Positions 1 to 64,000 of a stretch of 64,000 nucleotides of DNA are shown one piece after another. The position numbers and the translations under genes were made by a program. Source of the DNA: Anaeramoeba flamelloides. Taxonomy: Eukaryota; Metamonada; Anaeramoebidae. How positions within the stretch are numbered: position 1 is the stretch's first letter; each line of letters begins with the position of its first letter. The DNA is taken from NCBI GenBank assembly GCA_027625915.1, contig JANTQA010000018.1:286501-350500 (forward strand), written 5' to 3'. The notes below the pieces were generated by a model. That model saw only the letters and a list, made by a program, of their open reading frames with translations. It was not told the DNA's origin and did no database searches.

Positions 1-277
1 TGAGAATAGAGAGTTCAAAATAAATTTTTTTGGGGATAAAAAAACTTCAAAAAATACAAAAATAAATTTGATAAATATCAAATCTAACAACAAAAAAAAC
101 ATCAACAATTGGAAATGTATTTAGGTTTTTCAGAAATTCAAAGAATTATGTAAAATATTCGATTGTACCCACTTCTTTTAAATTTTAGAAGAGTACTGTT
201 AGTTTTTTTTTAATTTGAGTATATGAGGAGAATCTTTGATTTATACTCTATTCTTGTGAATTCTGAAAAATTATACT

Positions 278-473
278 ACAGTAAGTTTCACTTTTAAGAA
301 ACAAACTTAAAACGAAATTTAAGTCACAGAAAAATCTCAAATTAAGGCACAAAATTGAAATTCTATCAAAATAATTTGTAATATCAAATAAAATTCCAAA
401 TTTTGTACTTTAATTTGATATTTTTCGGTTCCTTAAATTTCATTGAAAGTTTGTGTCTTAAAAGTAAAACTGG
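278..473. mobile_element. Palindromic MITE family PAL1, copy A
   Basis: Imperfect inverted repeat, about 196 bp. The left arm begins ACAGTAAGTTTCACTTTTAAG and the right arm ends CTTAAAAGTAAAACTGGCT, and the arms pair over most of their length with an AT-rich centre. The consensus of six copies in this window starts TA-CAGTCAGTTYCACTTTTAAGG and ends with its complement plus TA. That suggests a Tc1/mariner-type MITE with TA target duplication. This copy is one of the more diverged. Confidence 0.75.
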
Positions 474-975
474 CTTTAAGGATTTATCTATTTCACAAAT
501 TAATAAAACAATATGGTTAGTCTTTCTTGATTCTTCTAGAATATTTGTAAAATCAATAAATTTTCTTTATGTTTTCTTGGGTTTTCTGTTTATTTGTAAA
601 ATTGATAGATTTTCGTTAGGTTTTTTTTAATTTTAGTAATAAACCGAAAATTTATTAAAATTTTCGGTTTATTTCAAAAACTCAAAAAAACCTAGAACAC
701 TTCACAGATAAAACAGAAAACCTAAAAAAAAGAGCAGTTAGGTTTTTGATAATTTAAAAGAATTGAATACAATCTTTGGTTTTACATAATTCCACCGAAT
801 TTAAGAAAACCTAGGAACTTGGATGCACTCTTACACACTTGGCGGTACGCGACTACAACTATAAAAAACATTTAAAAATCATTACTTTCCAGAATAATTT
901 TAATAATCAGTCATGTTGTCAAGTACAGTTAAGTGCCTAGGTTTTCTTGAGTTTTTCTGTTTTATTTATAAAATC

Positions 976-1175
976 TACAGTCAGTTTCAAATTTAAGGCA
1001 CAAACTTTGAACGAAATTTAAAGTACAAAAAAATCTCAAATTAAGGCACAAAATTTGGATTTTTTTTTCTTTACAAATTATTTTACTACAATCTGAATTT
1101 TATGCCTTAATTTGAGATTTTTATTGTGTCTTAAATTTCGTTAAAAGTTTGTGCCTTAACAGTGGAACTGACTAT
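976..1175. mobile_element. Palindromic MITE family PAL1, copy B
   Basis: About 200 bp and nearly palindromic. The left end is TACAGTCAGTTTC followed by AAGGCACAAACTTTGAACG. The right end is TTTGTGCCTTAACAGTGG followed by AACTGACTATA. Several 20-30 base blocks (AAATCTCAAATTAAGGCAC and its complement) pair exactly. No coding capacity. Confidence 0.8.
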
Positions 1176-1389
1176 ATCAATTTTACAAATTAACAGAAAA
1201 ATCAATAAAACCTAATTAAAAATTTCCGATATTTTTTTTTAATTTGTGATAATAAACAGAAAATTAAATATATTTTCATTTTCTTTCTCAAATTAAAAAA
1301 ACTTAATAACTGTTTTCGAGAATTCAAAATAATTGTGTAAAACAAAAGATTTCACCTCTATTCTTTACAAACCTGGGAATCATAATTAC

Positions 1390-1640
1390 AAAAGATATTT
1401 AAAATGGAAGGGCTTCAATTCAATTTTCAAACCCAGAGTTTTTTCAATATTATTTAAAAAGATACTCCTATGTTATAAACAAAGATAAATCATAAATTAG
1501 CAAATTATGCAAAAAAAAAATCAAAAGAATTAGATATCATTGAAGATTTGGATCAATTTTTTATGCAAATACCCAGCTGATGAAAATATTCTAAAACTTT
1601 GGATATCCGTATTTAAAAAAGAATTAATATATCTTTAGTC
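1390..1640 (+). pseudogene. Decayed fragment of an unidentified gene (paralogue of the 5.05-6.11 kb fragment)
   Basis: Two short coding-like stretches survive. About 1512-1576 reads SKELDIIEDLDQFF, and about 1577-1640 reads ADENILKLWISVFKKELIYL in another frame. The same wording recurs at 5.18-5.24 kb (KDIIQDLDQF) and about 5.94 kb (IWISEFYKNNKKI), so both loci derive from one protein-coding ancestor. Upstream, 1400-1490 also aligns loosely by eye with 5.05-5.15 kb. I do not recognise the family. A short motif of two CxxC-like cysteines sits in the second copy only. The fragment is bounded by palindromic elements. Confidence 0.45.
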
Positions 1641-1833
1641 GTTCTCACTTTTAAGGAACAAACTTGGAATGAAAATTAAGACAAACAAAAAATCCCAAAT
1701 TCAGGAACATTTATAGAATTATTTTTTACACACATTATTTTTCTAGTATCTGAATATTGTTTCTTTCCTTTAGAATTTTTCTTGTGTCTTAATTTCTTTC
1801 AAAGTTTATACGTTAAAAGTGGAACTTACTGTA
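1635..1833. mobile_element. Palindromic MITE family PAL1, copy C
   Basis: About 199 bp. Left end TTTAGTCGTTCTCACTTTT, right end AAAAGTGGAACTTACTGTA. Internal complementary blocks match the other PAL1 copies, with more substitutions than copies B and E. Non-coding. Confidence 0.7.
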
Positions 1834-1899
1834 TTTATTCTAGACATTTTCTCTATTATCACGATTTGATCAAAAATAACCGTGATTATTGAAACTTTA

Positions 1900-2085
1900 T
1901 CATGGCTTAAGAGGCTAGTCTCAATTATTTTTTTTTTTTTTTTGACCAATTTCTAAATAAGGATTCCTTATCTAGAATTATGTTTAATATTGAAAATAAA
2001 CATGGTTTTACAAATTTTAGTAATTGTCAAAAAATGTTCTCCAAATCTATTAAATTTGGGTAAAAAATATAATATAGATTAGTAT
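1900..2085. mobile_element. Short relative of the 37-kb TTAA-flanked element
   Basis: The left part (CTTAAGAGGCTAGTCTCAAT, then a T run and GACCAATTTCTAAATAAGG) matches the left end of the element at 37064-38003. The stretch CTATTAAATTTGGGTAAAAA at about 2047 matches that element's right end. The 0.8-kb interior of the longer copy is absent, so this looks like an internally deleted derivative or a shorter family member. The exact right terminus is unclear. Confidence 0.5.
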
Positions 2086-2363
2086 TTTAACAAAGATCTC
2101 GCCAAATCCTCTAGTGCTCATTGGAATAAAGATCCTATTCACAAGTTCTACATTTTGTTATTATTGAAAAAGTCGTGATTACACACAAGAGTACTTTCCC
2201 CCTTAAATTAATTGAAAGGCCATTTAAGAGTAAAATGATAGATTTCACAATTCCTCAAAGGTAATACATAAATTTTTTTTCTGGTTGTACAAATCAAAAA
2301 CAAAAAATTGATAAGTAAAAATTGAAATAAAATTTCGTCTTATGAAGCTTATAAGAGAAAAAA

Positions 2364-3777
2364 ATGAAAACAAACAATTCGATGACCAGAGTACATTTGT
2401 TAGGAATCAATTTTCGAAAAAAAGAAACCATTTTTGTCTTTTTGGCTTTTCTATTCAAAACAACTAGAATGAATGAAAAAAAAAAAGTCATAAAATACTC
2501 ACGAAAAGAAGAAAAAGAAACAGCTGAACTGATCATGAAACAAAATAAAGAACTTGTACCAGGAGATTATTGGTGTCTAATTGAAATTAATTGGTTTTTA
2601 TCCTGGCAGAAATATATTGAACAAGATTTTTTATTACAAGAGAAAGATTTAAAATACCCAAGGCCAGGCAAAATCGATAATTCTTCTTTATTCGTGAAGG
2701 GAAATGTTAAAAGAACTCTAGTTAGAGGAGAAGACTTTCTCCTGATTCATCTTTTGCTTTGGGAATACTTTCATTCAATGTAAACTTTCTTTTCTTCCTT
2801 TCCTACGAAACAAATAAACAAAAAACAGATTTGGCTTTGAAATCTTTTCTTTTTTTTTACTATTTTTGTTTTTCTTTTCTTTGGTTTGTGATTTTCTTTT
2901 TTTTATTTTCAATATTTGTTTAAAATTGTTTTTTTTTTTCTGAAACACAAAAAACAAAACAACAAAAAACACAATTAATAAAAAAAACTATTAAAAAAAA
3001 AATAAAACAAAACCATTAAATCAACAATTTAAAAAAAAAAGTTATGGAGGAGAACCATTAACTAAAAGAAAAGTTCTTGAACTTGGTAAAAACAAAGAAA
3101 AATTAATTGTAGTCCATCAAAAAGTATTTTATTTATATTCGAAACAAAACGGGAAAGTCAAAAAGAGAGCCACAATTAGGCTAGTTGTCAATTGCACAAT
3201 CGAAGACATTGTTGATCTTATCGAAAGATTTTTCAGTATTAAAAAAAAAAACATACTCAAATTGTTTTTACTGAATAAGGACTTTGAGAAAGTGGAGGAG
3301 TTAGATAATCTTGATCAGACAATTTATGAGTCAAACCTAAAAGATGAAGATAAAATTTTGTGGGAGGCTGAAAAAAAAAAAATGAAAAATAAACCAAAAA
3401 AACAAATTTTTTTTAGAAACTATCTAAATAATTACGATAAACTTGAAGAAGAAGAAGAAGTAGAAAAAGAAGTAGAAAAAGAAGAAGAAGAAGAAGAAGA
3501 AGTAGAAAAAGAAGAAGAAGAAGTAGAAAAAGAAGTAGAAAAAGAAAAAGAAGAAGTAAAAGAAGAAGAAAAAGTAGAAAAAGAAGAAGAAGAAAAAAAA
3601 GAAGAAAAAGAAGAAGAGGAAGAAGAAGAGGAAGAATTAATTAGTAATGAAAATGTTATTGGTGAACAATCTGGAAGATTCTCAAAAGAAGAAGAAGAAG
3701 AAGAAGAAGAAGGTAAAATAATTACTTTAATTTTTTTGAGACAGTCCTTTAAAAAAGTGATTACTAATTTTATATGA
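2364..3777 (+). CDS. DUSP-Ubl protein, USP-type deubiquitinase N-terminal half with acidic tail
   Basis: Two exons, 2364-2779 and 3042-3777, give about 383 residues. The start could instead be the ATG at 2469, which I slightly favour because it removes a hydrophobic, poorly DUSP-like leader. Exon 1 encodes a DUSP domain: LVPGDYWCLIEINWFLSW, then YPRPGKIDNSSLF, then LVRGEDFLLIHLLLWEYF. After splicing it continues YGGEPLTKRKVLELG, as DUSP domains of the USP4/USP15 family do. Exon 2 then has a Ubl-like region (LIVVHQKVFYLY through FEKVEELDNLDQTIYES) and a tail of Glu/Lys runs (3448-3720, GAA/GTA/AAA codons). In the family these modules precede a cysteine-protease USP domain. None is visible within several kb downstream, so this is either a non-catalytic ubiquitin-pathway adaptor or a truncated USP gene. 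A GTAAAA after the last Glu run (about 3714) could be a donor to an unseen exon. Confidence 0.72.
2780..3041 (+). other. Intron of the DUSP-Ubl gene
   Basis: Donor GTAAAC at 2780; acceptor is an A-rich run ending AAAAAAAAAAG at 3041. Splicing joins phase-matched codons (AT|T) and restores the conserved W-Y-G-G-E-P-L junction of the DUSP domain. Unspliced, the frame stops at once (ATG TAA). The intron is T-rich then A-rich, 262 bp. Confidence 0.7.
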
Positions 3778-4111
3778 TTTGATAAGAATTAAGGATTGTT
3801 CAGATTCCAAGGTCAGTGGATACTCTTTTTAAGTGTATAAACATAATTATTGGTTTAAAAGAAAGTTGACTCAAGGGATCTTGTTAAAATTGAAAATTTA
3901 GGTTTTTTTTTGAGAATTTTCAGTTTAAAAAACCATTTTTGGTACATATTTAACATCTTTGTCATTTTTAACTGTAGTTCATTCAACGGTGCTTCAAAAG
4001 ATAGAATCCATCCCCTTCCCCTTTCTAATGTTTTGAACTTCGATTCTTAGTTGTTGAATTTTTAATTTTGCAATTAATTTTGTTTAATGAGATCTTTAAA
4101 GTAATACAGAT

Positions 4112-4229
4112 GTTTCAACTCAGGTGTGAATCGCACTCATTCGTTGAATGGTTGGGAAACCTTTCAAGTCAATTTAAAATGTTTCCCGACCATGCAGCGA
4201 ATGAGTGCGATTCACACCTGAGTTGAAAC
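4112..4229. repeat. Strong GC-richer hairpin, 49-bp arms
   Basis: The left arm 4112-4160 (starts GTTTCAACTCAGGTGTGAAT) and right arm 4181-4229 (ends ATTCACACCTGAGTTGAAAC) pair with about 3 mismatches in 49 positions around a 20-bp loop. Base composition is clearly higher in G+C than its surroundings. Sequence resembling the outer arm (TTTCAACTCATATGTGAATC) recurs at about 34890 and 48725, so it may be the terminus of a mobile family. A structured RNA cannot be excluded. Confidence 0.7.
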
Positions 4230-4270
4230 GGCTCTAAAGATTTTGTTTGATTGGTGTATTTTCAATCTTT

Positions 4271-4340
4271 TTGAGGAAAGGTTTCCCCTTTTACACTCCC
4301 CACGCCGAAACGTGTACAAAAGGAAAAGGCAATTCCTCAA
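4271..4340. repeat. Small inverted repeat with GC-richer loop
   Basis: TTGAGGAAAGGTTTCCCCTT (4271) pairs imperfectly with AAGGAAAAGGCAATTCCTCAA (ending 4340). The inner TTTTACAC / GTGTACAAAA flank a loop containing CCCCACGCCGAAAC. It lies 40 bp downstream of the larger hairpin, and the two may be parts of one element. Confidence 0.45.
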
Positions 4341-5049
4341 TTTTAATAACCAAGGTATTTTTTTAAAAAAAATTCCAAAAGAAAACAAGTAAAAATTACA
4401 TAGTGCTTTTTTTTATTTAGTTTTTTTTTTCAATTTCATGATGGTCAATAAACACATTCTCTTTTTCCTTTGTTTTTAGGATGTTGTGTATTTGAGTTAA
4501 TTTGAAGCTTGTTACCAATAAACGTACAAATAGTTAGAAATTTTGAGAATGTATTGCGAACTATTTGGTGGTGATTTGTGTTTCTTTGTGTCAGTCTTTT
4601 ATGAACTGACTTTTGAAAGAACCAGTATTTATTTCTAATTCCATTCAAAACCTAAAAATTTCCATTCTTCTTTTGGTAGTAAATTGTATATTGACAATGC
4701 TGGTTTAGATTGGAAATATAAAAGCTTGGGTGTTCAAAATAAAGGGATCTTTCGAATTTGGAAATAGAATTTTAACTATTAGTTTTTTTTTAATCCAAAC
4801 CAAAGAAATTTGAAATCAAAACGTGTTTTACCGTTTTTGAAGTTAGTTTAAAAATCCCTTACCCTATTTAACAAAATGAAAAAAAAAAATTGTTTCCAAA
4901 TCCAAAATAAAAAAAAAAATTGATAATCCAAAATATTAAAAAATTTAAAAAGTTTTTGCACAAATAAAAAAAAATAAAAAAATTTCTTTTACTATTTTAA
5001 GCATTGGAATCAAAGTGTTGAGTGAAAATATTATACAAACTGTCAAGAT

Positions 5050-6110
5050 CCTTTTCAAATAACAAAAATATTTAAAAAAAGGAAAGCTTCAATAAAAATT
5101 CTAAAATTTCGAAATTTTACTAATTATTTAAATAGGTAAACCAATGTAACAAGCAAAAATAAAAATAAAAATTGTGATTTATGTAAAGAAAAGTTAAATA
5201 AAGATATCATACAAGACTTGGATCAATTTTTGTGGGGCCGTTTCGTTAAGTGTTATCAAATGCCATCAAGTGTCTTAGAGTGTTTTAGAGTGCCTATGTT
5301 TTCCAGAATTCAAAAGAAAGGAGAAAAATCATAGATTTTACTTAATTCTTTTCAATTCTGGAAAACCTAACTGTATTTTTTTTTTTTTAATTTTCGAAAT
5401 TTAAGAAAATTAAATAAATTTTCAGTTTACTGTTGAGAGAAAAATGTTGGACACAGCAAAATGGTTGGACAGCAATTTTAATTGGGAACATTACTGAAAA
5501 TGATTTTTAATTTCAATCGTCTGTGAAATAACTATAGAAAAAAACAATAATCTACTTATTAGAATAACGATTAATGTAATTCTACTTTTTCAAAAGCTTA
5601 TCTCTTATAATCTAAAGCAAGTTTAAAAATTACCATTTTCATGTTTAATAGTATACTTTACTACAACTTGGATTTTTGTTAAAATAGCATGATCTACTTT
5701 AGTTATGAACCATTCAAATGAGTATTCTACACACGCCACAGATTAATGAACTTGTAACACCTTCAAACCTGGATTTATATAAAATTCACCTAGTTATCAA
5801 TATTATTTGATTTTCAATTTTACTAATTTTCCCAATTAAAAATGGTGTCCAACCATTTTTCTGTGTCAAACATTTTTCTCTCAACAGTTATTCCAAAAAT
5901 TGAAAAATAACTAACGACTTCGGGTCTATGAAAAAAATCGAAAAATCTGGATATCTGAATTTTATAAAAATAATAAAAAAATTAATAATATCTCTGATAT
6001 TATTAATAAAAAGAATTCATCAAGTATATTATCATTAGTAAGTGATAATAAAAATTGTGATTCTTTAATAAAATTTCTAAAAAAAGGTTTAGAAATTAGG
6101 GTAGTGCTGT
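5050..6110 (+). pseudogene. Decayed gene split by a TIR element (same family as 1390-1640)
   Basis: The left part, about 5157-5235, reads NCDLCKEKLNKDIIQDLDQF, with two cysteines spaced C-x2-C. The right part, about 5945-6105, reads IWISEFYKNNKKINNISD, then IINKKNSSSILSLVSDNKN, then CDSLIKFLKKGLEIR, an open stretch of over 50 codons. Between them sit hairpin sequence (5235-5420) and the TIR element 5430-5888. The order matches the fragment at 1390-1640, where LDQF is followed closely by LWIS. Family not recognised. Coding-like composition and recurrence support gene ancestry. Confidence 0.45.
5430..5888. mobile_element. TIR element (MITE-like), about 60-bp terminal inverted repeats
   Basis: The left end (CTGTTGAGAGAAAAATGTTG from 5430) and right end (CATTTTTCTCTCAACAGT to 5888) are inverted over about 60 bp, including TGGACACAGCAAAATGGTTG versus CAACCATTTTTCTGTGTC. 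TA precedes the left terminus. The interior of about 340 bp has no reading frame. It looks like a Tc1/mariner-type non-autonomous element and separates two pieces of a decayed gene. Confidence 0.75.
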
Positions 6111-6179
6111 CAAGTCGTGTAGAGTTCCGTAGAGTGGGGGGAAATACATAAGTTTTTCTAAATTTTTGAAATAAAAAAA

Positions 6180-6540
6180 ACCTAACAACAGTTTTCTTGA
6201 GGTTTTTTTGTTTTATTTGTAAAGTGTTCTAGGTTTTTTTGAGGTTTTCTATTTTATTTGTGAAGTGTTCTAGGTTTTTTTTACTTTAGAAATAAACAGA
6301 AAATTTATTAAAATTTTCGGTGTATTTCTAAAGTAAAAAAAAACCTAACGAAAATCTATTGATTTTCGAAATAAATAGAAAACTCAAAAAAACCTAACAA
6401 AAATCTATTGATTTTCAAAATAAACAGAGAACTCAATAAAACCTAACGACACTTTTCAAGAATTTAGAAGAATTGAGTTAAATATTTTTATTTTTCTTTA
6501 TACTTTTGAATTCTGGAAAACCTAACTAGGGGTTTTTTTA
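6180..6540. repeat. Long compound hairpin of the AGGTTTTTTT family
   Basis: A long inverted repeat centred near 6312. The core AAATAAACAGAAAATTTATT pairs with AATTTTCGGTGTATTT. Outer arms hold two tandem copies of AGGTTTTTTTGAGGTTTTCT-like sequence on the left and two of AAAACTCAAAAAAACCTAAC on the right. It ends with an inner palindrome (TTTCAAGAATTTAGAAGAAT ... TTTTGAATTCTGGAAAACC). Relatives lie at about 500-825, 5265-5375, 12365-12460 and 41560-41730. Confidence 0.65.
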
Positions 6541-7088
6541 CTTTTTGGAAATTAAAAAGGAAATTTCATAAATGTTCTTTTAATTTCTGAAATTAAAAAA
6601 AAAAACTAAGAATATATAGGAGAATAGTAATTTTCTCTCTTCAAAAATAAATAAAATAAAAACTTTATTTAACCATTTTTTATTCAAGTTCTTATCATAT
6701 TTTAAAAAATTAAACGTTCAAACTTGGTAGTAACTTTTTTTAAGAAAAGTTTTGTAAAAGTATCAGATCAACATCAGAGTATTAAATAATGATACATTTA
6801 GTTGGTTAGTATTTAAAAAAATAAAATTTTTCTTAATTATTTTATTGTAACAGGTGGGTAAATCAAGAAAATTTTCAAATTAACAAAAAAAAAAAAACAC
6901 CAAGAAGAAAATTTAGAACACACAAAAGTTTTTTTATATTTGGTGTTCAAAATAAATTATATTCTTTCAAATTTGTCCTTAAAAAAGTAAATTTTCATTT
7001 TTTTTTTACCGGTAATAAACTATTTTTCTAAACAAAGACCTCCAGTTATAATGGATGAATTTCAAAATTTTTAATGGGTTTAATGGAC

Positions 7089-7282
7089 ACAGTCAGTTCT
7101 ACTTTTAAGGCACAAACTGCAACGAAATTTAAGGCACAATAAAAACCTCAAATTAAGGCACAAAATTCAGATTCTAGTAAAATAAATTATAAAAAAAAAT
7201 TACAAAAATATGCCTTTAATTTGAGATTTTTCTGTGCCTTAAATTTCTTTTTTATTTTTTGCCTTAAAAGTGGAACTGACTG
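7089..7282. mobile_element. Palindromic MITE family PAL1, copy D
   Basis: About 194 bp. The left end is ACAGTCAGTTCTACTTTTAAGG and the right end is CCTTAAAAGTGGAACTGACTGC. The interior AACCTCAAATTAAGGCAC pairs with its complement GCCTTTAATTTGAGATTT. Terminal dinucleotides (AC, CA) have drifted from TA. Confidence 0.8.
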
Positions 7283-7320
7283 CATTATAAGAAAAAATTA
7301 TTCTCATAGAATTTCAAAAT

Positions 7321-7352
<32 letters not shown>

Positions 7353-7553
7353 CGATTTTTTTTTCATATATAATTCATTTGTAATTTTTTTTTTTGATTA
7401 CAAGGTCTATAGTCCCAAAGTAAAAAAAATGTTATTCTAATGTTATTGAAACAGTGGAAATGATTGTAGAGAAATCATATTGATTTATATTCGAATTTTA
7501 TTTAATCTTCGAATTGAAGATCAAAATGAATATTGTTGTTTTTCCCAATAATA

Positions 7554-8789
7554 GAGGTTTTGATGATAACATGCTATAATTCACGATAAAGTTACAATCA
7601 TCGCGATAATTTCCATCAAATCTAGATAATATCAGAAAATCACGATATTCAATATTATCGCGATATTCTATAAAATCGCGATAATATTAAAAAATCGTGA
7701 TAAATGCCAAAATATAGCGATTAAAAAGTAATCGCGATATAATAGTTGATGGGTTTTTGGGCTAATTGAGAAATATTTTAACAAAGAAATTTTTTTTGAT
7801 CAAAAAATATATTATGCGACAAAAAGTCATTCTTTGAAAAAACAACAAAAAAGATACTTGATTCAATCAAGGATCAGATCCAAGAGTTTTATTGTGTTAT
7901 CATTTTATTTGGTTGACAAACCTATCGATCCTTTAAGATCAACAACAATAAGAACTAAAGAGAAATAAATATTTTCTCAGTTAAACGTGGTGTTGGAAAT
8001 TGAGCTGAATAAAAAGAGCTTCTAAAACAACCAGCCCTTTGTCCGTTCTTTAAAGAGTGTTTTCTTGGGTTACAATATTTTCATTTTTTCTCAGAAAGCT
8101 AAAAGGAGTTGGATAACTCTTCAGAAGATTTCACAGCATCCTTGCCAAATGATCACCAATTATTAAGATTTTTTATACAATTTTTATCTTCTTCTTCTTC
8201 TTGTTCTTTGAGCATCTTTGTATTGGACAGAAAACACAATTAGAACTTAGAGGTTTTTGTTTGATCGATCACCAATAAGAAGTAAAATTATTTTTTATTC
8301 TTTTTGGCTATTTAAAATTGTGAAGGTAACAACTTTATTTTAGTAAACACATCGATTCTATATTCAAGTGTATTGTTGAAATGGGTAATTATTAGTTTGA
8401 TCATAAAATTCGTTTGAGATTTTATATTTTGATAAAAAAAAAAATGAAAATAAAAAAATTTTTTTTCCACAACAAACCAAACTCATGGCCTTTATAAAAC
8501 TTTTCTGTATTTCAAAACTTTTAAACCATTGAAGATAGTTCATAACCCTTACAAACACTTTCTGGTATTATTAAAGCTGAAAAGTGTTGTAAAAGTATCA
8601 AGGCTTTGTAAAAGTCAAGAGATTTTTTTAAGGTGATTACAAAAAAATAATTTTTCATTTTTTCGCGATAATGTTTAATATCGCGATTTTATGATTTTTC
8701 GTGATAAAGTTGGACTAACCGCGATTTTTTTAATACTATTGCGATTTTATTATGAATATCATGATAATATATGTTATCATCAAAACCTC
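7554..8789. mobile_element. 1.24-kb TIR element with CGCGATA-rich termini
   Basis: The ends GAGGTTTTGATGATAACAT (7554) and ATGTTATCATCAAAACCTC (to 8789) are exact inverted repeats, each flanked by TA. Inside each end is a 150-200 bp zone with many variants of TATCGCGATAT / ATCGTGATAAA. The 0.85-kb core (about 7790-8640) carries no intact gene but resembles blocks at 24.88-25.74, 36.83-37.06, 49.45-49.76 and 51.32-51.83 kb. A Tc1/mariner-like TA-inserting element is the simplest reading. The CGATA repeats could be transposase-binding sites (inference). Confidence 0.7.
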
Positions 8790-10275
8790 TAATGTTCTCA
8801 AAAGAATTTGGTTTTTTTCAATTTTTAAAAAAATCTATTGATTTATTCGTTTTACTACAGAAGGGTATCAACTATTCTATGATGTGTATTATTTTACTTA
8901 ATTTTTATTTGTTCTTCAAAGGTTAACTATATAAAAACTAATTGATATTTGCAAAAAATGTTGGGCTTCTTTGGCTGAAACAAAATTTAGTTAACCTTCA
9001 AAATACTCTTTTCTACAAACTTTTTAAAAGGTAGTGATTATAAGATTTACAAAAAATCAAAGACAAAGAATTTTTTTTCTATTTTTTTGAATGTATCAAT
9101 AACAATAGATGAAGTTGAAGATTTTTTGTTAAAATTTGTAAGAGAAATTTGAAGAAAAAAAAAAGTAAAATAATTTGTTTTGTGAAAAGACCTTGTAATG
9201 AATATTATGGGTTCATATTTTTTTAAAAAAAAAGGTCTAATTTGTTTTTGATGAAAAATTTATGGATTCAATTACCCCCATTTTTCTTTTTTATAAGATA
9301 AAGAAAAAAAATGAAAAAGAAAAAAGAAAAAATGGAAAACAATTAAGTAAAAATATCCTAAATGCAAAGTTTAAGAGGTTGGAAATATCAAAATTTATTT
9401 TTAATTCTAATGTTTTCTCATTAAATATGTATATATTAACTCCAAATATAAAAGACAATCAATCAAAAAAATAAATTTAAAAAAAATTCTGCACTTAAAA
9501 TATTTTCATATAAAGATTAAAGTATTATCAGAAAGATTCAAAAATTATGATTTTTTTCTTTCATTATCATTTTAGGTACTAATGAATTTAAAAAAGATTT
9601 TATTTTGTAGTGAAAATGAATAAAAAATTGATTTTCCTTACTTTAATGAAACATTATTTCAATGAGCCAGTGATTAATTTTCAAATTAAAAAGAGAAAAA
9701 TCTCATTTAGATTTCAAAAAAAAAAAAAATAAAAAAAAAATAAGTGATGATAGACAAAATAACTCTACAATTAAAAGATTTGTGATCTATTTTAAAATAA
9801 TTTTTATTAAAATTATTTTTTATTTTTTTAAATGTTTTTCATAATCAACCCGAATTAAGTTCAAATATTTAAAATATTTTAAAAAGAATTTCTAAATAAT
9901 TGTTTTTTTAAAAAAATTGTTCAGAAATTAAATTTTTTTCCAATAATAATAATAATAATCTCAAAATAGCTAATTTTGATGAAATAAATTATTTTTTCCA
10001 AAAATTTTCAAATGTATATATATATATATATTTATTTATTTTAATTCAATATAAATCAATAATAGGGAATTATTTCACAATATTTATCAAATTAAATCTG
10101 GTGTTAACATTTAAAATATTTACCATGCAATTTCATTCCACCTTACTTTTATCATTTCTTCATCAATTTTTTTACAATTTTTTGTTGCAAATTGAATTTT
10201 ATAAATTTTGATTTTTCTTTCCAATTTTTTTTTTTATATTATTTGTTTATTAAATTATTATTTTTTTTTTTTTAG

Positions 10276-11331
10276 TAATATTGACGTATCCTTTGGAAAT
10301 AGATCAGAAGATCCAAATATACTGCATTAATTGCCAAAAACAAGGAAAAAATGTCAAGGCGGTGGTTCGTTGTCAAGAATGTCCAAATCAACTAACCCTC
10401 TGCGAATCATGTGATAAACAACTACACAGCTTTTTTATATTTGGTGACCATAACCGAATTCCAATAACCAAACAAAACGAACAAATTGGTAAATTAAATA
10501 GTTTTTTTTTTTTTATTTTGGTGAATGTGAATATTTATGAATTATTATTCACTTTCTTAAAAGAGAGAAAAGCAGATAATGATAAATTTTAATTAGTTTT
10601 TCTTTTCTAATTTCTCTCTTTTCTTATCTTTTTGCTAATATTTTAATTTTTCTCATTTGTTCTTTTTCAACAATATTTCAAAAAAAAAAAAAATCAATCA
10701 AAAAGAATCAGTACAAACAAGGTGTAGTAAGCACCAGCAATATCTCACTCTTTTTTGTTACAAATGCGAACAGTTAATTTGTTATGAATGTCATTATGCT
10801 AGTCATAAAAACCACAAGACCAGTCTAATCCAAAAGGCAATTGAAGAATATACAATTCCAGTTATAAAGCATGAAGATATCACGAATAAAAAATTAAAAC
10901 AAGAAAAAATTGTCCTAAAAGCAATCAATATTCTCACTAATAAAATGAAAAAAGAGAAATTGGAACAATTGGATGACCTAAACAGCAAATTTAAAATTCT
11001 ATTTGATACACTTGAATGTAAAAAAATCAAATTGAGTAAAATAATCAACGAAGAAAGTGAGCAAAGAGTAACAAATCTTTCCAAATATAAAAAAAAAACC
11101 AAAAAAAGAATAGATTTGTTAAATATATTTGCAAACAAACTTCAAGATTTGAAAAGGGCAGAGGAATTAAAAGTTCCAATTATTTTACTAGCAAAAACCA
11201 TACTCGTTAAAAAAAAACAACATATTATCCACAAAAATAACAGCAAAGTTAATCTTGAATCGTTTTCAGAACCATTTCAAGAGTTAGAAATTACGCAATT
11301 AACTCAAAAAATTGAAGAGTTAAAAATATAA
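10276..11331 (+). CDS. Double B-box, coiled-coil TRIM-like protein (5' end not found)
   Basis: Exons about 10276-10488 and 10712-11331. Exon 1 here has a first B-box-like zinc site (IYCINCQKQ, then VVRCQECPNQLTLCESC). Exon 2 has a classical B-box 2: RCSKHQQYLTLFCYKC, EQLICYECHYASHKNHKT, matching the C-x2-H, C-x2-C, C-x2-C and H-x2-H pattern. About 150 residues of Lys/Glu-rich coiled coil follow (TNKMKKEKLEQLDDLNSKFK onward). In TRIM proteins B-boxes and coiled coil mediate oligomerisation next to a RING E3 domain. No RING is visible. The exon-1 left edge looks like a splice acceptor (long T tract then TAG at 10273-10275) and no good ATG lies in frame, so at least one upstream exon is missing from this call. 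It could hold a start only, or a RING. Confidence 0.75.
10489..10711 (+). other. Intron of the B-box gene
   Basis: Donor GTAAAT at 10489 and acceptor TCAG at 10711. The exons are in different frames (phase 1 at the junction, G|TA), and splicing joins NEQI to VQTRCSKH with no stop. An alternative acceptor AAAG six bases upstream would add two residues. The interior is T-rich. Confidence 0.7.
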
Positions 11332-13754
11332 AGCGAATTATTAAAGTGATAAACTATCATAAAATTCTGAAAAAAATAACTTTTTATTTTAACCCCTTTT
11401 TTTCAACCAATAATGAACTGGTATAATTTCAATTTATATATTTCTTACTTGAAAAATTACTAATTTATAATTATTAATAAGGGAGTAGTATTGTTTATTA
11501 AAATAAAAAGAAATCCTTGTAAAGATATTTAAAAAATATTTTTGGTAAACGAAAGTCCAAAAATTTGAAACAATTTCAACAGTTGAAAGAATAGCAATAC
11601 TACACTTTGCTTTAAATTTGGAAATAAATATATTTTTACAAAATATTTCATTTTTTGGTCTTTTCGGTTTTGTTTTCTTTTTATTTTTTTACAGTTAAGT
11701 AAACTGTTTTGTTAGATCTGGATATTTTTTTGGATGGTTGATAGAAGATTAGGGTTGAGTTTGTTAAATAGAAAAATAACATACAATCGTTGAAGGTATC
11801 GTTTAATTTGATCGATCAACAATTGTTGGTGAAATTTCAACATATTAACCAATGAAATTTTTTGTTCGGCTCGTTTCATTATATTGAACATACCAATTTT
11901 TATTATTTTATTTTATATTTTTTTATTTTATTTGTATGAAAATAATTAGATATAAAAACAAAAATACTCTGTAACTTAAAGGTGTTTTTATATTAGGTTT
12001 GGAAAAAATATAATAAATCGAGAGTTTTTTTTTTACCTATTTTTGATTTTAGGCGTGTCCAAATTTTATGGAATAGGGTTTAATTTGTGTTTTGGCTTAT
12101 GTAATGAATGAATTAACCTGATTCTGAACAATTTATTTATTTATTTCTTTATTTATTATGAGAAAGGACTAATGAAAGAAAATTTACTAAATAAAAAAGA
12201 GAAGAAGAAAAATAATTAGAATATTAAAGCAGATAATTATTATATCATTCACATGACTAAATTAAAAATTATCCACGTCCCCTGAAACATGGAGGGTAAA
12301 AACCTGAAAGAAGGATTATTAGTAATAAATAAAGATTCGACAAACTGTAATTAATAAATTGGTATTATACGGGTCGTTAGGTTTTTTTAATTTAAAAGAA
12401 TGGATTAAAATCTTTGATTTTGCTCAATTCTTTTGAATTAAAAAAAACCTAGACACTACCTCCGAAAAGTGGGGCACTATGTACCCGAATTCGTATATTT
12501 TTTTACTATTTTAGGAATTTTTTATTTTCAATTTTTTATTTTCATTTTTTCTTTATTACCTGATTTTTTCTAACCATAAGAGCTTTGATGAATAATTCTC
12601 AACAAGAACAATAAATTTGGTAATTTTGATTGGCCAGATTAAAGATTTTTTGAGTATTTTTCCTAGGGGATAACATTTTTATATAAGTTTATTTCTAAAA
12701 TTTTTACTAATTTTTTTTTCCATTTGATTCCGATAAATTTATATCTTTCACAATACCAAATAAAGTGATTTATAATTTAATAATATTGAGTACATTAATG
12801 ACATTTTTTACATTTTTCTTTTTTTTTTTAAATGTATTATATTCTGATTTTATTTTCAAGACATATGAATATCTATTTAAAAAATATATTTATTTTGATT
12901 CTATTTTTTGAAATCCAAAATTCACATGTTTCCAATGTATCATGAAAAAAATTAACCGATTATTTTTTATTAACAATTAAGTTAATTTTTGAAAATGGTT
13001 AATATATTTTTCTTTTTATATTGAAAAGTCTTGAGTTTGATTGTAAATTTATTCTTTTATTATTTATTTTGAATAATTAATATTTCAATATAAATCTCAG
13101 CCAATAAAACTAATTGAACAATAGGTGATTAATTAAATGATATTTTGATTAAAGTTTAACTAAAGTTTATCAATTAAATTGAGATTTATTAGGTAAATAT
13201 TTTTTATTCTTGAAGGGATTAGTGCCACCATAGATTTCTCTATTATCGGAGTGATTTATAACTTGGATAAAAGGTATTTGTGAGACAGAGGCTCAAATAG
13301 TTTATATGACTCTGGAAAATGTATTATAAATAATATTATAAGATATATTATGAGAAATTTTTTACTAATCATCACAATTAAAAATTTAAATTTTGGATAT
13401 TGTTTTTTAATTCACTTTTCCAAACCATAAAATGGAGAAAATCAAAATATTATTTATTCCAGTATTTAATAATTCGTATTTAGAGCTTCACGTAGTAACT
13501 ATTTTTTTTAATTGTTTTAATATCACAGATTAACTCAATAATTATCAACATAAAACCCCAAAGAATGAATATTTTATTTTCCTTTTCATAAATCGAATTA
13601 TATAATCAATACAAACTAGATTTCAAAAATTTTTTACTCACTTTATAATGATAATGGAAGTTTTTTTGAGAGTTTATTTCAGTATTCTTATTAAAAAAAA
13701 ATTTCAAAATTTAGAATCAGAATCATTTTTTCTAATTTATTAAATTTTTGTTTT

Positions 13755-13932
13755 GATTTTTGAATTTTTTTTTTTTTTCTTTGTTTTTCTTTTTTTTTTT
13801 TCTTTGTTTTTCTTGTTTTTTTTTCTTTTTCTTTTTCTTTTTTTTGAAAAATTTTTATTTTTTTTTATTCTTTTTTTTTTTTTTTTTTTTTTCCTTTTTT
13901 TTTTGATACTTTTTTTTTTAAAAAAAAAAGAT
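13755..13932. repeat. T-rich low-complexity tract
   Basis: Nearly pure T with scattered C and G, ending in an A run and GATC-flanked A runs. It translates to a run of Phe/Leu/Ser and is not a gene. A similar tract with the same right flank (AGATCTTCGAAAA) lies at about 28850-29055, marking a duplicated block. Confidence 0.8.
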
Positions 13933-16468
13933 CATAGAAAAAAAAAAAGATCTTCGAAAAGACAAATAATCACAAAGTAAATTGATATTATGTAATATCT
14001 TTGAAAATGAATTCTATTATTAGTAAACGCATCTTGTTGTTAACTTTTGTTCAGTGAAAGTTCAGTAATAAAAAATAGTTAATACTCATTTCAAAAATTC
14101 TCACTGGCTTTTTTTTAGTTTTTGTTTGTTTTTTTTTTATTTATTTTTAAAATATCAGGTTTTTATATATTTAGATTGTTTTAAAAGTAAATTACAAATC
14201 ATATTTAATTATCTGTTGTTGATGAATACTAGAGGGTATATATATATATATTTATTTAATATTTCAGATAATTAACAATTTTTAAAATTGTGTTTATTTA
14301 TATTATTTCAGAATAAATTTGTCAAACAAATCTATTCGTTAAATATAAATTTTTTTAAAAAATTGAATGTTTTAGCCATTAATCTAAATTACGCCACAAA
14401 TTTAAGAAAGATTTTTTTCATTTTTTGGAATCTTAATAGTGATGATTTAATTTTTAAATTTGTTGAGAAATTCAGATTTTTTTTCCTGAAATTAAAAAGA
14501 AATTCTAAAAATTAAGGATCAAATTTGAAAATTTATCTCAAAAAATAGAGTGAATTTTTAAGTAAATATTTTGACTGTAAAAATTCAAAATTTTTCAAAA
14601 AAATTGGGAATATTACCAAAAATTTTAAACTATTTGTATTCATAATTTAAATTTTACTTAAAATATCCAGACCTTTACTTTCAAAATTGATTTCAACTTG
14701 TGTATACTATAAGGTAGTAAACTGTATGTTACCTAGGAACAAGAAGAAAAAAAAGAAGGGGTTATAAGCCAAATTTCATAATTAGTGGCAAACTTTGTTA
14801 ATTATTATTTTTTTCTTTTTTCATTTGTCTTTCAAAAAATACAATGATTACACAACATTTTTATTTATAAATCTATATTAGCTATTGTCTCTAAAAAATT
14901 TAGTAAAATACCTTCTTATTCATAAAAAACACAATTAAACTAATTTTTTTCTGATGAAAAATCTGTACATATTTTTGAAATTAAGCTTATTTTGAAACAT
15001 GAATTATAGCCTTTGTTTATACTTTTTTTGCTTACTGGAATAAAAAAAATCATTTATATCTATTTTGGTGAAGATCAAAAAAAAAACAATAGTGTTCTTA
15101 TTTAAGTTTTCTTTTGATGATGTCTAGGGTTTTTTTCCTATATTTCTGATACAAAAAAATTATTTAGTAAAAAAATTTATTTGTTAATTATTTAATTTTT
15201 AAAAAAAATAAGAATTTTTTAGCAACTATTCTAGATTTCGTCACAAATTTTCGAAAGATAATTTGCAACTTTGTAGTCTGAAAATTGATAATTCAACCTT
15301 TAAATTTATGACGAGAGGCAAATTTTATTCTGAAATTGTTGGTTAGTTTTAATAATACAAATGGATCAATTATTATCCATGGGATCAACAAATAGTACTC
15401 CTTTACTAATTAATATCTGAGAGATATTTGAAATGTGGCGAACTAATTTGATTTGCACCAAATAACAACCTACTTTAAGCCTGGGCTTCTTCATTACTTT
15501 CCACTAATACCTTAAATTCTTTTTTTTTAAATAATTTTTTTTTCTTGTTTCTTTCAAAAGAAAAACAATTGCAAATTAATTTTCATTTTTGAAAAAAAAT
15601 TTTAAACAAATTGTTTGGCCTTATTCATGAGAAATATGAAAACAATTTAAATAATTTTTGGAATGAAAAAAATTGATTTTTAATTTTGAGGATAAAAGTA
15701 ACTATTTCCCAAATATCTTTCAAGAAAATTTTATTTCAAAATTAAATTGTATCTTAGAACAAAAACAAAATTTCTATTAAAATTATTACATGACTTTAAA
15801 AATTTAATTATTATAACTATCCTTATTAAAAAAATACAATTATTTTTTAATAAGTTTATATATCAATTTTTTTGGGTAACCAAAAGAATTATCTCGATAA
15901 AGAAAAAAAAAAAAATCTCCATTCAAATTCCTGATGTCCAACATTAGGTATCGTGAAAGAATCTTGGAAATGGTTACAAATAAGGTAAAAAATTTTTTCT
16001 AATGTGAGAAATAAAATGAATTTAATAGTTTTCTTTTTGATAAAAAAAAGCAAAAAAAAAAAAAAATCTTACTGAAAAAATATCCTTTTATAGCTTTCTT
16101 ATTCATTCAGAATTATTTGAAACTTGAGATCAACAAAATTTTTCGGTAAAGAATTTCACGAATAAAATATTTTTCAATTTTGACCGGTTATTGGAGAGTA
16201 TAGCTCTTTTAATTCAATTTTTAACTTTGTCTGCGAAAGTTCACTTTCTTCTAACTTTTAATTACAACCAAACCTTCATTAACCCCTTTTATTTGAAATT
16301 ATAAGCTCAAGTTTCTGTACATAGTCTTCTATTTTCGGATACACGGCTTTAGGTTCTTTACAAATACTTTTTTTTTTATAAACAAGTAATAAATTTTCAC
16401 TTTCATTTTGTGAACATTTACGGCATTTTTAACCTTAAACCAGATCGAACAATTTTTCGACCATTGTA

Positions 16469-17502
16469 CAGTATGTTCAATAACCCGTGTCGGCGTTTTA
16501 ATATGTGTTTTTGAAAATTATTTGTGTTGTTTTTTGAAATAACTGTTGGTTTTTTTTTTTTACTCGTTTTTTTTTTTTTCTTTAACTATGGTTTTCTGTT
16601 TTTATTTTGTGTTCAACAAAAAAAATACAGTTCAGTTTAACTCAAATTTCAAATCAAAAAATATGTTAAATAGATCATATTCTCAAGTGTTTTTCTACAA
16701 CCTTCAAGACCAATCTCCTGATAAAAGAGATCTAATTCAACCAAATTTAAACAAAACAACACCAAAATCCACAACAAACAAATCTTTCAATTTGAATAAA
16801 TACAAAAAAAATCAATAAAAAGGATCAAAAGAGTTTCTTAAAAACTTTTTTACTGGTACCTCAACACAAGCAAAAAAATGAGATATCAATTTTTCAAAGT
16901 TTTTTTAAAAAAGAAATGAACCAAAAATTTCAATTCATTTTCTTTTTTCCTTTCGCCAATCGTCTTAAAACCATATCTTGTATTTGGTTTAATTATTTAC
17001 TTTATTTTTTTTGCTTATATTGGAGGAGATAAGAATCCAAAATGAAAGAATATTTCATATTGAATCAAAAGCTAATTAACCAATATTTTATCTGATCTAA
17101 AATTCTACAAGAACATACCCAATGACCGAATTATTTATAAATCAATTCATTTTCAACAAGTTTAATAATGAGAGGAAATTAAATCTCTTATAAGATCAAT
17201 TTTCAGATATTATAATAAGATCTTTCAATTTTTCAATCACATTAGCAGAAATAATATTTTAGAAAACCTTGAATAAAAATTTCAATTGTCGCTTTGAGAA
17301 TGACAGTAATATTGTCAAGATAGACTTCCTTTTTAAAAATAAACACACTTTTGAAAACTTTTAATTGTTGACCACAGATAAAAAACGAAAACAACGGAAA
17401 AAAGTTGGAAAACAACCGTTAAAAACACGTTTTTCAAAAAACCACAGTTAAAGTTTAAAAAACGACAATTATTTAAGTTGACACGGGTTATTTAACATAC
17501 TA
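16469..17502. mobile_element. About 1.03-kb TIR element, TA-flanked
   Basis: The left end after TA is CAGTATGTTCAATAACCCGT. The right end, read inward after TA, is TAGTATGTTAAATAACCCGT. Inverted similarity continues imperfectly for about 120 bp (GTGTTTTTGAAAA, TTTAACT.TGGTTTT). The interior holds a 90-codon frame (16546-16818) whose last 50 codons look coding-like but match nothing I know. A relative of the left half lies at about 27757-28090. Confidence 0.6.
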
Positions 17503-18877
17503 TACAATTTTTTCAATAATAGTTAATTCCTTAAATCAAATAGTGTTGTTTTCTCTGATTGTTTTTGGTGTTATCTCAAAACAATTGTTGAAAACTTCAA
17601 TTTACTGTTATTTGAATCATTACTGGAAATAATTTTAACTTCATTTTCAATATCCTTTTTTGAATAGAGCCACAAAGATCAAAGGATAACTCATCAATCT
17701 TCGAAAACTCTTGATTATTTGAAAAGAAAATGGAAAAGGAAGTGAATATTTTTTACCCATTTGAAATTCATTACTGATATTAAAAAATACCTCATTATTT
17801 GAATATTTACTCAATTTGATTTTTGAAAAGAAACAATATTTCCAATACACACAATACACACAACACTTATTTTATTTTCGTGTTATATTTTTTTTGCTAG
17901 TCTTATTTCTCTCAAAACTTAAATTGTTAATCACAGGTTGAAATGTTTTGAGTTGTGCGGGAAAGGTTTCGTAGAATTTTTCATGTAAGGATCTTTTGGT
18001 TAATTGAATTTACAAAAATTTTTCTTCTGTTTGGATATTTTATAAAAAATCGAGAACAGATGATATAAACTGATTGGTTTGGGAAAGGTTTCAACAAAAA
18101 TTACTGTAGCTTGGTTTTACTTGACAACATTTTTCTTTTGAAAAATTAAGACAATTTTTCAAATTCAAAAAAGCAAAATATCTAATTTTCTCTTTTAGTC
18201 ATATTAATTTATTATGGTAAAAAGTTTATATACTCCCCAATTTGAAAAATTTGCACTTTAAAAAAGTTTCAGATTTTAGAATTTCAGACAAACTGTTTCT
18301 TGTTTTTAGAAAGAACAGAAATATTTTTAATTTGGAAAAACTTTGCAAAATTTGAATAAAATTTCGAAGGTAATCTTGTAAAAACTTATTTTTTACCCTT
18401 TTTTGAAATACAAAACTATAATCAAGTATGTGAAATTTGAAAAAATAAGAAAGAATATCAGAGACTGAAATCTTACAGACTATCAGGTTGATAGTTCCAA
18501 AAAGAGTTTAAAGTATTTTTATAAATTGAGCTATTCTCTTCGATTAGAATTGGAAAATAAAATACAACACCAAACCCATTTTAGCTGTTTCATATTTATC
18601 TAAAATTTTACAATGTTGGTAAATAATCAACTGATAGTCAACTAAAATAGCCAATTTCATACATTTTCACAATTAAACTCAATTTTGAAAACCCATAAAA
18701 GTTACTTTCCTTAACTTTTTTGAAAATCAAAGAAAATTCTCGACAACATTTACTGTTCTAAAAATTAATTCAAAAGCGAAATTTTCTCAATAAGCGAATT
18801 ACTAACTATCCTTTCATTTTCATTTTGTTTTTAAAAGGATTTTGATGATTTTTTTGAGTAAAATCTAACATTTTATA

Positions 18878-19040
18878 CTGGTATTTGAATTCTAAATGGG
18901 AAAGAATTTTCACTTCCTTTTCCATATTTTTTTTTTATAAATATAGTTCTTAAAGAAAGAGGTTCTCGATCTATGTTCTCTTAAAAAAGAGAAATTAAAA
19001 ATGAAGTGAAAAAAAATCCCATTTATTATTCAAATACCAG
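18878..19040. mobile_element. 163-bp MITE family CTGG, copy 1
   Basis: Termini CTGGTATTTGAATTCTAAAT and ATTTATTATTCAAATACCAG, flanked by TA on both sides (18876-18877, 19041-19042). Inverted similarity extends about 45 bp (GGGAAAGAATTTTCACTTC versus GAAGTGAAAAAAAATCCC). It is about 98% identical, in opposite orientation, to 29720-29882. Non-coding. Confidence 0.88.
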
Positions 19041-20200
19041 TACTTCTTCGATCTCACTGATCAATAATTTTTGAGATTTACCATCACTTAAATATAGATT
19101 ACCTTGTACACAAAAATGATTTTCTATTTGAAGACTAGTTCTTGAACCTCGAGTAACTTTTTTCAATCAATATTAGTTTTTATAAAACGAGAAAAAAATT
19201 CATTTCCACTCTGAAATATCAACAAGATAAAGAATAAAAAAAATTGATAAAAACTGTGTTAATTATTCACAAAACTATCTGAAAACTGAATTGTTTATTT
19301 ATTTTATTTGATTTAAAATTTTTTAGGATAAGGCGAAATTTTAAGTTTCGAAAAAACGAAATAATTTTTGGAACATTTTTTTTCAAAATTATAATCATTT
19401 ATTCAAAGAAACTAATTCGTTAAAGGACTCCGAAATACCATATGCTAAACAAACCATGAGTACTCTCTTCTTTTGATTTCATCTCTTTCTCAAATCCCAG
19501 ATGATAAAATTTGCAAAATATTTTTATTAATTGAATTAAAAGTCTAAAAGATAAATTATTATGGGTAAAATCAAGTTTTTCTTGTTTGTTTTTTTTGATA
19601 CACAATCTCTGTAGACTTTGAACAAGTTTTTCTAATTTTTAATTTTTAAATTTGGACGATTTTTTTTAATTTCAAATTTAATAAATTAGATTTGTTTATA
19701 ATTTCTCTTTTTCAAAAAATTCAAAGATTATTATTGGGTTTGACTTTTTATTTAACTTATAAAAATAATTTACGAATTTTCTAAATAAAAAAAAACTGAA
19801 ATCTTTCCCAATTTAAAAGACTATTCTAGAATTCAACCAAAAAAAAAAGTAGAATATTTTAGTTTTATTTAACATTTAAATTTTACTTTTTAGAGTATTA
19901 TAATATTATTTTCAAAGGAAGAAGATATTGTCTTATTATTTTCTAGAAATAATACTTTGATGATACAAAAATCTTTTTAATGAAAATATTCACAAAACCC
20001 CTAAAACTTGTTCTTGTTTTTTGAAGAAAAAAAAAAATTAAATTTTATTTAATAAACAGAAATTTCAAAAAAAAAAAATCATCTTGAAAGGTTCTATGTG
20101 ATAATAATAATTTAAAAACATAATTTCAAAAATTAAAAATCATTTTTTTTTAAATTTTGTTTTTTTTCAAAATAAAATATGAAAGTTTTTTTTATTATTT

Positions 20201-20726
20201 GTATGATCCCAATCCAATCTTTTTTTTTTTTATTTTTTTTTTTGTGTTTTTTCCCAACCTTTGGTGAAGCAAATAGGGAAATAGCAAACCCCCATAAAAA
20301 ATAAGAAATCACTTTCTACAACCTTACCAAGATAACCACGAATTTTAATACTGGTTTTTTCATGATAAATGGTAAACAATTATCATTATCATTTACATAG
20401 TTTTCTTTCCTAAATAGAGTTCTCAAAGGACCAAGTTGTAATTTGTGGCTTTGTTTGAAATAAAAGGAAATGGAAAATAGTGAGAATTTTTCTCGTTTTT
20501 ATATCAAATACCAGTATATCAATCAAATTGGTGATTTTGGTGTTGATCTATAGTTGTTTTAGGAGTACCTGTAACTCAAATACCAATAAATCACCCACAA
20601 ATCATTAATTACAAAAAACATGAAAAATTAAATTCATTTCTTTAATTTCTTTTTCTTCTTTTTAATTAAATTTTGATATTTTGTTAAAAACAAAAAAAAA
20701 CAAACCAAAAATCAAATGAAAAATAG
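20201..20726 (+). other. Signal-peptide intron of convertase 1, with exon 1 at 20179-20200
   Basis: The ATG at 20179 opens a tiny exon equivalent to exon 1 of copies 2 and 4, but its T run has 8 rather than 7 T, giving 22 nt and the wrong phase. The donor is GTATGA, and the acceptor is ATAG at 20726. A diverged CTGG-family MITE (20351-20514) occupies the intron and accounts for its extra length relative to copies 2 and 3. Confidence 0.6.
20351..20514. mobile_element. MITE family CTGG, copy inside convertase 1 intron
   Basis: Left end CTGGTTTTTTCATGATAAAT, right end ATATCAAATACCAG, with TA on both sides. The interior TAAATAGAGTTCTCAAAGGA matches the copy in the convertase 4 intron. Absent from the otherwise alignable introns of copies 2 and 3. 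Confidence 0.75.
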
Positions 20727-22631
20727 ACTCTAATTATTGTCCTTTGTCTTTGTTCAGTCCATGTCGAAGGATCCAAAGGAAGAAAGTTCCAAAAGAAGAA
20801 AAATGCCTTCCGAATAGAACAAAAGCAATCAAGAGAAACAGGAGAGATGATTGTTCAACTGAAAGACAATGTAAGTGTTGAAGATTTTGTTGCTCAAACA
20901 GGGATGGTCTTTGTCAGGAAATTAAAATTACGAAAGGATTATTATCTATTCAAATATGATGTATTGAATCATAAGAATGGCTTAGACTCAATTCCAGTGC
21001 TTGGCTTGGAAACACTGGCAGTTTCATATGAAAGGAACAAATATCATGATAATGTACCAAAAGAATACACACCCTCTGATCCTCTCTTTCCTGATCAATT
21101 CCATTTAAAAAACACAGGTCAGTTTGACGGTAAAACAACAGTGGACGTTAATGTGTCACCTGTTTGGAACAAGGGATACTTTGGAGAGGATATCACGATT
21201 GCCATTGTTGATGATGGGTTGTACCATTCCCACGAAGACTTGTCAAGCAATTTCTTGATGGAAGGATCATGGGATTACTGTTTGGACAAGAACGATCCTG
21301 TTGGTACCGTTAATGATACACATGGAACCTCATGTGCAGGTGTTGCAGCAGCAACAGATGGAGATGGAGCTTGTGGATTAGGTGCTGCACCAAAGGCTAA
21401 TCTCATGGGAAGAAGGATTCTATGTGAAGGTACAACTGGAGCCGAACTGATTGAAGCTCTAAATGACGAAAGTGAAGGTACAATCCATGTTTCTAGTAAT
21501 AGCTGGGGACCAACGGGCTGTACAGAAGAAGATGGATGTACCTATGATGAACAAAGTCAAGTTGTAAAGGATGCTATCGTTGATGCAGTTCTTAATGGAA
21601 GAGATGGGAAGGGTATAGTGTTTGTATTTGCAGCAGGGAACGAAGCCGAATACGGGGGAAATATCAATCAGTATACATACGCAAAAATGGCTGAAGTCAT
21701 TGGTATAGCTGCAATCAATAACGATGGAGGGCACTCACAGTATTCCAACATAGGATCAGCAATTGTAGTTAGTGGAGTCTCATCTGGTTTTAACGCGAAG
21801 GGCAATTACACAGGAATAAGAACAACTGATCGAGCATCAACAACAAGCTGCACAGATGAATTTGGGGGGACATCAAGTGCATGTCCTTTAGTAGCAGGAG
21901 TGGTTGCACTCATTCTTGAAGCAAACCCAAAGTTAAATTATTGGCAAGTGCAACAAATTTTAATTGAAACAGCCACTCGTGACAATTTACCAACAGAAAA
22001 TTGGATTAAGAATTCAAAAGGATATCATTATCATGAACACTTTGGATTTGGTTTAGTTGACGCATCTGCTGCTGTTGAAGAAGCCTTAGAATGGGATGCT
22101 GAGCCTAATTTCCAAATGTTTGAAACAGATTCACAAACTGTCAACAAAAACATCCCTGATAATGGTGGAACTGATAATTCTGTTTCAGAAACCATCCAAG
22201 TTGAGAAAGACTACACAATTGTTGGTGGTGTTGAAATCCGAATCTCAATTACACATCCTTGCATTGGAGATATTGCGATCAATTTAGAATCACCCTCGGG
22301 TACCAAAATAGATGTGGTCGTAACACATAAGGATACGCACAAGGATTTAACTGATTATCCTTTGGTTGCAAAAAATTTCTATGGAGAATCTACAAAAGGT
22401 ACCTGGACGATTCGTGTTTATGATGATAATGAGGAGGATGCAGGTACTTTTGATTCATGGAAATTATCTTTTTATGGTATATCTGATAATTCAGAACCTT
22501 CTCCTACTCCTACCCCTGATCCTACCCCTGATCCTGATCCTTCAGATGATGCCAGTATTTCAAATTTCGTCAACAATTCCTTATTATTATCATTTTTCTT
22601 ATTAGCAATTATTCAATTTATCATCTTTTAA
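20727..22631 (+). CDS. Kexin/furin-like proprotein convertase, copy 1 (S8 subtilase + P domain)
   Basis: Main exon, 634 codons. It opens with the second half of a signal peptide (TLIIVLCLCSVHVEG), then KFQKKKNAFRIEQKQ and a kexin-type propeptide from the Met at 20847 (MIVQLKDNVSVEDFVAQ). Numbered from that Met, the catalytic residues are Asp122 (IAIVDDGLYHSHEDL), His159 (DTHGTSCAGVAAA), oxyanion Asn265 (FVFAAGNEAE) and Ser343 (FGGTSSACPLVAGVV). A P (Homo B) domain spans about 430-548 (GGVEIRISITHPCIGDIAIN to GTFDSWKLSFYG). A PTPTPDPTPDPDP stalk follows, then a terminal hydrophobic tail (NNSLLLSFFLLAIIQFIIF) with no cytoplasmic part, as in GPI signals. Such enzymes process secretory or surface proteins. 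The expected 7-codon first exon at 20179 carries one extra T, so this copy is either out of phase there, uses another start, or has a homopolymer sequencing error. The array and flanks are shared with three further copies. Confidence 0.88.
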   Translation, partial: TLIIVLCLCSVHVEGSKGRKFQKKKNAFRIEQKQSRETGEMIVQLKDNVSVEDFVAQTGMVFVRKLKLRKDYYLFKYDVLNHKNGLDSIPVLGLETLAVSYERNKYHDNVPKEYTPSDPLFPDQFHLKNTGQFDGKTTVDVNVSPVWNKGYFGEDITIAIVDDGLYHSHEDLSSNFLMEGSWDYCLDKNDPVGTVNDTHGTSCAGVAAATDGDGACGLGAAPKANLMGRRILCEGTTGAELIEALNDESEGTIHVSSNSWGPTGCTEEDGCTYDEQSQVVKDAIVDAVLNGRDGKGIVFVFAAGNEAEYGGNINQYTYAKMAEVIGIAAINNDGGHSQYSNIGSAIVVSGVSSGFNAKGNYTGIRTTDRASTTSCTDEFGGTSSACPLVAGVVALILEANPKLNYWQVQQILIETATRDNLPTENWIKNSKGYHYHEHFGFGLVDASAAVEEALEWDAEPNFQMFETDSQTVNKNIPDNGGTDNSVSETIQVEKDYTIVGGVEIRISITHPCIGDIAINLESPSGTKIDVVVTHKDTHKDLTDYPLVAKNFYGESTKGTWTIRVYDDNEEDAGTFDSWKLSFYGISDNSEPSPTPTPDPTPDPDPSDDASISNFVNNSLLLSFFLLAIIQFIIF

Positions 22632-23048
22632 TTATGAATTTTGAATTAATTATTTTTTTGTTTTTTTTTAGTTTTTAAATTACTTATTATTTTTTTTTAA
22701 AGAGACAAAACTTTTTTCTTTTTGGAACAACATATCTCAATCAATAGTAATACAAAAAAGAATAATTTATATTTTTATTTTTTGATTTATTTTGTGATAA
22801 AAAAAATATTAAATTTTTGTTCTGATCAAGTATAAACTATGAAAATCTTAATATTTTTTTGGAATTTTATTATGGTTATTTTAGTTTTTTTATTTTTTTT
22901 ATTAAATTTTTTGGAATTTTGATTTTTTTTTTTGGATATTAGAAGAATTTTTGTGAAAGTAAGTAAATTTTTTTTTTTATATAATTATTATGAAATTAAA
23001 TTTTTGAAAAATCAAATTTAATTTTTAATTATTATTTTGAAGGGAATA

Positions 23049-23448
23049 CAGTCTTTCCAAGGCTACAGTGCTTTTTTATATGAATCAAATTTTGATGCTG
23101 ATATAGATTTTTAAAAAGTTGGATATGAGGATAAGAAAGCTCATATTGAAAAAAAATTTTCACAAATGACCTTATTTGAAAAATTTTCTTGTGATAAGAT
23201 CAAAAATATTTTCCGTATTTCAAGAGAAACTTTTAAGTGGCACCTCAACAGATTTTCCAGGTTTGAAGCAATTTAGAGATCTGAAAATTAATTTTTCTTG
23301 TATCAAAAGAAAATTTTTCAAATAAGGTCATTTGTGAAAATTTTTTTTCAATATGAGCTTTCTTATCCTCATATCCAACTTTTTAAAAATCTATATCAGC
23401 ATCAAAATTTTATTCCTATAAAAATTCACGGTAGCCTTGGAACAGCTG
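23049..23448. mobile_element. 400-bp foldback element with near-identical long arms
   Basis: TA-flanked (23047-23048, 23449-23450). The ends CAGTCTTTCCAAGGCTACAG and GTAGCCTTGGAACAGCTG are inverted. Arms at about 23084-23190 and 23309-23412 are almost identical in inverse orientation (AGTTGGATATGAGGATAAGA and its complement) over more than 100 bp around a roughly 120-bp spacer. Arm identity suggests recent formation or strong structural constraint. A transcript would fold into a long dsRNA hairpin. Confidence 0.85.
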
Positions 23449-23509
23449 TAAATTAATTATTTTTACAATAATTATTTTTAAAATAATATAGGATTTGATT
23501 ATATCTTTT

Positions 23510-25740
23510 CTAGTTCACGATAAAACTTTAAAAATCACTATTAATTTTAACAAATTGTACTAGTTGGATAAAATCACAATAATAGATAATATTGTGATAT
23601 ATATGTTTTAAAAAAAGTGAGGATATTTTAAAAAAAAACTTTATTAAAGTTTTATAGTTTAAAAAAATATAAAAACCTTTTCAGAATCTCAAACTTTTTG
23701 AAATTATTCACTTTTTATAAAGTGATGGATCAACCATTAAAAATATTATATAGTCTGGATTGTGAAGGAAATCACTTTTTTAAAAAAGAATTTTTTTTAT
23801 TTTAACTAGGGATTAACGTCTACTAAGGAGAAGCCCACAATCAAAGTCTGTTGTTATTTGGTTGAACCACATTAGTGTTACATGGTTCAAATTTCTCTAA
23901 AAAATCAATTAGTCCAAGTGGTAATATTTGTTGATCTCATCAATTAAAAATGATCTATGTATTAGTAAAAAACCCAACAATTTCAGAATAAAATCTACAT
24001 TTCGCTACAAATTTAAAGGTTGAATCATCAATATTCAGACAACAAAGTCACAAAATATCTTACTTAAAATTGTCGGCAAAATGTTAATTAGTTGTTAAAA
24101 AAGTCTTTAATTTTTAAAATTAAATCATTAACCAATTGATTTTTTTGACCAATAATTTCTGAAAGATTGGAAATAGTTTGATGCTACAAGTAACTTTATA
24201 AAAAGCAAACAAAATTAATCAGTCTTTGGGTTTTTATGCTAGATCATTATTGAGTTATTCTTTGAAATTAAAAAATTAAAAAAATAGTTACTTTTGGAAG
24301 TTCTAAATCTAAATTATTAAAAACCTGAATACTGTATTTTGGGTTTCTATTTTTTTAGATTTGGAAAAGTGAATTAAAAAAATTTTTTTCAAAATGAAAC
24401 TTTTTTAATTGTGATCCTTAGTAAAAAAAGTAATAATTTAAGTGCAATAAGATTTAAAATAGATTTTTTAGAGCTATTTAAGCCATGGCTCAGTAATATC
24501 ATTTACACCCAATTACAACATACTTTGGTTATAGAGAATTATATAATGAGTCTAATCCCTTAAAACACAAAATTCAAAAAAGTTCTGAAATGAAAAAATT
24601 AGGAAAAAAAAAACAAAAACAAAAAATACTTAATTGGTTAGAAGAACTATAAAAGAAAAAATCGTGATTTGAGGAGAAAATGGTGATAATTAATAATATT
24701 CTAACAATATTATAATTGTAATGTATTCTTTAAAACAACAATACTTGTATCAAAATGGTGGTAAATATCAAAATATCATGTTAGATGGTTAAGTGGAAAT
24801 ATATGAGTTAATTACCTGAAGGACTAATTCACTGATATTTTTGAAAAGAAAAAACTTTTTTGTTCAAAAAAAAAAAGATCAAAAAAAAAATTCTTTGAAT
24901 AAAAAGTTAAAAAGAAAGAAGGTTCAATCAAGGATCAGATAAGAAAATTTATCCTAATTTCTTTTATTTTGTTGAAAACTCAATCATACTTTCGATCAGC
25001 AACAGTAATAATGATAAATACATAGTTTCTCGATCTATTATGATATTTGAAATTGAACCTAATAAAAAAGCTTCTAAAACAACCAAAACTTGACAAGTTC
25101 TTCAAAGAATGTTGTTCTTTGGTTTAAAAAATTTTTCTTTAATCTATGGGAATTTAAAGGTGATTGATAACTTTTTAAAAAATAGTTTTCTGAATAAATT
25201 TTCTCAATGTAACCAAGTCAGTTTTTTTTTGGACTATTATTTTCTTCATGTTCTTCTTTCTTTTATCTTGGTATTGGTTGGAAAACACAACTCGATTTTT
25301 AAACATTTTTTTATAAAAAGTGCACGAATAAAAGTGAAAATTTCTTCTTACTTCTTTTTGGTTTTTTAACTTTTGAAGGTAATAGACCCATTTTTTAAAA
25401 AACACATCTATTTTATATTCAAGCACATTTTGAAAAATGATGATTATTGGTTTGATCAGAAAATTAATAAAGAGATTCATTTGATTTGTTCAAAAAAAAA
25501 ATTAAAATGAAAAAAATTATTTTTTCTAACTTGGCGAAAAATTAAATTGATTTAAGTAAAATTTAAGGTCGACAATTGCTTTATTCAATTGGAGAAAATT
25601 TACACCCTTTTCCAACCTTTTCTATCATTTTTAAAATGGTAAAAGCCTTGTAAAAGTCGCAAAGCTTTTTTAAAAATTCAAAGTATTTTTTGAAAAGTAA
25701 TTTTTAACAAAACAATTGAATTTACCCTGATTAAGGACTA
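23510..25740. repeat. Duplicated 3'-unit block, copy 1
   Basis: Begins around CACGATAAAAC and contains AGATAATATTGTGATATATATG, TCAAAATGGTGGTAAATATC, GGTTCAATCAAGGATCAGAT and GCTTCTAAAACAACCA. All recur in order at 34.97-37.06 kb and 48.82-51.83 kb; a shorter version is in the 7.55-kb element. No gene survives in it. The frames at 25109-25369 (+) and 25175-25480 (-) are not conserved as protein. Confidence 0.6.
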
Positions 25741-26218
25741 CTTGTGTAATTCAAAACATAGCCCCAACACAATTTGTTCCAATTTCATTTGAAATATAAA
25801 GGAATGAACTTTAAAATATTCTCCAATTTTGATCATCAAATCTTTTTATGTCATTTTTTATTTGAAAAATGAACAAGAAATTTTGAGAGACGTGAACTCG
25901 AATACCTTGGTAAGGAAAGTGAAAATGAAGATAAAAAATAATCACCATTTTCTAAATTGTAAAAAAATTCTCAATATATAACACTAACTTTAAAAGATCA
26001 CCTGGTCAATAATTATTTACCATTGAGTTGCTTTGAATTGTTATATTATTTTTCACAATAATTAATAACCCGTCCAACACTATCATGAAAATTGATAAGA
26101 TATAGAAATCAATATTCTATTATAAAATTGTGTTTTTTGAAATAAAAAAGTTAATTTCAATTTAAAGATAAAAATTTCAACTTCTCTTACTTCAATAGAG
26201 ATAAAATATTTTTGTAAA

Positions 26219-26372
26219 AATCTGGGATTTAAACAATTTTAGAAACTGAAGAAATCACAAAAATAAAAAAAATCACAGAAATTACAGAAATCACAGAAAC
26301 TTGATTGCGTTTTTCAATCATTGTTTTTAAATGGTAAAAATCTGGTATTTAAACAATTTTAGAAATTGAAGA
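26219..26372. repeat. Short direct repeats
   Basis: AAATCTGGGATTTAAACAAT (about 26218) recurs as AAATCTGGTATTTAAACAAT (about 26338), each followed by TTTAGAAACTGAAG-like sequence. Between them are tandem AAATCACAGAAATTACAG units. It looks like a small local duplication. Confidence 0.55.
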
Positions 26373-27756
26373 TCCACATTAATTTAAGTGTTTTAATGAA
26401 TTTGTTTATCAATTTCTAAAACCAAAAAATGGATAACTTATTTCAATCTTCTATTATTAATTTTATTGTTTAGGATGAGCTTTAAGAAAGCTTTTTCGGT
26501 TTGTTTTACAAAATAAAATTTCAGAATAGAAAAAAAAAAATTCATGTTCTAATAAATTTTCATGGTTGGGAACAGGAAAGGACTTTATTAATAATTCCAA
26601 AGGGTTTGTGATTTTTATTTTATTTTTTTTTTGTTTTTTGTTTTTCTTTAAATTAATATCTCCAGTCATGACTAAGAGTAGTCTATCTACTCAAATTGCT
26701 TGTAAAACAACATAATCTATACCAAATGCACTTCATATTTTGATGCTTTTTTGATATTTTTTTTTTGTTTGGATCGTTTCTCTCAAAAGATAATTTGTTT
26801 TATGGGGATAAATTGGGTTGAGGATGTATGTGAAAGGTTTTGAAGAAATTTTAATGTAATGATCTTTTGGGAATTAAATTTGCAAAAATTAGTCAGTTTT
26901 TTTTTAATTTAAAAATAATTCAAAAGTCAGTTGAGAAAAAATCTTTTTTAATTTTTGGGAAATGGGAATTTTAGTAGATTTAATATAATATCAAATCAAT
27001 TACAGTACCATTATTCAAAAATCTCTTTGTTTTAAAATAACAGAATTTTTCATCAAAAATTTTTCACTTTCCTAAACTTTGATCTCTTCCAAAAAAATTT
27101 GAACCCTCTCTGCTCAAATCACAATTCAATATAAAATAATAGAAAATGTCCTACAATGTGTAAGGATTTTAAAAATTGTTTTTAAGAGAACTTTTTTCAA
27201 AAAGTCGATTTTTGTCAACATTCTTTATCGTTTCGAGATATCTAAAAAATATACAACATTTTTGTAAAAAAAATCATTTTTTACCTTCTTAGATCTCTCT
27301 GAATAACCATTTTTGAGATTTAGCAACCAGCCTAACCTGATAAAAACACATAATAATTGAAATTTGATTTACAAACGTCGTTGTTGAAAGTATTATTTAT
27401 CTTCAAAAAAATCTATTAATAAAAAATTAATTGTTACTTTTTTTGAATTTCAAATGGTTACTTTTCTTCAATTTAAAACAAATTTTTTTCTTTCAATACA
27501 TTTTCAATTTAATTCAATTTAATTGAATTTATGGTTATTTTGTAACTCTCTATATTTGAAAAAGTAAGGATTTTTATAATACGCTTTACTAAAAAAAAGA
27601 ACTTATTTGAGAAAGGAAAAAAATGAAAAAAAAATCTTCTTCAGGGATCTCAAAAAACGGCAAAGACCGACATTGAAAACTAATATATAATTGTTTTCAA
27701 AATTAGATATTCAACCATTTAAATTGGAAATTGAGTTTCAATACTTGTCACTTCTT

Positions 27757-28090
27757 TCTACAGTTGTTTCAATAACCTTGGGTGTTGTTTTAATTTGGGT
27801 TTTTGAAAATTTTTTCTTCAATTTTTGTAAATAATTGTTTTTTTTTTTTTTGAAATTTTTTCAATTTTTCTTTAACTGTTGGTTTTTGGTTTATGAATTC
27901 TAATTCCTGAAAAATAGAGTTCAGTAAAACCTCTAGCCTACCAAACCATACAGTACTTACATGAGATCATTTTGTCAAACCATTTTTTCTACAACCTTCC
28001 AACTTTAGTCACCCTATTTCGGAACTAATCAAATCAAATTAAAACAAAACAATACCAAAATCCAAAACCATAAAAATCTTTCTGTCTGAT
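27757..28090. repeat. Relative of the 16.5-kb TIR element's left half
   Basis: TACAGTTGTTTCAATAACCT (27760 region) parallels the left terminus at 16467. Downstream, TTTTTCTACAACCTTC and ACAAAACAATACCAAAATCC match 16690-16770. The reading frame of the 16.5-kb copy is not kept. It is either a second insertion or part of the duplicated unit. Confidence 0.5.
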
Positions 28091-29719
28091 CAAAAAAAAA
28101 AAGAAAAAGAAATGAATATTTTTCTGAAAAAAGGTTTTGTTACTCTCTAAATGTAAAAAAATGTTTTTGAAAAAGTCACAAAGTTTTTTTTTTAAAAATG
28201 ATATAAAAAAATTTTCACTTTATTTTCATTTGTTAAGTCAATAAATGAATGTACCTTGAGTATAATTTTCAATTTAGTTTATAGCTATTTAGAAGAAATT
28301 TTGTTATTTTTGCCAAGGTGATTGATTGGGTAAGTTCCTTTTCTTTAATGGATTGAGTAGTGAAGTAGGGAACTTTTTTTAAAAGTCAAACGATGATATT
28401 CTTTCTTTTTTAATTTTCAGTGTTTCTTTGTGAGGTAATAATTCCGCTCATCTTTGAAATATTCCAAAACTACGGCAATATTTAAAGTGATGTGTTTTTA
28501 TAGCTGCTGTTGTTGATTATGATTTTGGAAATTAATTCTATTTTTTCTCTTTGAAAATTTCGTTTCTTTGAATTATTTTATTAGTTATAAATTAAATTTG
28601 ATTTTTAAAAAGTTTTTTAATTTGACTAAAAAATTGAAAAATCAAAAATTTTTTATTAAATAAAAGACCCAAAATGATTTCTACCTTGATGAAATTGACT
28701 TGATATATAAAAATAAATTATTTCAGATATCTAATAATACAAATTATTGGATGTTTTTTTGAGATTAACGAAAGGAATTATTTTTACAATAAAACCCCTT
28801 TATTATTATTTTGAAGAACTGATCGGCCTATCATTTTTTCTAATTTTACATATTTTTTTTTTCTTTATGTTTTTCCTCCACCTTTTCTTCTTCTTCTTTT
28901 TTTGATAATTTTAGTTTTGTTTTTAAAATTTTTATTTTTCTTTTGTTTTTCTTTTTCATTTTCTTTCTTTTTTTTTCTTTTTTTTTTTATTTTTTTTTCT
29001 TATTTTTTTTTTTGATATTAAAAGATCATTTGGAAAAAAAAAAAGATCTTCGAAAATATAAATAATCACTATCAAAATTTCAACTCTGTAATGTCTTTTA
29101 AAATGGATTTAATTATTCATAAAAAATCTTGTTGTTCAACTTTTTTTCTGTGAAATTTCAGTAATAAAAAATCGGTAATTCTCATTTCAAAAATTGTGAC
29201 TCACTTTTTTTTAATTTTTGGTTGTTTTTTTTTTTTTATTTTTAAAATATCAGGTATTTATCAATTTTGAATTCTTGAAAAGTAAATTACAAATCTGATT
29301 TAATTATTGGTTGTTCTTGAATACTAAAGGAGAATATTTTTTTCAATTTATTATTTCCCACCAGTAACAATTATTGAAATTGTTCTAACAATACTTAATA
29401 CTTGAAACACTAGGTTCATTTTTATTTTAGACATTTTTTTTTAGTTTGTTTTGTTTCTCTCAAAACATAATTTGTTCGTTTCAATATAAATTGGGTTGAG
29501 GTATTGTGGGAAAGGTTTTGTGAAATTATATATTAATTAATTCACCTTAAAAATGTTGCAAAAAACGAGTCAAGTTTTTTTATGGAAAAAAAAATTATTG
29601 TTTCAACTGTGAAAAATGTTCTTTCGTTTTTTTCGGAAATAGAAATTAGAATGGAGCTGATACAATATAAAACACATTATCGAGCTTTTTCTCGAATGTT
29701 TCTTGGTTTAAAAATAATA

Positions 29720-29882
29720 CTGGTATTTGAATAATAAATGGGATTTTTTTTCACTTCATTTTTAATTTCTCTTTTTTAAGAGAACATAGATCGAGAACCT
29801 CTTTCTTTAAGAACGAGATTTATAAAAAAAAAATATGGAAAATGAAGTGAAAATTCTTTCCCATTTAGAATTCAAATACCAG
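29720..29882. mobile_element. 163-bp MITE family CTGG, copy 2 (inverse orientation)
   Basis: Flanked by TA (29718-29719, 29883-29884). Its reverse complement differs from 18878-19040 at about 3 of 163 positions by my reading. Opposite orientation and lack of homology in the immediate flanks argue for independent insertion rather than duplication of the region. Confidence 0.88.
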
Positions 29883-31563
29883 TAATAGTATATTCCTTAA
29901 ATATTATCACTTTTATCCTTTTTGTCCTTTACAGTCAAAAGGTAAAACCATTTAATATTTAATTCACAAATTAAAAAATTATAATAGTTTATTCTCAACA
30001 AGACCAAATAAATTTCCATTTTCACTTATCTGTAAATTTTCCCAAAAAGTCGATTTTTCTCAACCTTCTTTTTCATTTTTTAATACAAGGTTGACATATT
30101 TCTGACATTTTTCGTTATATATACATTATTTCATTCTTATCTCACTGAATAAATATTTATGAGATTTCGGAACCTTGAAACACTCAGTAAAATTCACTTT
30201 TCTTAAATTTTCAATTTCACACTTAATCCTTAATAATGAGAGAGAATTAGATCATTAAAAATGTCAATACTCATTGGTTTCAAAAAGATCTTTTGATTTT
30301 TCTTTTTCTTCAAAAGAAAAAATATTATTAAGGATCTTTGAATAAAGAAATTGTCATCTATTTATACAAGATGGATTGTATTTTTTCTCAAGTTAAATTT
30401 CGTTTTGTAAAAACAAACATACTCTTGTGAACTTTTCATTTTCTTCAACAATTAAAAACCCAAAATTCGACATTTGTCAAAATAATGCATTCCCAAATGT
30501 TTAAATCTATGTCTCAAAATAAAAGACTTCTGTTTTTACGTTAAATAAGACATATATTTTAACCGATCAAAGAAACCTGACAATCAATCAAAAGTAAATT
30601 TAGTTTTGATTTAATCAAGTTCTATTAATTTCAAACTAAAGTCTAAAAATATAGTATCGAATTGGAAAATTTCTCTTCGAAAAAAAAGAAGTTAACTTTT
30701 AGGGAAAATTGTTATATCATCAAAAAAACAAAAAATTTAAAAAAACTGAGAAATTTACGAAAAATTTTGCAAAAATATGCATTCATAATTAAAATTTACC
30801 GAAAATATCATGGAATTTGTTTTCAAAATTGATTTGAACTTAGGTATACCACTGGGTAGTCAATTAGGTGTTACTTTGGAACAAGAAGAAAAAAAAGCAC
30901 TTATAAGATTTTGAAATTCAGACGATAGTTGTTTGACCAATATTATTGATCTAAGTATTTTTAAAAAAAAATTTTTAACAACAGTAAAAAGTTAAATTCT
31001 GAAAAACAAAATTTAATAAAGCCAACACGATTTATTGTAAGAACTATAAAAATGTCCTCTTTTTTCCCTGTTGATTTTTGGAGATCGATTTGGCTTATCA
31101 GGTTGTTTAATTTGTGATTGGTATTTAGGCACTTGTAGAAAAATACAAAATTTGTTTTTTCCCTTTCGCAAAATTATTTGGTACTTTAATGACTCTGACC
31201 CGAAAAAGAACTTCTTTTTTAAACAATTTTCGGTTCAGTTGTTTTTCAAAATTGTTTTCAAAAGCTCGTTCTTTTCAAACTTTTCTTTTCACTTTTGAAA
31301 ATTTTAAATAAAATATCATTTTTTATCAGAAGAAAACCTCAAATCACTATAAAATTGCTTCTCTTTTGATGAATAGTTAATTTTCTTCTTTTTTATTTTT
31401 TTACAAGAGAATCAAAGGTTTGGGAATTGTTCTATCGATTTGTATCATTTTGAAATACAGTCAAGAACAGAATTAATTCTATTGAACAATAATTCATTTA
31501 AATTAAATTGATTATCCCAATAATTCATTTTTTTTTAAATTTGAATTTTATTCAAAATAAAAT

Positions 31564-33862
31564 ATGAAAGTTTTTTTAATATTTGTAAGATCTAAATTAA
31601 AATTTTATTTTTTATTTTTGGCTTTGTACTTTTCCCACTTTTGGGTAAAAACAAATAAGGAAAAAACAAACTCCATAAAAAAATTAGTAATGACTCATAC
31701 CGACATATCAAACTATCTATGGAATTTTTTATTATCAATCAAATTTTTGATTCTGGTGTTGATCTATAGTTCTCTTTGGAATTTCTGTCACACAATTACC
31801 TACCAATACATCATACACCAATCATTAATTACAAAAAATTTTAAACTTGAAAATTAATATGAATTTATTCTTTATTTGTGATTCTTTTTTCTTATATTTA
31901 ATTAATTTTAAAATTTTGTTATAAAAATAAATCAAACAAAAAAAAAAAAATGAAAAATAGACTCTAATTATTGTCCTTTGTCTTTGTTCAGTCCATGTCG
32001 AAGGATCCAAAGGTAGAAAGTTCCAAAAGAAGAAAAATGCCTTCCAAATGGAACAAAAGCAATCAAGAGAAACAGGAGAGATGATTGTTCAATTGAAAGA
32101 CAATGTAAGTGTTGAAGAGTTTGTTGCTCAAACAGGGATGGTCTTTGTCAGGAAATTAAAATTACGAAAGGATTATTATCTATTCAAATATGATGTATTG
32201 AATCATAAGAAGGGCTTAGACTCAATTCCAGTGCTTGGCTTGGAAACAATGGCAGTTTCATATGAAAGGAACAAATATCAAAATAATGTACCAAAAGAAT
32301 ACACACCCTCTGATCCTCTTTTTCCTGATCAATTCCATTTAAAAAACACAGGTCAGTATGTCGGTCAAACAGGAGTGGACGTTAATGTGTCACCTGTTTG
32401 GGACCTAGGATACTTTGGAGAGGATATCACGATTGCCATTGTTGATGATGGGTTGTACCATTCCCACGAAGACTTGTCAAGCAATTTCTTGATGGAAGGA
32501 TCATGGGATTACTGTTTGGACAAGAATGATCCTGTTGGTACTAGTGATGATACACATGGAACCTCATGTGCAGGTGTTGCAGCAGCAACAGATGGAGATG
32601 GAGCTTGTGGATTAGGTGCGGCACCAAAGGCTAATCTCATGGGAAGAAGGTTTCTATGTTCGGGTACAACTGATGCAGATATGGTTGAAGCTTTAAGTGA
32701 CGAAAGTGAAGGTACAATCCATGTTTCTAGTAATAGTTGGGGACCAACAGGTTGTACAGAAGATGGATGTACCTATTATGAACAAATTCAAGTTGTAAAG
32801 GATGCTATTGTTGATGCAGTTCTTAATGGAAGAGATGGGAAGGGTATAGTGTTTGTATTTGCAGCAGGGAACGAAGCCGAATACGGGGGAAATATCAATC
32901 ATTATACATACGCAAAAATGGCTGAAGTCATTGGTGTAGCTGCAATCAATAACGATGGAGGGCACTCATATTATTCCAATGTAGGATCAGCAATTGTAGT
33001 TAGTGGAGTCTCATCTGGTTTGAACGCGAATGGCAATTACACAGGAATAAGAACAACTGATCGAGCATCAACAACAAGCTGCACAGATGAATTTGGGGGG
33101 ACATCAAGTGCATGTCCTTTAGTAGCAGGAGTGGTTGCACTCATTCTTGAAGCAAACCCAAAGTTAAATTATTGGCAAGTGCAACAAATTTTAATTGAAA
33201 CAGCCACTCGTGACGATTTACCAACAGAAAATTGGATTCAGAATTCAGAAGGATATCATTATCATCGTCACTTTGGATTTGGTTTAGTTGACGCGTCAGC
33301 TGCTGTTGAAGAAGCCTTAGAATGGGATGCTGAGCCTAATTTCCAAATGTTTGAAACAGATTTACAAACTGTCAACAAAAGCATCCCTGATAATGGTGGA
33401 ACTGATAACCCTGTTTTAGAAATCATCCAAGTTGAGAAAGACTACACAATTGTTGGTGGTGTTGAAATCCAAATCTCAATTACACACCCTTTCATTGGAG
33501 ATATTGGGATCATTTTGGAATCACCCTCGGGTACCTCAATAGATGTGGTCGTACCACATAACAATTGCAACGAGAATTTAGAAAAGTATCCTTTGGTTGC
33601 AAAGAATTTCTATGAAGAATCTTCAAAAGGTACCTGGACTATTCGTGTTTATGATGAAAGTCAGGAAGATGCAGGTACTTTTGATTCGTGGAAATTATCT
33701 TTTTATGGTATATCTGATAATTCAGATCCTTCTCCTACCATTACCCCTACCCCTACCCCCACCCCTGATCCTTCAGATGAAGCCAGTATTTCAAATTTCG
33801 AAAACAATTCATTTTTATTATCATTTTTCTTAGTAGCAATTATACAATTTATCATCTTTTAA
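31564..33862 (+). CDS. Kexin/furin-like proprotein convertase, copy 2
   Basis: Exon 1 is 31564-31584 (MKVFLIF, phase 0) and exon 2 is 31961-33862, giving about 640 residues. Joining the exons gives MKVFLIF directly followed by TLIIVLCLCSVHVEG, a textbook signal peptide. The propeptide is MIVQLKDNVSVEEFVAQ, and the S8 motifs IAIVDDGLYHSHEDL, DTHGTSCAGVAAA, FVFAAGNEAE and GGTSSACPLVAGVV are intact. The P domain includes ISITHPFIGDIGIILESPSG and GTWTIRVYDESQEDAGTFD. The C-terminus is a PTPTPTPDP stalk and a hydrophobic tail ending IIQFIIF, suggesting GPI anchoring at the cell surface or in secretory compartments. The propeptide end (YERNKYQNNVPKEY) lacks a Lys-Arg pair, unlike classical kexins. 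It groups with copy 3 in several segments. The frame looks whole, so it is likely functional. Confidence 0.9.
31585..31960 (+). other. Signal-peptide intron of convertase 2
   Basis: Donor GTAAGATC at 31585, acceptor AAAAATAG at 31960, phase 0, 376 bp. No MITE is inside, so this is close to the ancestral intron length. Around ATCAATCAAATTTTTGATTC it has the uninterrupted version of the site that is filled in copies 1 and 4. Confidence 0.75.
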
Positions 33863-34919
33863 TTATGAATTTTGCATTAATTATTTTTTTGTTTTTTTAA
33901 GTTTTTAAATGACCGATTGTTTTTTTTTAAGAGATAAAACTTTTCACTTTTTGGAACAACAAAGGTTAATCAATATAAATATAAAAAATGAATACTTTAT
34001 ATTTTTATTTTTTGATGTATTTTCTAATAAAAAAAAATAAAAAATTTGTTCTGATCACGAAGAATCGATGAAAATCTCAAGATTTTTTTGAATTTTATTG
34101 GTTATTTTAGTTTTTTATGTTTTTTTTTATTAAATTTTTAAGAATTTTGATTTTCTTTTTTGGATATTTGAACTATTTTTGTGAAAGTAATTAATATTTT
34201 TTTTTAACAATTTTGTTTTGAAAATAAGCTTTTGAATTTAGAGGATGTTATTTCAAAGAGGATTGTTAACAAAGAATATTTAATAATTTATAAAGTTTAA
34301 TTAAATATATATATATATATATATATTCGGTGATTAAATTAGTATATTCACTAGCTGATAAATAAGATATTTATTACCAAACTTTTTTTTTTTGATAAAT
34401 TTATATTATTTGTTATACACTTAAGTATGACTTATGAAAGATTAATAATCCAAAAATTAAATTATGATACAGGTGGAATATGGAATGTTGTAAAAAATAC
34501 AGTTTTTAAAATTTTTGAAATAAATAAAGAGTTCTATACATTTATCCAAAATTTGATAATAGTAAACGAAATACATCTATTTTTAATTTTTTAGTTGTAA
34601 TGGGATTTTTAATATGAAAAATCGTTTAACAGACACCAATACTTTTGTTTGAAAAATGATTTTTTTTTTAACAATCGAAAGTTTGATATTTACCAAACGA
34701 TTTTTTGATTATAATAATTATTAATCATTCAAGATAATTATATATTTTTTTAACTATGAGCAAAAAATGGATAAATGAATGGAAATCTTTATTTATTGAT
34801 TAAATTGTAGAAACTCTATTTTTTAAAAACACTCATCTTTACACCAGTGAATCATATTTGATTATATATATATATTACATCTATTTCAACTCATATGTGA
34901 ATCAGTTTTGTTACTATGA

Positions 34920-37060
34920 ACAGTTAGAGGTGTTTCCAAGTATATTTAAAATAAGAAGATTTGATGATATCTTTACTAAGTCACGATAAAGAATCAAAAA
35001 TCACCATTATTGTTAACAACTCGTGTTAATTGAATAAAATCAGAATAAATAGATAATACTGTGATATATCTGTTTTAAAAAAAGTGAGGATATTTTTAAA
35101 AAAACTTTTTCACTGTTTTTTATTTTAAAAAAATATTAAAACCTTTTCAGAATCAAAAACTTTTTATAATTTTTTTGATTTTATAGATTGATGGATCAAC
35201 TATTAAAAATATTGTAGAGTCTATAGAATGTGAAGTAAATCACTTTTTTAAAAAAATAATGTATTTGCCATATTAAAACACAAAACCTTAAAAGAGTTTT
35301 AATTATGAAAAAAATTACGGAAAAAGGAAAAGAAAAAACACAAAATTTTATTTACTTATTTAAAATAACTATAGAATAACAAATTGTGATATTGTATAAA
35401 AAGGCGATAGTTAATAATATTAGTGATAATATTATTATTGTAATCTATTCCTTATAACCACATTATTTGTATCAAAATGGTGGTAAATATCAAAATATCA
35501 TGTTGAAAAGGAAAAGTGCAAATATCTGAGTTGATTACTTCTTAAGGGCAATTCAATAATATTTTTGAAAAGAAAAATCTTTTTTATTCAAAAAGAAAAA
35601 GATCATTAGAAAAAAAACGATCTTTTTAAGGAAATAAGTACATTTTACCATTTTTGTAAAATTTTTATAGTGTGAATATTACTGAAAAATATTTTTTGAG
35701 AGTTAAAAGATATTGAAACTTTGAAACCAAAACATCATTCACTACTCTATTTGGGAAAAGTAAAGCGAATCCAAATAAATTCAGAGTTGAATCTATAATT
35801 TTTCAATTTTTTCAACATTTTTTTGGATTAAATTTTTGGTTTTATTTTATTTGGTTTTGGATCTAGAAATATGTTTATGGTGAAGTGAAATTAATCAAAT
35901 ATTGAACCAAAAAAATATACCCAAAAAGGTATATCTTTGAAACAAATATTTTATTTTCGAAGACCAAAGTCGAAATATCACAATTCCAAATAAATTTGTT
36001 GAGATCAAAAATTTAAAAAAAAATGATAAAAGCCTATTTTTGAAGATTGGTTTTCTTTATCTTCTTATTTTGTATGAATACAATCAATTTATTACCTTGA
36101 ATTTTTCGTCCCATTACTATTTATTATTATTTTAAAAAACTGTTTGTGACAAATTTGCTTTCAAAATTCTTTTTTCAAATACTATTTTATAAAACAAAAC
36201 CAAAATAAGGAATAATACTTGATCAAAAATTAAAATAAAAAGGGTGAATTCTCGGAATCAAAAAAACAGTTACAAAAAGATTCAAATCAAAATAAAATAA
36301 AATTTTAGAAAAAGATTTCAATCAGATTCAGAAATATTTTAGTTCTCGGTTTGAATGGAAAATAAATAATTATAAAACCAAATTAGTAAATCCAATGAAT
36401 CTTTGTTTTTTCGAGAAGTATTTTTAAAATATCCTATTTTCTGAAACCCATCAAGAATTAGATGATTTAAATGGAAAGAGGATTTTTAAATTCATTTGGG
36501 AAATTTTTTCAAAATAAAAAGTAATTTGTTTCTCAAAAATTTTACAAAAAAAAGTATTTCAAAAAGAATTATAAACAAAAACAAATTAACCAGAAGTAAT
36601 TTTATCAAATGTTAAAAATATGAGCAAGAAATAAATCATTTTTATTTAATTTTTTTTAATCAATCTTTTCATTTTTTGGTTGGTATGGAAATATATTATC
36701 CTAGGATATATTCCACTTAAGTGTTTATTAAAATATCAATATATTTGATTAAAGAAATGATTTAAAAGAATTCATTTCGTATAAATGATGGCACTCAAAA
36801 TTTGAAAAATGTACTTACCACCTTAAAAAAAGTAAAAAAGAGAGTATGTTCAATCAAAGATCACACAAAAAGTTTTATCCCAATTTCTTTTAATTTGTAC
36901 GACAACTCAATCTTTACTTTAAGATCAACTTAATAAGTACTAAAGATAAATAAATAGTTTCTTGATCAAGAGTGATATAAGAAATTGAACCCAATAAAAA
37001 AGCTTCTCAAAAAACAACCAACACTTAACAATTTATTAAAAGAAAGGTTTGTCTTAGGTT
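34920..37060. repeat. Duplicated 3'-unit block, copy 2
   Basis: Shares GAACAGTTAGAGGTGTTTCC, AGAAGATTTGATGATATCTT, TAGATAATACTGTGATATAT and the GTTCAATCAAAGATCA / GCTTCTCAAAAAACAACCA motifs with the blocks at 23.5 and 48.8 kb. Parts between 35.6 and 36.8 kb are unique to this copy. Its right part is cut by the element starting at 37064. Confidence 0.6.
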
Positions 37061-37063
37061 TAG

Positions 37064-38003
37064 GGGACTAGTCTCGATTAATTTATTTTTTGACCAATAA
37101 CTGAATAAGGAATCCTTATCTTGAAATATGTTTAAAATTGAAAATAGACAGGTTTTTTCAATGTTAGAACTTTTAATTCTTGTTTTTTTAAAATTTTACA
37201 ATCTCTGTCAAAAAAAGTGACTTTTAAAAAGTTTTTATTTGAAAAAATATCTTAAACGGATGAGAATTTTTTGATTAATTTTGGATTTAATTATTTTTGA
37301 GAAAATAATATTTATTCTCATTTTTAAAAACGAAAAAATAATTTAAAACGAGTGAATATTTTCTCTTTCACTTCTGTTCATCCAACTTGACTCTATAAAG
37401 AACTCAATTTATTTTTATCAATAATTACTTTTTAAAAAAATAGTTCTTATTCTTTTCTTTGATTTTTTTTGACTCTGACAAAAACTTTTGGGATGATAAT
37501 TTGGGAACACTCAAAAAAACTTCAAATTCAACAAAAACAAAAGAATGTAAACTCAAAAAGTCGATTCATGAAAAAAAAAAAAAGAATGGTACAAGAAAAG
37601 AAAGAAAATCTTTTATTTAGAGTAAAGCATATATTGTATATTTTTTTCGAATCAAACTGTTTTTTCATGCAAATCTAAAAAAAACCTTTTCAGGTTTATT
37701 TTTCAAACTATTTTTTGTACGCCTTCCACAAACATAACGAGGTTTTGCTTTATTGATCATATTTTTTTTTATTTTTTGTATTTTTGTGAAAAGTTGAAAA
37801 AAAGCAACTTTCAAAAAAGTGAAAAAATGGAAAAATTTTTTATTTCTATAAAAACAATAATTAAATTTAATGAAAGTCATTTATCGAGATTTCATTACTA
37901 TACTAAGAAGTTTTTCACTTTGATTTCAAATCTAAGTAATTGGCAAAAAAAATTCTAAATCTCTATTAAATTTACCTAAAAAAATTTAATATAGACTCGT
38001 CCC
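37064..38003. mobile_element. 940-bp element with short TIRs in a TTAA-like site
   Basis: The left end GGGACTAGTCTCGATTAAT and right end TTAATATAGACTCGTCCC are inverted over about 20 bp. The right flank is TTAA and the left flank TTAG. Compared with the paralogous block at 49.68 kb (CTTAGGTTTAAAAAATTTTA), the sequence is interrupted exactly at the TTAA. Frames at 37469-37678 and 37776-37958 are Lys-rich and unrecognised. TTAA targeting is typical of piggyBac-like elements (family knowledge), but the termini here are GGG...CCC, so the assignment stays open. Confidence 0.6.
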
Positions 38004-38425
38004 TTAAGAAAATATTTACTAATTTTATTCCTTTTATAAAAAAAAAATAAAAAAAGGACCCGAAAAAGATTTTATTTTTTAAATCGTTTTCAATTCTGTT
38101 ATTTTTCAAAATTGTTTTCAAAATCTCGTTATTTTTAAACTTTTCTTTTCACTTTTGAAAATTTTAAATAAAATATCATTTTTTATCAGAAGATAACCTC
38201 AAATCACTATAAAATTGCTTCTCTTTTGATGAATAGTTGATTTTCTTCTTTTTTCTTTTTTTACAAGAGAAATCAAAGGTTTGGGAATTGTTCTATCAAT
38301 TTGAATCATTTTGAAAAATTTTAAAGAACATAATTAATTCTATTGAACAATAATTCATTGAAATTAAATTGATTATCCCAATAATTCATTTTTTTTTAAA
38401 TTTGAATTTTATTTCAAAATAAAAT

Positions 38426-40726
38426 ATAAAAAGTTTTTTTTGCTATTTTAAGATCTAAATTAAAATTTTATTTTTTTATTTTTCACTTTGTGCTTTTCCC
38501 ACTTTTGTAAAAGCAAATAGGGAATAACAAACTCCAATAAAAAAAAAAAAGGAAATAGCAAATATTGTCATATCAATAAGACCATGGGATTTTTTTACTG
38601 ATCTTTGAATTTTTGATTCTGGTGTTGATCTATAGTTCTCTTTGGAATTTCTGTCACTCAATTACCCACCAATATATGACACACCAATCATTAATTACAA
38701 TAAACTTAAAACATGAAAATTAATTTAAATTCTTTTATTGATTCCTTTTTCTGTATTTTTAATTAAATTTTGTCATTTTGATAAAAATAAAAAAACAAAC
38801 AAAACAAAAATAGACTCTAATTATTGTCCTTTGTCTTTGTTCAGTCCATGTCGAAGGATCCAAAGGTAGAAAGTTCCAAAAGAAGAAAAATTACATCCCA
38901 AATAGAACAAAAGCAATCAGGAGAATTAGGAGAGATGATTGTTCAACTGAAAGACAATGTAAGTGTTGAAGATTTTGTTGCTCAAACAGGGATGGTCTTT
39001 TTCAGGAAATTAAAATTACGAAAGGATTATTATCTATTCAAATATGATGAAGTGGAATCATAAGAATGGCTTAGACTCAATTCCAGTGCTTGGCTTGGAA
39101 ACAATGGCAGTTTCATATGAAAGGAACAAATATCAAAATAATGTACCAAAAGAATACACACCCTCTGATCCTCTTTTTCCTGATCAATTCCATTTAAAAA
39201 ACACAGGTCAGTTTGTCGGTCAAACAGGAGTGGACGTTAATGTGTCACCTGTTTGGGACTTGGGATACTTTGGAGAGGATATCACGATTGCCATTGTTGA
39301 TGATGGGTTGTACCATTCCCACGAAGACTTGTCAAGCAATTTCTTGATGGAAGGATCATGGGATTACTGTTTGGACAAGAATGATCCTGTTGGTACTAGT
39401 GATGATACACATGGAACCTCATGTGCAGGTGTTGCAGCAGCAACAGATGGAGATGGCGCTTGTGGATTAGGTGCGGCACCAAAGGCTAATCTCATGGGAA
39501 GAAGGTTTCTATGTGATTGTGTCACTTATGCCGAACTAGCTGAAGCTTTTAGTGACAAAAGTGAAGGTACAATCCATGTTTCTAGTAATAGCTGGGGACC
39601 AATGGGTTGTACAGAAGAAGATGGGTGTACCTATGATGAACAAAGTTTAATAGTAAAGCGTGTGATTGTTGATGCAGTTCTTAATGGAAGAGATGGGAAG
39701 GGTATAGTGTTTGTATTTGCAGCAGGGAACGAAGCCGATGAAGGCGGAGATATTAATCAGTATACATACGCAAAAATGGCTGAAGTCATTGGTGTAGCTG
39801 CAATCAATAATGATGGAGGGCACTCACAGTATTCCAACATAGGATCAGCCATTATTGTTAGTGGAGTCTCATCTGGTTTGAACGCGAAGGGCAATTACAC
39901 AGGAATAAGAACAACTGATCGAGCATCAACAACAAGCTGCACAGATGAATTTGGGGGGACATCAAGTGCATGTCCTTTAGTAGCAGGAGTGGTTGCACTC
40001 ATTCTTGAAGCAAACCCAAAGTTAAATTATTGGCAAGTACAACAAATTTTAATTGAAACAGCCACTCGTGACGATTTACCAACAGAAAATTGGATTCAGA
40101 ATTCAGAAGGATATCATTATCATCGTCACTTTGGATTTGGTTTAGTTGACGCGTCAGCTGCTGTTGAAGAAGCCTTAGAATGGGATGCTGAGCCTAATTT
40201 CCAAATGTTTGAAACAGATTTGCAAACTGTCAACAAAAACATCCCTGATAATGGTTGAAGTGATAACCCTGTTTCAGCAACCATCCAAATTGAGAAAAAC
40301 TACACAATTGTTGGTGGTGTTGAAATCCAAATCTCAATTACACATCCTTGCATTGGAGATATTGCAATCAATTTAGAATCAAACTCGGGTGCCTCAATAG
40401 ATGTGGTCGTAACACATAAGGATAAGCACTCAGATTTAGATGATTATCCTTTGGTTACAAAAAAATTCTATGGAGAATCTTCAAAAGGTACCTGGACTAT
40501 TCGTGTTTATGATGAAAGTCAGGAAGATGCAGGTACTTTTGATTCATGGAAATTATCTTTTTATGGAATTTCTGATAATTCAGAACCTTCTCCTACCCCT
40601 ACCATTACCCCTACCCCTACCCCTGATCCTGATCCTTCAGATGAAGCCAGTATTTCAAATTTCGTCAACAATTCCTTATTATTATCATTTTTCTTATTAG
40701 CAATTATCCAATTTATCATCCTTTAA
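38426..40726 (+). pseudogene. Kexin/furin-like convertase copy 3, broken
   Basis: Aligned with copies 2 and 4, this host gene has lost the exon-1 ATG and the GT donor (about 38426-38437, ATATAAAAAG...TTTTAAGATC). In the main exon (from 38814) it has one extra base in the propeptide leader (about 38892-38897) and another at about 39048 (GATGAAGTGGAATC versus GATGTATTGAATC). An in-frame TGA at 40256-40258 lies in the P domain, after which the frame continues to 40726. The catalytic motifs themselves survive (VDDGLYHSHEDL, DTHGTSCAGV, FVFAAGNEADE, GGTSSACPLVAG). The variable loop reads FLCDCVTYAELAEAF. Few other changes are seen, so silencing is recent or conversion with intact copies keeps refreshing it. 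Segments alternate between copy 2-like and copy 4-like sequence. Confidence 0.85.
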
Positions 40727-40908
40727 TTATGAATTTTGAATTAATTATTTTTTTGTTTTTTTTAGTTTTATAATGACCTATTATTTTTTTTTAAGAGACA
40801 AAACTTGCCTCTTTTTAGTGAAAAAACCAATCCCAATCAATATTAATACAAAAAATATTTACTTTATATTTTTATTTTTTGATTTATTTTCTGATATAAA
40901 AAAAATAG

Positions 40909-41399
40909 TATAGTAGGGAAAAAAATACCTGATATGAAAAAAATCCCTGACAAGTTTTTTAATTGTGAGTATTAGTAAAATTTTTGTCTAATTTCAATGA
41001 AATCCTTATGATAAATAACCAATTTTTTTATGAGATTAGTAATAAACCTACCTAAAGTCCATCAAAGTAAGGTGTCTCTAGAATACTTGAGTAATTGTTT
41101 GATAGCCTAAGGATGATCAACTTTTTTTGAAAAAAAATCGAGTTTTATTGAGGTTTACTAGAGTTTGGAAAATGATAATTTTTCTTCTTGTTTTTTGATT
41201 GATTGAATGGTGTTTTGAACAAGTGTGATTTCATCAATCATCATTCTAATAAGTGGGGGGGTTATAATTGAAAAAGTTCGATTCTTAAAAAAAGGAATTT
41301 GATTGTAAATAAATGAAATTACACAATAATTTTACTAATATTCACAATTAATAATCTTGTCCGGGATTTTTTTCATGTCCGGTATTTTTTTCACTGCTC
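40909..41399. mobile_element. 490-bp TIR element in the 3' flank of convertase 3
   Basis: Read inward, the left end is AGTAGGGAAAAAAATACCTG and the right end AGCAGTGAAAAAAATACCGG. Both continue with ATGAAAAAAATCCC and GACAAG, about 45 bp of TIR. The paralogous flanks of copies 1, 2 and 4 run uninterrupted from TTTCTGATA/TTTGTGATA AAAAA into AAATTTTTGTTCTGATCA, giving an empty site. No gene inside. TA borders the right end. Confidence 0.8.
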
Positions 41400-41559
41400 T
41401 AAATTTTTGTTCTGATCAATTATAAACTATGAAAATCTCAAGATTTTTTGGAATTTTATTCTGGATATTTTAGTTTTTTTTTTTTATAATTTTAATAAAC
41501 AAAAAGAAAATTTCGTAAATTTTATTTTTATATCTAAAATTAAAAAAAAGTGCTGTTAA

Positions 41560-41730
41560 AATTTTCTTGAGTTTTCTGTTTATTTGGAAAATCAATAGCT
41601 TTTCGTTAGGTATTTCTTACTTTTTGAAATAAACCGAAAATTTATTAAAATTTTATTTTAATTTCTCAAATTAAAAAAAATCTAATCACTTGACAGCATT
41701 CTATGACACTCTATGACAATTCCAAGACTC
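41560..41730. repeat. Hairpin of the AGGTTTTTTT family
   Basis: TTTCTTGAGTTTTCTGTTTA, AAAATCAATAGCTTTTCGTT and AAATAAACCGAAAATTTATT parallel the hairpins at 540-660 and 6.2-6.4 kb. The right side (ACTTGACAGCATTCTATGAC) echoes AGTGCTGTCAAG at 6.10 kb. This copy lies within the duplicated flank of convertase 3 and is absent from the others, so it is a later insertion. Confidence 0.55.
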
Positions 41731-43819
41731 AAGAATACTCCCCAAAAATAATCCACAATAATAAAAAAAAAAAAATTCTTTCCTTAAAAAATCAAAAATA
41801 TTTAAGTTATCCTTCAAGTTCAACAATTTTAAAATTTAGGTCATTTACGAATTGCGTAACTAGATATTATTAAATAATAATAAAAAAAATTCAAATAAAT
41901 TTTGTACTTTATGTTTAAAAATAAAAAAAAGGAAATTCTTGAAAATATTGGCCAAATTTGAATGATCTGTCATTCCTATGAAAAAAATAGATTAATATTT
42001 TTAACAGAAAAGCTAAAACAATTAAATTTTAATGTTTTAATTTAAAGAATGTGGCAGTTTGAAATTATTTTCATTAATTGATAATTGTGAAATCTATGAT
42101 TTTATACTTTTATTTCTGAAAGGAAATTTAAGTCAAAGGGCATTTAGAGTGTAAATAACACTTCTTTCTTGATCAAAAAAAAATACTAAAAGGTATATTT
42201 CTTTTTGTAGAATACTTTACCGAAAATGATCAAATAAATTAACAATAAATGATAAATTAACATGCTATTAGTTTCTTAAAGTTTTTTTTATTCAAAAAGA
42301 AATTCCAAAAATAACTATCATATCAGAAAATTATACATTAAAAATAAAGTGATTTTTTATGAAGAATTATTCGAAAAAACAAAAAATTTAAAAATAGTTG
42401 AGAAAATTACAACAACATATAAAACAAATTGCTTTCGTCATTTTAAATTTTATTGAAATATCAATGGGCAATTTGATTTGAGGAATTGATTTGAACAAAG
42501 GTATACCATTGTATAAGGAATTGAATTTTTGATTAAAACAAGAAGAAAAAAAAAACAGGGATTATATTTTGAAACATGAGCTTGTAACTTTGAAAAGGCA
42601 CTCTTTTGATCACTAAATTAAATCTCATTTTATTACCTTTAGAAACCAAAATAATTACCAAAAAAAAGATGAAAAAAATGTATAGAAAAAGAATTTATTA
42701 CATTATTTTCTTAAAGAATCATTTTTAGACCCTCCAAATCCTAGATAACAATTATTTTTCACAGAAATCTTGTAACACATTCAGAATTTACATTAACAAT
42801 TACTCCTTAATTTAATAAATTTTTAGATCATTTTTTCATTCAAAAAGAATCAAAAAAAGATTATGGTTTTTAATGACAAAAAAAAATGTTCTGATTTTTT
42901 TATTTTGAAAATGCTATTTTAGTTAGACATAATCCCTAATTCTTTACAATTCTTTTTTGTTTATCAACAAGGACCAAATTTCAAGACACTATGTTCGGCC
43001 ACTCATCTCGTTGAAGTCCAAAATTTGAAGAACAAGCACTTGTAACTGAATTATTGGAATATGAAATTTAAAAGAGAAATATTTTTATCTCATTCTGGTT
43101 TTTTCGATTCTTCTTAATCTGTTTTAATTCGGATTTTTATTACAAATTCACATTATCAAAATATTTCATAAATAAAACAAATATCCCAAATTTCTTTCAA
43201 TTAGTGTTCTAGTAAAAGAGGAAAATGAAGAGAAAAAACTGTTTCAGTAATTATTCAAAGATTTGTCAAATGGGAAAAATCTTAACTTTTTTTTCCTTTT
43301 CCTTGATAAAAGAGGTGTACAAAATAAATAAGTTGGGGTTTATAGTTCTTTATTTGAGAAAGGTCTCCGAAAATGAACAGAAAATTTTTCAAATTTTTTA
43401 TTACAATTAAATGCTTCAATTTTCTTTCTTTTCGAAAAAAAAAATAAAAAAAAGGTCTCAAAAAGCTTTTATTTTTTGAAACCATTTTCGTTTGTATATT
43501 TTTCAAAATTGTTTTCAAACGCTCATTCTTTACAAACTTTTCTTTTCACTTTTGAAAATTTTAAATAAAATATCATTTTTTATCAGAATAAAACCTCACA
43601 ATCTCTACAAAATTGCTTCTCTTTTGATGAACAGTTATTTTTCTTCTTTTTTATTTTTTTGAAGAGTATCAAAGGTTTGGAAATTGTTCTATCGATTTAA
43701 ATCATTTTGAAAAATTGTAAAGAACAGAATTAATTCTATTTAACAATAACCCATTTAAATTTAATTGGTTATCCCAATAATTCATTTTTTTTTAAATTGA
43801 ATTTTATTCAAAATAAAAG

Positions 43820-46264
43820 ATGAAAGTTTTTTTAATATTTGTAAGATCTAAAATTTAATTTATTTTTTTTTTTTTGCATTTTTTTCCAGCCTTTGTGTAA
43901 CGACAAAGAGGGAATAACAAACCCCAATTTGTAAAAAACAAAAGGAAATAGCCCAGACAGCCATAACAACAAGACCATGCATTTTTATATTGATCTTTTT
44001 TTGATAAATGGGAAAAAATTATCATTAAATTTTCCATTTCTTTTCTTTCCTAAATAGAGTTCTCAAAGAAGTCACAAATTGCAACTTATTTCTTTTGACG
44101 ACTCAATCTATAAAAGGAAAAATATGGAAAATAATTAAAATTTTACCCATTTTGAATTCAAATACTTGTAATCAATCAACTTTTTGATTCTGGTGTTGAT
44201 CTACAATAGTCTTTGGAATTTCTGTCACACAATTACCTACCAATAAATCACCTTTTACCAACCACCAATAACAAAAAACATGAAAAATTAAATTAATTTA
44301 TTTAATTCCTTTTTCTTCTTTTTAATTAAATTTTGTCATTTTGATAAAAATAAACAAAAACAAAAAAAAAAAATGAAAAATAGACTCTAATTATTGTCCT
44401 TTGTCTTTGTTCAGTCCATGTCGAAGGATCCAAAGGAAGAAAGTTCCAAAAGAAGAAAAATGCCTTCCAAAAGGAACAAAAGCAATCAAGAGAAACAGGA
44501 GAGATGATTGTTCAACTGAAAGACAATGTAAGTGTTGAAGAGTTTGTTGCTCAAACAGGGATGGTCTTTGTCAGGAAATTAAAATTACGAAAGGATTATT
44601 ATCTATTCAAATATGATGTATTGAATCATAAGAATGGCTTAGACTCAATTCCAGTGCTTGGCTTGGAAACAATGGCAGTTTCATATGAAAGGAACAAATA
44701 TCAAAATAATGTACCAAAAGAATACACACCCTCTGATCCTCTTTTTCCTGATCAATTCCATTTAAAAAACACAGGTCAGTTTGTCGGTAAAACAACAGTG
44801 GACGTTAATGTGTCACCTGTTTGGGACTTGGGATACTTTGGAGAGGATATCACGATTGCCATTGTTGATGATGGGTTGTACCATTCCCACGAAGACTTGT
44901 CAAGCAATTTCTTGATGGAAGGATCATGGGATTACTGTTTGGACAAGAATGATCCTGTTGGTACTAGTGATGATACACATGGAACCTCATGTGCAGGTGT
45001 TGCAGCAGCAACAGATGGAGATGGCGCTTGTGGATTAGGTGCGGCACCAAAGGCTAATCTCATGGGAAGAAGGTTTCTATGTTCGGGTACAACTTATGTC
45101 GAACTAGCTGAAGCTTTAAGTGACGAAAGTGAAGGTACAATCCATGTTTCTAGTAATAGCTGGGGACCAATGGGTTGTACAGAAGAAGATGGATGTACCT
45201 ATGATGAACAAAGTCAAGTTATAACGGATGCTATTGTTGATGCAGTTCTTAATGGAAGAGATGGGAAGGGTATAGTGTTTGTATTTGCAGCAGGGAACGA
45301 AGCCGATGAAGGCGGAGATATTAATCAGTATACATACGCAAAAATGGCTGAAGTCATTGGTGTAGCTGCAATCAATAACGATGGAGGGCACTCATATTAT
45401 TCCAACATAGGATCAGCAATTGTTGTTAGTGGAGTCTCATCTGGTTATAACGGGGATAATGATTATATCGGAATAAGAACAACTGATCGAGCATCAACAA
45501 CAAGCTGTACGAATGATTTTGGGGGGACATCAAGTGCATGTCCTTTAGTAGCAGGAGTGGTTGCACTCATTCTTGAAGCAAACCCAAAGTTAAATTATTG
45601 GCAAGTGCAACAAATTTTAATTGAAACAGCCACTCGTGACAATTTACCAACAGAAAATTGGATTCAGAATTCAAAAGGATATCATTATCATCGTCACTTT
45701 GGATTTGGTTTAGTCGATGCATCAGCTGCTGTCGAAGCAGCCTTAGAATGGGATGCTGAGCCTAATTTCCAAATGTTTGAAACAGATTCACAAACTGTCA
45801 ACAAAAACATCCCTGATGATGGTGGAAGTGATAATCCTGTTTCAGCAACCATCCAAATTGAGAAAAACTACACAATTGTTGGTGGTGTTGAAATCCAAAT
45901 CTCAATTACACACCCTTTCATTGGAGAGATTGGGATCATTTTGGAATCACCCTCGGGCACCTCAATAGATGTGGTCGTAACACATACAGATTACAACTCG
46001 GATTTAACTGATTATCCTTTAGTTGCAAAAAATTTCTATGGAGAATCTACAAAAGGTACCTGGACGATTCGTGTTTATGATGAATATGAACTGGACGAAG
46101 GTACTTTTGATTCATGGAAATTATCTTTTTATGGAATTTCTGATAATTCAGATCCTTCTCCTACCCCTACCCCTGATGCCTCAGGCAGTATTTCCAATTT
46201 TGGAAACTATTCCTTATTATTATCATTTTTCTTATTAGCAATTATTCAATTTATCATCTTTTAA
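43820..46264 (+). CDS. Kexin/furin-like proprotein convertase, copy 4
   Basis: Exon 1 is 43820-43840 (MKVFLIF) and exon 2 is 44384-46264, about 633 residues. Splicing is phase 0 with donor GTAAGATC and acceptor AAAAATAG. The order is signal peptide (continuing TLIIVLCLCSVHVEG), propeptide, S8 catalytic domain with all four key residues (VDDGLYHSHEDL, DTHGTSCAG, AAGNEADEGG, GGTSSACPL), then P domain (ISITHPFIGEIGIILESPSG, GTFDSWKLSFYG). A shorter PTPTPDASG stalk and the hydrophobic tail follow. It differs from the other copies mainly in surface-loop segments: FLCSGTTYVELAEAL, SSGYNGDNDYIGIR, and DEYELDEG in the P domain. It shares the intron MITE and the NSKG / DSQTV segments with copy 1, but other segments with copy 3. 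The frame is whole, so it is likely active. Confidence 0.9.
43841..44383 (+). other. Signal-peptide intron of convertase 4
   Basis: 543 bp, phase 0, GTAAGATC...AAAAATAG. It is longer than the 376-bp intron of copy 2 because a CTGG-family MITE (43990-44168) lies inside. The conserved intron segment TTTTTGATTCTGGTGTTGAT is shared with copies 2 and 3. Confidence 0.75.
43990..44168. mobile_element. MITE family CTGG, copy inside convertase 4 intron
   Basis: Diverged termini (TTGATC...; ...TTCAAATACTTG) with TA on each side. The interior CTAAATAGAGTTCTCAAAG matches the convertase 1 copy, and TTTTACCCATTTTGAATTCA matches the 163-bp copies. Shared position with copy 1 implies insertion before those two genes separated, or transfer by conversion. 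Confidence 0.65.
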
Positions 46265-46728
46265 TTATGAATTTTTTTTTTAATTATTTTTTTGTTTTTT
46301 TTTTAGTTTTTAAATGAATTATTATTTTTTTTTAAGAGATAAAACTTTTCTCTTTTAAGTGAAACAACAAATCTCAATCAATATAAAAACAAAAAATGAA
46401 TACTTTTTTTTTTTTTTGATTTACTTTCTAATAAAAAAAATAAAAAATTTGTTCCGATCAAAGAAGAAGCGATGAAAATCTTAATATTTTTTTGAATTTT
46501 ATTGGTTATTATTGTTTTTATTGTTATTTTTTATTAAATTTTAAAGAATTTTGGTTTTTTTTTTGGGTATTTGAACTATTTTTGTCTAAGTAAGTAATAT
46601 TTTTTTGATAAATTTTGTTTTGAAAATAAGCTTTTGAATTTAGAGGTTGTTATTTCAAAGAGGATTTTTTTGAGCCTAGTATATTTAATAATTTCTAAAG
46701 TTTAATTAAAAAAAAAATTATTTTCAGT

Positions 46729-46928
46729 TACAGTCAGTTTCACTTTTAAGGCACAAACTTTCAACGAAATTTAAGGTACAAAAAAATCTCAAATTAATGC
46801 ACAAAATTTGGAATTTTTTTTTTACAATTTATTTTTCCTAAAATTTGAATCTTGTGCTTTAATTTGAGATTTTTATTGTACCTTAAATTTTGTTGAAGGT
46901 TTGTGCCTTAAAAGTGAAACTGACTGTA
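46729..46928. mobile_element. Palindromic MITE family PAL1, copy E (best preserved)
   Basis: 200 bp including the TA flanks. Left TACAGTCAGTTTCACTTTTA, right TAAAAGTGAAACTGACTGTA, perfectly inverted. Inner blocks AAATCTCAAATTAATGCAC and GTGCTTTAATTTGAGATTT pair. The flanks (AAGTTTAATTAAA ... TTAAATTAGTA) are contiguous in the convertase 2 flank at about 34285-34350, so this is a demonstrable insertion. Confidence 0.88.
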
Positions 46929-47104
46929 TTAAATTAGTAAATTCAGAAGCTGATTAATGAAATATTTATTACCAAACTTTTTTTTTGATAAATTTTAATA
47001 ATTTTTTATACACTTAAGTATGACGATAAAATATTAATAATCCAAAAATTAAATTTAAATACCATTTATTACAACGTTCATCTTACCACCAGTGAATCGT
47101 ATTT

Positions 47105-47106
47105 GA

Positions 47107-47139
<33 letters not shown>

Positions 47140-47152
47140 TAGATAGATATAT
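47105..47152. repeat. (TA)n(GA)n(GATA)n microsatellite at an insertion site
   Basis: AT repeats, then GAGAGAGA, then GATAGATA, ending directly at the CCC terminus of the element 47153-48638. The orthologous position by convertase 2 (about 34860-34878) is a plain (AT)n. Confidence 0.8.
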
Positions 47153-48638
47153 CCCTTAACACCACAAAGATACTAAAAAAATTTCAAACAAAATTTTAAT
47201 TTGAAATGTTGTCAAAGAATTATAAGATTTAGAATTGATAAACAATTATCTTCGAAAGAAAATTAAATAATTAAAAAATGTATAGTTATTTACAATAAAA
47301 AAATAACTTGATAAAAAATTTCAACATTGGGAATTTTTTTTTTGGTTATTGTGATTTTATTATTTTTTCAAATTTTGTCAAAATAAATTTTTTTTTTTTT
47401 TTGAAAAGTTTGTCTAGACACTAAAATCCTCTTATTTTTTACGTTTAAAACACATCATACTTTCCTGGAAATTTTTTTGGGGCCCTTTGCACCCCAAAAT
47501 TGCCTAAAATGCTTGATTAAATAATTTATTCATTACAAAAGTTAACTTGACATCTCATATAAAATTTGTTTTATCTACTAATTACCATTCAATATCAATA
47601 TCTATATTTGATTCTAAATAATTTAAAAATAAAAAAAAATATAAATTAAATTTGAAAAAAAAATAATATTGTTTTTCCATTGCAAAATTTGGAAATTTTT
47701 TCAAACAAGATTTTTTTTCAATTTTAAATGATTTGGCCAATAGTTCTAGTCAGATTAATAATTGATTTTTTTTTTTATTTTTTAATTTTTGACTTTTTAC
47801 AATCTAGAAATAAAATAAAAAATATTATTGAATTAGAGACCATATATCAGAACTTATTTAACAAGACCTGGATTAATTTATAAAGGAAAAATTCAAATTT
47901 CGCAAATATATTATTCAATTTTTTACCTCTAACAAAATGCAATAAAAAAAAAATTGGTTTCGGAGATTATTTTATTATATTAGAATAATATTTACAAGTT
48001 ATTTTTTTTATTTTATTTTTTATTTAGATATAATTACTTTATTGATTAAAAATTAATTAATATTTATTTTATTCTAATTTAATAAATTGAAATTATTTTA
48101 CAATTTTTTTTTTTTTTTTGTTATTCAATTATTATCTATTGCTTAAATAAAAGTTTTAGAAAATTAATCATAATAAAAATTTTAATTTTGGCCTTATGAA
48201 ATTAATTTAATTTTTCTCTTGATTGTATATTTATTTAAATTTTTTCTAGAAAAAAAAATGAAAATTCGTTATTAATTTATTTTTTTATTTATTTTTTTTT
48301 TATCATAAAATTAGAAATATTTTTTGATTCTTATTATTAATAAATCAATGTGTTGGGTTTTGAATTACTATTATTGTAATAAAATTTCTGATTTAAAAAA
48401 TTAAAATAAAAATCTTTAATAAAAAGTCAAAATATTTCAAAGATTAAGTTGTTCAGTTATTGATTTTTTTTTTGAAATTGGAAAAAAAATAATAATAATT
48501 GTTCATTTTAACATATTTTTTATAATTCAAATCTGGATTAAAGACAAATAAGAAAATTAATATATTAGTAGATCAATATCATTTTAAATCTTTTTTTAAA
48601 AACTTGATGAAATTTAGGCAAATCCGGGGTGCTAAGGG
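47153..48638. mobile_element. 1.49-kb element with CCCTTARCACC termini, possibly nested
   Basis: Left CCCTTAACACCAC and right GGGGTGCTAAGGG are inverted, with ATAT on both sides. A third terminus-like sequence (CCCTTTGCACCCCAAAATTG at 47483, same orientation as the left end) matches the right end better than the outer left end does. This suggests one element inside another or an internal duplication. There is no reading frame of note, and the interior is extremely AT-rich. The paralogous flank of convertase 2 lacks the whole block. Confidence 0.65.
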
Positions 48639-48653
48639 ATATATACACACACA

Positions 48654-48714
<61 letters not shown>

Positions 48715-48715
48715 T
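48639..48715. repeat. (CA)n(TA)n microsatellite
   Basis: About 20 CA repeats followed by about 13 TA repeats, directly at the right end of the inserted element. It is the other half of the microsatellite that the element entered. The forward frame at 48604-48828 (His-Thr, Ile-Tyr runs) is an artefact of it. Confidence 0.85.
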
Positions 48716-48719
48716 ACCT

Positions 48720-51700
48720 CTGTTTCAACTCATTTTTGAATCAGTTTTGTAACATTGAACAGTTAGAGGGGTTTCCAAGTATATTTAAAATAAGAAGATT
48801 TGATGATATCTTTACTAAGTCACGATAAATCTTCCAAATCACCATTATTGTTAACAAATCGTGTTAATGGAATAAAATCACAATAAATAGATAATATTGT
48901 GATATATATGTTTAAAAAAGTGAGGATATTTTTTAAAAAAACGTTTTCACTGTTTTTTATTTTAAAAAAATATTAAAACCTTTTCAGAATCAAAAACTTT
49001 TATATTTTTTTGATTTTATAAAGTCGTGGATCAACTATTAAATATATTGTATTGACTGTAGAATGAAGGAAATCACTTTTTTAAAAAATAATTTTTTTTA
49101 TTTTATTAAAAAACTAAACTTCATAAGAGTTTTAATCATGATAAAAATAGGGAAAAAGGAAAAGAAAAAACACAAAATTTTACTGACTTTTTTATAATAA
49201 TTATAGAATAACAACTTGTGATATTACAGAAAATGGCGATAATCAATAATATTGTGACAATCTGATAATTGTAATGTATATATAAAGCCACAATAATTGT
49301 ATCACAATGATGATAAATATCAAAATCTTATGTTGAAAAGGAAAAGTGCAAATATCCGAGGTAATTGCCTGAAGGACTAATTCAATAATATTTTTGAAAA
49401 GAAAAATCTTTTTTGTTCAAAAAAAAAGATCATTGGAAAAAAAAAATTCTTTTTTTATAAAAAACAAAAAAGAGACAGGTTCAACCAAACATCAGATCAA
49501 GAAATTTTATCCCAATTTCTTATAATTCTTATGAAAACTCAATCGTTACTTTAATACCAACAATAATAATAAAGATAAATAAATAGTTTTTTGATCAAGA
49601 GTGATATTAGAAATTGAACCCAATCAAAAAAGTTTCTCATGAAACAACCAACTCTTGACAATTTCTTTAAAGAATGTTTTTCTTAGGTTTAAAAAATTTT
49701 ACTTTAATCTATTAGAATTTCAACGGGGTTGATAACTTTTGAAATAGATTTCTCAATAAATTCGAAATATATACCCTAATAAAAAAAATTTTTTTTATAT
49801 TTTGTTATAAACATGTAGTAAAGGTGTTATAAACATATAAAATGTTATAAAATTTTAGAATAAAAACTTTTATAACATAAATAGTTGTTATAAAATGTGT
49901 TATAAAATTTATAACATGTTATAAGCCTGTTATTTATTTTTTTTTAAATATAAACTTTTTCTTTGAAAAAATAAAAGTAAGTAAAATTAGATAACGACAG
50001 ATAAGAAAGAGATTAGAACTCTAAAAAGTTTAAGATTGCATTGTTGTTGTTTCCGGAAAGATTTTGAGTATTCCTTGTATTATTGGGCAAAGTTTGGGAA
50101 TTTTCTAATCTTCTTATTTCCAATTCTAACAAAGTGAATTAAGATGTATTTTACTAATAATTTTGTCATTAAATCTGATATTTAAAGTTATTTGACTGTA
50201 CTTTGAAATTTTTATTTACAACGTTGTTTAATCGATAACACTGAGATTTGCGAATATCTCAATTTAAAACCAATTGAATACATATTTTGGCTCAAGGGAC
50301 CAAAATACTTGTTCAATAAATACTAAAAAAAAAAAGCTTGATCATTTGGGGAAAGTTTGGAAAAAGAATAAATTCCATTTCTATGTGTTTAAAGAATGTC
50401 TAAATACAAACTTTGTTTTTTTCTCTTTTCGAAAAAAAAGCGATATCATTTTTTAAAAAAAAAATTTTGATGTTCTCTCTTTTTTCTTTGAAAAAAGGAG
50501 AGAAGAGACCATTTATAAGAGATTTTTGAAAAGGGGAAAAAAATAAATGATCTTTTAAGAAAAAAAAAAAAATAAAAACATTTTTTTTTACAATGTCAAG
50601 TCAAGAAATTTTAGAGGAATAGTTCAAAATCATTCATTGTTAAAAACAACAGGTAAGTGCAGATTTTTAAAGTTTGATCGTTTTTGAGAATTGGATGACA
50701 AACGGAAAATAAAAGAGGAAATAGATCCCATTGAAGTAGTGAACGATCTAGTTTATCTCTAGAAAATTCAAACCAATTTTTGTCACCAATTATGAAAATT
50801 CAAAATTTAACTTCAATGTTTTCACTAAATACATTTTAGAGAATGAGATCCTTTGAAGAGAAGGTTCTTCAAAGTACCATTACAAATAACAAATTACTTG
50901 TTTCGGTTAAATTTATATGTTTGTTTTTTGTTTCGACAAGTTAGATCCAGAGTGAAAAAATAAAAAGGTATCTCATATTGTATCATTTGTTCAACAATCA
51001 CCTTTTATATTTCCTCATTTTGGTTCTCCTTCCAGACTCAAAATATAATGATATTATTCCGGTGCAAAGAGGATCACCATCTTCGTTCTTCGAACTCCTC
51101 AATATCATCTTATGTCACTTCGAACAATATCATTTTTTTCGTTCTTCCAGTCCAAACTCAGATTATAACAATGAGATTGTTTCCAAATCAAAACAATAAA
51201 CACAGTTATAAGAATATTTTTTCAAAAAATATTGAAAAAATCATCAAATAAAAGGAAATTTTGTTATCAAAATGATTTATAGATGTTATAAAAAAAGTTT
51301 TTTTATTAGGGATATCACCATTTAAAATTTTTTGGATAACTATTTTCTTCATGTTATTCTATTTCTTACATCTCAATTTTCAAGAAAATATACTAAATTT
51401 TTAAGGTTGTTTTTTTAAAAAAGGTTCCCTAATAAAAATGATAATTACTTCTTACTTCTTTTTGATTTTTTAACTTTTGAAGGTAATAAACCCATTTAAA
51501 AAAAAAATCTCAAAAATTTTTATATTCAAGCAGATTTTCAAAATGGGAGATTATTTTTATGATCAGAAAATTCATCCTGAGATTCATTTGATTTTGTCAA
51601 AAAAAAAATTCAAAAAGAAAATAATTTTTTTTCCAACTACAAAACAAATCACTTTACTTTTATGTATTTTAAGATCGATCATGACTTTCACCAATTCAAG

Positions 51701-51830
51701 AAAATTTACAACCTTTTCCAACATTTCCTATCATTTTTCAAATGGAAAAGAACTATAAGATTCTCAAAGCTTTTTAAAAATTCAAAGGATTTTTTGAAAA
51801 ATAATTTTTAAAAAAATAATTGAATTTACC
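48720..51830. repeat. Duplicated 3'-unit block, copy 3 (interrupted)
   Basis: From TTTCAACTCATTTTTGAATC through GGGTTTCCAAGTATATTTAA, AGATAATATTGTGATATATA and AATGATGATAAATATC to TTCTTACTTCTTTTTGATTT, it aligns in order with 34.89-37.06 and 23.5-25.7 kb. The element 49774-51311 splits it. The right end (AATTGAATTTACC) coincides with that of copy 1 at about 25730. Confidence 0.6.
49774..51311. mobile_element. 1.54-kb element, CCCTAATAAA termini, decayed coding cargo
   Basis: Left CCCTAATAAAAAAAATTTTT and right AAAGTTTTTTTATTAGGG are inverted, each bordered by ATA (possible 3-bp target duplication). The left 150 bp carries about ten GTTATAAAA/TTTATAAC units, probably binding sites for a missing transposase (inference). 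The interior at 50.6-51.2 kb is less AT-rich and coding-like: ELDDKRKIKEEIDPIEVVND near 50.70 kb, and PVQRGSPSSFFELLNIILCH near 51.06 kb. These are remnants of an unidentified gene. The paralogous block at 25.2 kb is uninterrupted. Confidence 0.65.
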
Positions 51831-51849
51831 TCGATTTAACATTTTTTAA

Positions 51850-52400
51850 ATTCATTTTTACTCCATTTACAAAATAATGTACTATTTTTATTAAAAAAAG
51901 GATCGTGGGCGTAAGTTTCTAATCATAAATGTGTTGATCAGTAAAGTAGGGAACTTATTTTAAGTCATACAATTTTAATTCTCTCATTTTCAATTATTAG
52001 TGTTACTTCTTTAGGTAATAATTCCTTTTATCTTTGAAATATTCCTATACTAAAGCAATATTTAAAGGGATTAGTTGTATTAATTGTTGTTGAGTATGAT
52101 TTTTGGAGATTATATTTTTTTGTTTCTCTTTGAAAATTTTGAGTTCTTTTGGAATTTTATTTATTTGATGAAAATTATTTTTGATTTTGATAATGTTTTA
52201 AAATTTGACTAACAAATTGCGAAATTTAATTATTTTGTTAAATAAAATACTCAAAATGATTTTTGCAAAGATGGAATTAATAGATATATATATAAATAAA
52301 TGAATTCTTTCAGATGTCTAAGTATAAAAATTAATATATTTTCTCAGTATTCGTGAATGGGATTATTTTTACAATAAAACTCACTTTAGTTAATATTTTA
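51850..52400. repeat. Truncated fifth duplication-unit start
   Basis: AGTAAAGTAGGGAACTT, GGTAATAATTCC, TCTTTGAAATATTCC and GCAATATTTAAAG match 28.36-28.48 kb, and TTATTTTTACAATAAAAC matches 28.78 kb. In the earlier unit this block precedes a convertase by about 3 kb. Here no convertase follows before the RNF213-like gene. Confidence 0.5.
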
Positions 52401-53218
52401 GAAAACTGATAGCTCTGACATTTTTATTATTAGAATTCTTATAGTCTTCTTATAAAATAAAATCAAATATAATTTTTTTTCAAAATTGAATTTATTATAA
52501 AAGAATTTTTTTATAAAAATTGGAGAAATGCATATTTTTTTTTTAAGGGTTTATATTTTATCACAAATTTTTATTTTATACCTAAAAATGTAGATTATCA
52601 TGATTTTTTGAGATATTGTAGGAGTAATTGTGATTTTTAAACAGTCTTAAATCACAATTCCAGTACTATTGTAATTTTTTCCCTTTAAATATTTTTGAAA
52701 AAAATCACACCCTATAGTTGGGGAAAAAAAAATTTCCACATGGATTTTAATTGTGAAAATTAATAGAACCTGAAAACGAAAAGTAAAATCAATAAAAAGA
52801 AGAAATCAATTAACTTCAAATAATAATATAATATATTATTTTGAGTCAATCCAACAAACACAATTTAAATCTATTTTCATATCGAAAATTTTCTTGTGGT
52901 TTTGGAGATCATCAAAAATATTAAATTTTATCAACTAAATTTTTAATAATTGATCAATCAAAGAAAAATTTAATACCAAACGATAGTATTAAAAAAAAAA
53001 CTATTATAATGTTGGATCCTTCATTTTGTCTTTATTTATTTCTTTATTCTTTTATTATTTGTTATTATCTTTTATTTTCTTATTCTCTTAATGTTCCCAA
53101 TTAAAAACCGTATTTAACATTTTTTTACACAATGGTTATTTGACTTCAAATATAATTCTTTTCAGAATTTCAAAAAGTATTATTTTCAAAAAATCTATTT
53201 TATTTCAAAAAAATGTTT

Positions 53219-53417
53219 ACAGCCAGCTCCACTTTTAATTCACAAACTTTCAACAAAATTGAAGGTGATAAAAAAATTCCAAAAAAAGGCACCAAATTCA
53301 GATCTTAGTCAAATAAATTGTAAAAAAAAAATTCCAAATTTTGTGCCTTAATTTGAGATTTTTATTGTGCCATAAATTTCATTGAAAGTTTGTGTCTCAA
53401 AGGTAAAATTGACAGTA
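53219..53417. mobile_element. Palindromic MITE family PAL1, copy F
   Basis: Left TACAGCCAGCTCCACTTTTA, right AAAGGTAAAATTGACAGTA. The interior TTCCAAATTTTGTGCCTTAA and TTTGAGATTTTTATTGTGCC are typical of the family. TA is present at both outer edges. It lies 700 bp beyond the 3' end of the RNF213-like gene. Confidence 0.78.
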
Positions 53418-53883
53418 ATAATTTTTAAATATTCCTAACAATCCCATCCAGAACTATTTATTCTTAAGTTTTCTCTAAATTGATGAAGATTCAATATTAA
53501 TAGTTTTAGACTTTCTAATTTCAAATTAATAGTTTGGTTATCTTTTTTTGAAAATTTTAAATTTTTAGGTTATAATTACAAAACCCATAATAACAAATTT
53601 CTTTTTGAGTTTTAAATCTTCATTTATATATAAAAATTCTGACTTGGTCTAAATTTGCTTCAGTTTTTTAAATTATTCTAGAAAAGTGTAGATTAATTTC
53701 TAAAAAAAATTATAAAGCTGATAAATTATTTTAGGGTAGTATATCAGATAATTTTGGCAATGATTTTGAAAAAAAAATTAAAAAAAAAAAATTTCTTTTT
53801 TATATTGTTTATTAGCTAAAATTTATAAATGAATCTGAATCTCATTCCTTATTTTTGTTTTTTAAATTCTTTTCACAAAAAGT

Positions 53884-53956
53884 GAATAAAATAAATAAAA
53901 TATCAAAAATAAATAAAATAAATAAAATAAATAAAATAAATAAAATAAATAAAATA
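53884..53956. repeat. (AAATA)n microsatellite
   Basis: More than ten units of AAATA (AATAAATAAAATAAATAAAA...) with one interruption, downstream of the RNF213-like gene. Confidence 0.85.
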
Positions 53957-54116
53957 ATCAAAAATAATAAAAATAAAAGATAATTAATAGAATAAGAAAA
54001 AATCTTAAAAAATAATTAAAACAGAAGATTTTTTTTTCTTTATCTGTAACTCTGTCTTGATTATTTTTACCTTTTACCTTGATTTGTTTCCACTTGTTCT
54101 TGATTATTTTTACTTT

Positions 54117-57100
54117 CTAATTCTCTAAAGATATGAAAAATTGATAAGCTGAAATTGTTTTCAAAATACTTATTTCTTTTGGGAAATGTTCTGTGAACCA
54201 AGGAATTTCTTCATTAAAATTATTTGTTAACTCTGGAATAATCTGTTCCAAACATTGGAAAAGTGTGTATCTGCGCATGTGTTCACTTAAGCGATTATTG
54301 ATCATATATTTCCAAGCCTTGATAAGTTCAATTTTTTTGGTTTTTTGATAACAATTTTTCAACTGAATTTTTTCTTGTTTAGTAAGCTTTTGACCAAATT
54401 TGGATGCCAATTTTCTGAATGGGTTTTGTTGGTTGAATTTGATTTGGTGGTGAACAAAGAGAAGATGTTTCATTTGCACTTTTTTTGTCAAGGTCTGAGA
54501 ATTAGCTAACAATTTAAGTGATAAGTCATCTGATGAGGCCAATTTCTTTTGGAAGAAATCATACCAATTAACGCTGTGGAAGACACGGCGCGACTCAGGG
54601 TCTAACTTGACAAACCAACGAATTGTGATTTCTAAATCTCTGACGAGAACATCGAGTTTGTCTTGGAGCTCAGACATCAAGTCGTCCATGAATGATCTTG
54701 GCAATTCCTCTTGATAGCGGTCACTTTTTTCCAACTTGATAATTGTAATATCCTTATCATAAGTTCCCTTATATGGGAAATCATTAATGTTGAGAGTCAA
54801 AATTTGCTTTCCAGAGAGCAGGGTCAAATTTAAAAAGTCTTCAAGAACAGAAAAGGTTGTTGGCTTAAATATGGCACGATCATTAATGAACTTTTCAACT
54901 GCTTGGGATTCAATTCCCGTGACGATTTCCCAGTTTACGGATTGAAGTGTTGGATACATATTCGGCACGGAAACTATCACCTTGTCCTTTGCCTTCTTTT
55001 GATTTTGCTTGAGAACCCCTTCTCTTGTTTGGAACTCCTTTATGAAATTATTTTGGAAGTGTATTATTTGCCAACACACACGAGACAAAAAGAGAGATTC
55101 ATTCTTCGGGCCTGCAAGCAAGCTTTTGATACTTTGCTTTGGATCTAATTTCCAATTTTCGTCAATGTTGAAATCTTCAACACCATGGCAAATAGCCCTG
55201 ATTTTGGGCCAAAAGACATCCCACACAAATTTAAAATCATTCCATAAATTATCTATTTTGGCTTTTGAGTCATTTTCATACATCTCCTCTAAGGCTTGTT
55301 GTATTGAGATTTCGATTGACTCTTCTTCAGTTATTTCACAAGAATATTTCTGATACAGTAGTGATATAAAATGATGAAAGCTTTTAAATTTTTTCAACGC
55401 ACTAAACTCATTGATGTGCTCGATATAATATTGTGTGACTTTTAATTTCTGTTCTTGCTCTTTCTGATCCAGTTTTTCCTTTTCATCATTCAAATTTGAA
55501 ATAAATTTATCCAAATTCCATTTTTCAGGTACTTTCCATTGCCATCCGGCCTTTTTGTCCCGCTTTAACCATTTGTCAATTGTCGTTTCCTTATTCCTTG
55601 ATTTATTTTTCATTTCATTAATATCAAGCCAGATTCCATTCTTTTCCAAAGAACACAATCGGTGGATGATCTTTTCAAATTGATCTCTCCCCATTGGTAT
55701 TTTCTCAAAGTCTTTCAAATTGTGAGAAAATTCATTTTTGATCTTTGTTAACCGATTGAGAAAGGAATGGTAGAATTCACAAAAGTCATCAAAATTTTTA
55801 TTTGACAACAGCTGTATGATCACATCTAAGTCTTTGAATATATGATTTACAATTCTTCCAAGTAAAATTTGCTTTTTGCTTGGGATTGACAACGTTCTGT
55901 TCATCAATTTTGTTTTAACAGTGTTGAAATATTGGTCGGAAATTGAAGAGCCAGTTAAAATTAGGAAATGCGTCATCAACCTAATCATACGATAACTTAA
56001 AGAATTAATAGTTCTGATTTTGGTTCCAATGTTTGTGTCAATTTCTTCAAAGACAGCATATCCAAACAAATCCGGGATTTTTTCGACATCCTCCAATGTT
56101 GCTCTTCGGTTTCCTTTTGCGAATATGTGATCTTTCCCACCAATTATTTCTTTACATCCTGGACATATTTTTTCTTCCATGGGCTTATGACAGTTATTGA
56201 TGTGATAAACATGGTCATTTGGACAGCATGCGTATTCCTCGACATGCTCTAGTGCATGAATTTTCAAAGTATCTCCTTGCATTGAAGGCCAACAACTTTG
56301 CGATAATATATTAACACACTCGGATTCTGAATCTAGCATTTCTTCAGAGATTAAGGAACTTAATGGTTCAATTCGAACCTGGCTTGAGAACACTTCAACC
56401 GTGTGAAGAATTAACCTATTTAATGAAATTAGATTAAATTTGAATTCACTTGTTTGCTTTTGAGGTAATAATTGCTCATCATTTAATTTTGATAATATGT
56501 TTGGGCTTTGCGCTAACAACTTAATAATTCTTGAGCCCTTTTCCAATTCTCTTTTTATGGGATTTTTGGATAGCAGAAATTGAAATCTGGAAATGAGATT
56601 ATCCTGTGGCAGATTTAATTGAAGTTGCAATGCTTGCTCACTTGAAGACAATAATTTATCAAAATATTCTCTCACAATTGGAATTCCCATAAGAGAATTA
56701 ACAAAATTTGGGTCTCTGTCAAAAAGTAATTGATATAAGTTTTTTCCATATTTTGCTTTTAAAGATCGGAATAAAAACATGAGAATGTTTTTATCCTTGT
56801 AAAATTTTATATCCAATTGTTCTGGTTCTGTGAGAATTATTTCTTTTAATTTGACGATGTTTCTTAAATTTTTAAAAGTATAGGGTGTTTCAAATATATC
56901 TTGCAATTCAAATGATTTGAATTGATCTTTCTTGGGAAGATTATTAATTATGATATCTAGAGATAAACAGCTTGATAAAAATTTTTTTGCTGAATGATTA
57001 AAGATTTGATTGAGAGATTCATCTTCCGAATTATTAGCATTGTCTCCCAAATCTTCTCCAGAATAAGAAGAAGAATAATCATTATATTCTTTTGGATCAT

Positions 57101-60100
57101 ATTGACTAATATCATTTTGAGAAAAATTATAATCATATTTGGATGTTAAATCAATAATTTCACTTGTAATTTTGTTTTGAATATCGGAGTTATTTGTTTT
57201 TTGAATTGCCTTATTGAGAATTTTTTGAAAAAAATGATGAGAAAACTGAAAATTTGTACCAAAAGCACCTAAAGATATTTTGTTTTTACCACACGAAACC
57301 ATGATAATTTGTTCCACTAACTGTAAAAAAACTTGTTTATTTTTATTGATCTTGTCCAGAAATAATGTCAAAATTTCTTCGACTGTCCACCCAAAAACAT
57401 AAAGAATGGATTGGACTTCATTTTGACAATCTACCAGTTCCTTTTCATTTATTTTAATGAGATGTTTAAAGATATTGTTGTTATTAATTTCTTCAAAGCA
57501 AATTGGACAAACATTATCTTCCGTTTCCTTGAGGTAAAATATGTTATTTATTTCATTAGGGCATCGGGCTAATTCTGATGATTTTTTTTGTGTAATAATT
57601 ACATCTGTAATGTCACATTTAAATTTTGGATTTAGAAGATATAACTGAGTAACTTTCCAAACACCTTTGATAATTTTTGGAATGACTTTTTGTAAGTTCT
57701 TGGTTTTATCCATTCTGGGGATGGTCTTTAAAATATTTCGAAAAGTATTAATTTCAATTTTGGTATTTTTGAAAAGAATAGATATTAATAAATGAACAAT
57801 TAAAATTTGGATCCATTGAAGGGTCATTTGTGGATTATTTAACATTTCAAGAATGTGATCCATTGTATTTCGAACTTTGAGAATTTGAAATATAAAATTA
57901 TTTTTTCGTGTTTCTTTTTGAAAGTTTTCTTTTTGAGTTTTTCTTAAATTTCTAAGGAAATTTTGAGTGATCTTTTCAAGAAGTTTAAACAATGTCATAG
58001 ATTGGTTGATTTCAGGAATTTCTTTGGTATTTTGTAAATTTCTGGTTGTTGGATAATACTCTTTTTGAATTTCATATGGATCTTCTTCTAAAGATTCTTC
58101 AAAATCATAAGGATCAAACTCTTCATTATTTTTTTCCTTGTCTTTGTTCTGTTTTATTGAATATTCTCTCGAATTTGAGTACTCATAATTGTCTTCATTG
58201 AGAGATTCATAATCTTCTTGTTCTGAATATTCTCTAGAATCTGAAGAGTAATGATAATTGTCATCATTTATGAAATTATTGTCTCTTTCTAAATTATCAT
58301 TATCAGAAGAAGAGTGTCTTGTTTCTTTCCTTTTCTTCTTCTTCTTCTTCTTTTTAAATATTGTTTTTTGATCAATATTTGGATCAATATTTAAAAGTTT
58401 AATTATCCACTTTAGAGTTTTGAGATTTTCATGAATAAGGTGATATATTTCCGAAAGGGAAAGTTCAATAAGAGGTTGTATTCTTTGCTCACCTTCTCTC
58501 ATCATTATTTGGATGATTATATAAAAGGATTGTTTATTTCCATTGAAAATTCTTTTCATTGCCTGTATCTCAAGAGGTGAAAAAAGTATTTTCTCAAAAT
58601 CATTTAATAAGGTTTGTAGAAGAATTGTGATTTCTTCTCGTGTAATTTCATTTTTGAATATTTCTTTTAATATTTCCAAAAAGGGGTTTTTAATCCAATT
58701 TATATTTTGAGGTATTTGTAAATCAATTTCACACAGATGATATAGGTAAAAGCTAAAGGGGAAATTGCATGAATATTGTTGATTTTGCTCAATGATTTTG
58801 TTTGGAGGATCGGGGTAAATCTGTAATAAATCATTGTAAAGATCAATCAACTTTTTCTCGGTCAATCCCTGAATGCTTCGGTTTAGGAGATTGAAATTAT
58901 TATTTTGATCTAAATGGTTGACAACAATGGAAAAAATATAGGAAAGTTTATCTGAAAAGTGTGTTTGTAAAAGATTCTTAAAGGAACTCGAGTCAAGTTT
59001 TTTCTTGTTATTAAAGGAATCTCTTAATTCATTTTGGAAAAATTCTTCCAAGTTCCAAAAGCTTTTGTCGTGATTAAATTCTTGAACTTTCTTCATCACT
59101 TGATTGATGATAATATCTTGAGTTTGTTGATCAATTAGCAATTTTTGATATATTGATGTTAACTTTTTGAGCCCCTGCTCAAAGTGAGCATTTAAGGATG
59201 GCAGCTTTGATAAAATTAATGGGATATTATTATTTATAAAGACTTTTAAATGCTTTTTTTTTTCGATCATATTGGAACACAATTGGAAAAAGTTCTTTAT
59301 AAGATAATCTTTAATGGTGAAATAAGAAGGAAGAAGATCATCAACAAAATAATATTCCCAATTCCTTTCAAAGCTAAAACTAAATTCATTGGTATTTGGG
59401 TTTGGGGACAAATGAACAACAAAGACGATTTTCCCTTGAATTATTGGTTGTCCTGTTGATTTCTTGTTTTTTTTTTCCTCATTGAATGTATTTTTCTTTT
59501 GTTGTTTTTTTACTAATTTTTGAAGAACTTTATTTACTAAATATTTAGTTTTGATAAATAAATCATTTCTTTTTTGTCCATCTATTTGCAAAAAGAAATA
59601 TCCTTTTTTATTAATTATATTTTCTTGGAGTTTATGTTTAAGCTTTTGAATTAATTCAGATTCTCGTTCAATTAACCATAACTTGACAAGATTATCTCTA
59701 TTCTTATTTAAATATTCTTCTGGGATAAAAAACCTGTCGTCAAGTTGCTTTGGAGAAAAAGTAGATACAATTATTTGTTTAAATGTGTTTTTTTGTGATG
59801 ATATCTTTTCCAAAAACCTTGGGAAGTCTGCATATAAATAATTGTCAAGACATTCCTTGTAAAGCTTTTCATTGTCTTTTTTAAGAAAGATCATTGAAGA
59901 TGGTTTTAAAATTTGTAAGAGTAAGCGTCTGATTTTTCTTTTCACCTTTGGCAATTTAACCTGCTTTCGTTTTTCTTTTTGACTTTGAATTAACTCATCT
60001 TTGTTGTTGAATGAATCGAATTGATCATCAGAACTTTCGTCATCAGAAACTCCATCATCAGAACTTCCACCATCAGAACTTTCATCATCAGAACTATCAT

Positions 60101-63100
60101 TTTCCTTTTCTAACTCCATTTCCTTGTCCGAGGACTCTTTCTCAATTTCGGTTTCAATTTCAAAAGGTAAATTAAAATTTAGAAACTTGTTCTCTTTTTT
60201 TTTTTCCTTTTCATTTTCATTTTCATTTTCCCTTTCTTTTTCTTTTCCAATTTGCAAATCAATTTCTTCATCAATTACTTTTAATACTAAAGAAGGTAAT
60301 AAATCATTATGGGAAATAAAAAAAAAGTCTCTTAGCTTTCTATTGGTGTACGCACCTTTAACAATTTTTTCTGCATATTCCAAAATATCAATTGAAATAT
60401 CATTTTTATAAATATAATCTTGTGCTGTCAGTTCTTGTTTTTCAAACCGATTTAAAAGAGGAGCATCTAAGTCATTGATTGCACGATTTTGGTCAATTAA
60501 CACAATAATTCTAAAACGGTTGTCAACTGGAAACGATTCTGTCGAAGGTCCAAAGGCTATTCGAGTCCAAAATTTGTTAAATTTATAGTCGTAATGCTGG
60601 TTGAGAACATCATAAAGTGGAGCAAAGAGATCATCACCAAAGACAAGGATAACCCGATCGTTTGTCATTAAAGCGTTTGCAATGGTTCTCAAATTTTGAG
60701 AAATTGAAAACGATAGAATATCAGAGGGAAACCGCGAGCCAAAGATGACGTGTGTTTTTGATTTACTTTGTGAATAGGATTTTGAATTCTTGATCAAATT
60801 TTCAACAATTGGGAGAACAGTCATATTCTTTGTGAGGATCATTAAATGCCGAGCAAGCCCGTTTTGATCACCTTTTAAATTTTCCTGAATCAAGCTCTGT
60901 GGGTTTGGGATTGGCTGGTTGATAAGCTTAAAATGTGTCTGTAGCATTGCTTGCAACATCTCTTTTCTTGAACCAAAATTTCTACATATGGATTTCCAAA
61001 CAAACATTTCTTCAGGGTTGATGTCAAACTTTTTATTTTTCATACATATGGGATCTTTGAAGGATGATTGGCTTTCCGAGTATTTGAATTTCTCTTGATA
61101 GCTTACAATGCCTTTGATTGTTGTATAGAAATCTCTCAATCCAAAATAGGGCCTTTCTTGCATTTTATAGATTTCTTGATAGGATTCTGTAACCATTGCA
61201 ATTAAATGCTTTGGAATTGTTGGGGCAATTTGCCGGGCTGTTGTTACAAGATCCAATTTATTTGGGCTTGTTCTTTGAAGTAAGATCACTCGGTTCATTT
61301 GAGCTGCGTCCAATGCCCAATTGGAGAGCCCAATGACATTGACACAATTTTTTACTTCCTTGTCTATGTTTTCCAATTCTTGATGAAGCACTTTCAATCC
61401 AGGCGCAAGTCCGACTTCATCAAGAACCAAAACAGAAAGAAAGCCCTCTTCCTTAAACGTACGAGCATTTTGGAAAACATTTGTGACCCCTTCTTCGGTG
61501 GAAGCTGGGCTACATTGATAAAAAAATTTATGGATTCTTGGAAGTTTCCATTCCTCGATGATCGGTTCTTCTGATGTCCGTGAAAATCGCGAGAGAAGTA
61601 ACTCAACAGCAAGTGATTTGGAAGTTCCTGGTTTGCCAATGATAAAAATTGCAATCTTGTTGATTAAACAGATAAAAGTTACCAAAATATTTTCGGTTAA
61701 TCCCTGATTTAATGCTATTTTTGCTTTATTATCATGGAAAGTGTTCTGTTTTTTATTTGGAAACGTTTGCAAATTCAATTTCATTGCAAATCTCAGACGC
61801 ACTTTATATATAAATTTTTCAAAATAATCATTTGTCTTTGGTCTGGTTAATTTCAAGCCCTTTTCGTTCATAAAGCTAAAGATTTGCTTCCAAAATTCAG
61901 TTCTCATCTGTGTATCAAGTTTACAATTATAACAAACAAAAAGTGACATAACAGTTGCCTTTAAGACTTGTGGCCCATATAAGTTTTTAACCAAATTGAT
62001 TCCAATTTCCCCACAAAAAAAATTAAACAATTGAATTGCTCTTCTGCAATCTCGAAGAGAAGCAGTGTTCATTGGGTCGGAAAAGAAATCTTTGAGAATC
62101 TGGTGTGATTTAAAAATTAGTTGCGAAAGCTCTGTAACAAAATCCGCGACATCACATTTTTCATTTTTAGCTAAAGACGAAGACAAAAGTTTTTTATTGA
62201 GCGCCAATGACACCATTCTTTCAATATAAATTCTTTCACTGTCAGGATTTAGTATTCCAAAATCAAAAATGTATTCCCAAAATAATTTTGGAAGCGGATG
62301 TACCCTATAGGCATAATATTTTTGTTCATTTTGTTTGTTTTTCATCATAACTTTTTGTCGGCTTTTTTCAAAGCCCATTTTTTGAGTGACGCTGGATGAG
62401 TGTGATAATAACCCGGAACCTTTATGATACTCTAAGCCGACGGTTTTTGGAACACTTTTTACAGTCCGATAAGGATTAATTGCCCCAATGATACGAATTT
62501 CACGTGGAACATGTTCCCCTTCAATTCTTTGATCAATAAAAATTTCCTTAAAGACCGAGATTGTTTCTGGGGGCGCTGTATTGAATTCGTCAAAAAAGAT
62601 ATGTACCATTGTTCCTTTTCGAAAGTCTTGAATTTGTTTTTTCATAAAATGGATAATTTCATCTGGAGTAGTGTTAGCATTGACATTAAAAATAAACAAA
62701 CATCTATCAAGTATTTTTTCTACCAAATATTTGATCAACGATGTTTTGCCAACACCCGTTTCAGACATCAAGATTACAGGAATGCCGCAATTAAGTCTGT
62801 ATTCAATATATACCATTTTGAGGAAATTGTCTGGGGTTAATACATATTGAGAATTCCCCTTAGTCATTTTTTTGCGAAGATTCTCAACCTTTTTCTTTAA
62901 TTCTTCATTAGGAATGGATTGTACAATTTTGTTTAATATATGTATTGAAAAATCCAGATTGGCCATTTTTGGATTTTTGGGATCATTTAAGCTTTTCTGA
63001 TTAAGGTCAAAGCCATTTCTTGTCAGGTCGTAGTATATCTCTTTGTTAGTTTGTGTATCTTGTGGGAAATATTTGGTAAGATATTCAGCCTTTGTTGCTA

Positions 63101-64000
63101 GTATTTGCAAGCCATTGATTGATCTTTCGAGTTCATAACCCAAACCCCCAGATACGGGTATATTTTCAAAATTATATTTGTAGATCAAAAGTGCCTGTGA
63201 TCGATTTTCCCAAACAGAAAAGTTTTCATTGTAAGAGAAATTTTTCTTAGTCCAGTCAAGCGATCGATCGATGGAATGGAATGAAGTATCAAGAATAAGA
63301 TCTGCGAGGCGTCCGGTAATAGTAATTCCGTGGTCTCCCCAAACAAATGGCCAGAAAAGACTCCAATCAGCTAATAATTTGATATGTTCAAAGACAAAAT
63401 GAATAAAATTCATGAAAAAGCAAGCAGTAATTTTCATACTTTCTCGGCTTAATGAACGCTGCTTAATTTCATTCGATATTAATAGGAAAATATTTTCCTT
63501 TGTCTCTTTAAAATCTTGAGGAACTTCACCTTTTTGATAGAACTTTCGAAAGGTGGACATTTTGCCAGAAAATGATTTGTTTCTGAAACATTGAACGAAA
63601 TAGGAAACAAGTAAAAGTTCATTATTAACAGTTAATTCAGGGAAATCCTTTCCAAAAATGGGAGGCGTTTCGATCGTTTGTAATTTCAATGAATCAACAC
63701 CAAAATCAGCTTTGATGCAATTGGTCAACTTGAGGATATAATATTTATCTAACACATGGGCATTTTCCAGTCGATTTTGATCTTTTATTGACAAATTTGG
63801 CAATTCAAAAGAACACCTTGTGTTTTCTTGTAAATGGAAAACGTGTCCTGTTTGAGGGTCTTCAAGATAATTAAAAATAAACAGAGACCATATGAGATAA
63901 TTAATTTCATCAGAGATGCATGAAGCCAAATCGAAATGAAGCAGAATATTTTTTTTGTTTGAATTATTATGAATTTTAAACGAAGAAGACACACTTGACG
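54117..64000 (-). CDS. RNF213: RNF213-like giant AAA+ E3 ubiquitin ligase, 5' end beyond window
   Basis: One uninterrupted frame of about 3,290 codons from the right edge to TAG at 54117; no start is visible, so it is N-terminally partial. Numbering is from the codon at 63992. The first AAA+ module has Walker A ETGVGKTS (about 410) and Walker B VHIFFDEFNT (about 465). The second has Walker A GKPGTSKS (about 786) and Walker B VLVLDEVGLA (about 855). This pair of motifs is characteristic of AAA3 and AAA4 of RNF213. Ser/Asp/Glu-rich linkers lie at about 1245-1330 and 1880-1970. At about 2161 only CPICFEE remains of a RING. At about 2583-2625 there is an RZ-type zinc finger (CCPNDHVYHINNCHKPMEE, then ICPGCKEIIGGKDH), as in RNF213 and ZNFX1. 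In animals RNF213 is a dynein-like cytosolic ligase that ubiquitylates bacterial LPS through the RZ finger. About 600 residues of helical C-terminus follow. Vertebrate RNF213 is about 5,200 residues, so much of the N-terminal arm is outside. Confidence 0.92.
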   Translation of the reverse strand, partial: SSVSSSFKIHNNSNKKNILLHFDLASCISDEINYLIWSLFIFNYLEDPQTGHVFHLQENTRCSFELPNLSIKDQNRLENAHVLDKYYILKLTNCIKADFGVDSLKLQTIETPPIFGKDFPELTVNNELLLVSYFVQCFRNKSFSGKMSTFRKFYQKGEVPQDFKETKENIFLLISNEIKQRSLSRESMKITACFFMNFIHFVFEHIKLLADWSLFWPFVWGDHGITITGRLADLILDTSFHSIDRSLDWTKKNFSYNENFSVWENRSQALLIYKYNFENIPVSGGLGYELERSINGLQILATKAEYLTKYFPQDTQTNKEIYYDLTRNGFDLNQKSLNDPKNPKMANLDFSIHILNKIVQSIPNEELKKKVENLRKKMTKGNSQYVLTPDNFLKMVYIEYRLNCGIPVILMSETGVGKTSLIKYLVEKILDRCLFIFNVNANTTPDEIIHFMKKQIQDFRKGTMVHIFFDEFNTAPPETISVFKEIFIDQRIEGEHVPREIRIIGAINPYRTVKSVPKTVGLEYHKGSGLLSHSSSVTQKMGFEKSRQKVMMKNKQNEQKYYAYRVHPLPKLFWEYIFDFGILNPDSERIYIERMVSLALNKKLLSSSLAKNEKCDVADFVTELSQLIFKSHQILKDFFSDPMNTASLRDCRRAIQLFNFFCGEIGINLVKNLYGPQVLKATVMSLFVCYNCKLDTQMRTEFWKQIFSFMNEKGLKLTRPKTNDYFEKFIYKVRLRFAMKLNLQTFPNKKQNTFHDNKAKIALNQGLTENILVTFICLINKIAIFIIGKPGTSKSLAVELLLSRFSRTSEEPIIEEWKLPRIHKFFYQCSPASTEEGVTNVFQNARTFKEEGFLSVLVLDEVGLAPGLKVLHQELENIDKEVKNCVNVIGLSNWALDAAQMNRVILLQRTSPNKLDLVTTARQIAPTIPKHLIAMVTESYQEIYKMQERPYFGLRDFYTTIKGIVSYQEKFKYSESQSSFKDPICMKNKKFDINPEEMFVWKSICRNFGSRKEMLQAMLQTHFKLINQPIPNPQSLIQENLKGDQNGLARHLMILTKNMTVLPIVENLIKNSKSYSQSKSKTHVIFGSRFPSDILSFSISQNLRTIANALMTNDRVILVFGDDLFAPLYDVLNQHYDYKFNKFWTRIAFGPSTESFPVDNRFRIIVLIDQNRAINDLDAPLLNRFEKQELTAQDYIYKNDISIDILEYAEKIVKGAYTNRKLRDFFFISHNDLLPSLVLKVIDEEIDLQIGKEKERENENENEKEKKKENKFLNFNLPFEIETEIEKESSDKEMELEKENDSSDDESSDGGSSDDGVSDDESSDDQFDSFNNKDELIQSQKEKRKQVKLPKVKRKIRRLLLQILKPSSMIFLKKDNEKLYKECLDNYLYADFPRFLEKISSQKNTFKQIIVSTFSPKQLDDRFFIPEEYLNKNRDNLVKLWLIERESELIQKLKHKLQENIINKKGYFFLQIDGQKRNDLFIKTKYLVNKVLQKLVKKQQKKNTFNEEKKNKKSTGQPIIQGKIVFVVHLSPNPNTNEFSFSFERNWEYYFVDDLLPSYFTIKDYLIKNFFQLCSNMIEKKKHLKVFINNNIPLILSKLPSLNAHFEQGLKKLTSIYQKLLIDQQTQDIIINQVMKKVQEFNHDKSFWNLEEFFQNELRDSFNNKKKLDSSSFKNLLQTHFSDKLSYIFSIVVNHLDQNNNFNLLNRSIQGLTEKKLIDLYNDLLQIYPDPPNKIIEQNQQYSCNFPFSFYLYHLCEIDLQIPQNINWIKNPFLEILKEIFKNEITREEITILLQTLLNDFEKILFSPLEIQAMKRIFNGNKQSFYIIIQIMMREGEQRIQPLIELSLSEIYHLIHENLKTLKWIIKLLNIDPNIDQKTIFKKKKKKKKRKETRHSSSDNDNLERDNNFINDDNYHYSSDSREYSEQEDYESLNEDNYEYSNSREYSIKQNKDKEKNNEEFDPYDFEESLEEDPYEIQKEYYPTTRNLQNTKEIPEINQSMTLFKLLEKITQNFLRNLRKTQKENFQKETRKNNFIFQILKVRNTMDHILEMLNNPQMTLQWIQILIVHLLISILFKNTKIEINTFRNILKTIPRMDKTKNLQKVIPKIIKGVWKVTQLYLLNPKFKCDITDVIITQKKSSELARCPNEINNIFYLKETEDNVCPICFEEINNNNIFKHLIKINEKELVDCQNEVQSILYVFGWTVEEILTLFLDKINKNKQVFLQLVEQIIMVSCGKNKISLGAFGTNFQFSHHFFQKILNKAIQKTNNSDIQNKITSEIIDLTSKYDYNFSQNDISQYDPKEYNDYSSSYSGEDLGDNANNSEDESLNQIFNHSAKKFLSSCLSLDIIINNLPKKDQFKSFELQDIFETPYTFKNLRNIVKLKEIILTEPEQLDIKFYKDKNILMFLFRSLKAKYGKNLYQLLFDRDPNFVNSLMGIPIVREYFDKLLSSSEQALQLQLNLPQDNLISRFQFLLSKNPIKRELEKGSRIIKLLAQSPNILSKLNDEQLLPQKQTSEFKFNLISLNRLILHTVEVFSSQVRIEPLSSLISEEMLDSESECVNILSQSCWPSMQGDTLKIHALEHVEEYACCPNDHVYHINNCHKPMEEKICPGCKEIIGGKDHIFAKGNRRATLEDVEKIPDLFGYAVFEEIDTNIGTKIRTINSLSYRMIRLMTHFLILTGSSISDQYFNTVKTKLMNRTLSIPSKKQILLGRIVNHIFKDLDVIIQLLSNKNFDDFCEFYHSFLNRLTKIKNEFSHNLKDFEKIPMGRDQFEKIIHRLCSLEKNGIWLDINEMKNKSRNKETTIDKWLKRDKKAGWQWKVPEKWNLDKFISNLNDEKEKLDQKEQEQKLKVTQYYIEHINEFSALKKFKSFHHFISLLYQKYSCEITEEESIEISIQQALEEMYENDSKAKIDNLWNDFKFVWDVFWPKIRAICHGVEDFNIDENWKLDPKQSIKSLLAGPKNESLFLSRVCWQIIHFQNNFIKEFQTREGVLKQNQKKAKDKVIVSVPNMYPTLQSVNWEIVTGIESQAVEKFINDRAIFKPTTFSVLEDFLNLTLLSGKQILTLNINDFPYKGTYDKDITIIKLEKSDRYQEELPRSFMDDLMSELQDKLDVLVRDLEITIRWFVKLDPESRRVFHSVNWYDFFQKKLASSDDLSLKLLANSQTLTKKVQMKHLLFVHHQIKFNQQNPFRKLASKFGQKLTKQEKIQLKNCYQKTKKIELIKAWKYMINNRLSEHMRRYTLFQCLEQIIPELTNNFNEEIPWFTEHFPKEISILKTISAYQFFISLEN

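What the first reader, a model, noticed from the sequence alone, without database searches (positions are those of the whole stretch)
55800..58000. RNF213-type ligase with a collapsed RING but an intact RZ finger
The protein keeps both ATPase Walker pairs and a full RZ finger, but the RING position shows only CPICFEE with no following H-x2-C or C-x2-C set. Work on animal RNF213 assigns LPS ubiquitylation to the RZ finger rather than the RING. A protist homologue that has lost the RING would be a natural experiment supporting that, and would point to an old bacterial-sensing function.
Basis: partly seen in the sequence, partly recalled or inferred. Interest (0 to 1): 0.72.

Follow-up and report, generated by a model that had tools for sequence, protein, structure and literature searches.

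The report
RNF213-like giant ligase without its RING
A eukaryotic microbe appears to carry a giant RNF213-like immune ligase that has kept its motor and its catalytic zinc finger but not the RING domain that gave the protein its name, which fits laboratory evidence that the RING is not the catalytic part.

Summary
Window 54117-63998 (minus strand) is one ORF of 3293 codons, cut at its N-terminus by the window edge. It is an RNF213 homologue (phmmer E 3.6e-85, AAA core; Pfam RZ E 3.3e-11). All four RZ zinc ligands and the catalytic Cys/His pair known from mouse are present with identical spacing (C2592, H2596, C2603, C2612, C2615, H2624). At the RING position only CPIC (2164-2167) remains; the next CxxC is the one in the RZ finger, 448 residues on. 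None of four RING half-patterns tested occurs in the minus-strand frames of 56001-59000, so no missed RING exon was found there. Pfam lists no RING family at the site, while the mouse RING scores 6.6e-8. Most likely this is a natural counterpart of the laboratory delta-RING mutant, working by RZ-based ubiquitin transfer. Loss rather than never-gained is favoured by CPIC at about the right distance, but unproven: no relatives were obtained (the genome search did not complete), and the rest of the E3 module was not detectable by sequence. Bacterial sensing is untested; a RING-bearing paralogue elsewhere is not excluded. New variant of a known kind; moderate interest.

The parts
54117..63998 (-). 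RNF213-like protein, residues 1-3293 of the part inside the window plus stop; N-terminus beyond the window edge
   Evidence: single ORF; phmmer to solved RNF213 E 3.6e-85
60246..62864 (-). AAA core stretch aligned to RNF213 (residues 379-1251)
   Evidence: 9jw1_A 2021-2877
62742..62765 (-). Walker A of the first AAA unit with a full pair, SETGVGKT (412-419)
62583..62603 (-). Walker B of the same unit, HIFFDEF (466-472)
61614..61637 (-). Walker A of the second AAA unit with a full pair, GKPGTSKS (788-795)
61404..61430 (-). Walker B of the same unit, LVLDEVGLA (857-865)
57396..57551 (-). RING position (residues 2150-2201): no RING; only C2164, C2167, H2179, C2191 as possible ligands
   Evidence: placed by distance, not by alignment
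57498..57509 (-). CPIC (2164-2167), the only CxxC between residues 689 and 2612; probable RING remnant
56127..56225 (-). RZ finger: C2592, H2596, C2612, C2615 (zinc) and C2603/H2624 (catalytic dyad)
   Evidence: roles from PMC12075652
54117..56126 (-). C-terminal part after the RZ finger; residues up to 2759-2766 align with RNF213, the rest (place of the E2-docking CTD) was not detectable by sequence
   Evidence: aligned part; no RNF213 hit; 701 residues after the first RZ cysteine vs 697 in mouse

Best explanation
A divergent RNF213 homologue of a eukaryotic microbe that lacks the RING, probably by loss from an ancestor that had one (CPIC is what is left). It is proposed to work as animal RNF213 does without its RING. 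ATP binding by two AAA units switches on the E3 module. A ubiquitin-loaded E2 docks on the C-terminal domain. Ubiquitin passes to C2603 of the RZ finger, with H2624 as base, and then to the substrate. Shown here by sequence: AAA core with both Walker pairs, RZ with every zinc ligand and the dyad, absence of a RING ligand set. Inferred: activity, E2 docking, loss rather than primary absence, substrate.
For: AAA and RZ homology. RZ spacing identical to mouse C4451/H4455/C4462/C4471/C4474/H4483. No RING family listed at the site up to E 10, against 6.6e-8 for the mouse RING in the same call (HMMER's filters drop most matches above about 0.1), nor in the 165-residue piece or the whole protein. CPIC lies between AAA core and RZ where the RING lies in mouse: 918 residues (714 unmasked) after the AAA match vs 750, 427 vs 503 to the first RZ cysteine, then 701 vs 697 to the C-terminus. 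Removal of the RING is tolerated in mouse, where it is inserted between two helices of the E3-back (PMC7311170).
Against: Four pieces covering residues 1241-2590 and 2626-3293 gave no RNF213 match by phmmer at E<=10, so placing CPIC at the RING site rests on distances, not on an alignment. Beyond CPIC the ligand overlay gives no support for RING ancestry: 3 of 8 positions are Cys or His at 2164, while three other places in the protein (2561, 2589, 2744) reach 4 of 8. The published E2-docking residues of the CTD were looked for by eye only and not located. No relatives were obtained and the genome search did not complete. Moyamoya mutations in the RING argue that the RING matters in animals (PMC12440826). 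The AF2 model (mean pLDDT 38.4) neither supports nor refutes.
Confidence: 0.68

Rival explanations
1. The RING was not simply lost but reorganised: C2164, C2167, H2179 and C2191 hold one zinc, as a small C2HC knuckle that still does a structural or binding job.
For: Four possible ligands in 2164-2191. H2179 falls at CxxC-x11-H, a spacing of C2H2-like fingers (family spacing recalled). Weak zf-Di19 hit E 0.0053 and RNF220 0.031 for the 52-residue piece; no hit of any of the 10 CPIC-keeping shuffles was as low (lowest 0.028).
Against: Both hits are below the curated cut-offs. Of 10 shuffles that kept CPIC, 6 had some hit, among them zf-Di19 once (0.028) and RNF220 once (0.064), so CPIC alone explains much of the score. 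H-x11-C is unusual for such fingers (recalled).
Confidence: 0.15
2. The lineage never had a RING; RNF213 acquired it elsewhere, and CPIC is a coincidence.
For: No homologue alignment ties CPIC to the RING; the RING is an insertion in the E3-back; the ligand overlay at 2164 is no better than elsewhere in the protein.
Against: CPIC is expected 0.0017 times per protein of this composition and lies close to the expected distance.
Confidence: 0.2
3. The gene model or assembly is at fault: a deletion or missed exon hides a normal RING.
For: No transcripts or second assembly were available.
Against: The frame is uninterrupted for 3293 codons, so any error would be an in-frame deletion; none of four RING half-patterns is in the minus-strand frames of 56001-59000.
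Confidence: 0.05
4. Compatible with the best explanation but weakening what follows from it: this is a diverged paralogue, and a RING-bearing RNF213 exists elsewhere in the genome.
For: No second copy is in the window; the rest of the genome could not be searched.
Against: None obtained.
Confidence: 0.3

Closest known systems
RNF213 (mysterin), vertebrate giant AAA-E3 ligase
   Same: AAA core with two Walker pairs; RZ finger with all zinc ligands and Cys/His dyad at identical spacing; about 700 residues after the RZ
   Different: No RING; low-complexity inserts between AAA core and RING position; E3-back, most of the E3-shell/core region and CTD not recognised by phmmer; N-arm and CBM20 outside the window
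Laboratory delta-RING mouse RNF213 (Ahel 2020, PMC7311170)
   Same: AAA and RZ kept, no RING
   Different: Engineered, with a Gly-Ser linker; here CPIC and a non-RING stretch remain
ZNFX1 RZ finger
   Same: RZ-type zinc finger with the Cys/His dyad (stated in PMC12075652)
   Different: ZNFX1 is an SF1 RNA helicase with NFX1 fingers; this protein has an RNF213-type AAA core

Membership tests
RNF213 | dynein-like AAA core with two active ATPase units | tested here: met
   phmmer 3.6e-85 over 379-1251; both Walker A/B pairs align; the count of six units was not tested
RNF213 | RZ finger with four zinc ligands and catalytic Cys/His dyad | tested here: met
   roles
RNF213 | C4HC3 RING inserted in the E3-back | tested here: not met
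   no RING Pfam family listed up to E 10 at the site while the mouse RING control gives 6.6e-8; 3 of 8 ligand positions Cys/His, one of them His for Cys, in the ungapped overlay on mouse 3947-3985. So it is an RNF213 homologue that fails this feature, not a canonical member
RNF213 | E3-back/E3-shell scaffold | tested here: inconclusive
   phmmer pieces gave no RNF213 match apart from 2580-2766 around and after the RZ; AF2 uninformative
RNF213 | C-terminal domain that docks the E2 (mouse F5093, W5097, Y5106, E5108) | tested here: inconclusive
   length fits (701 vs 697 residues after the first RZ cysteine) but no match; residues not located (by eye only)
RNF213 | N-arm with CBM20 domain | not testable with these tools
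   would lie beyond the window edge
RING E3 ligase | two-zinc cross-braced RING domain | tested here: not met
   by sequence; not tested by a usable structure model

The most novel reading that the evidence does not exclude
RING loss was selected. In mammalian cells a bacterial effector (IpaH1.4) seizes the RNF213 RING to have the ligase destroyed, and RNF213 without RING escapes this (PMC12440826). A microbe that meets bacteria constantly could have shed the handle while keeping the RZ-based ligase, making this an arms-race relic.
Probability: 0.06. Interest if true: 0.85.

Novelty: new variant of a known kind. Interest (0 to 1): 0.5.

Why it matters
The role of the RNF213 RING is described as elusive: it contributes to no known ubiquitylation, yet Moyamoya mutations hit it and a bacterial effector targets it. 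A natural homologue without it, with every catalytic RZ residue kept, is independent evolutionary evidence that AAA plus RZ is the working enzyme. It would help date when RNF213 gained or lost its RING and give a system for testing what the RING adds. The inference is only as good as the missing comparison with relatives and paralogues.

Tried and rejected
Relatives: the search for related loci with P0001, the AAA alignment A1 and the RZ alignment A2 in viral contigs, and with A1 and A2 in genome contigs. Candidate stretches were 377, 232, 23, 319 and 100; confirmed relatives 0 in each of the five scans. Genome contigs is prokaryotic, so this was expected. A second RNF213 copy in the window: none by tblastn at E<=1.

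Structure: AF2 on residues 2040-2345 without alignment gave mean pLDDT 38.4, no residue at 70 or above, so no fold search was made.

Degenerate C2H2/Di19 finger instead of RING: weak Pfam hits (zf-Di19 0.03, RNF220 0.24; on a shorter piece: 0.0053 and 0.031, plus an RE_BstXI hit 0.18). Ten shuffles that keep CPIC: 6 of 10 had hits, among them zf-Di19 0.028, RNF220 0.064 and zf-RING_UBOX 0.053 (over CPIC and the next six residues); none reached 0.0053. Kept as a rival at low odds. A sub-cutoff DUF7044 hit (0.0054) was not followed.

Organism: my guess from composition and style was Anaeramoeba (Metamonada). It is untested; Anaeramoeba material was looked at and nothing rests on it. tRNA and Rfam scans of the window found nothing.

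Full report
What is there. The minus strand of window 54117-63998 is one open frame of 3293 codons that runs off the window edge, so the N-terminus is missing. Against solved structures its residues 379-1251 match the AAA core of RNF213 with E 3.6e-85, and residues 2580-2766 match the RZ region. All nine distinct PDB sequences that matched at E<=0.01 are named RNF213. Pfam finds ZnF_RZ-type at 2591-2632 (3.3e-11) and AAA families. Both Walker A/B pairs that RNF213 has are kept.

The RZ finger is complete. In mouse RNF213 the zinc ligands are C4451, H4455, C4471 and C4474 and the catalytic dyad is C4462/H4483 (PMC12075652, passages). Here C2592, H2596, C2612, C2615 and C2603/H2624 have identical spacing. 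Human numbering C4505, H4509, C4516, C4525, C4528, H4537 (PMC11549300, passages) gives the same spacing.

The RING is not there. In mouse the RING ligands span 3947-3985 (sequence from 7oik_A). Laid ungapped on CPIC, 3 of the 8 ligand positions here hold Cys or His (C2164, C2167, and H2179 in place of C3962), with 4 identities in 39. Between 2164 and 2240 there are five Cys/His in all. The protein has three CxxC: 689, 2164, 2612; a generous eight-ligand pattern found nothing in it. In the three minus-strand frames of 56001-59000 none of four further RING half-patterns occurs, and CxxC occurs only at CPIC and in the RZ finger. One full RING pattern was sought in all six frames of 54001-64000 and not found. 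So no exon that could restore a RING was found there. The Pfam call that gives the mouse RING zf-C3HC4 at 6.6e-8 lists no RING family for the window piece up to E 10, with the caveat that HMMER's filters drop most matches above about 0.1.

What the Pfam scan does list. The 52-residue piece hits zf-Di19 (0.0053), RNF220 (0.031) and RE_BstXI (0.18), all below cut-off. Of 10 shuffles that keep CPIC, 6 had hits, among them zf-Di19 (0.028), RNF220 (0.064) and zf-RING_UBOX (0.053); none was as low as 0.0053. So CPIC carries much of the score, and a one-zinc knuckle of C2164, C2167, H2179 and C2191 remains a low-odds rival.

Is CPIC a remnant? Expected chance occurrence is 0.0017 per protein of this composition. 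Its place fits: from the end of the AAA match 918 residues (714 after masking low complexity) against 750 in mouse, then 427 against 503 to the first RZ cysteine, then 701 against 697 to the end. This is a distance argument. Against it: beyond CPIC the ligand overlay is no better than elsewhere in the protein, where three places (2561, 2589, 2744) reach 4 of 8. Four pieces covering residues 1241-2590 and 2626-3293 gave no RNF213 match at E<=10, and single-sequence AF2 failed. I therefore hold 'no RING by sequence' as shown and 'RING lost' as likely (roughly two in three).

How it would work. In mouse RNF213 the RING sits between the last two helices of the E3-back, and replacing 3941-3999 with a five-residue linker leaves auto-ubiquitylation intact (PMC7311170, passages). 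RZ mutants fail to ubiquitylate Salmonella, Listeria and Toxoplasma vacuoles while RING deletion has no effect (PMC11549300). The E2 docks on the CTD, the RZ cysteine accepts ubiquitin, and ATP binding in the AAA core activates (PMC12075652). The window protein keeps the AAA and RZ parts of this scheme by sequence. E2 docking is inferred only: the region has the right length but no detectable similarity, and the contact residues, looked for by eye, were not located. Substrate and bacterial sensing are not tested.

Against over-reading. Patients' mutations suggest that the RING matters in animals, and a Shigella effector uses it to destroy RNF213, which RNF213 without RING escapes (PMC12440826, passages). 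One RING-free homologue shows at most that a lineage can do without it, not that the animal RING is idle. A RING-bearing paralogue in this genome is not excluded: the own-genome search did not complete in 28 attempts. The organism is not identified. That it is a eukaryote is inferred from RNF213 itself and from DUSP, B-box and proprotein-convertase genes nearby.

Literature. Nine searches with RNF213 or RZ terms listed no paper whose title or abstract start describes a natural RNF213 without a RING. The lists (25 of 33; 15 of 883; 20 of 21) were capped, and none of the 15 papers listed holds RNF213, so that search says nothing. The only paper of the library holding both 'RNF213' and 'RING-less' is PMC7311170, on the engineered mutant. 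The library lacks most subscription papers and all bioRxiv preprints. I saw passages of seven papers (PMC7311170, PMC11549300, PMC12440826, PMC12075652 with its section 10, PMC11550330 with its section 10, PMC8486878, PMC11959080), none in full. The original LPS paper (Otten 2021) was not read; its result is taken from the papers that cite it.

Verdict. Observation confirmed; interpretation partly supported; a new variant of a known kind, interest 0.5.

Noticed in passing
window 20727-22631, 31961-33862, 38817-40726, 44384-46264 (+): Four tandem copies of a subtilisin/kexin-like proprotein convertase. The first has Peptidase_S8 plus P_proprotein; a piece of the third has Peptidase_S8. Copies 2 and 4 and the main piece of copy 3 are 88.8-89.3% identical to copy 1 in protein. 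The third copy looks broken: a stop ends its frame at 40258 and its 5' part matches in pieces in other frames.
   Followed up: partly
window 31197-31424, 38057-38284, 43454-43681: A 228-base repeat upstream of copies 2-4 of the convertase, at spacings (6860, 5397) near those of the genes (6855, 5568).
   Followed up: no
window 2355-2783 (+): ORF with a DUSP domain (4.9e-14), a domain known from ubiquitin-specific proteases (recalled).
   Followed up: no
window 10254-11331 (+): B-box zinc finger gene (5.3e-9 in the second ORF), apparently in two ORFs, 10254-10592 and 10639-11331; an intron between them is likely by eye, not tested.
   Followed up: no
P0001 residues 1242-1335, 1340-1366, 1483-1513, 1865-1889, 1917-1947 (within window 58158-60275, -): Low-complexity stretches between the AAA core and the RING position, flagged by a simple entropy mask.
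   Followed up: no
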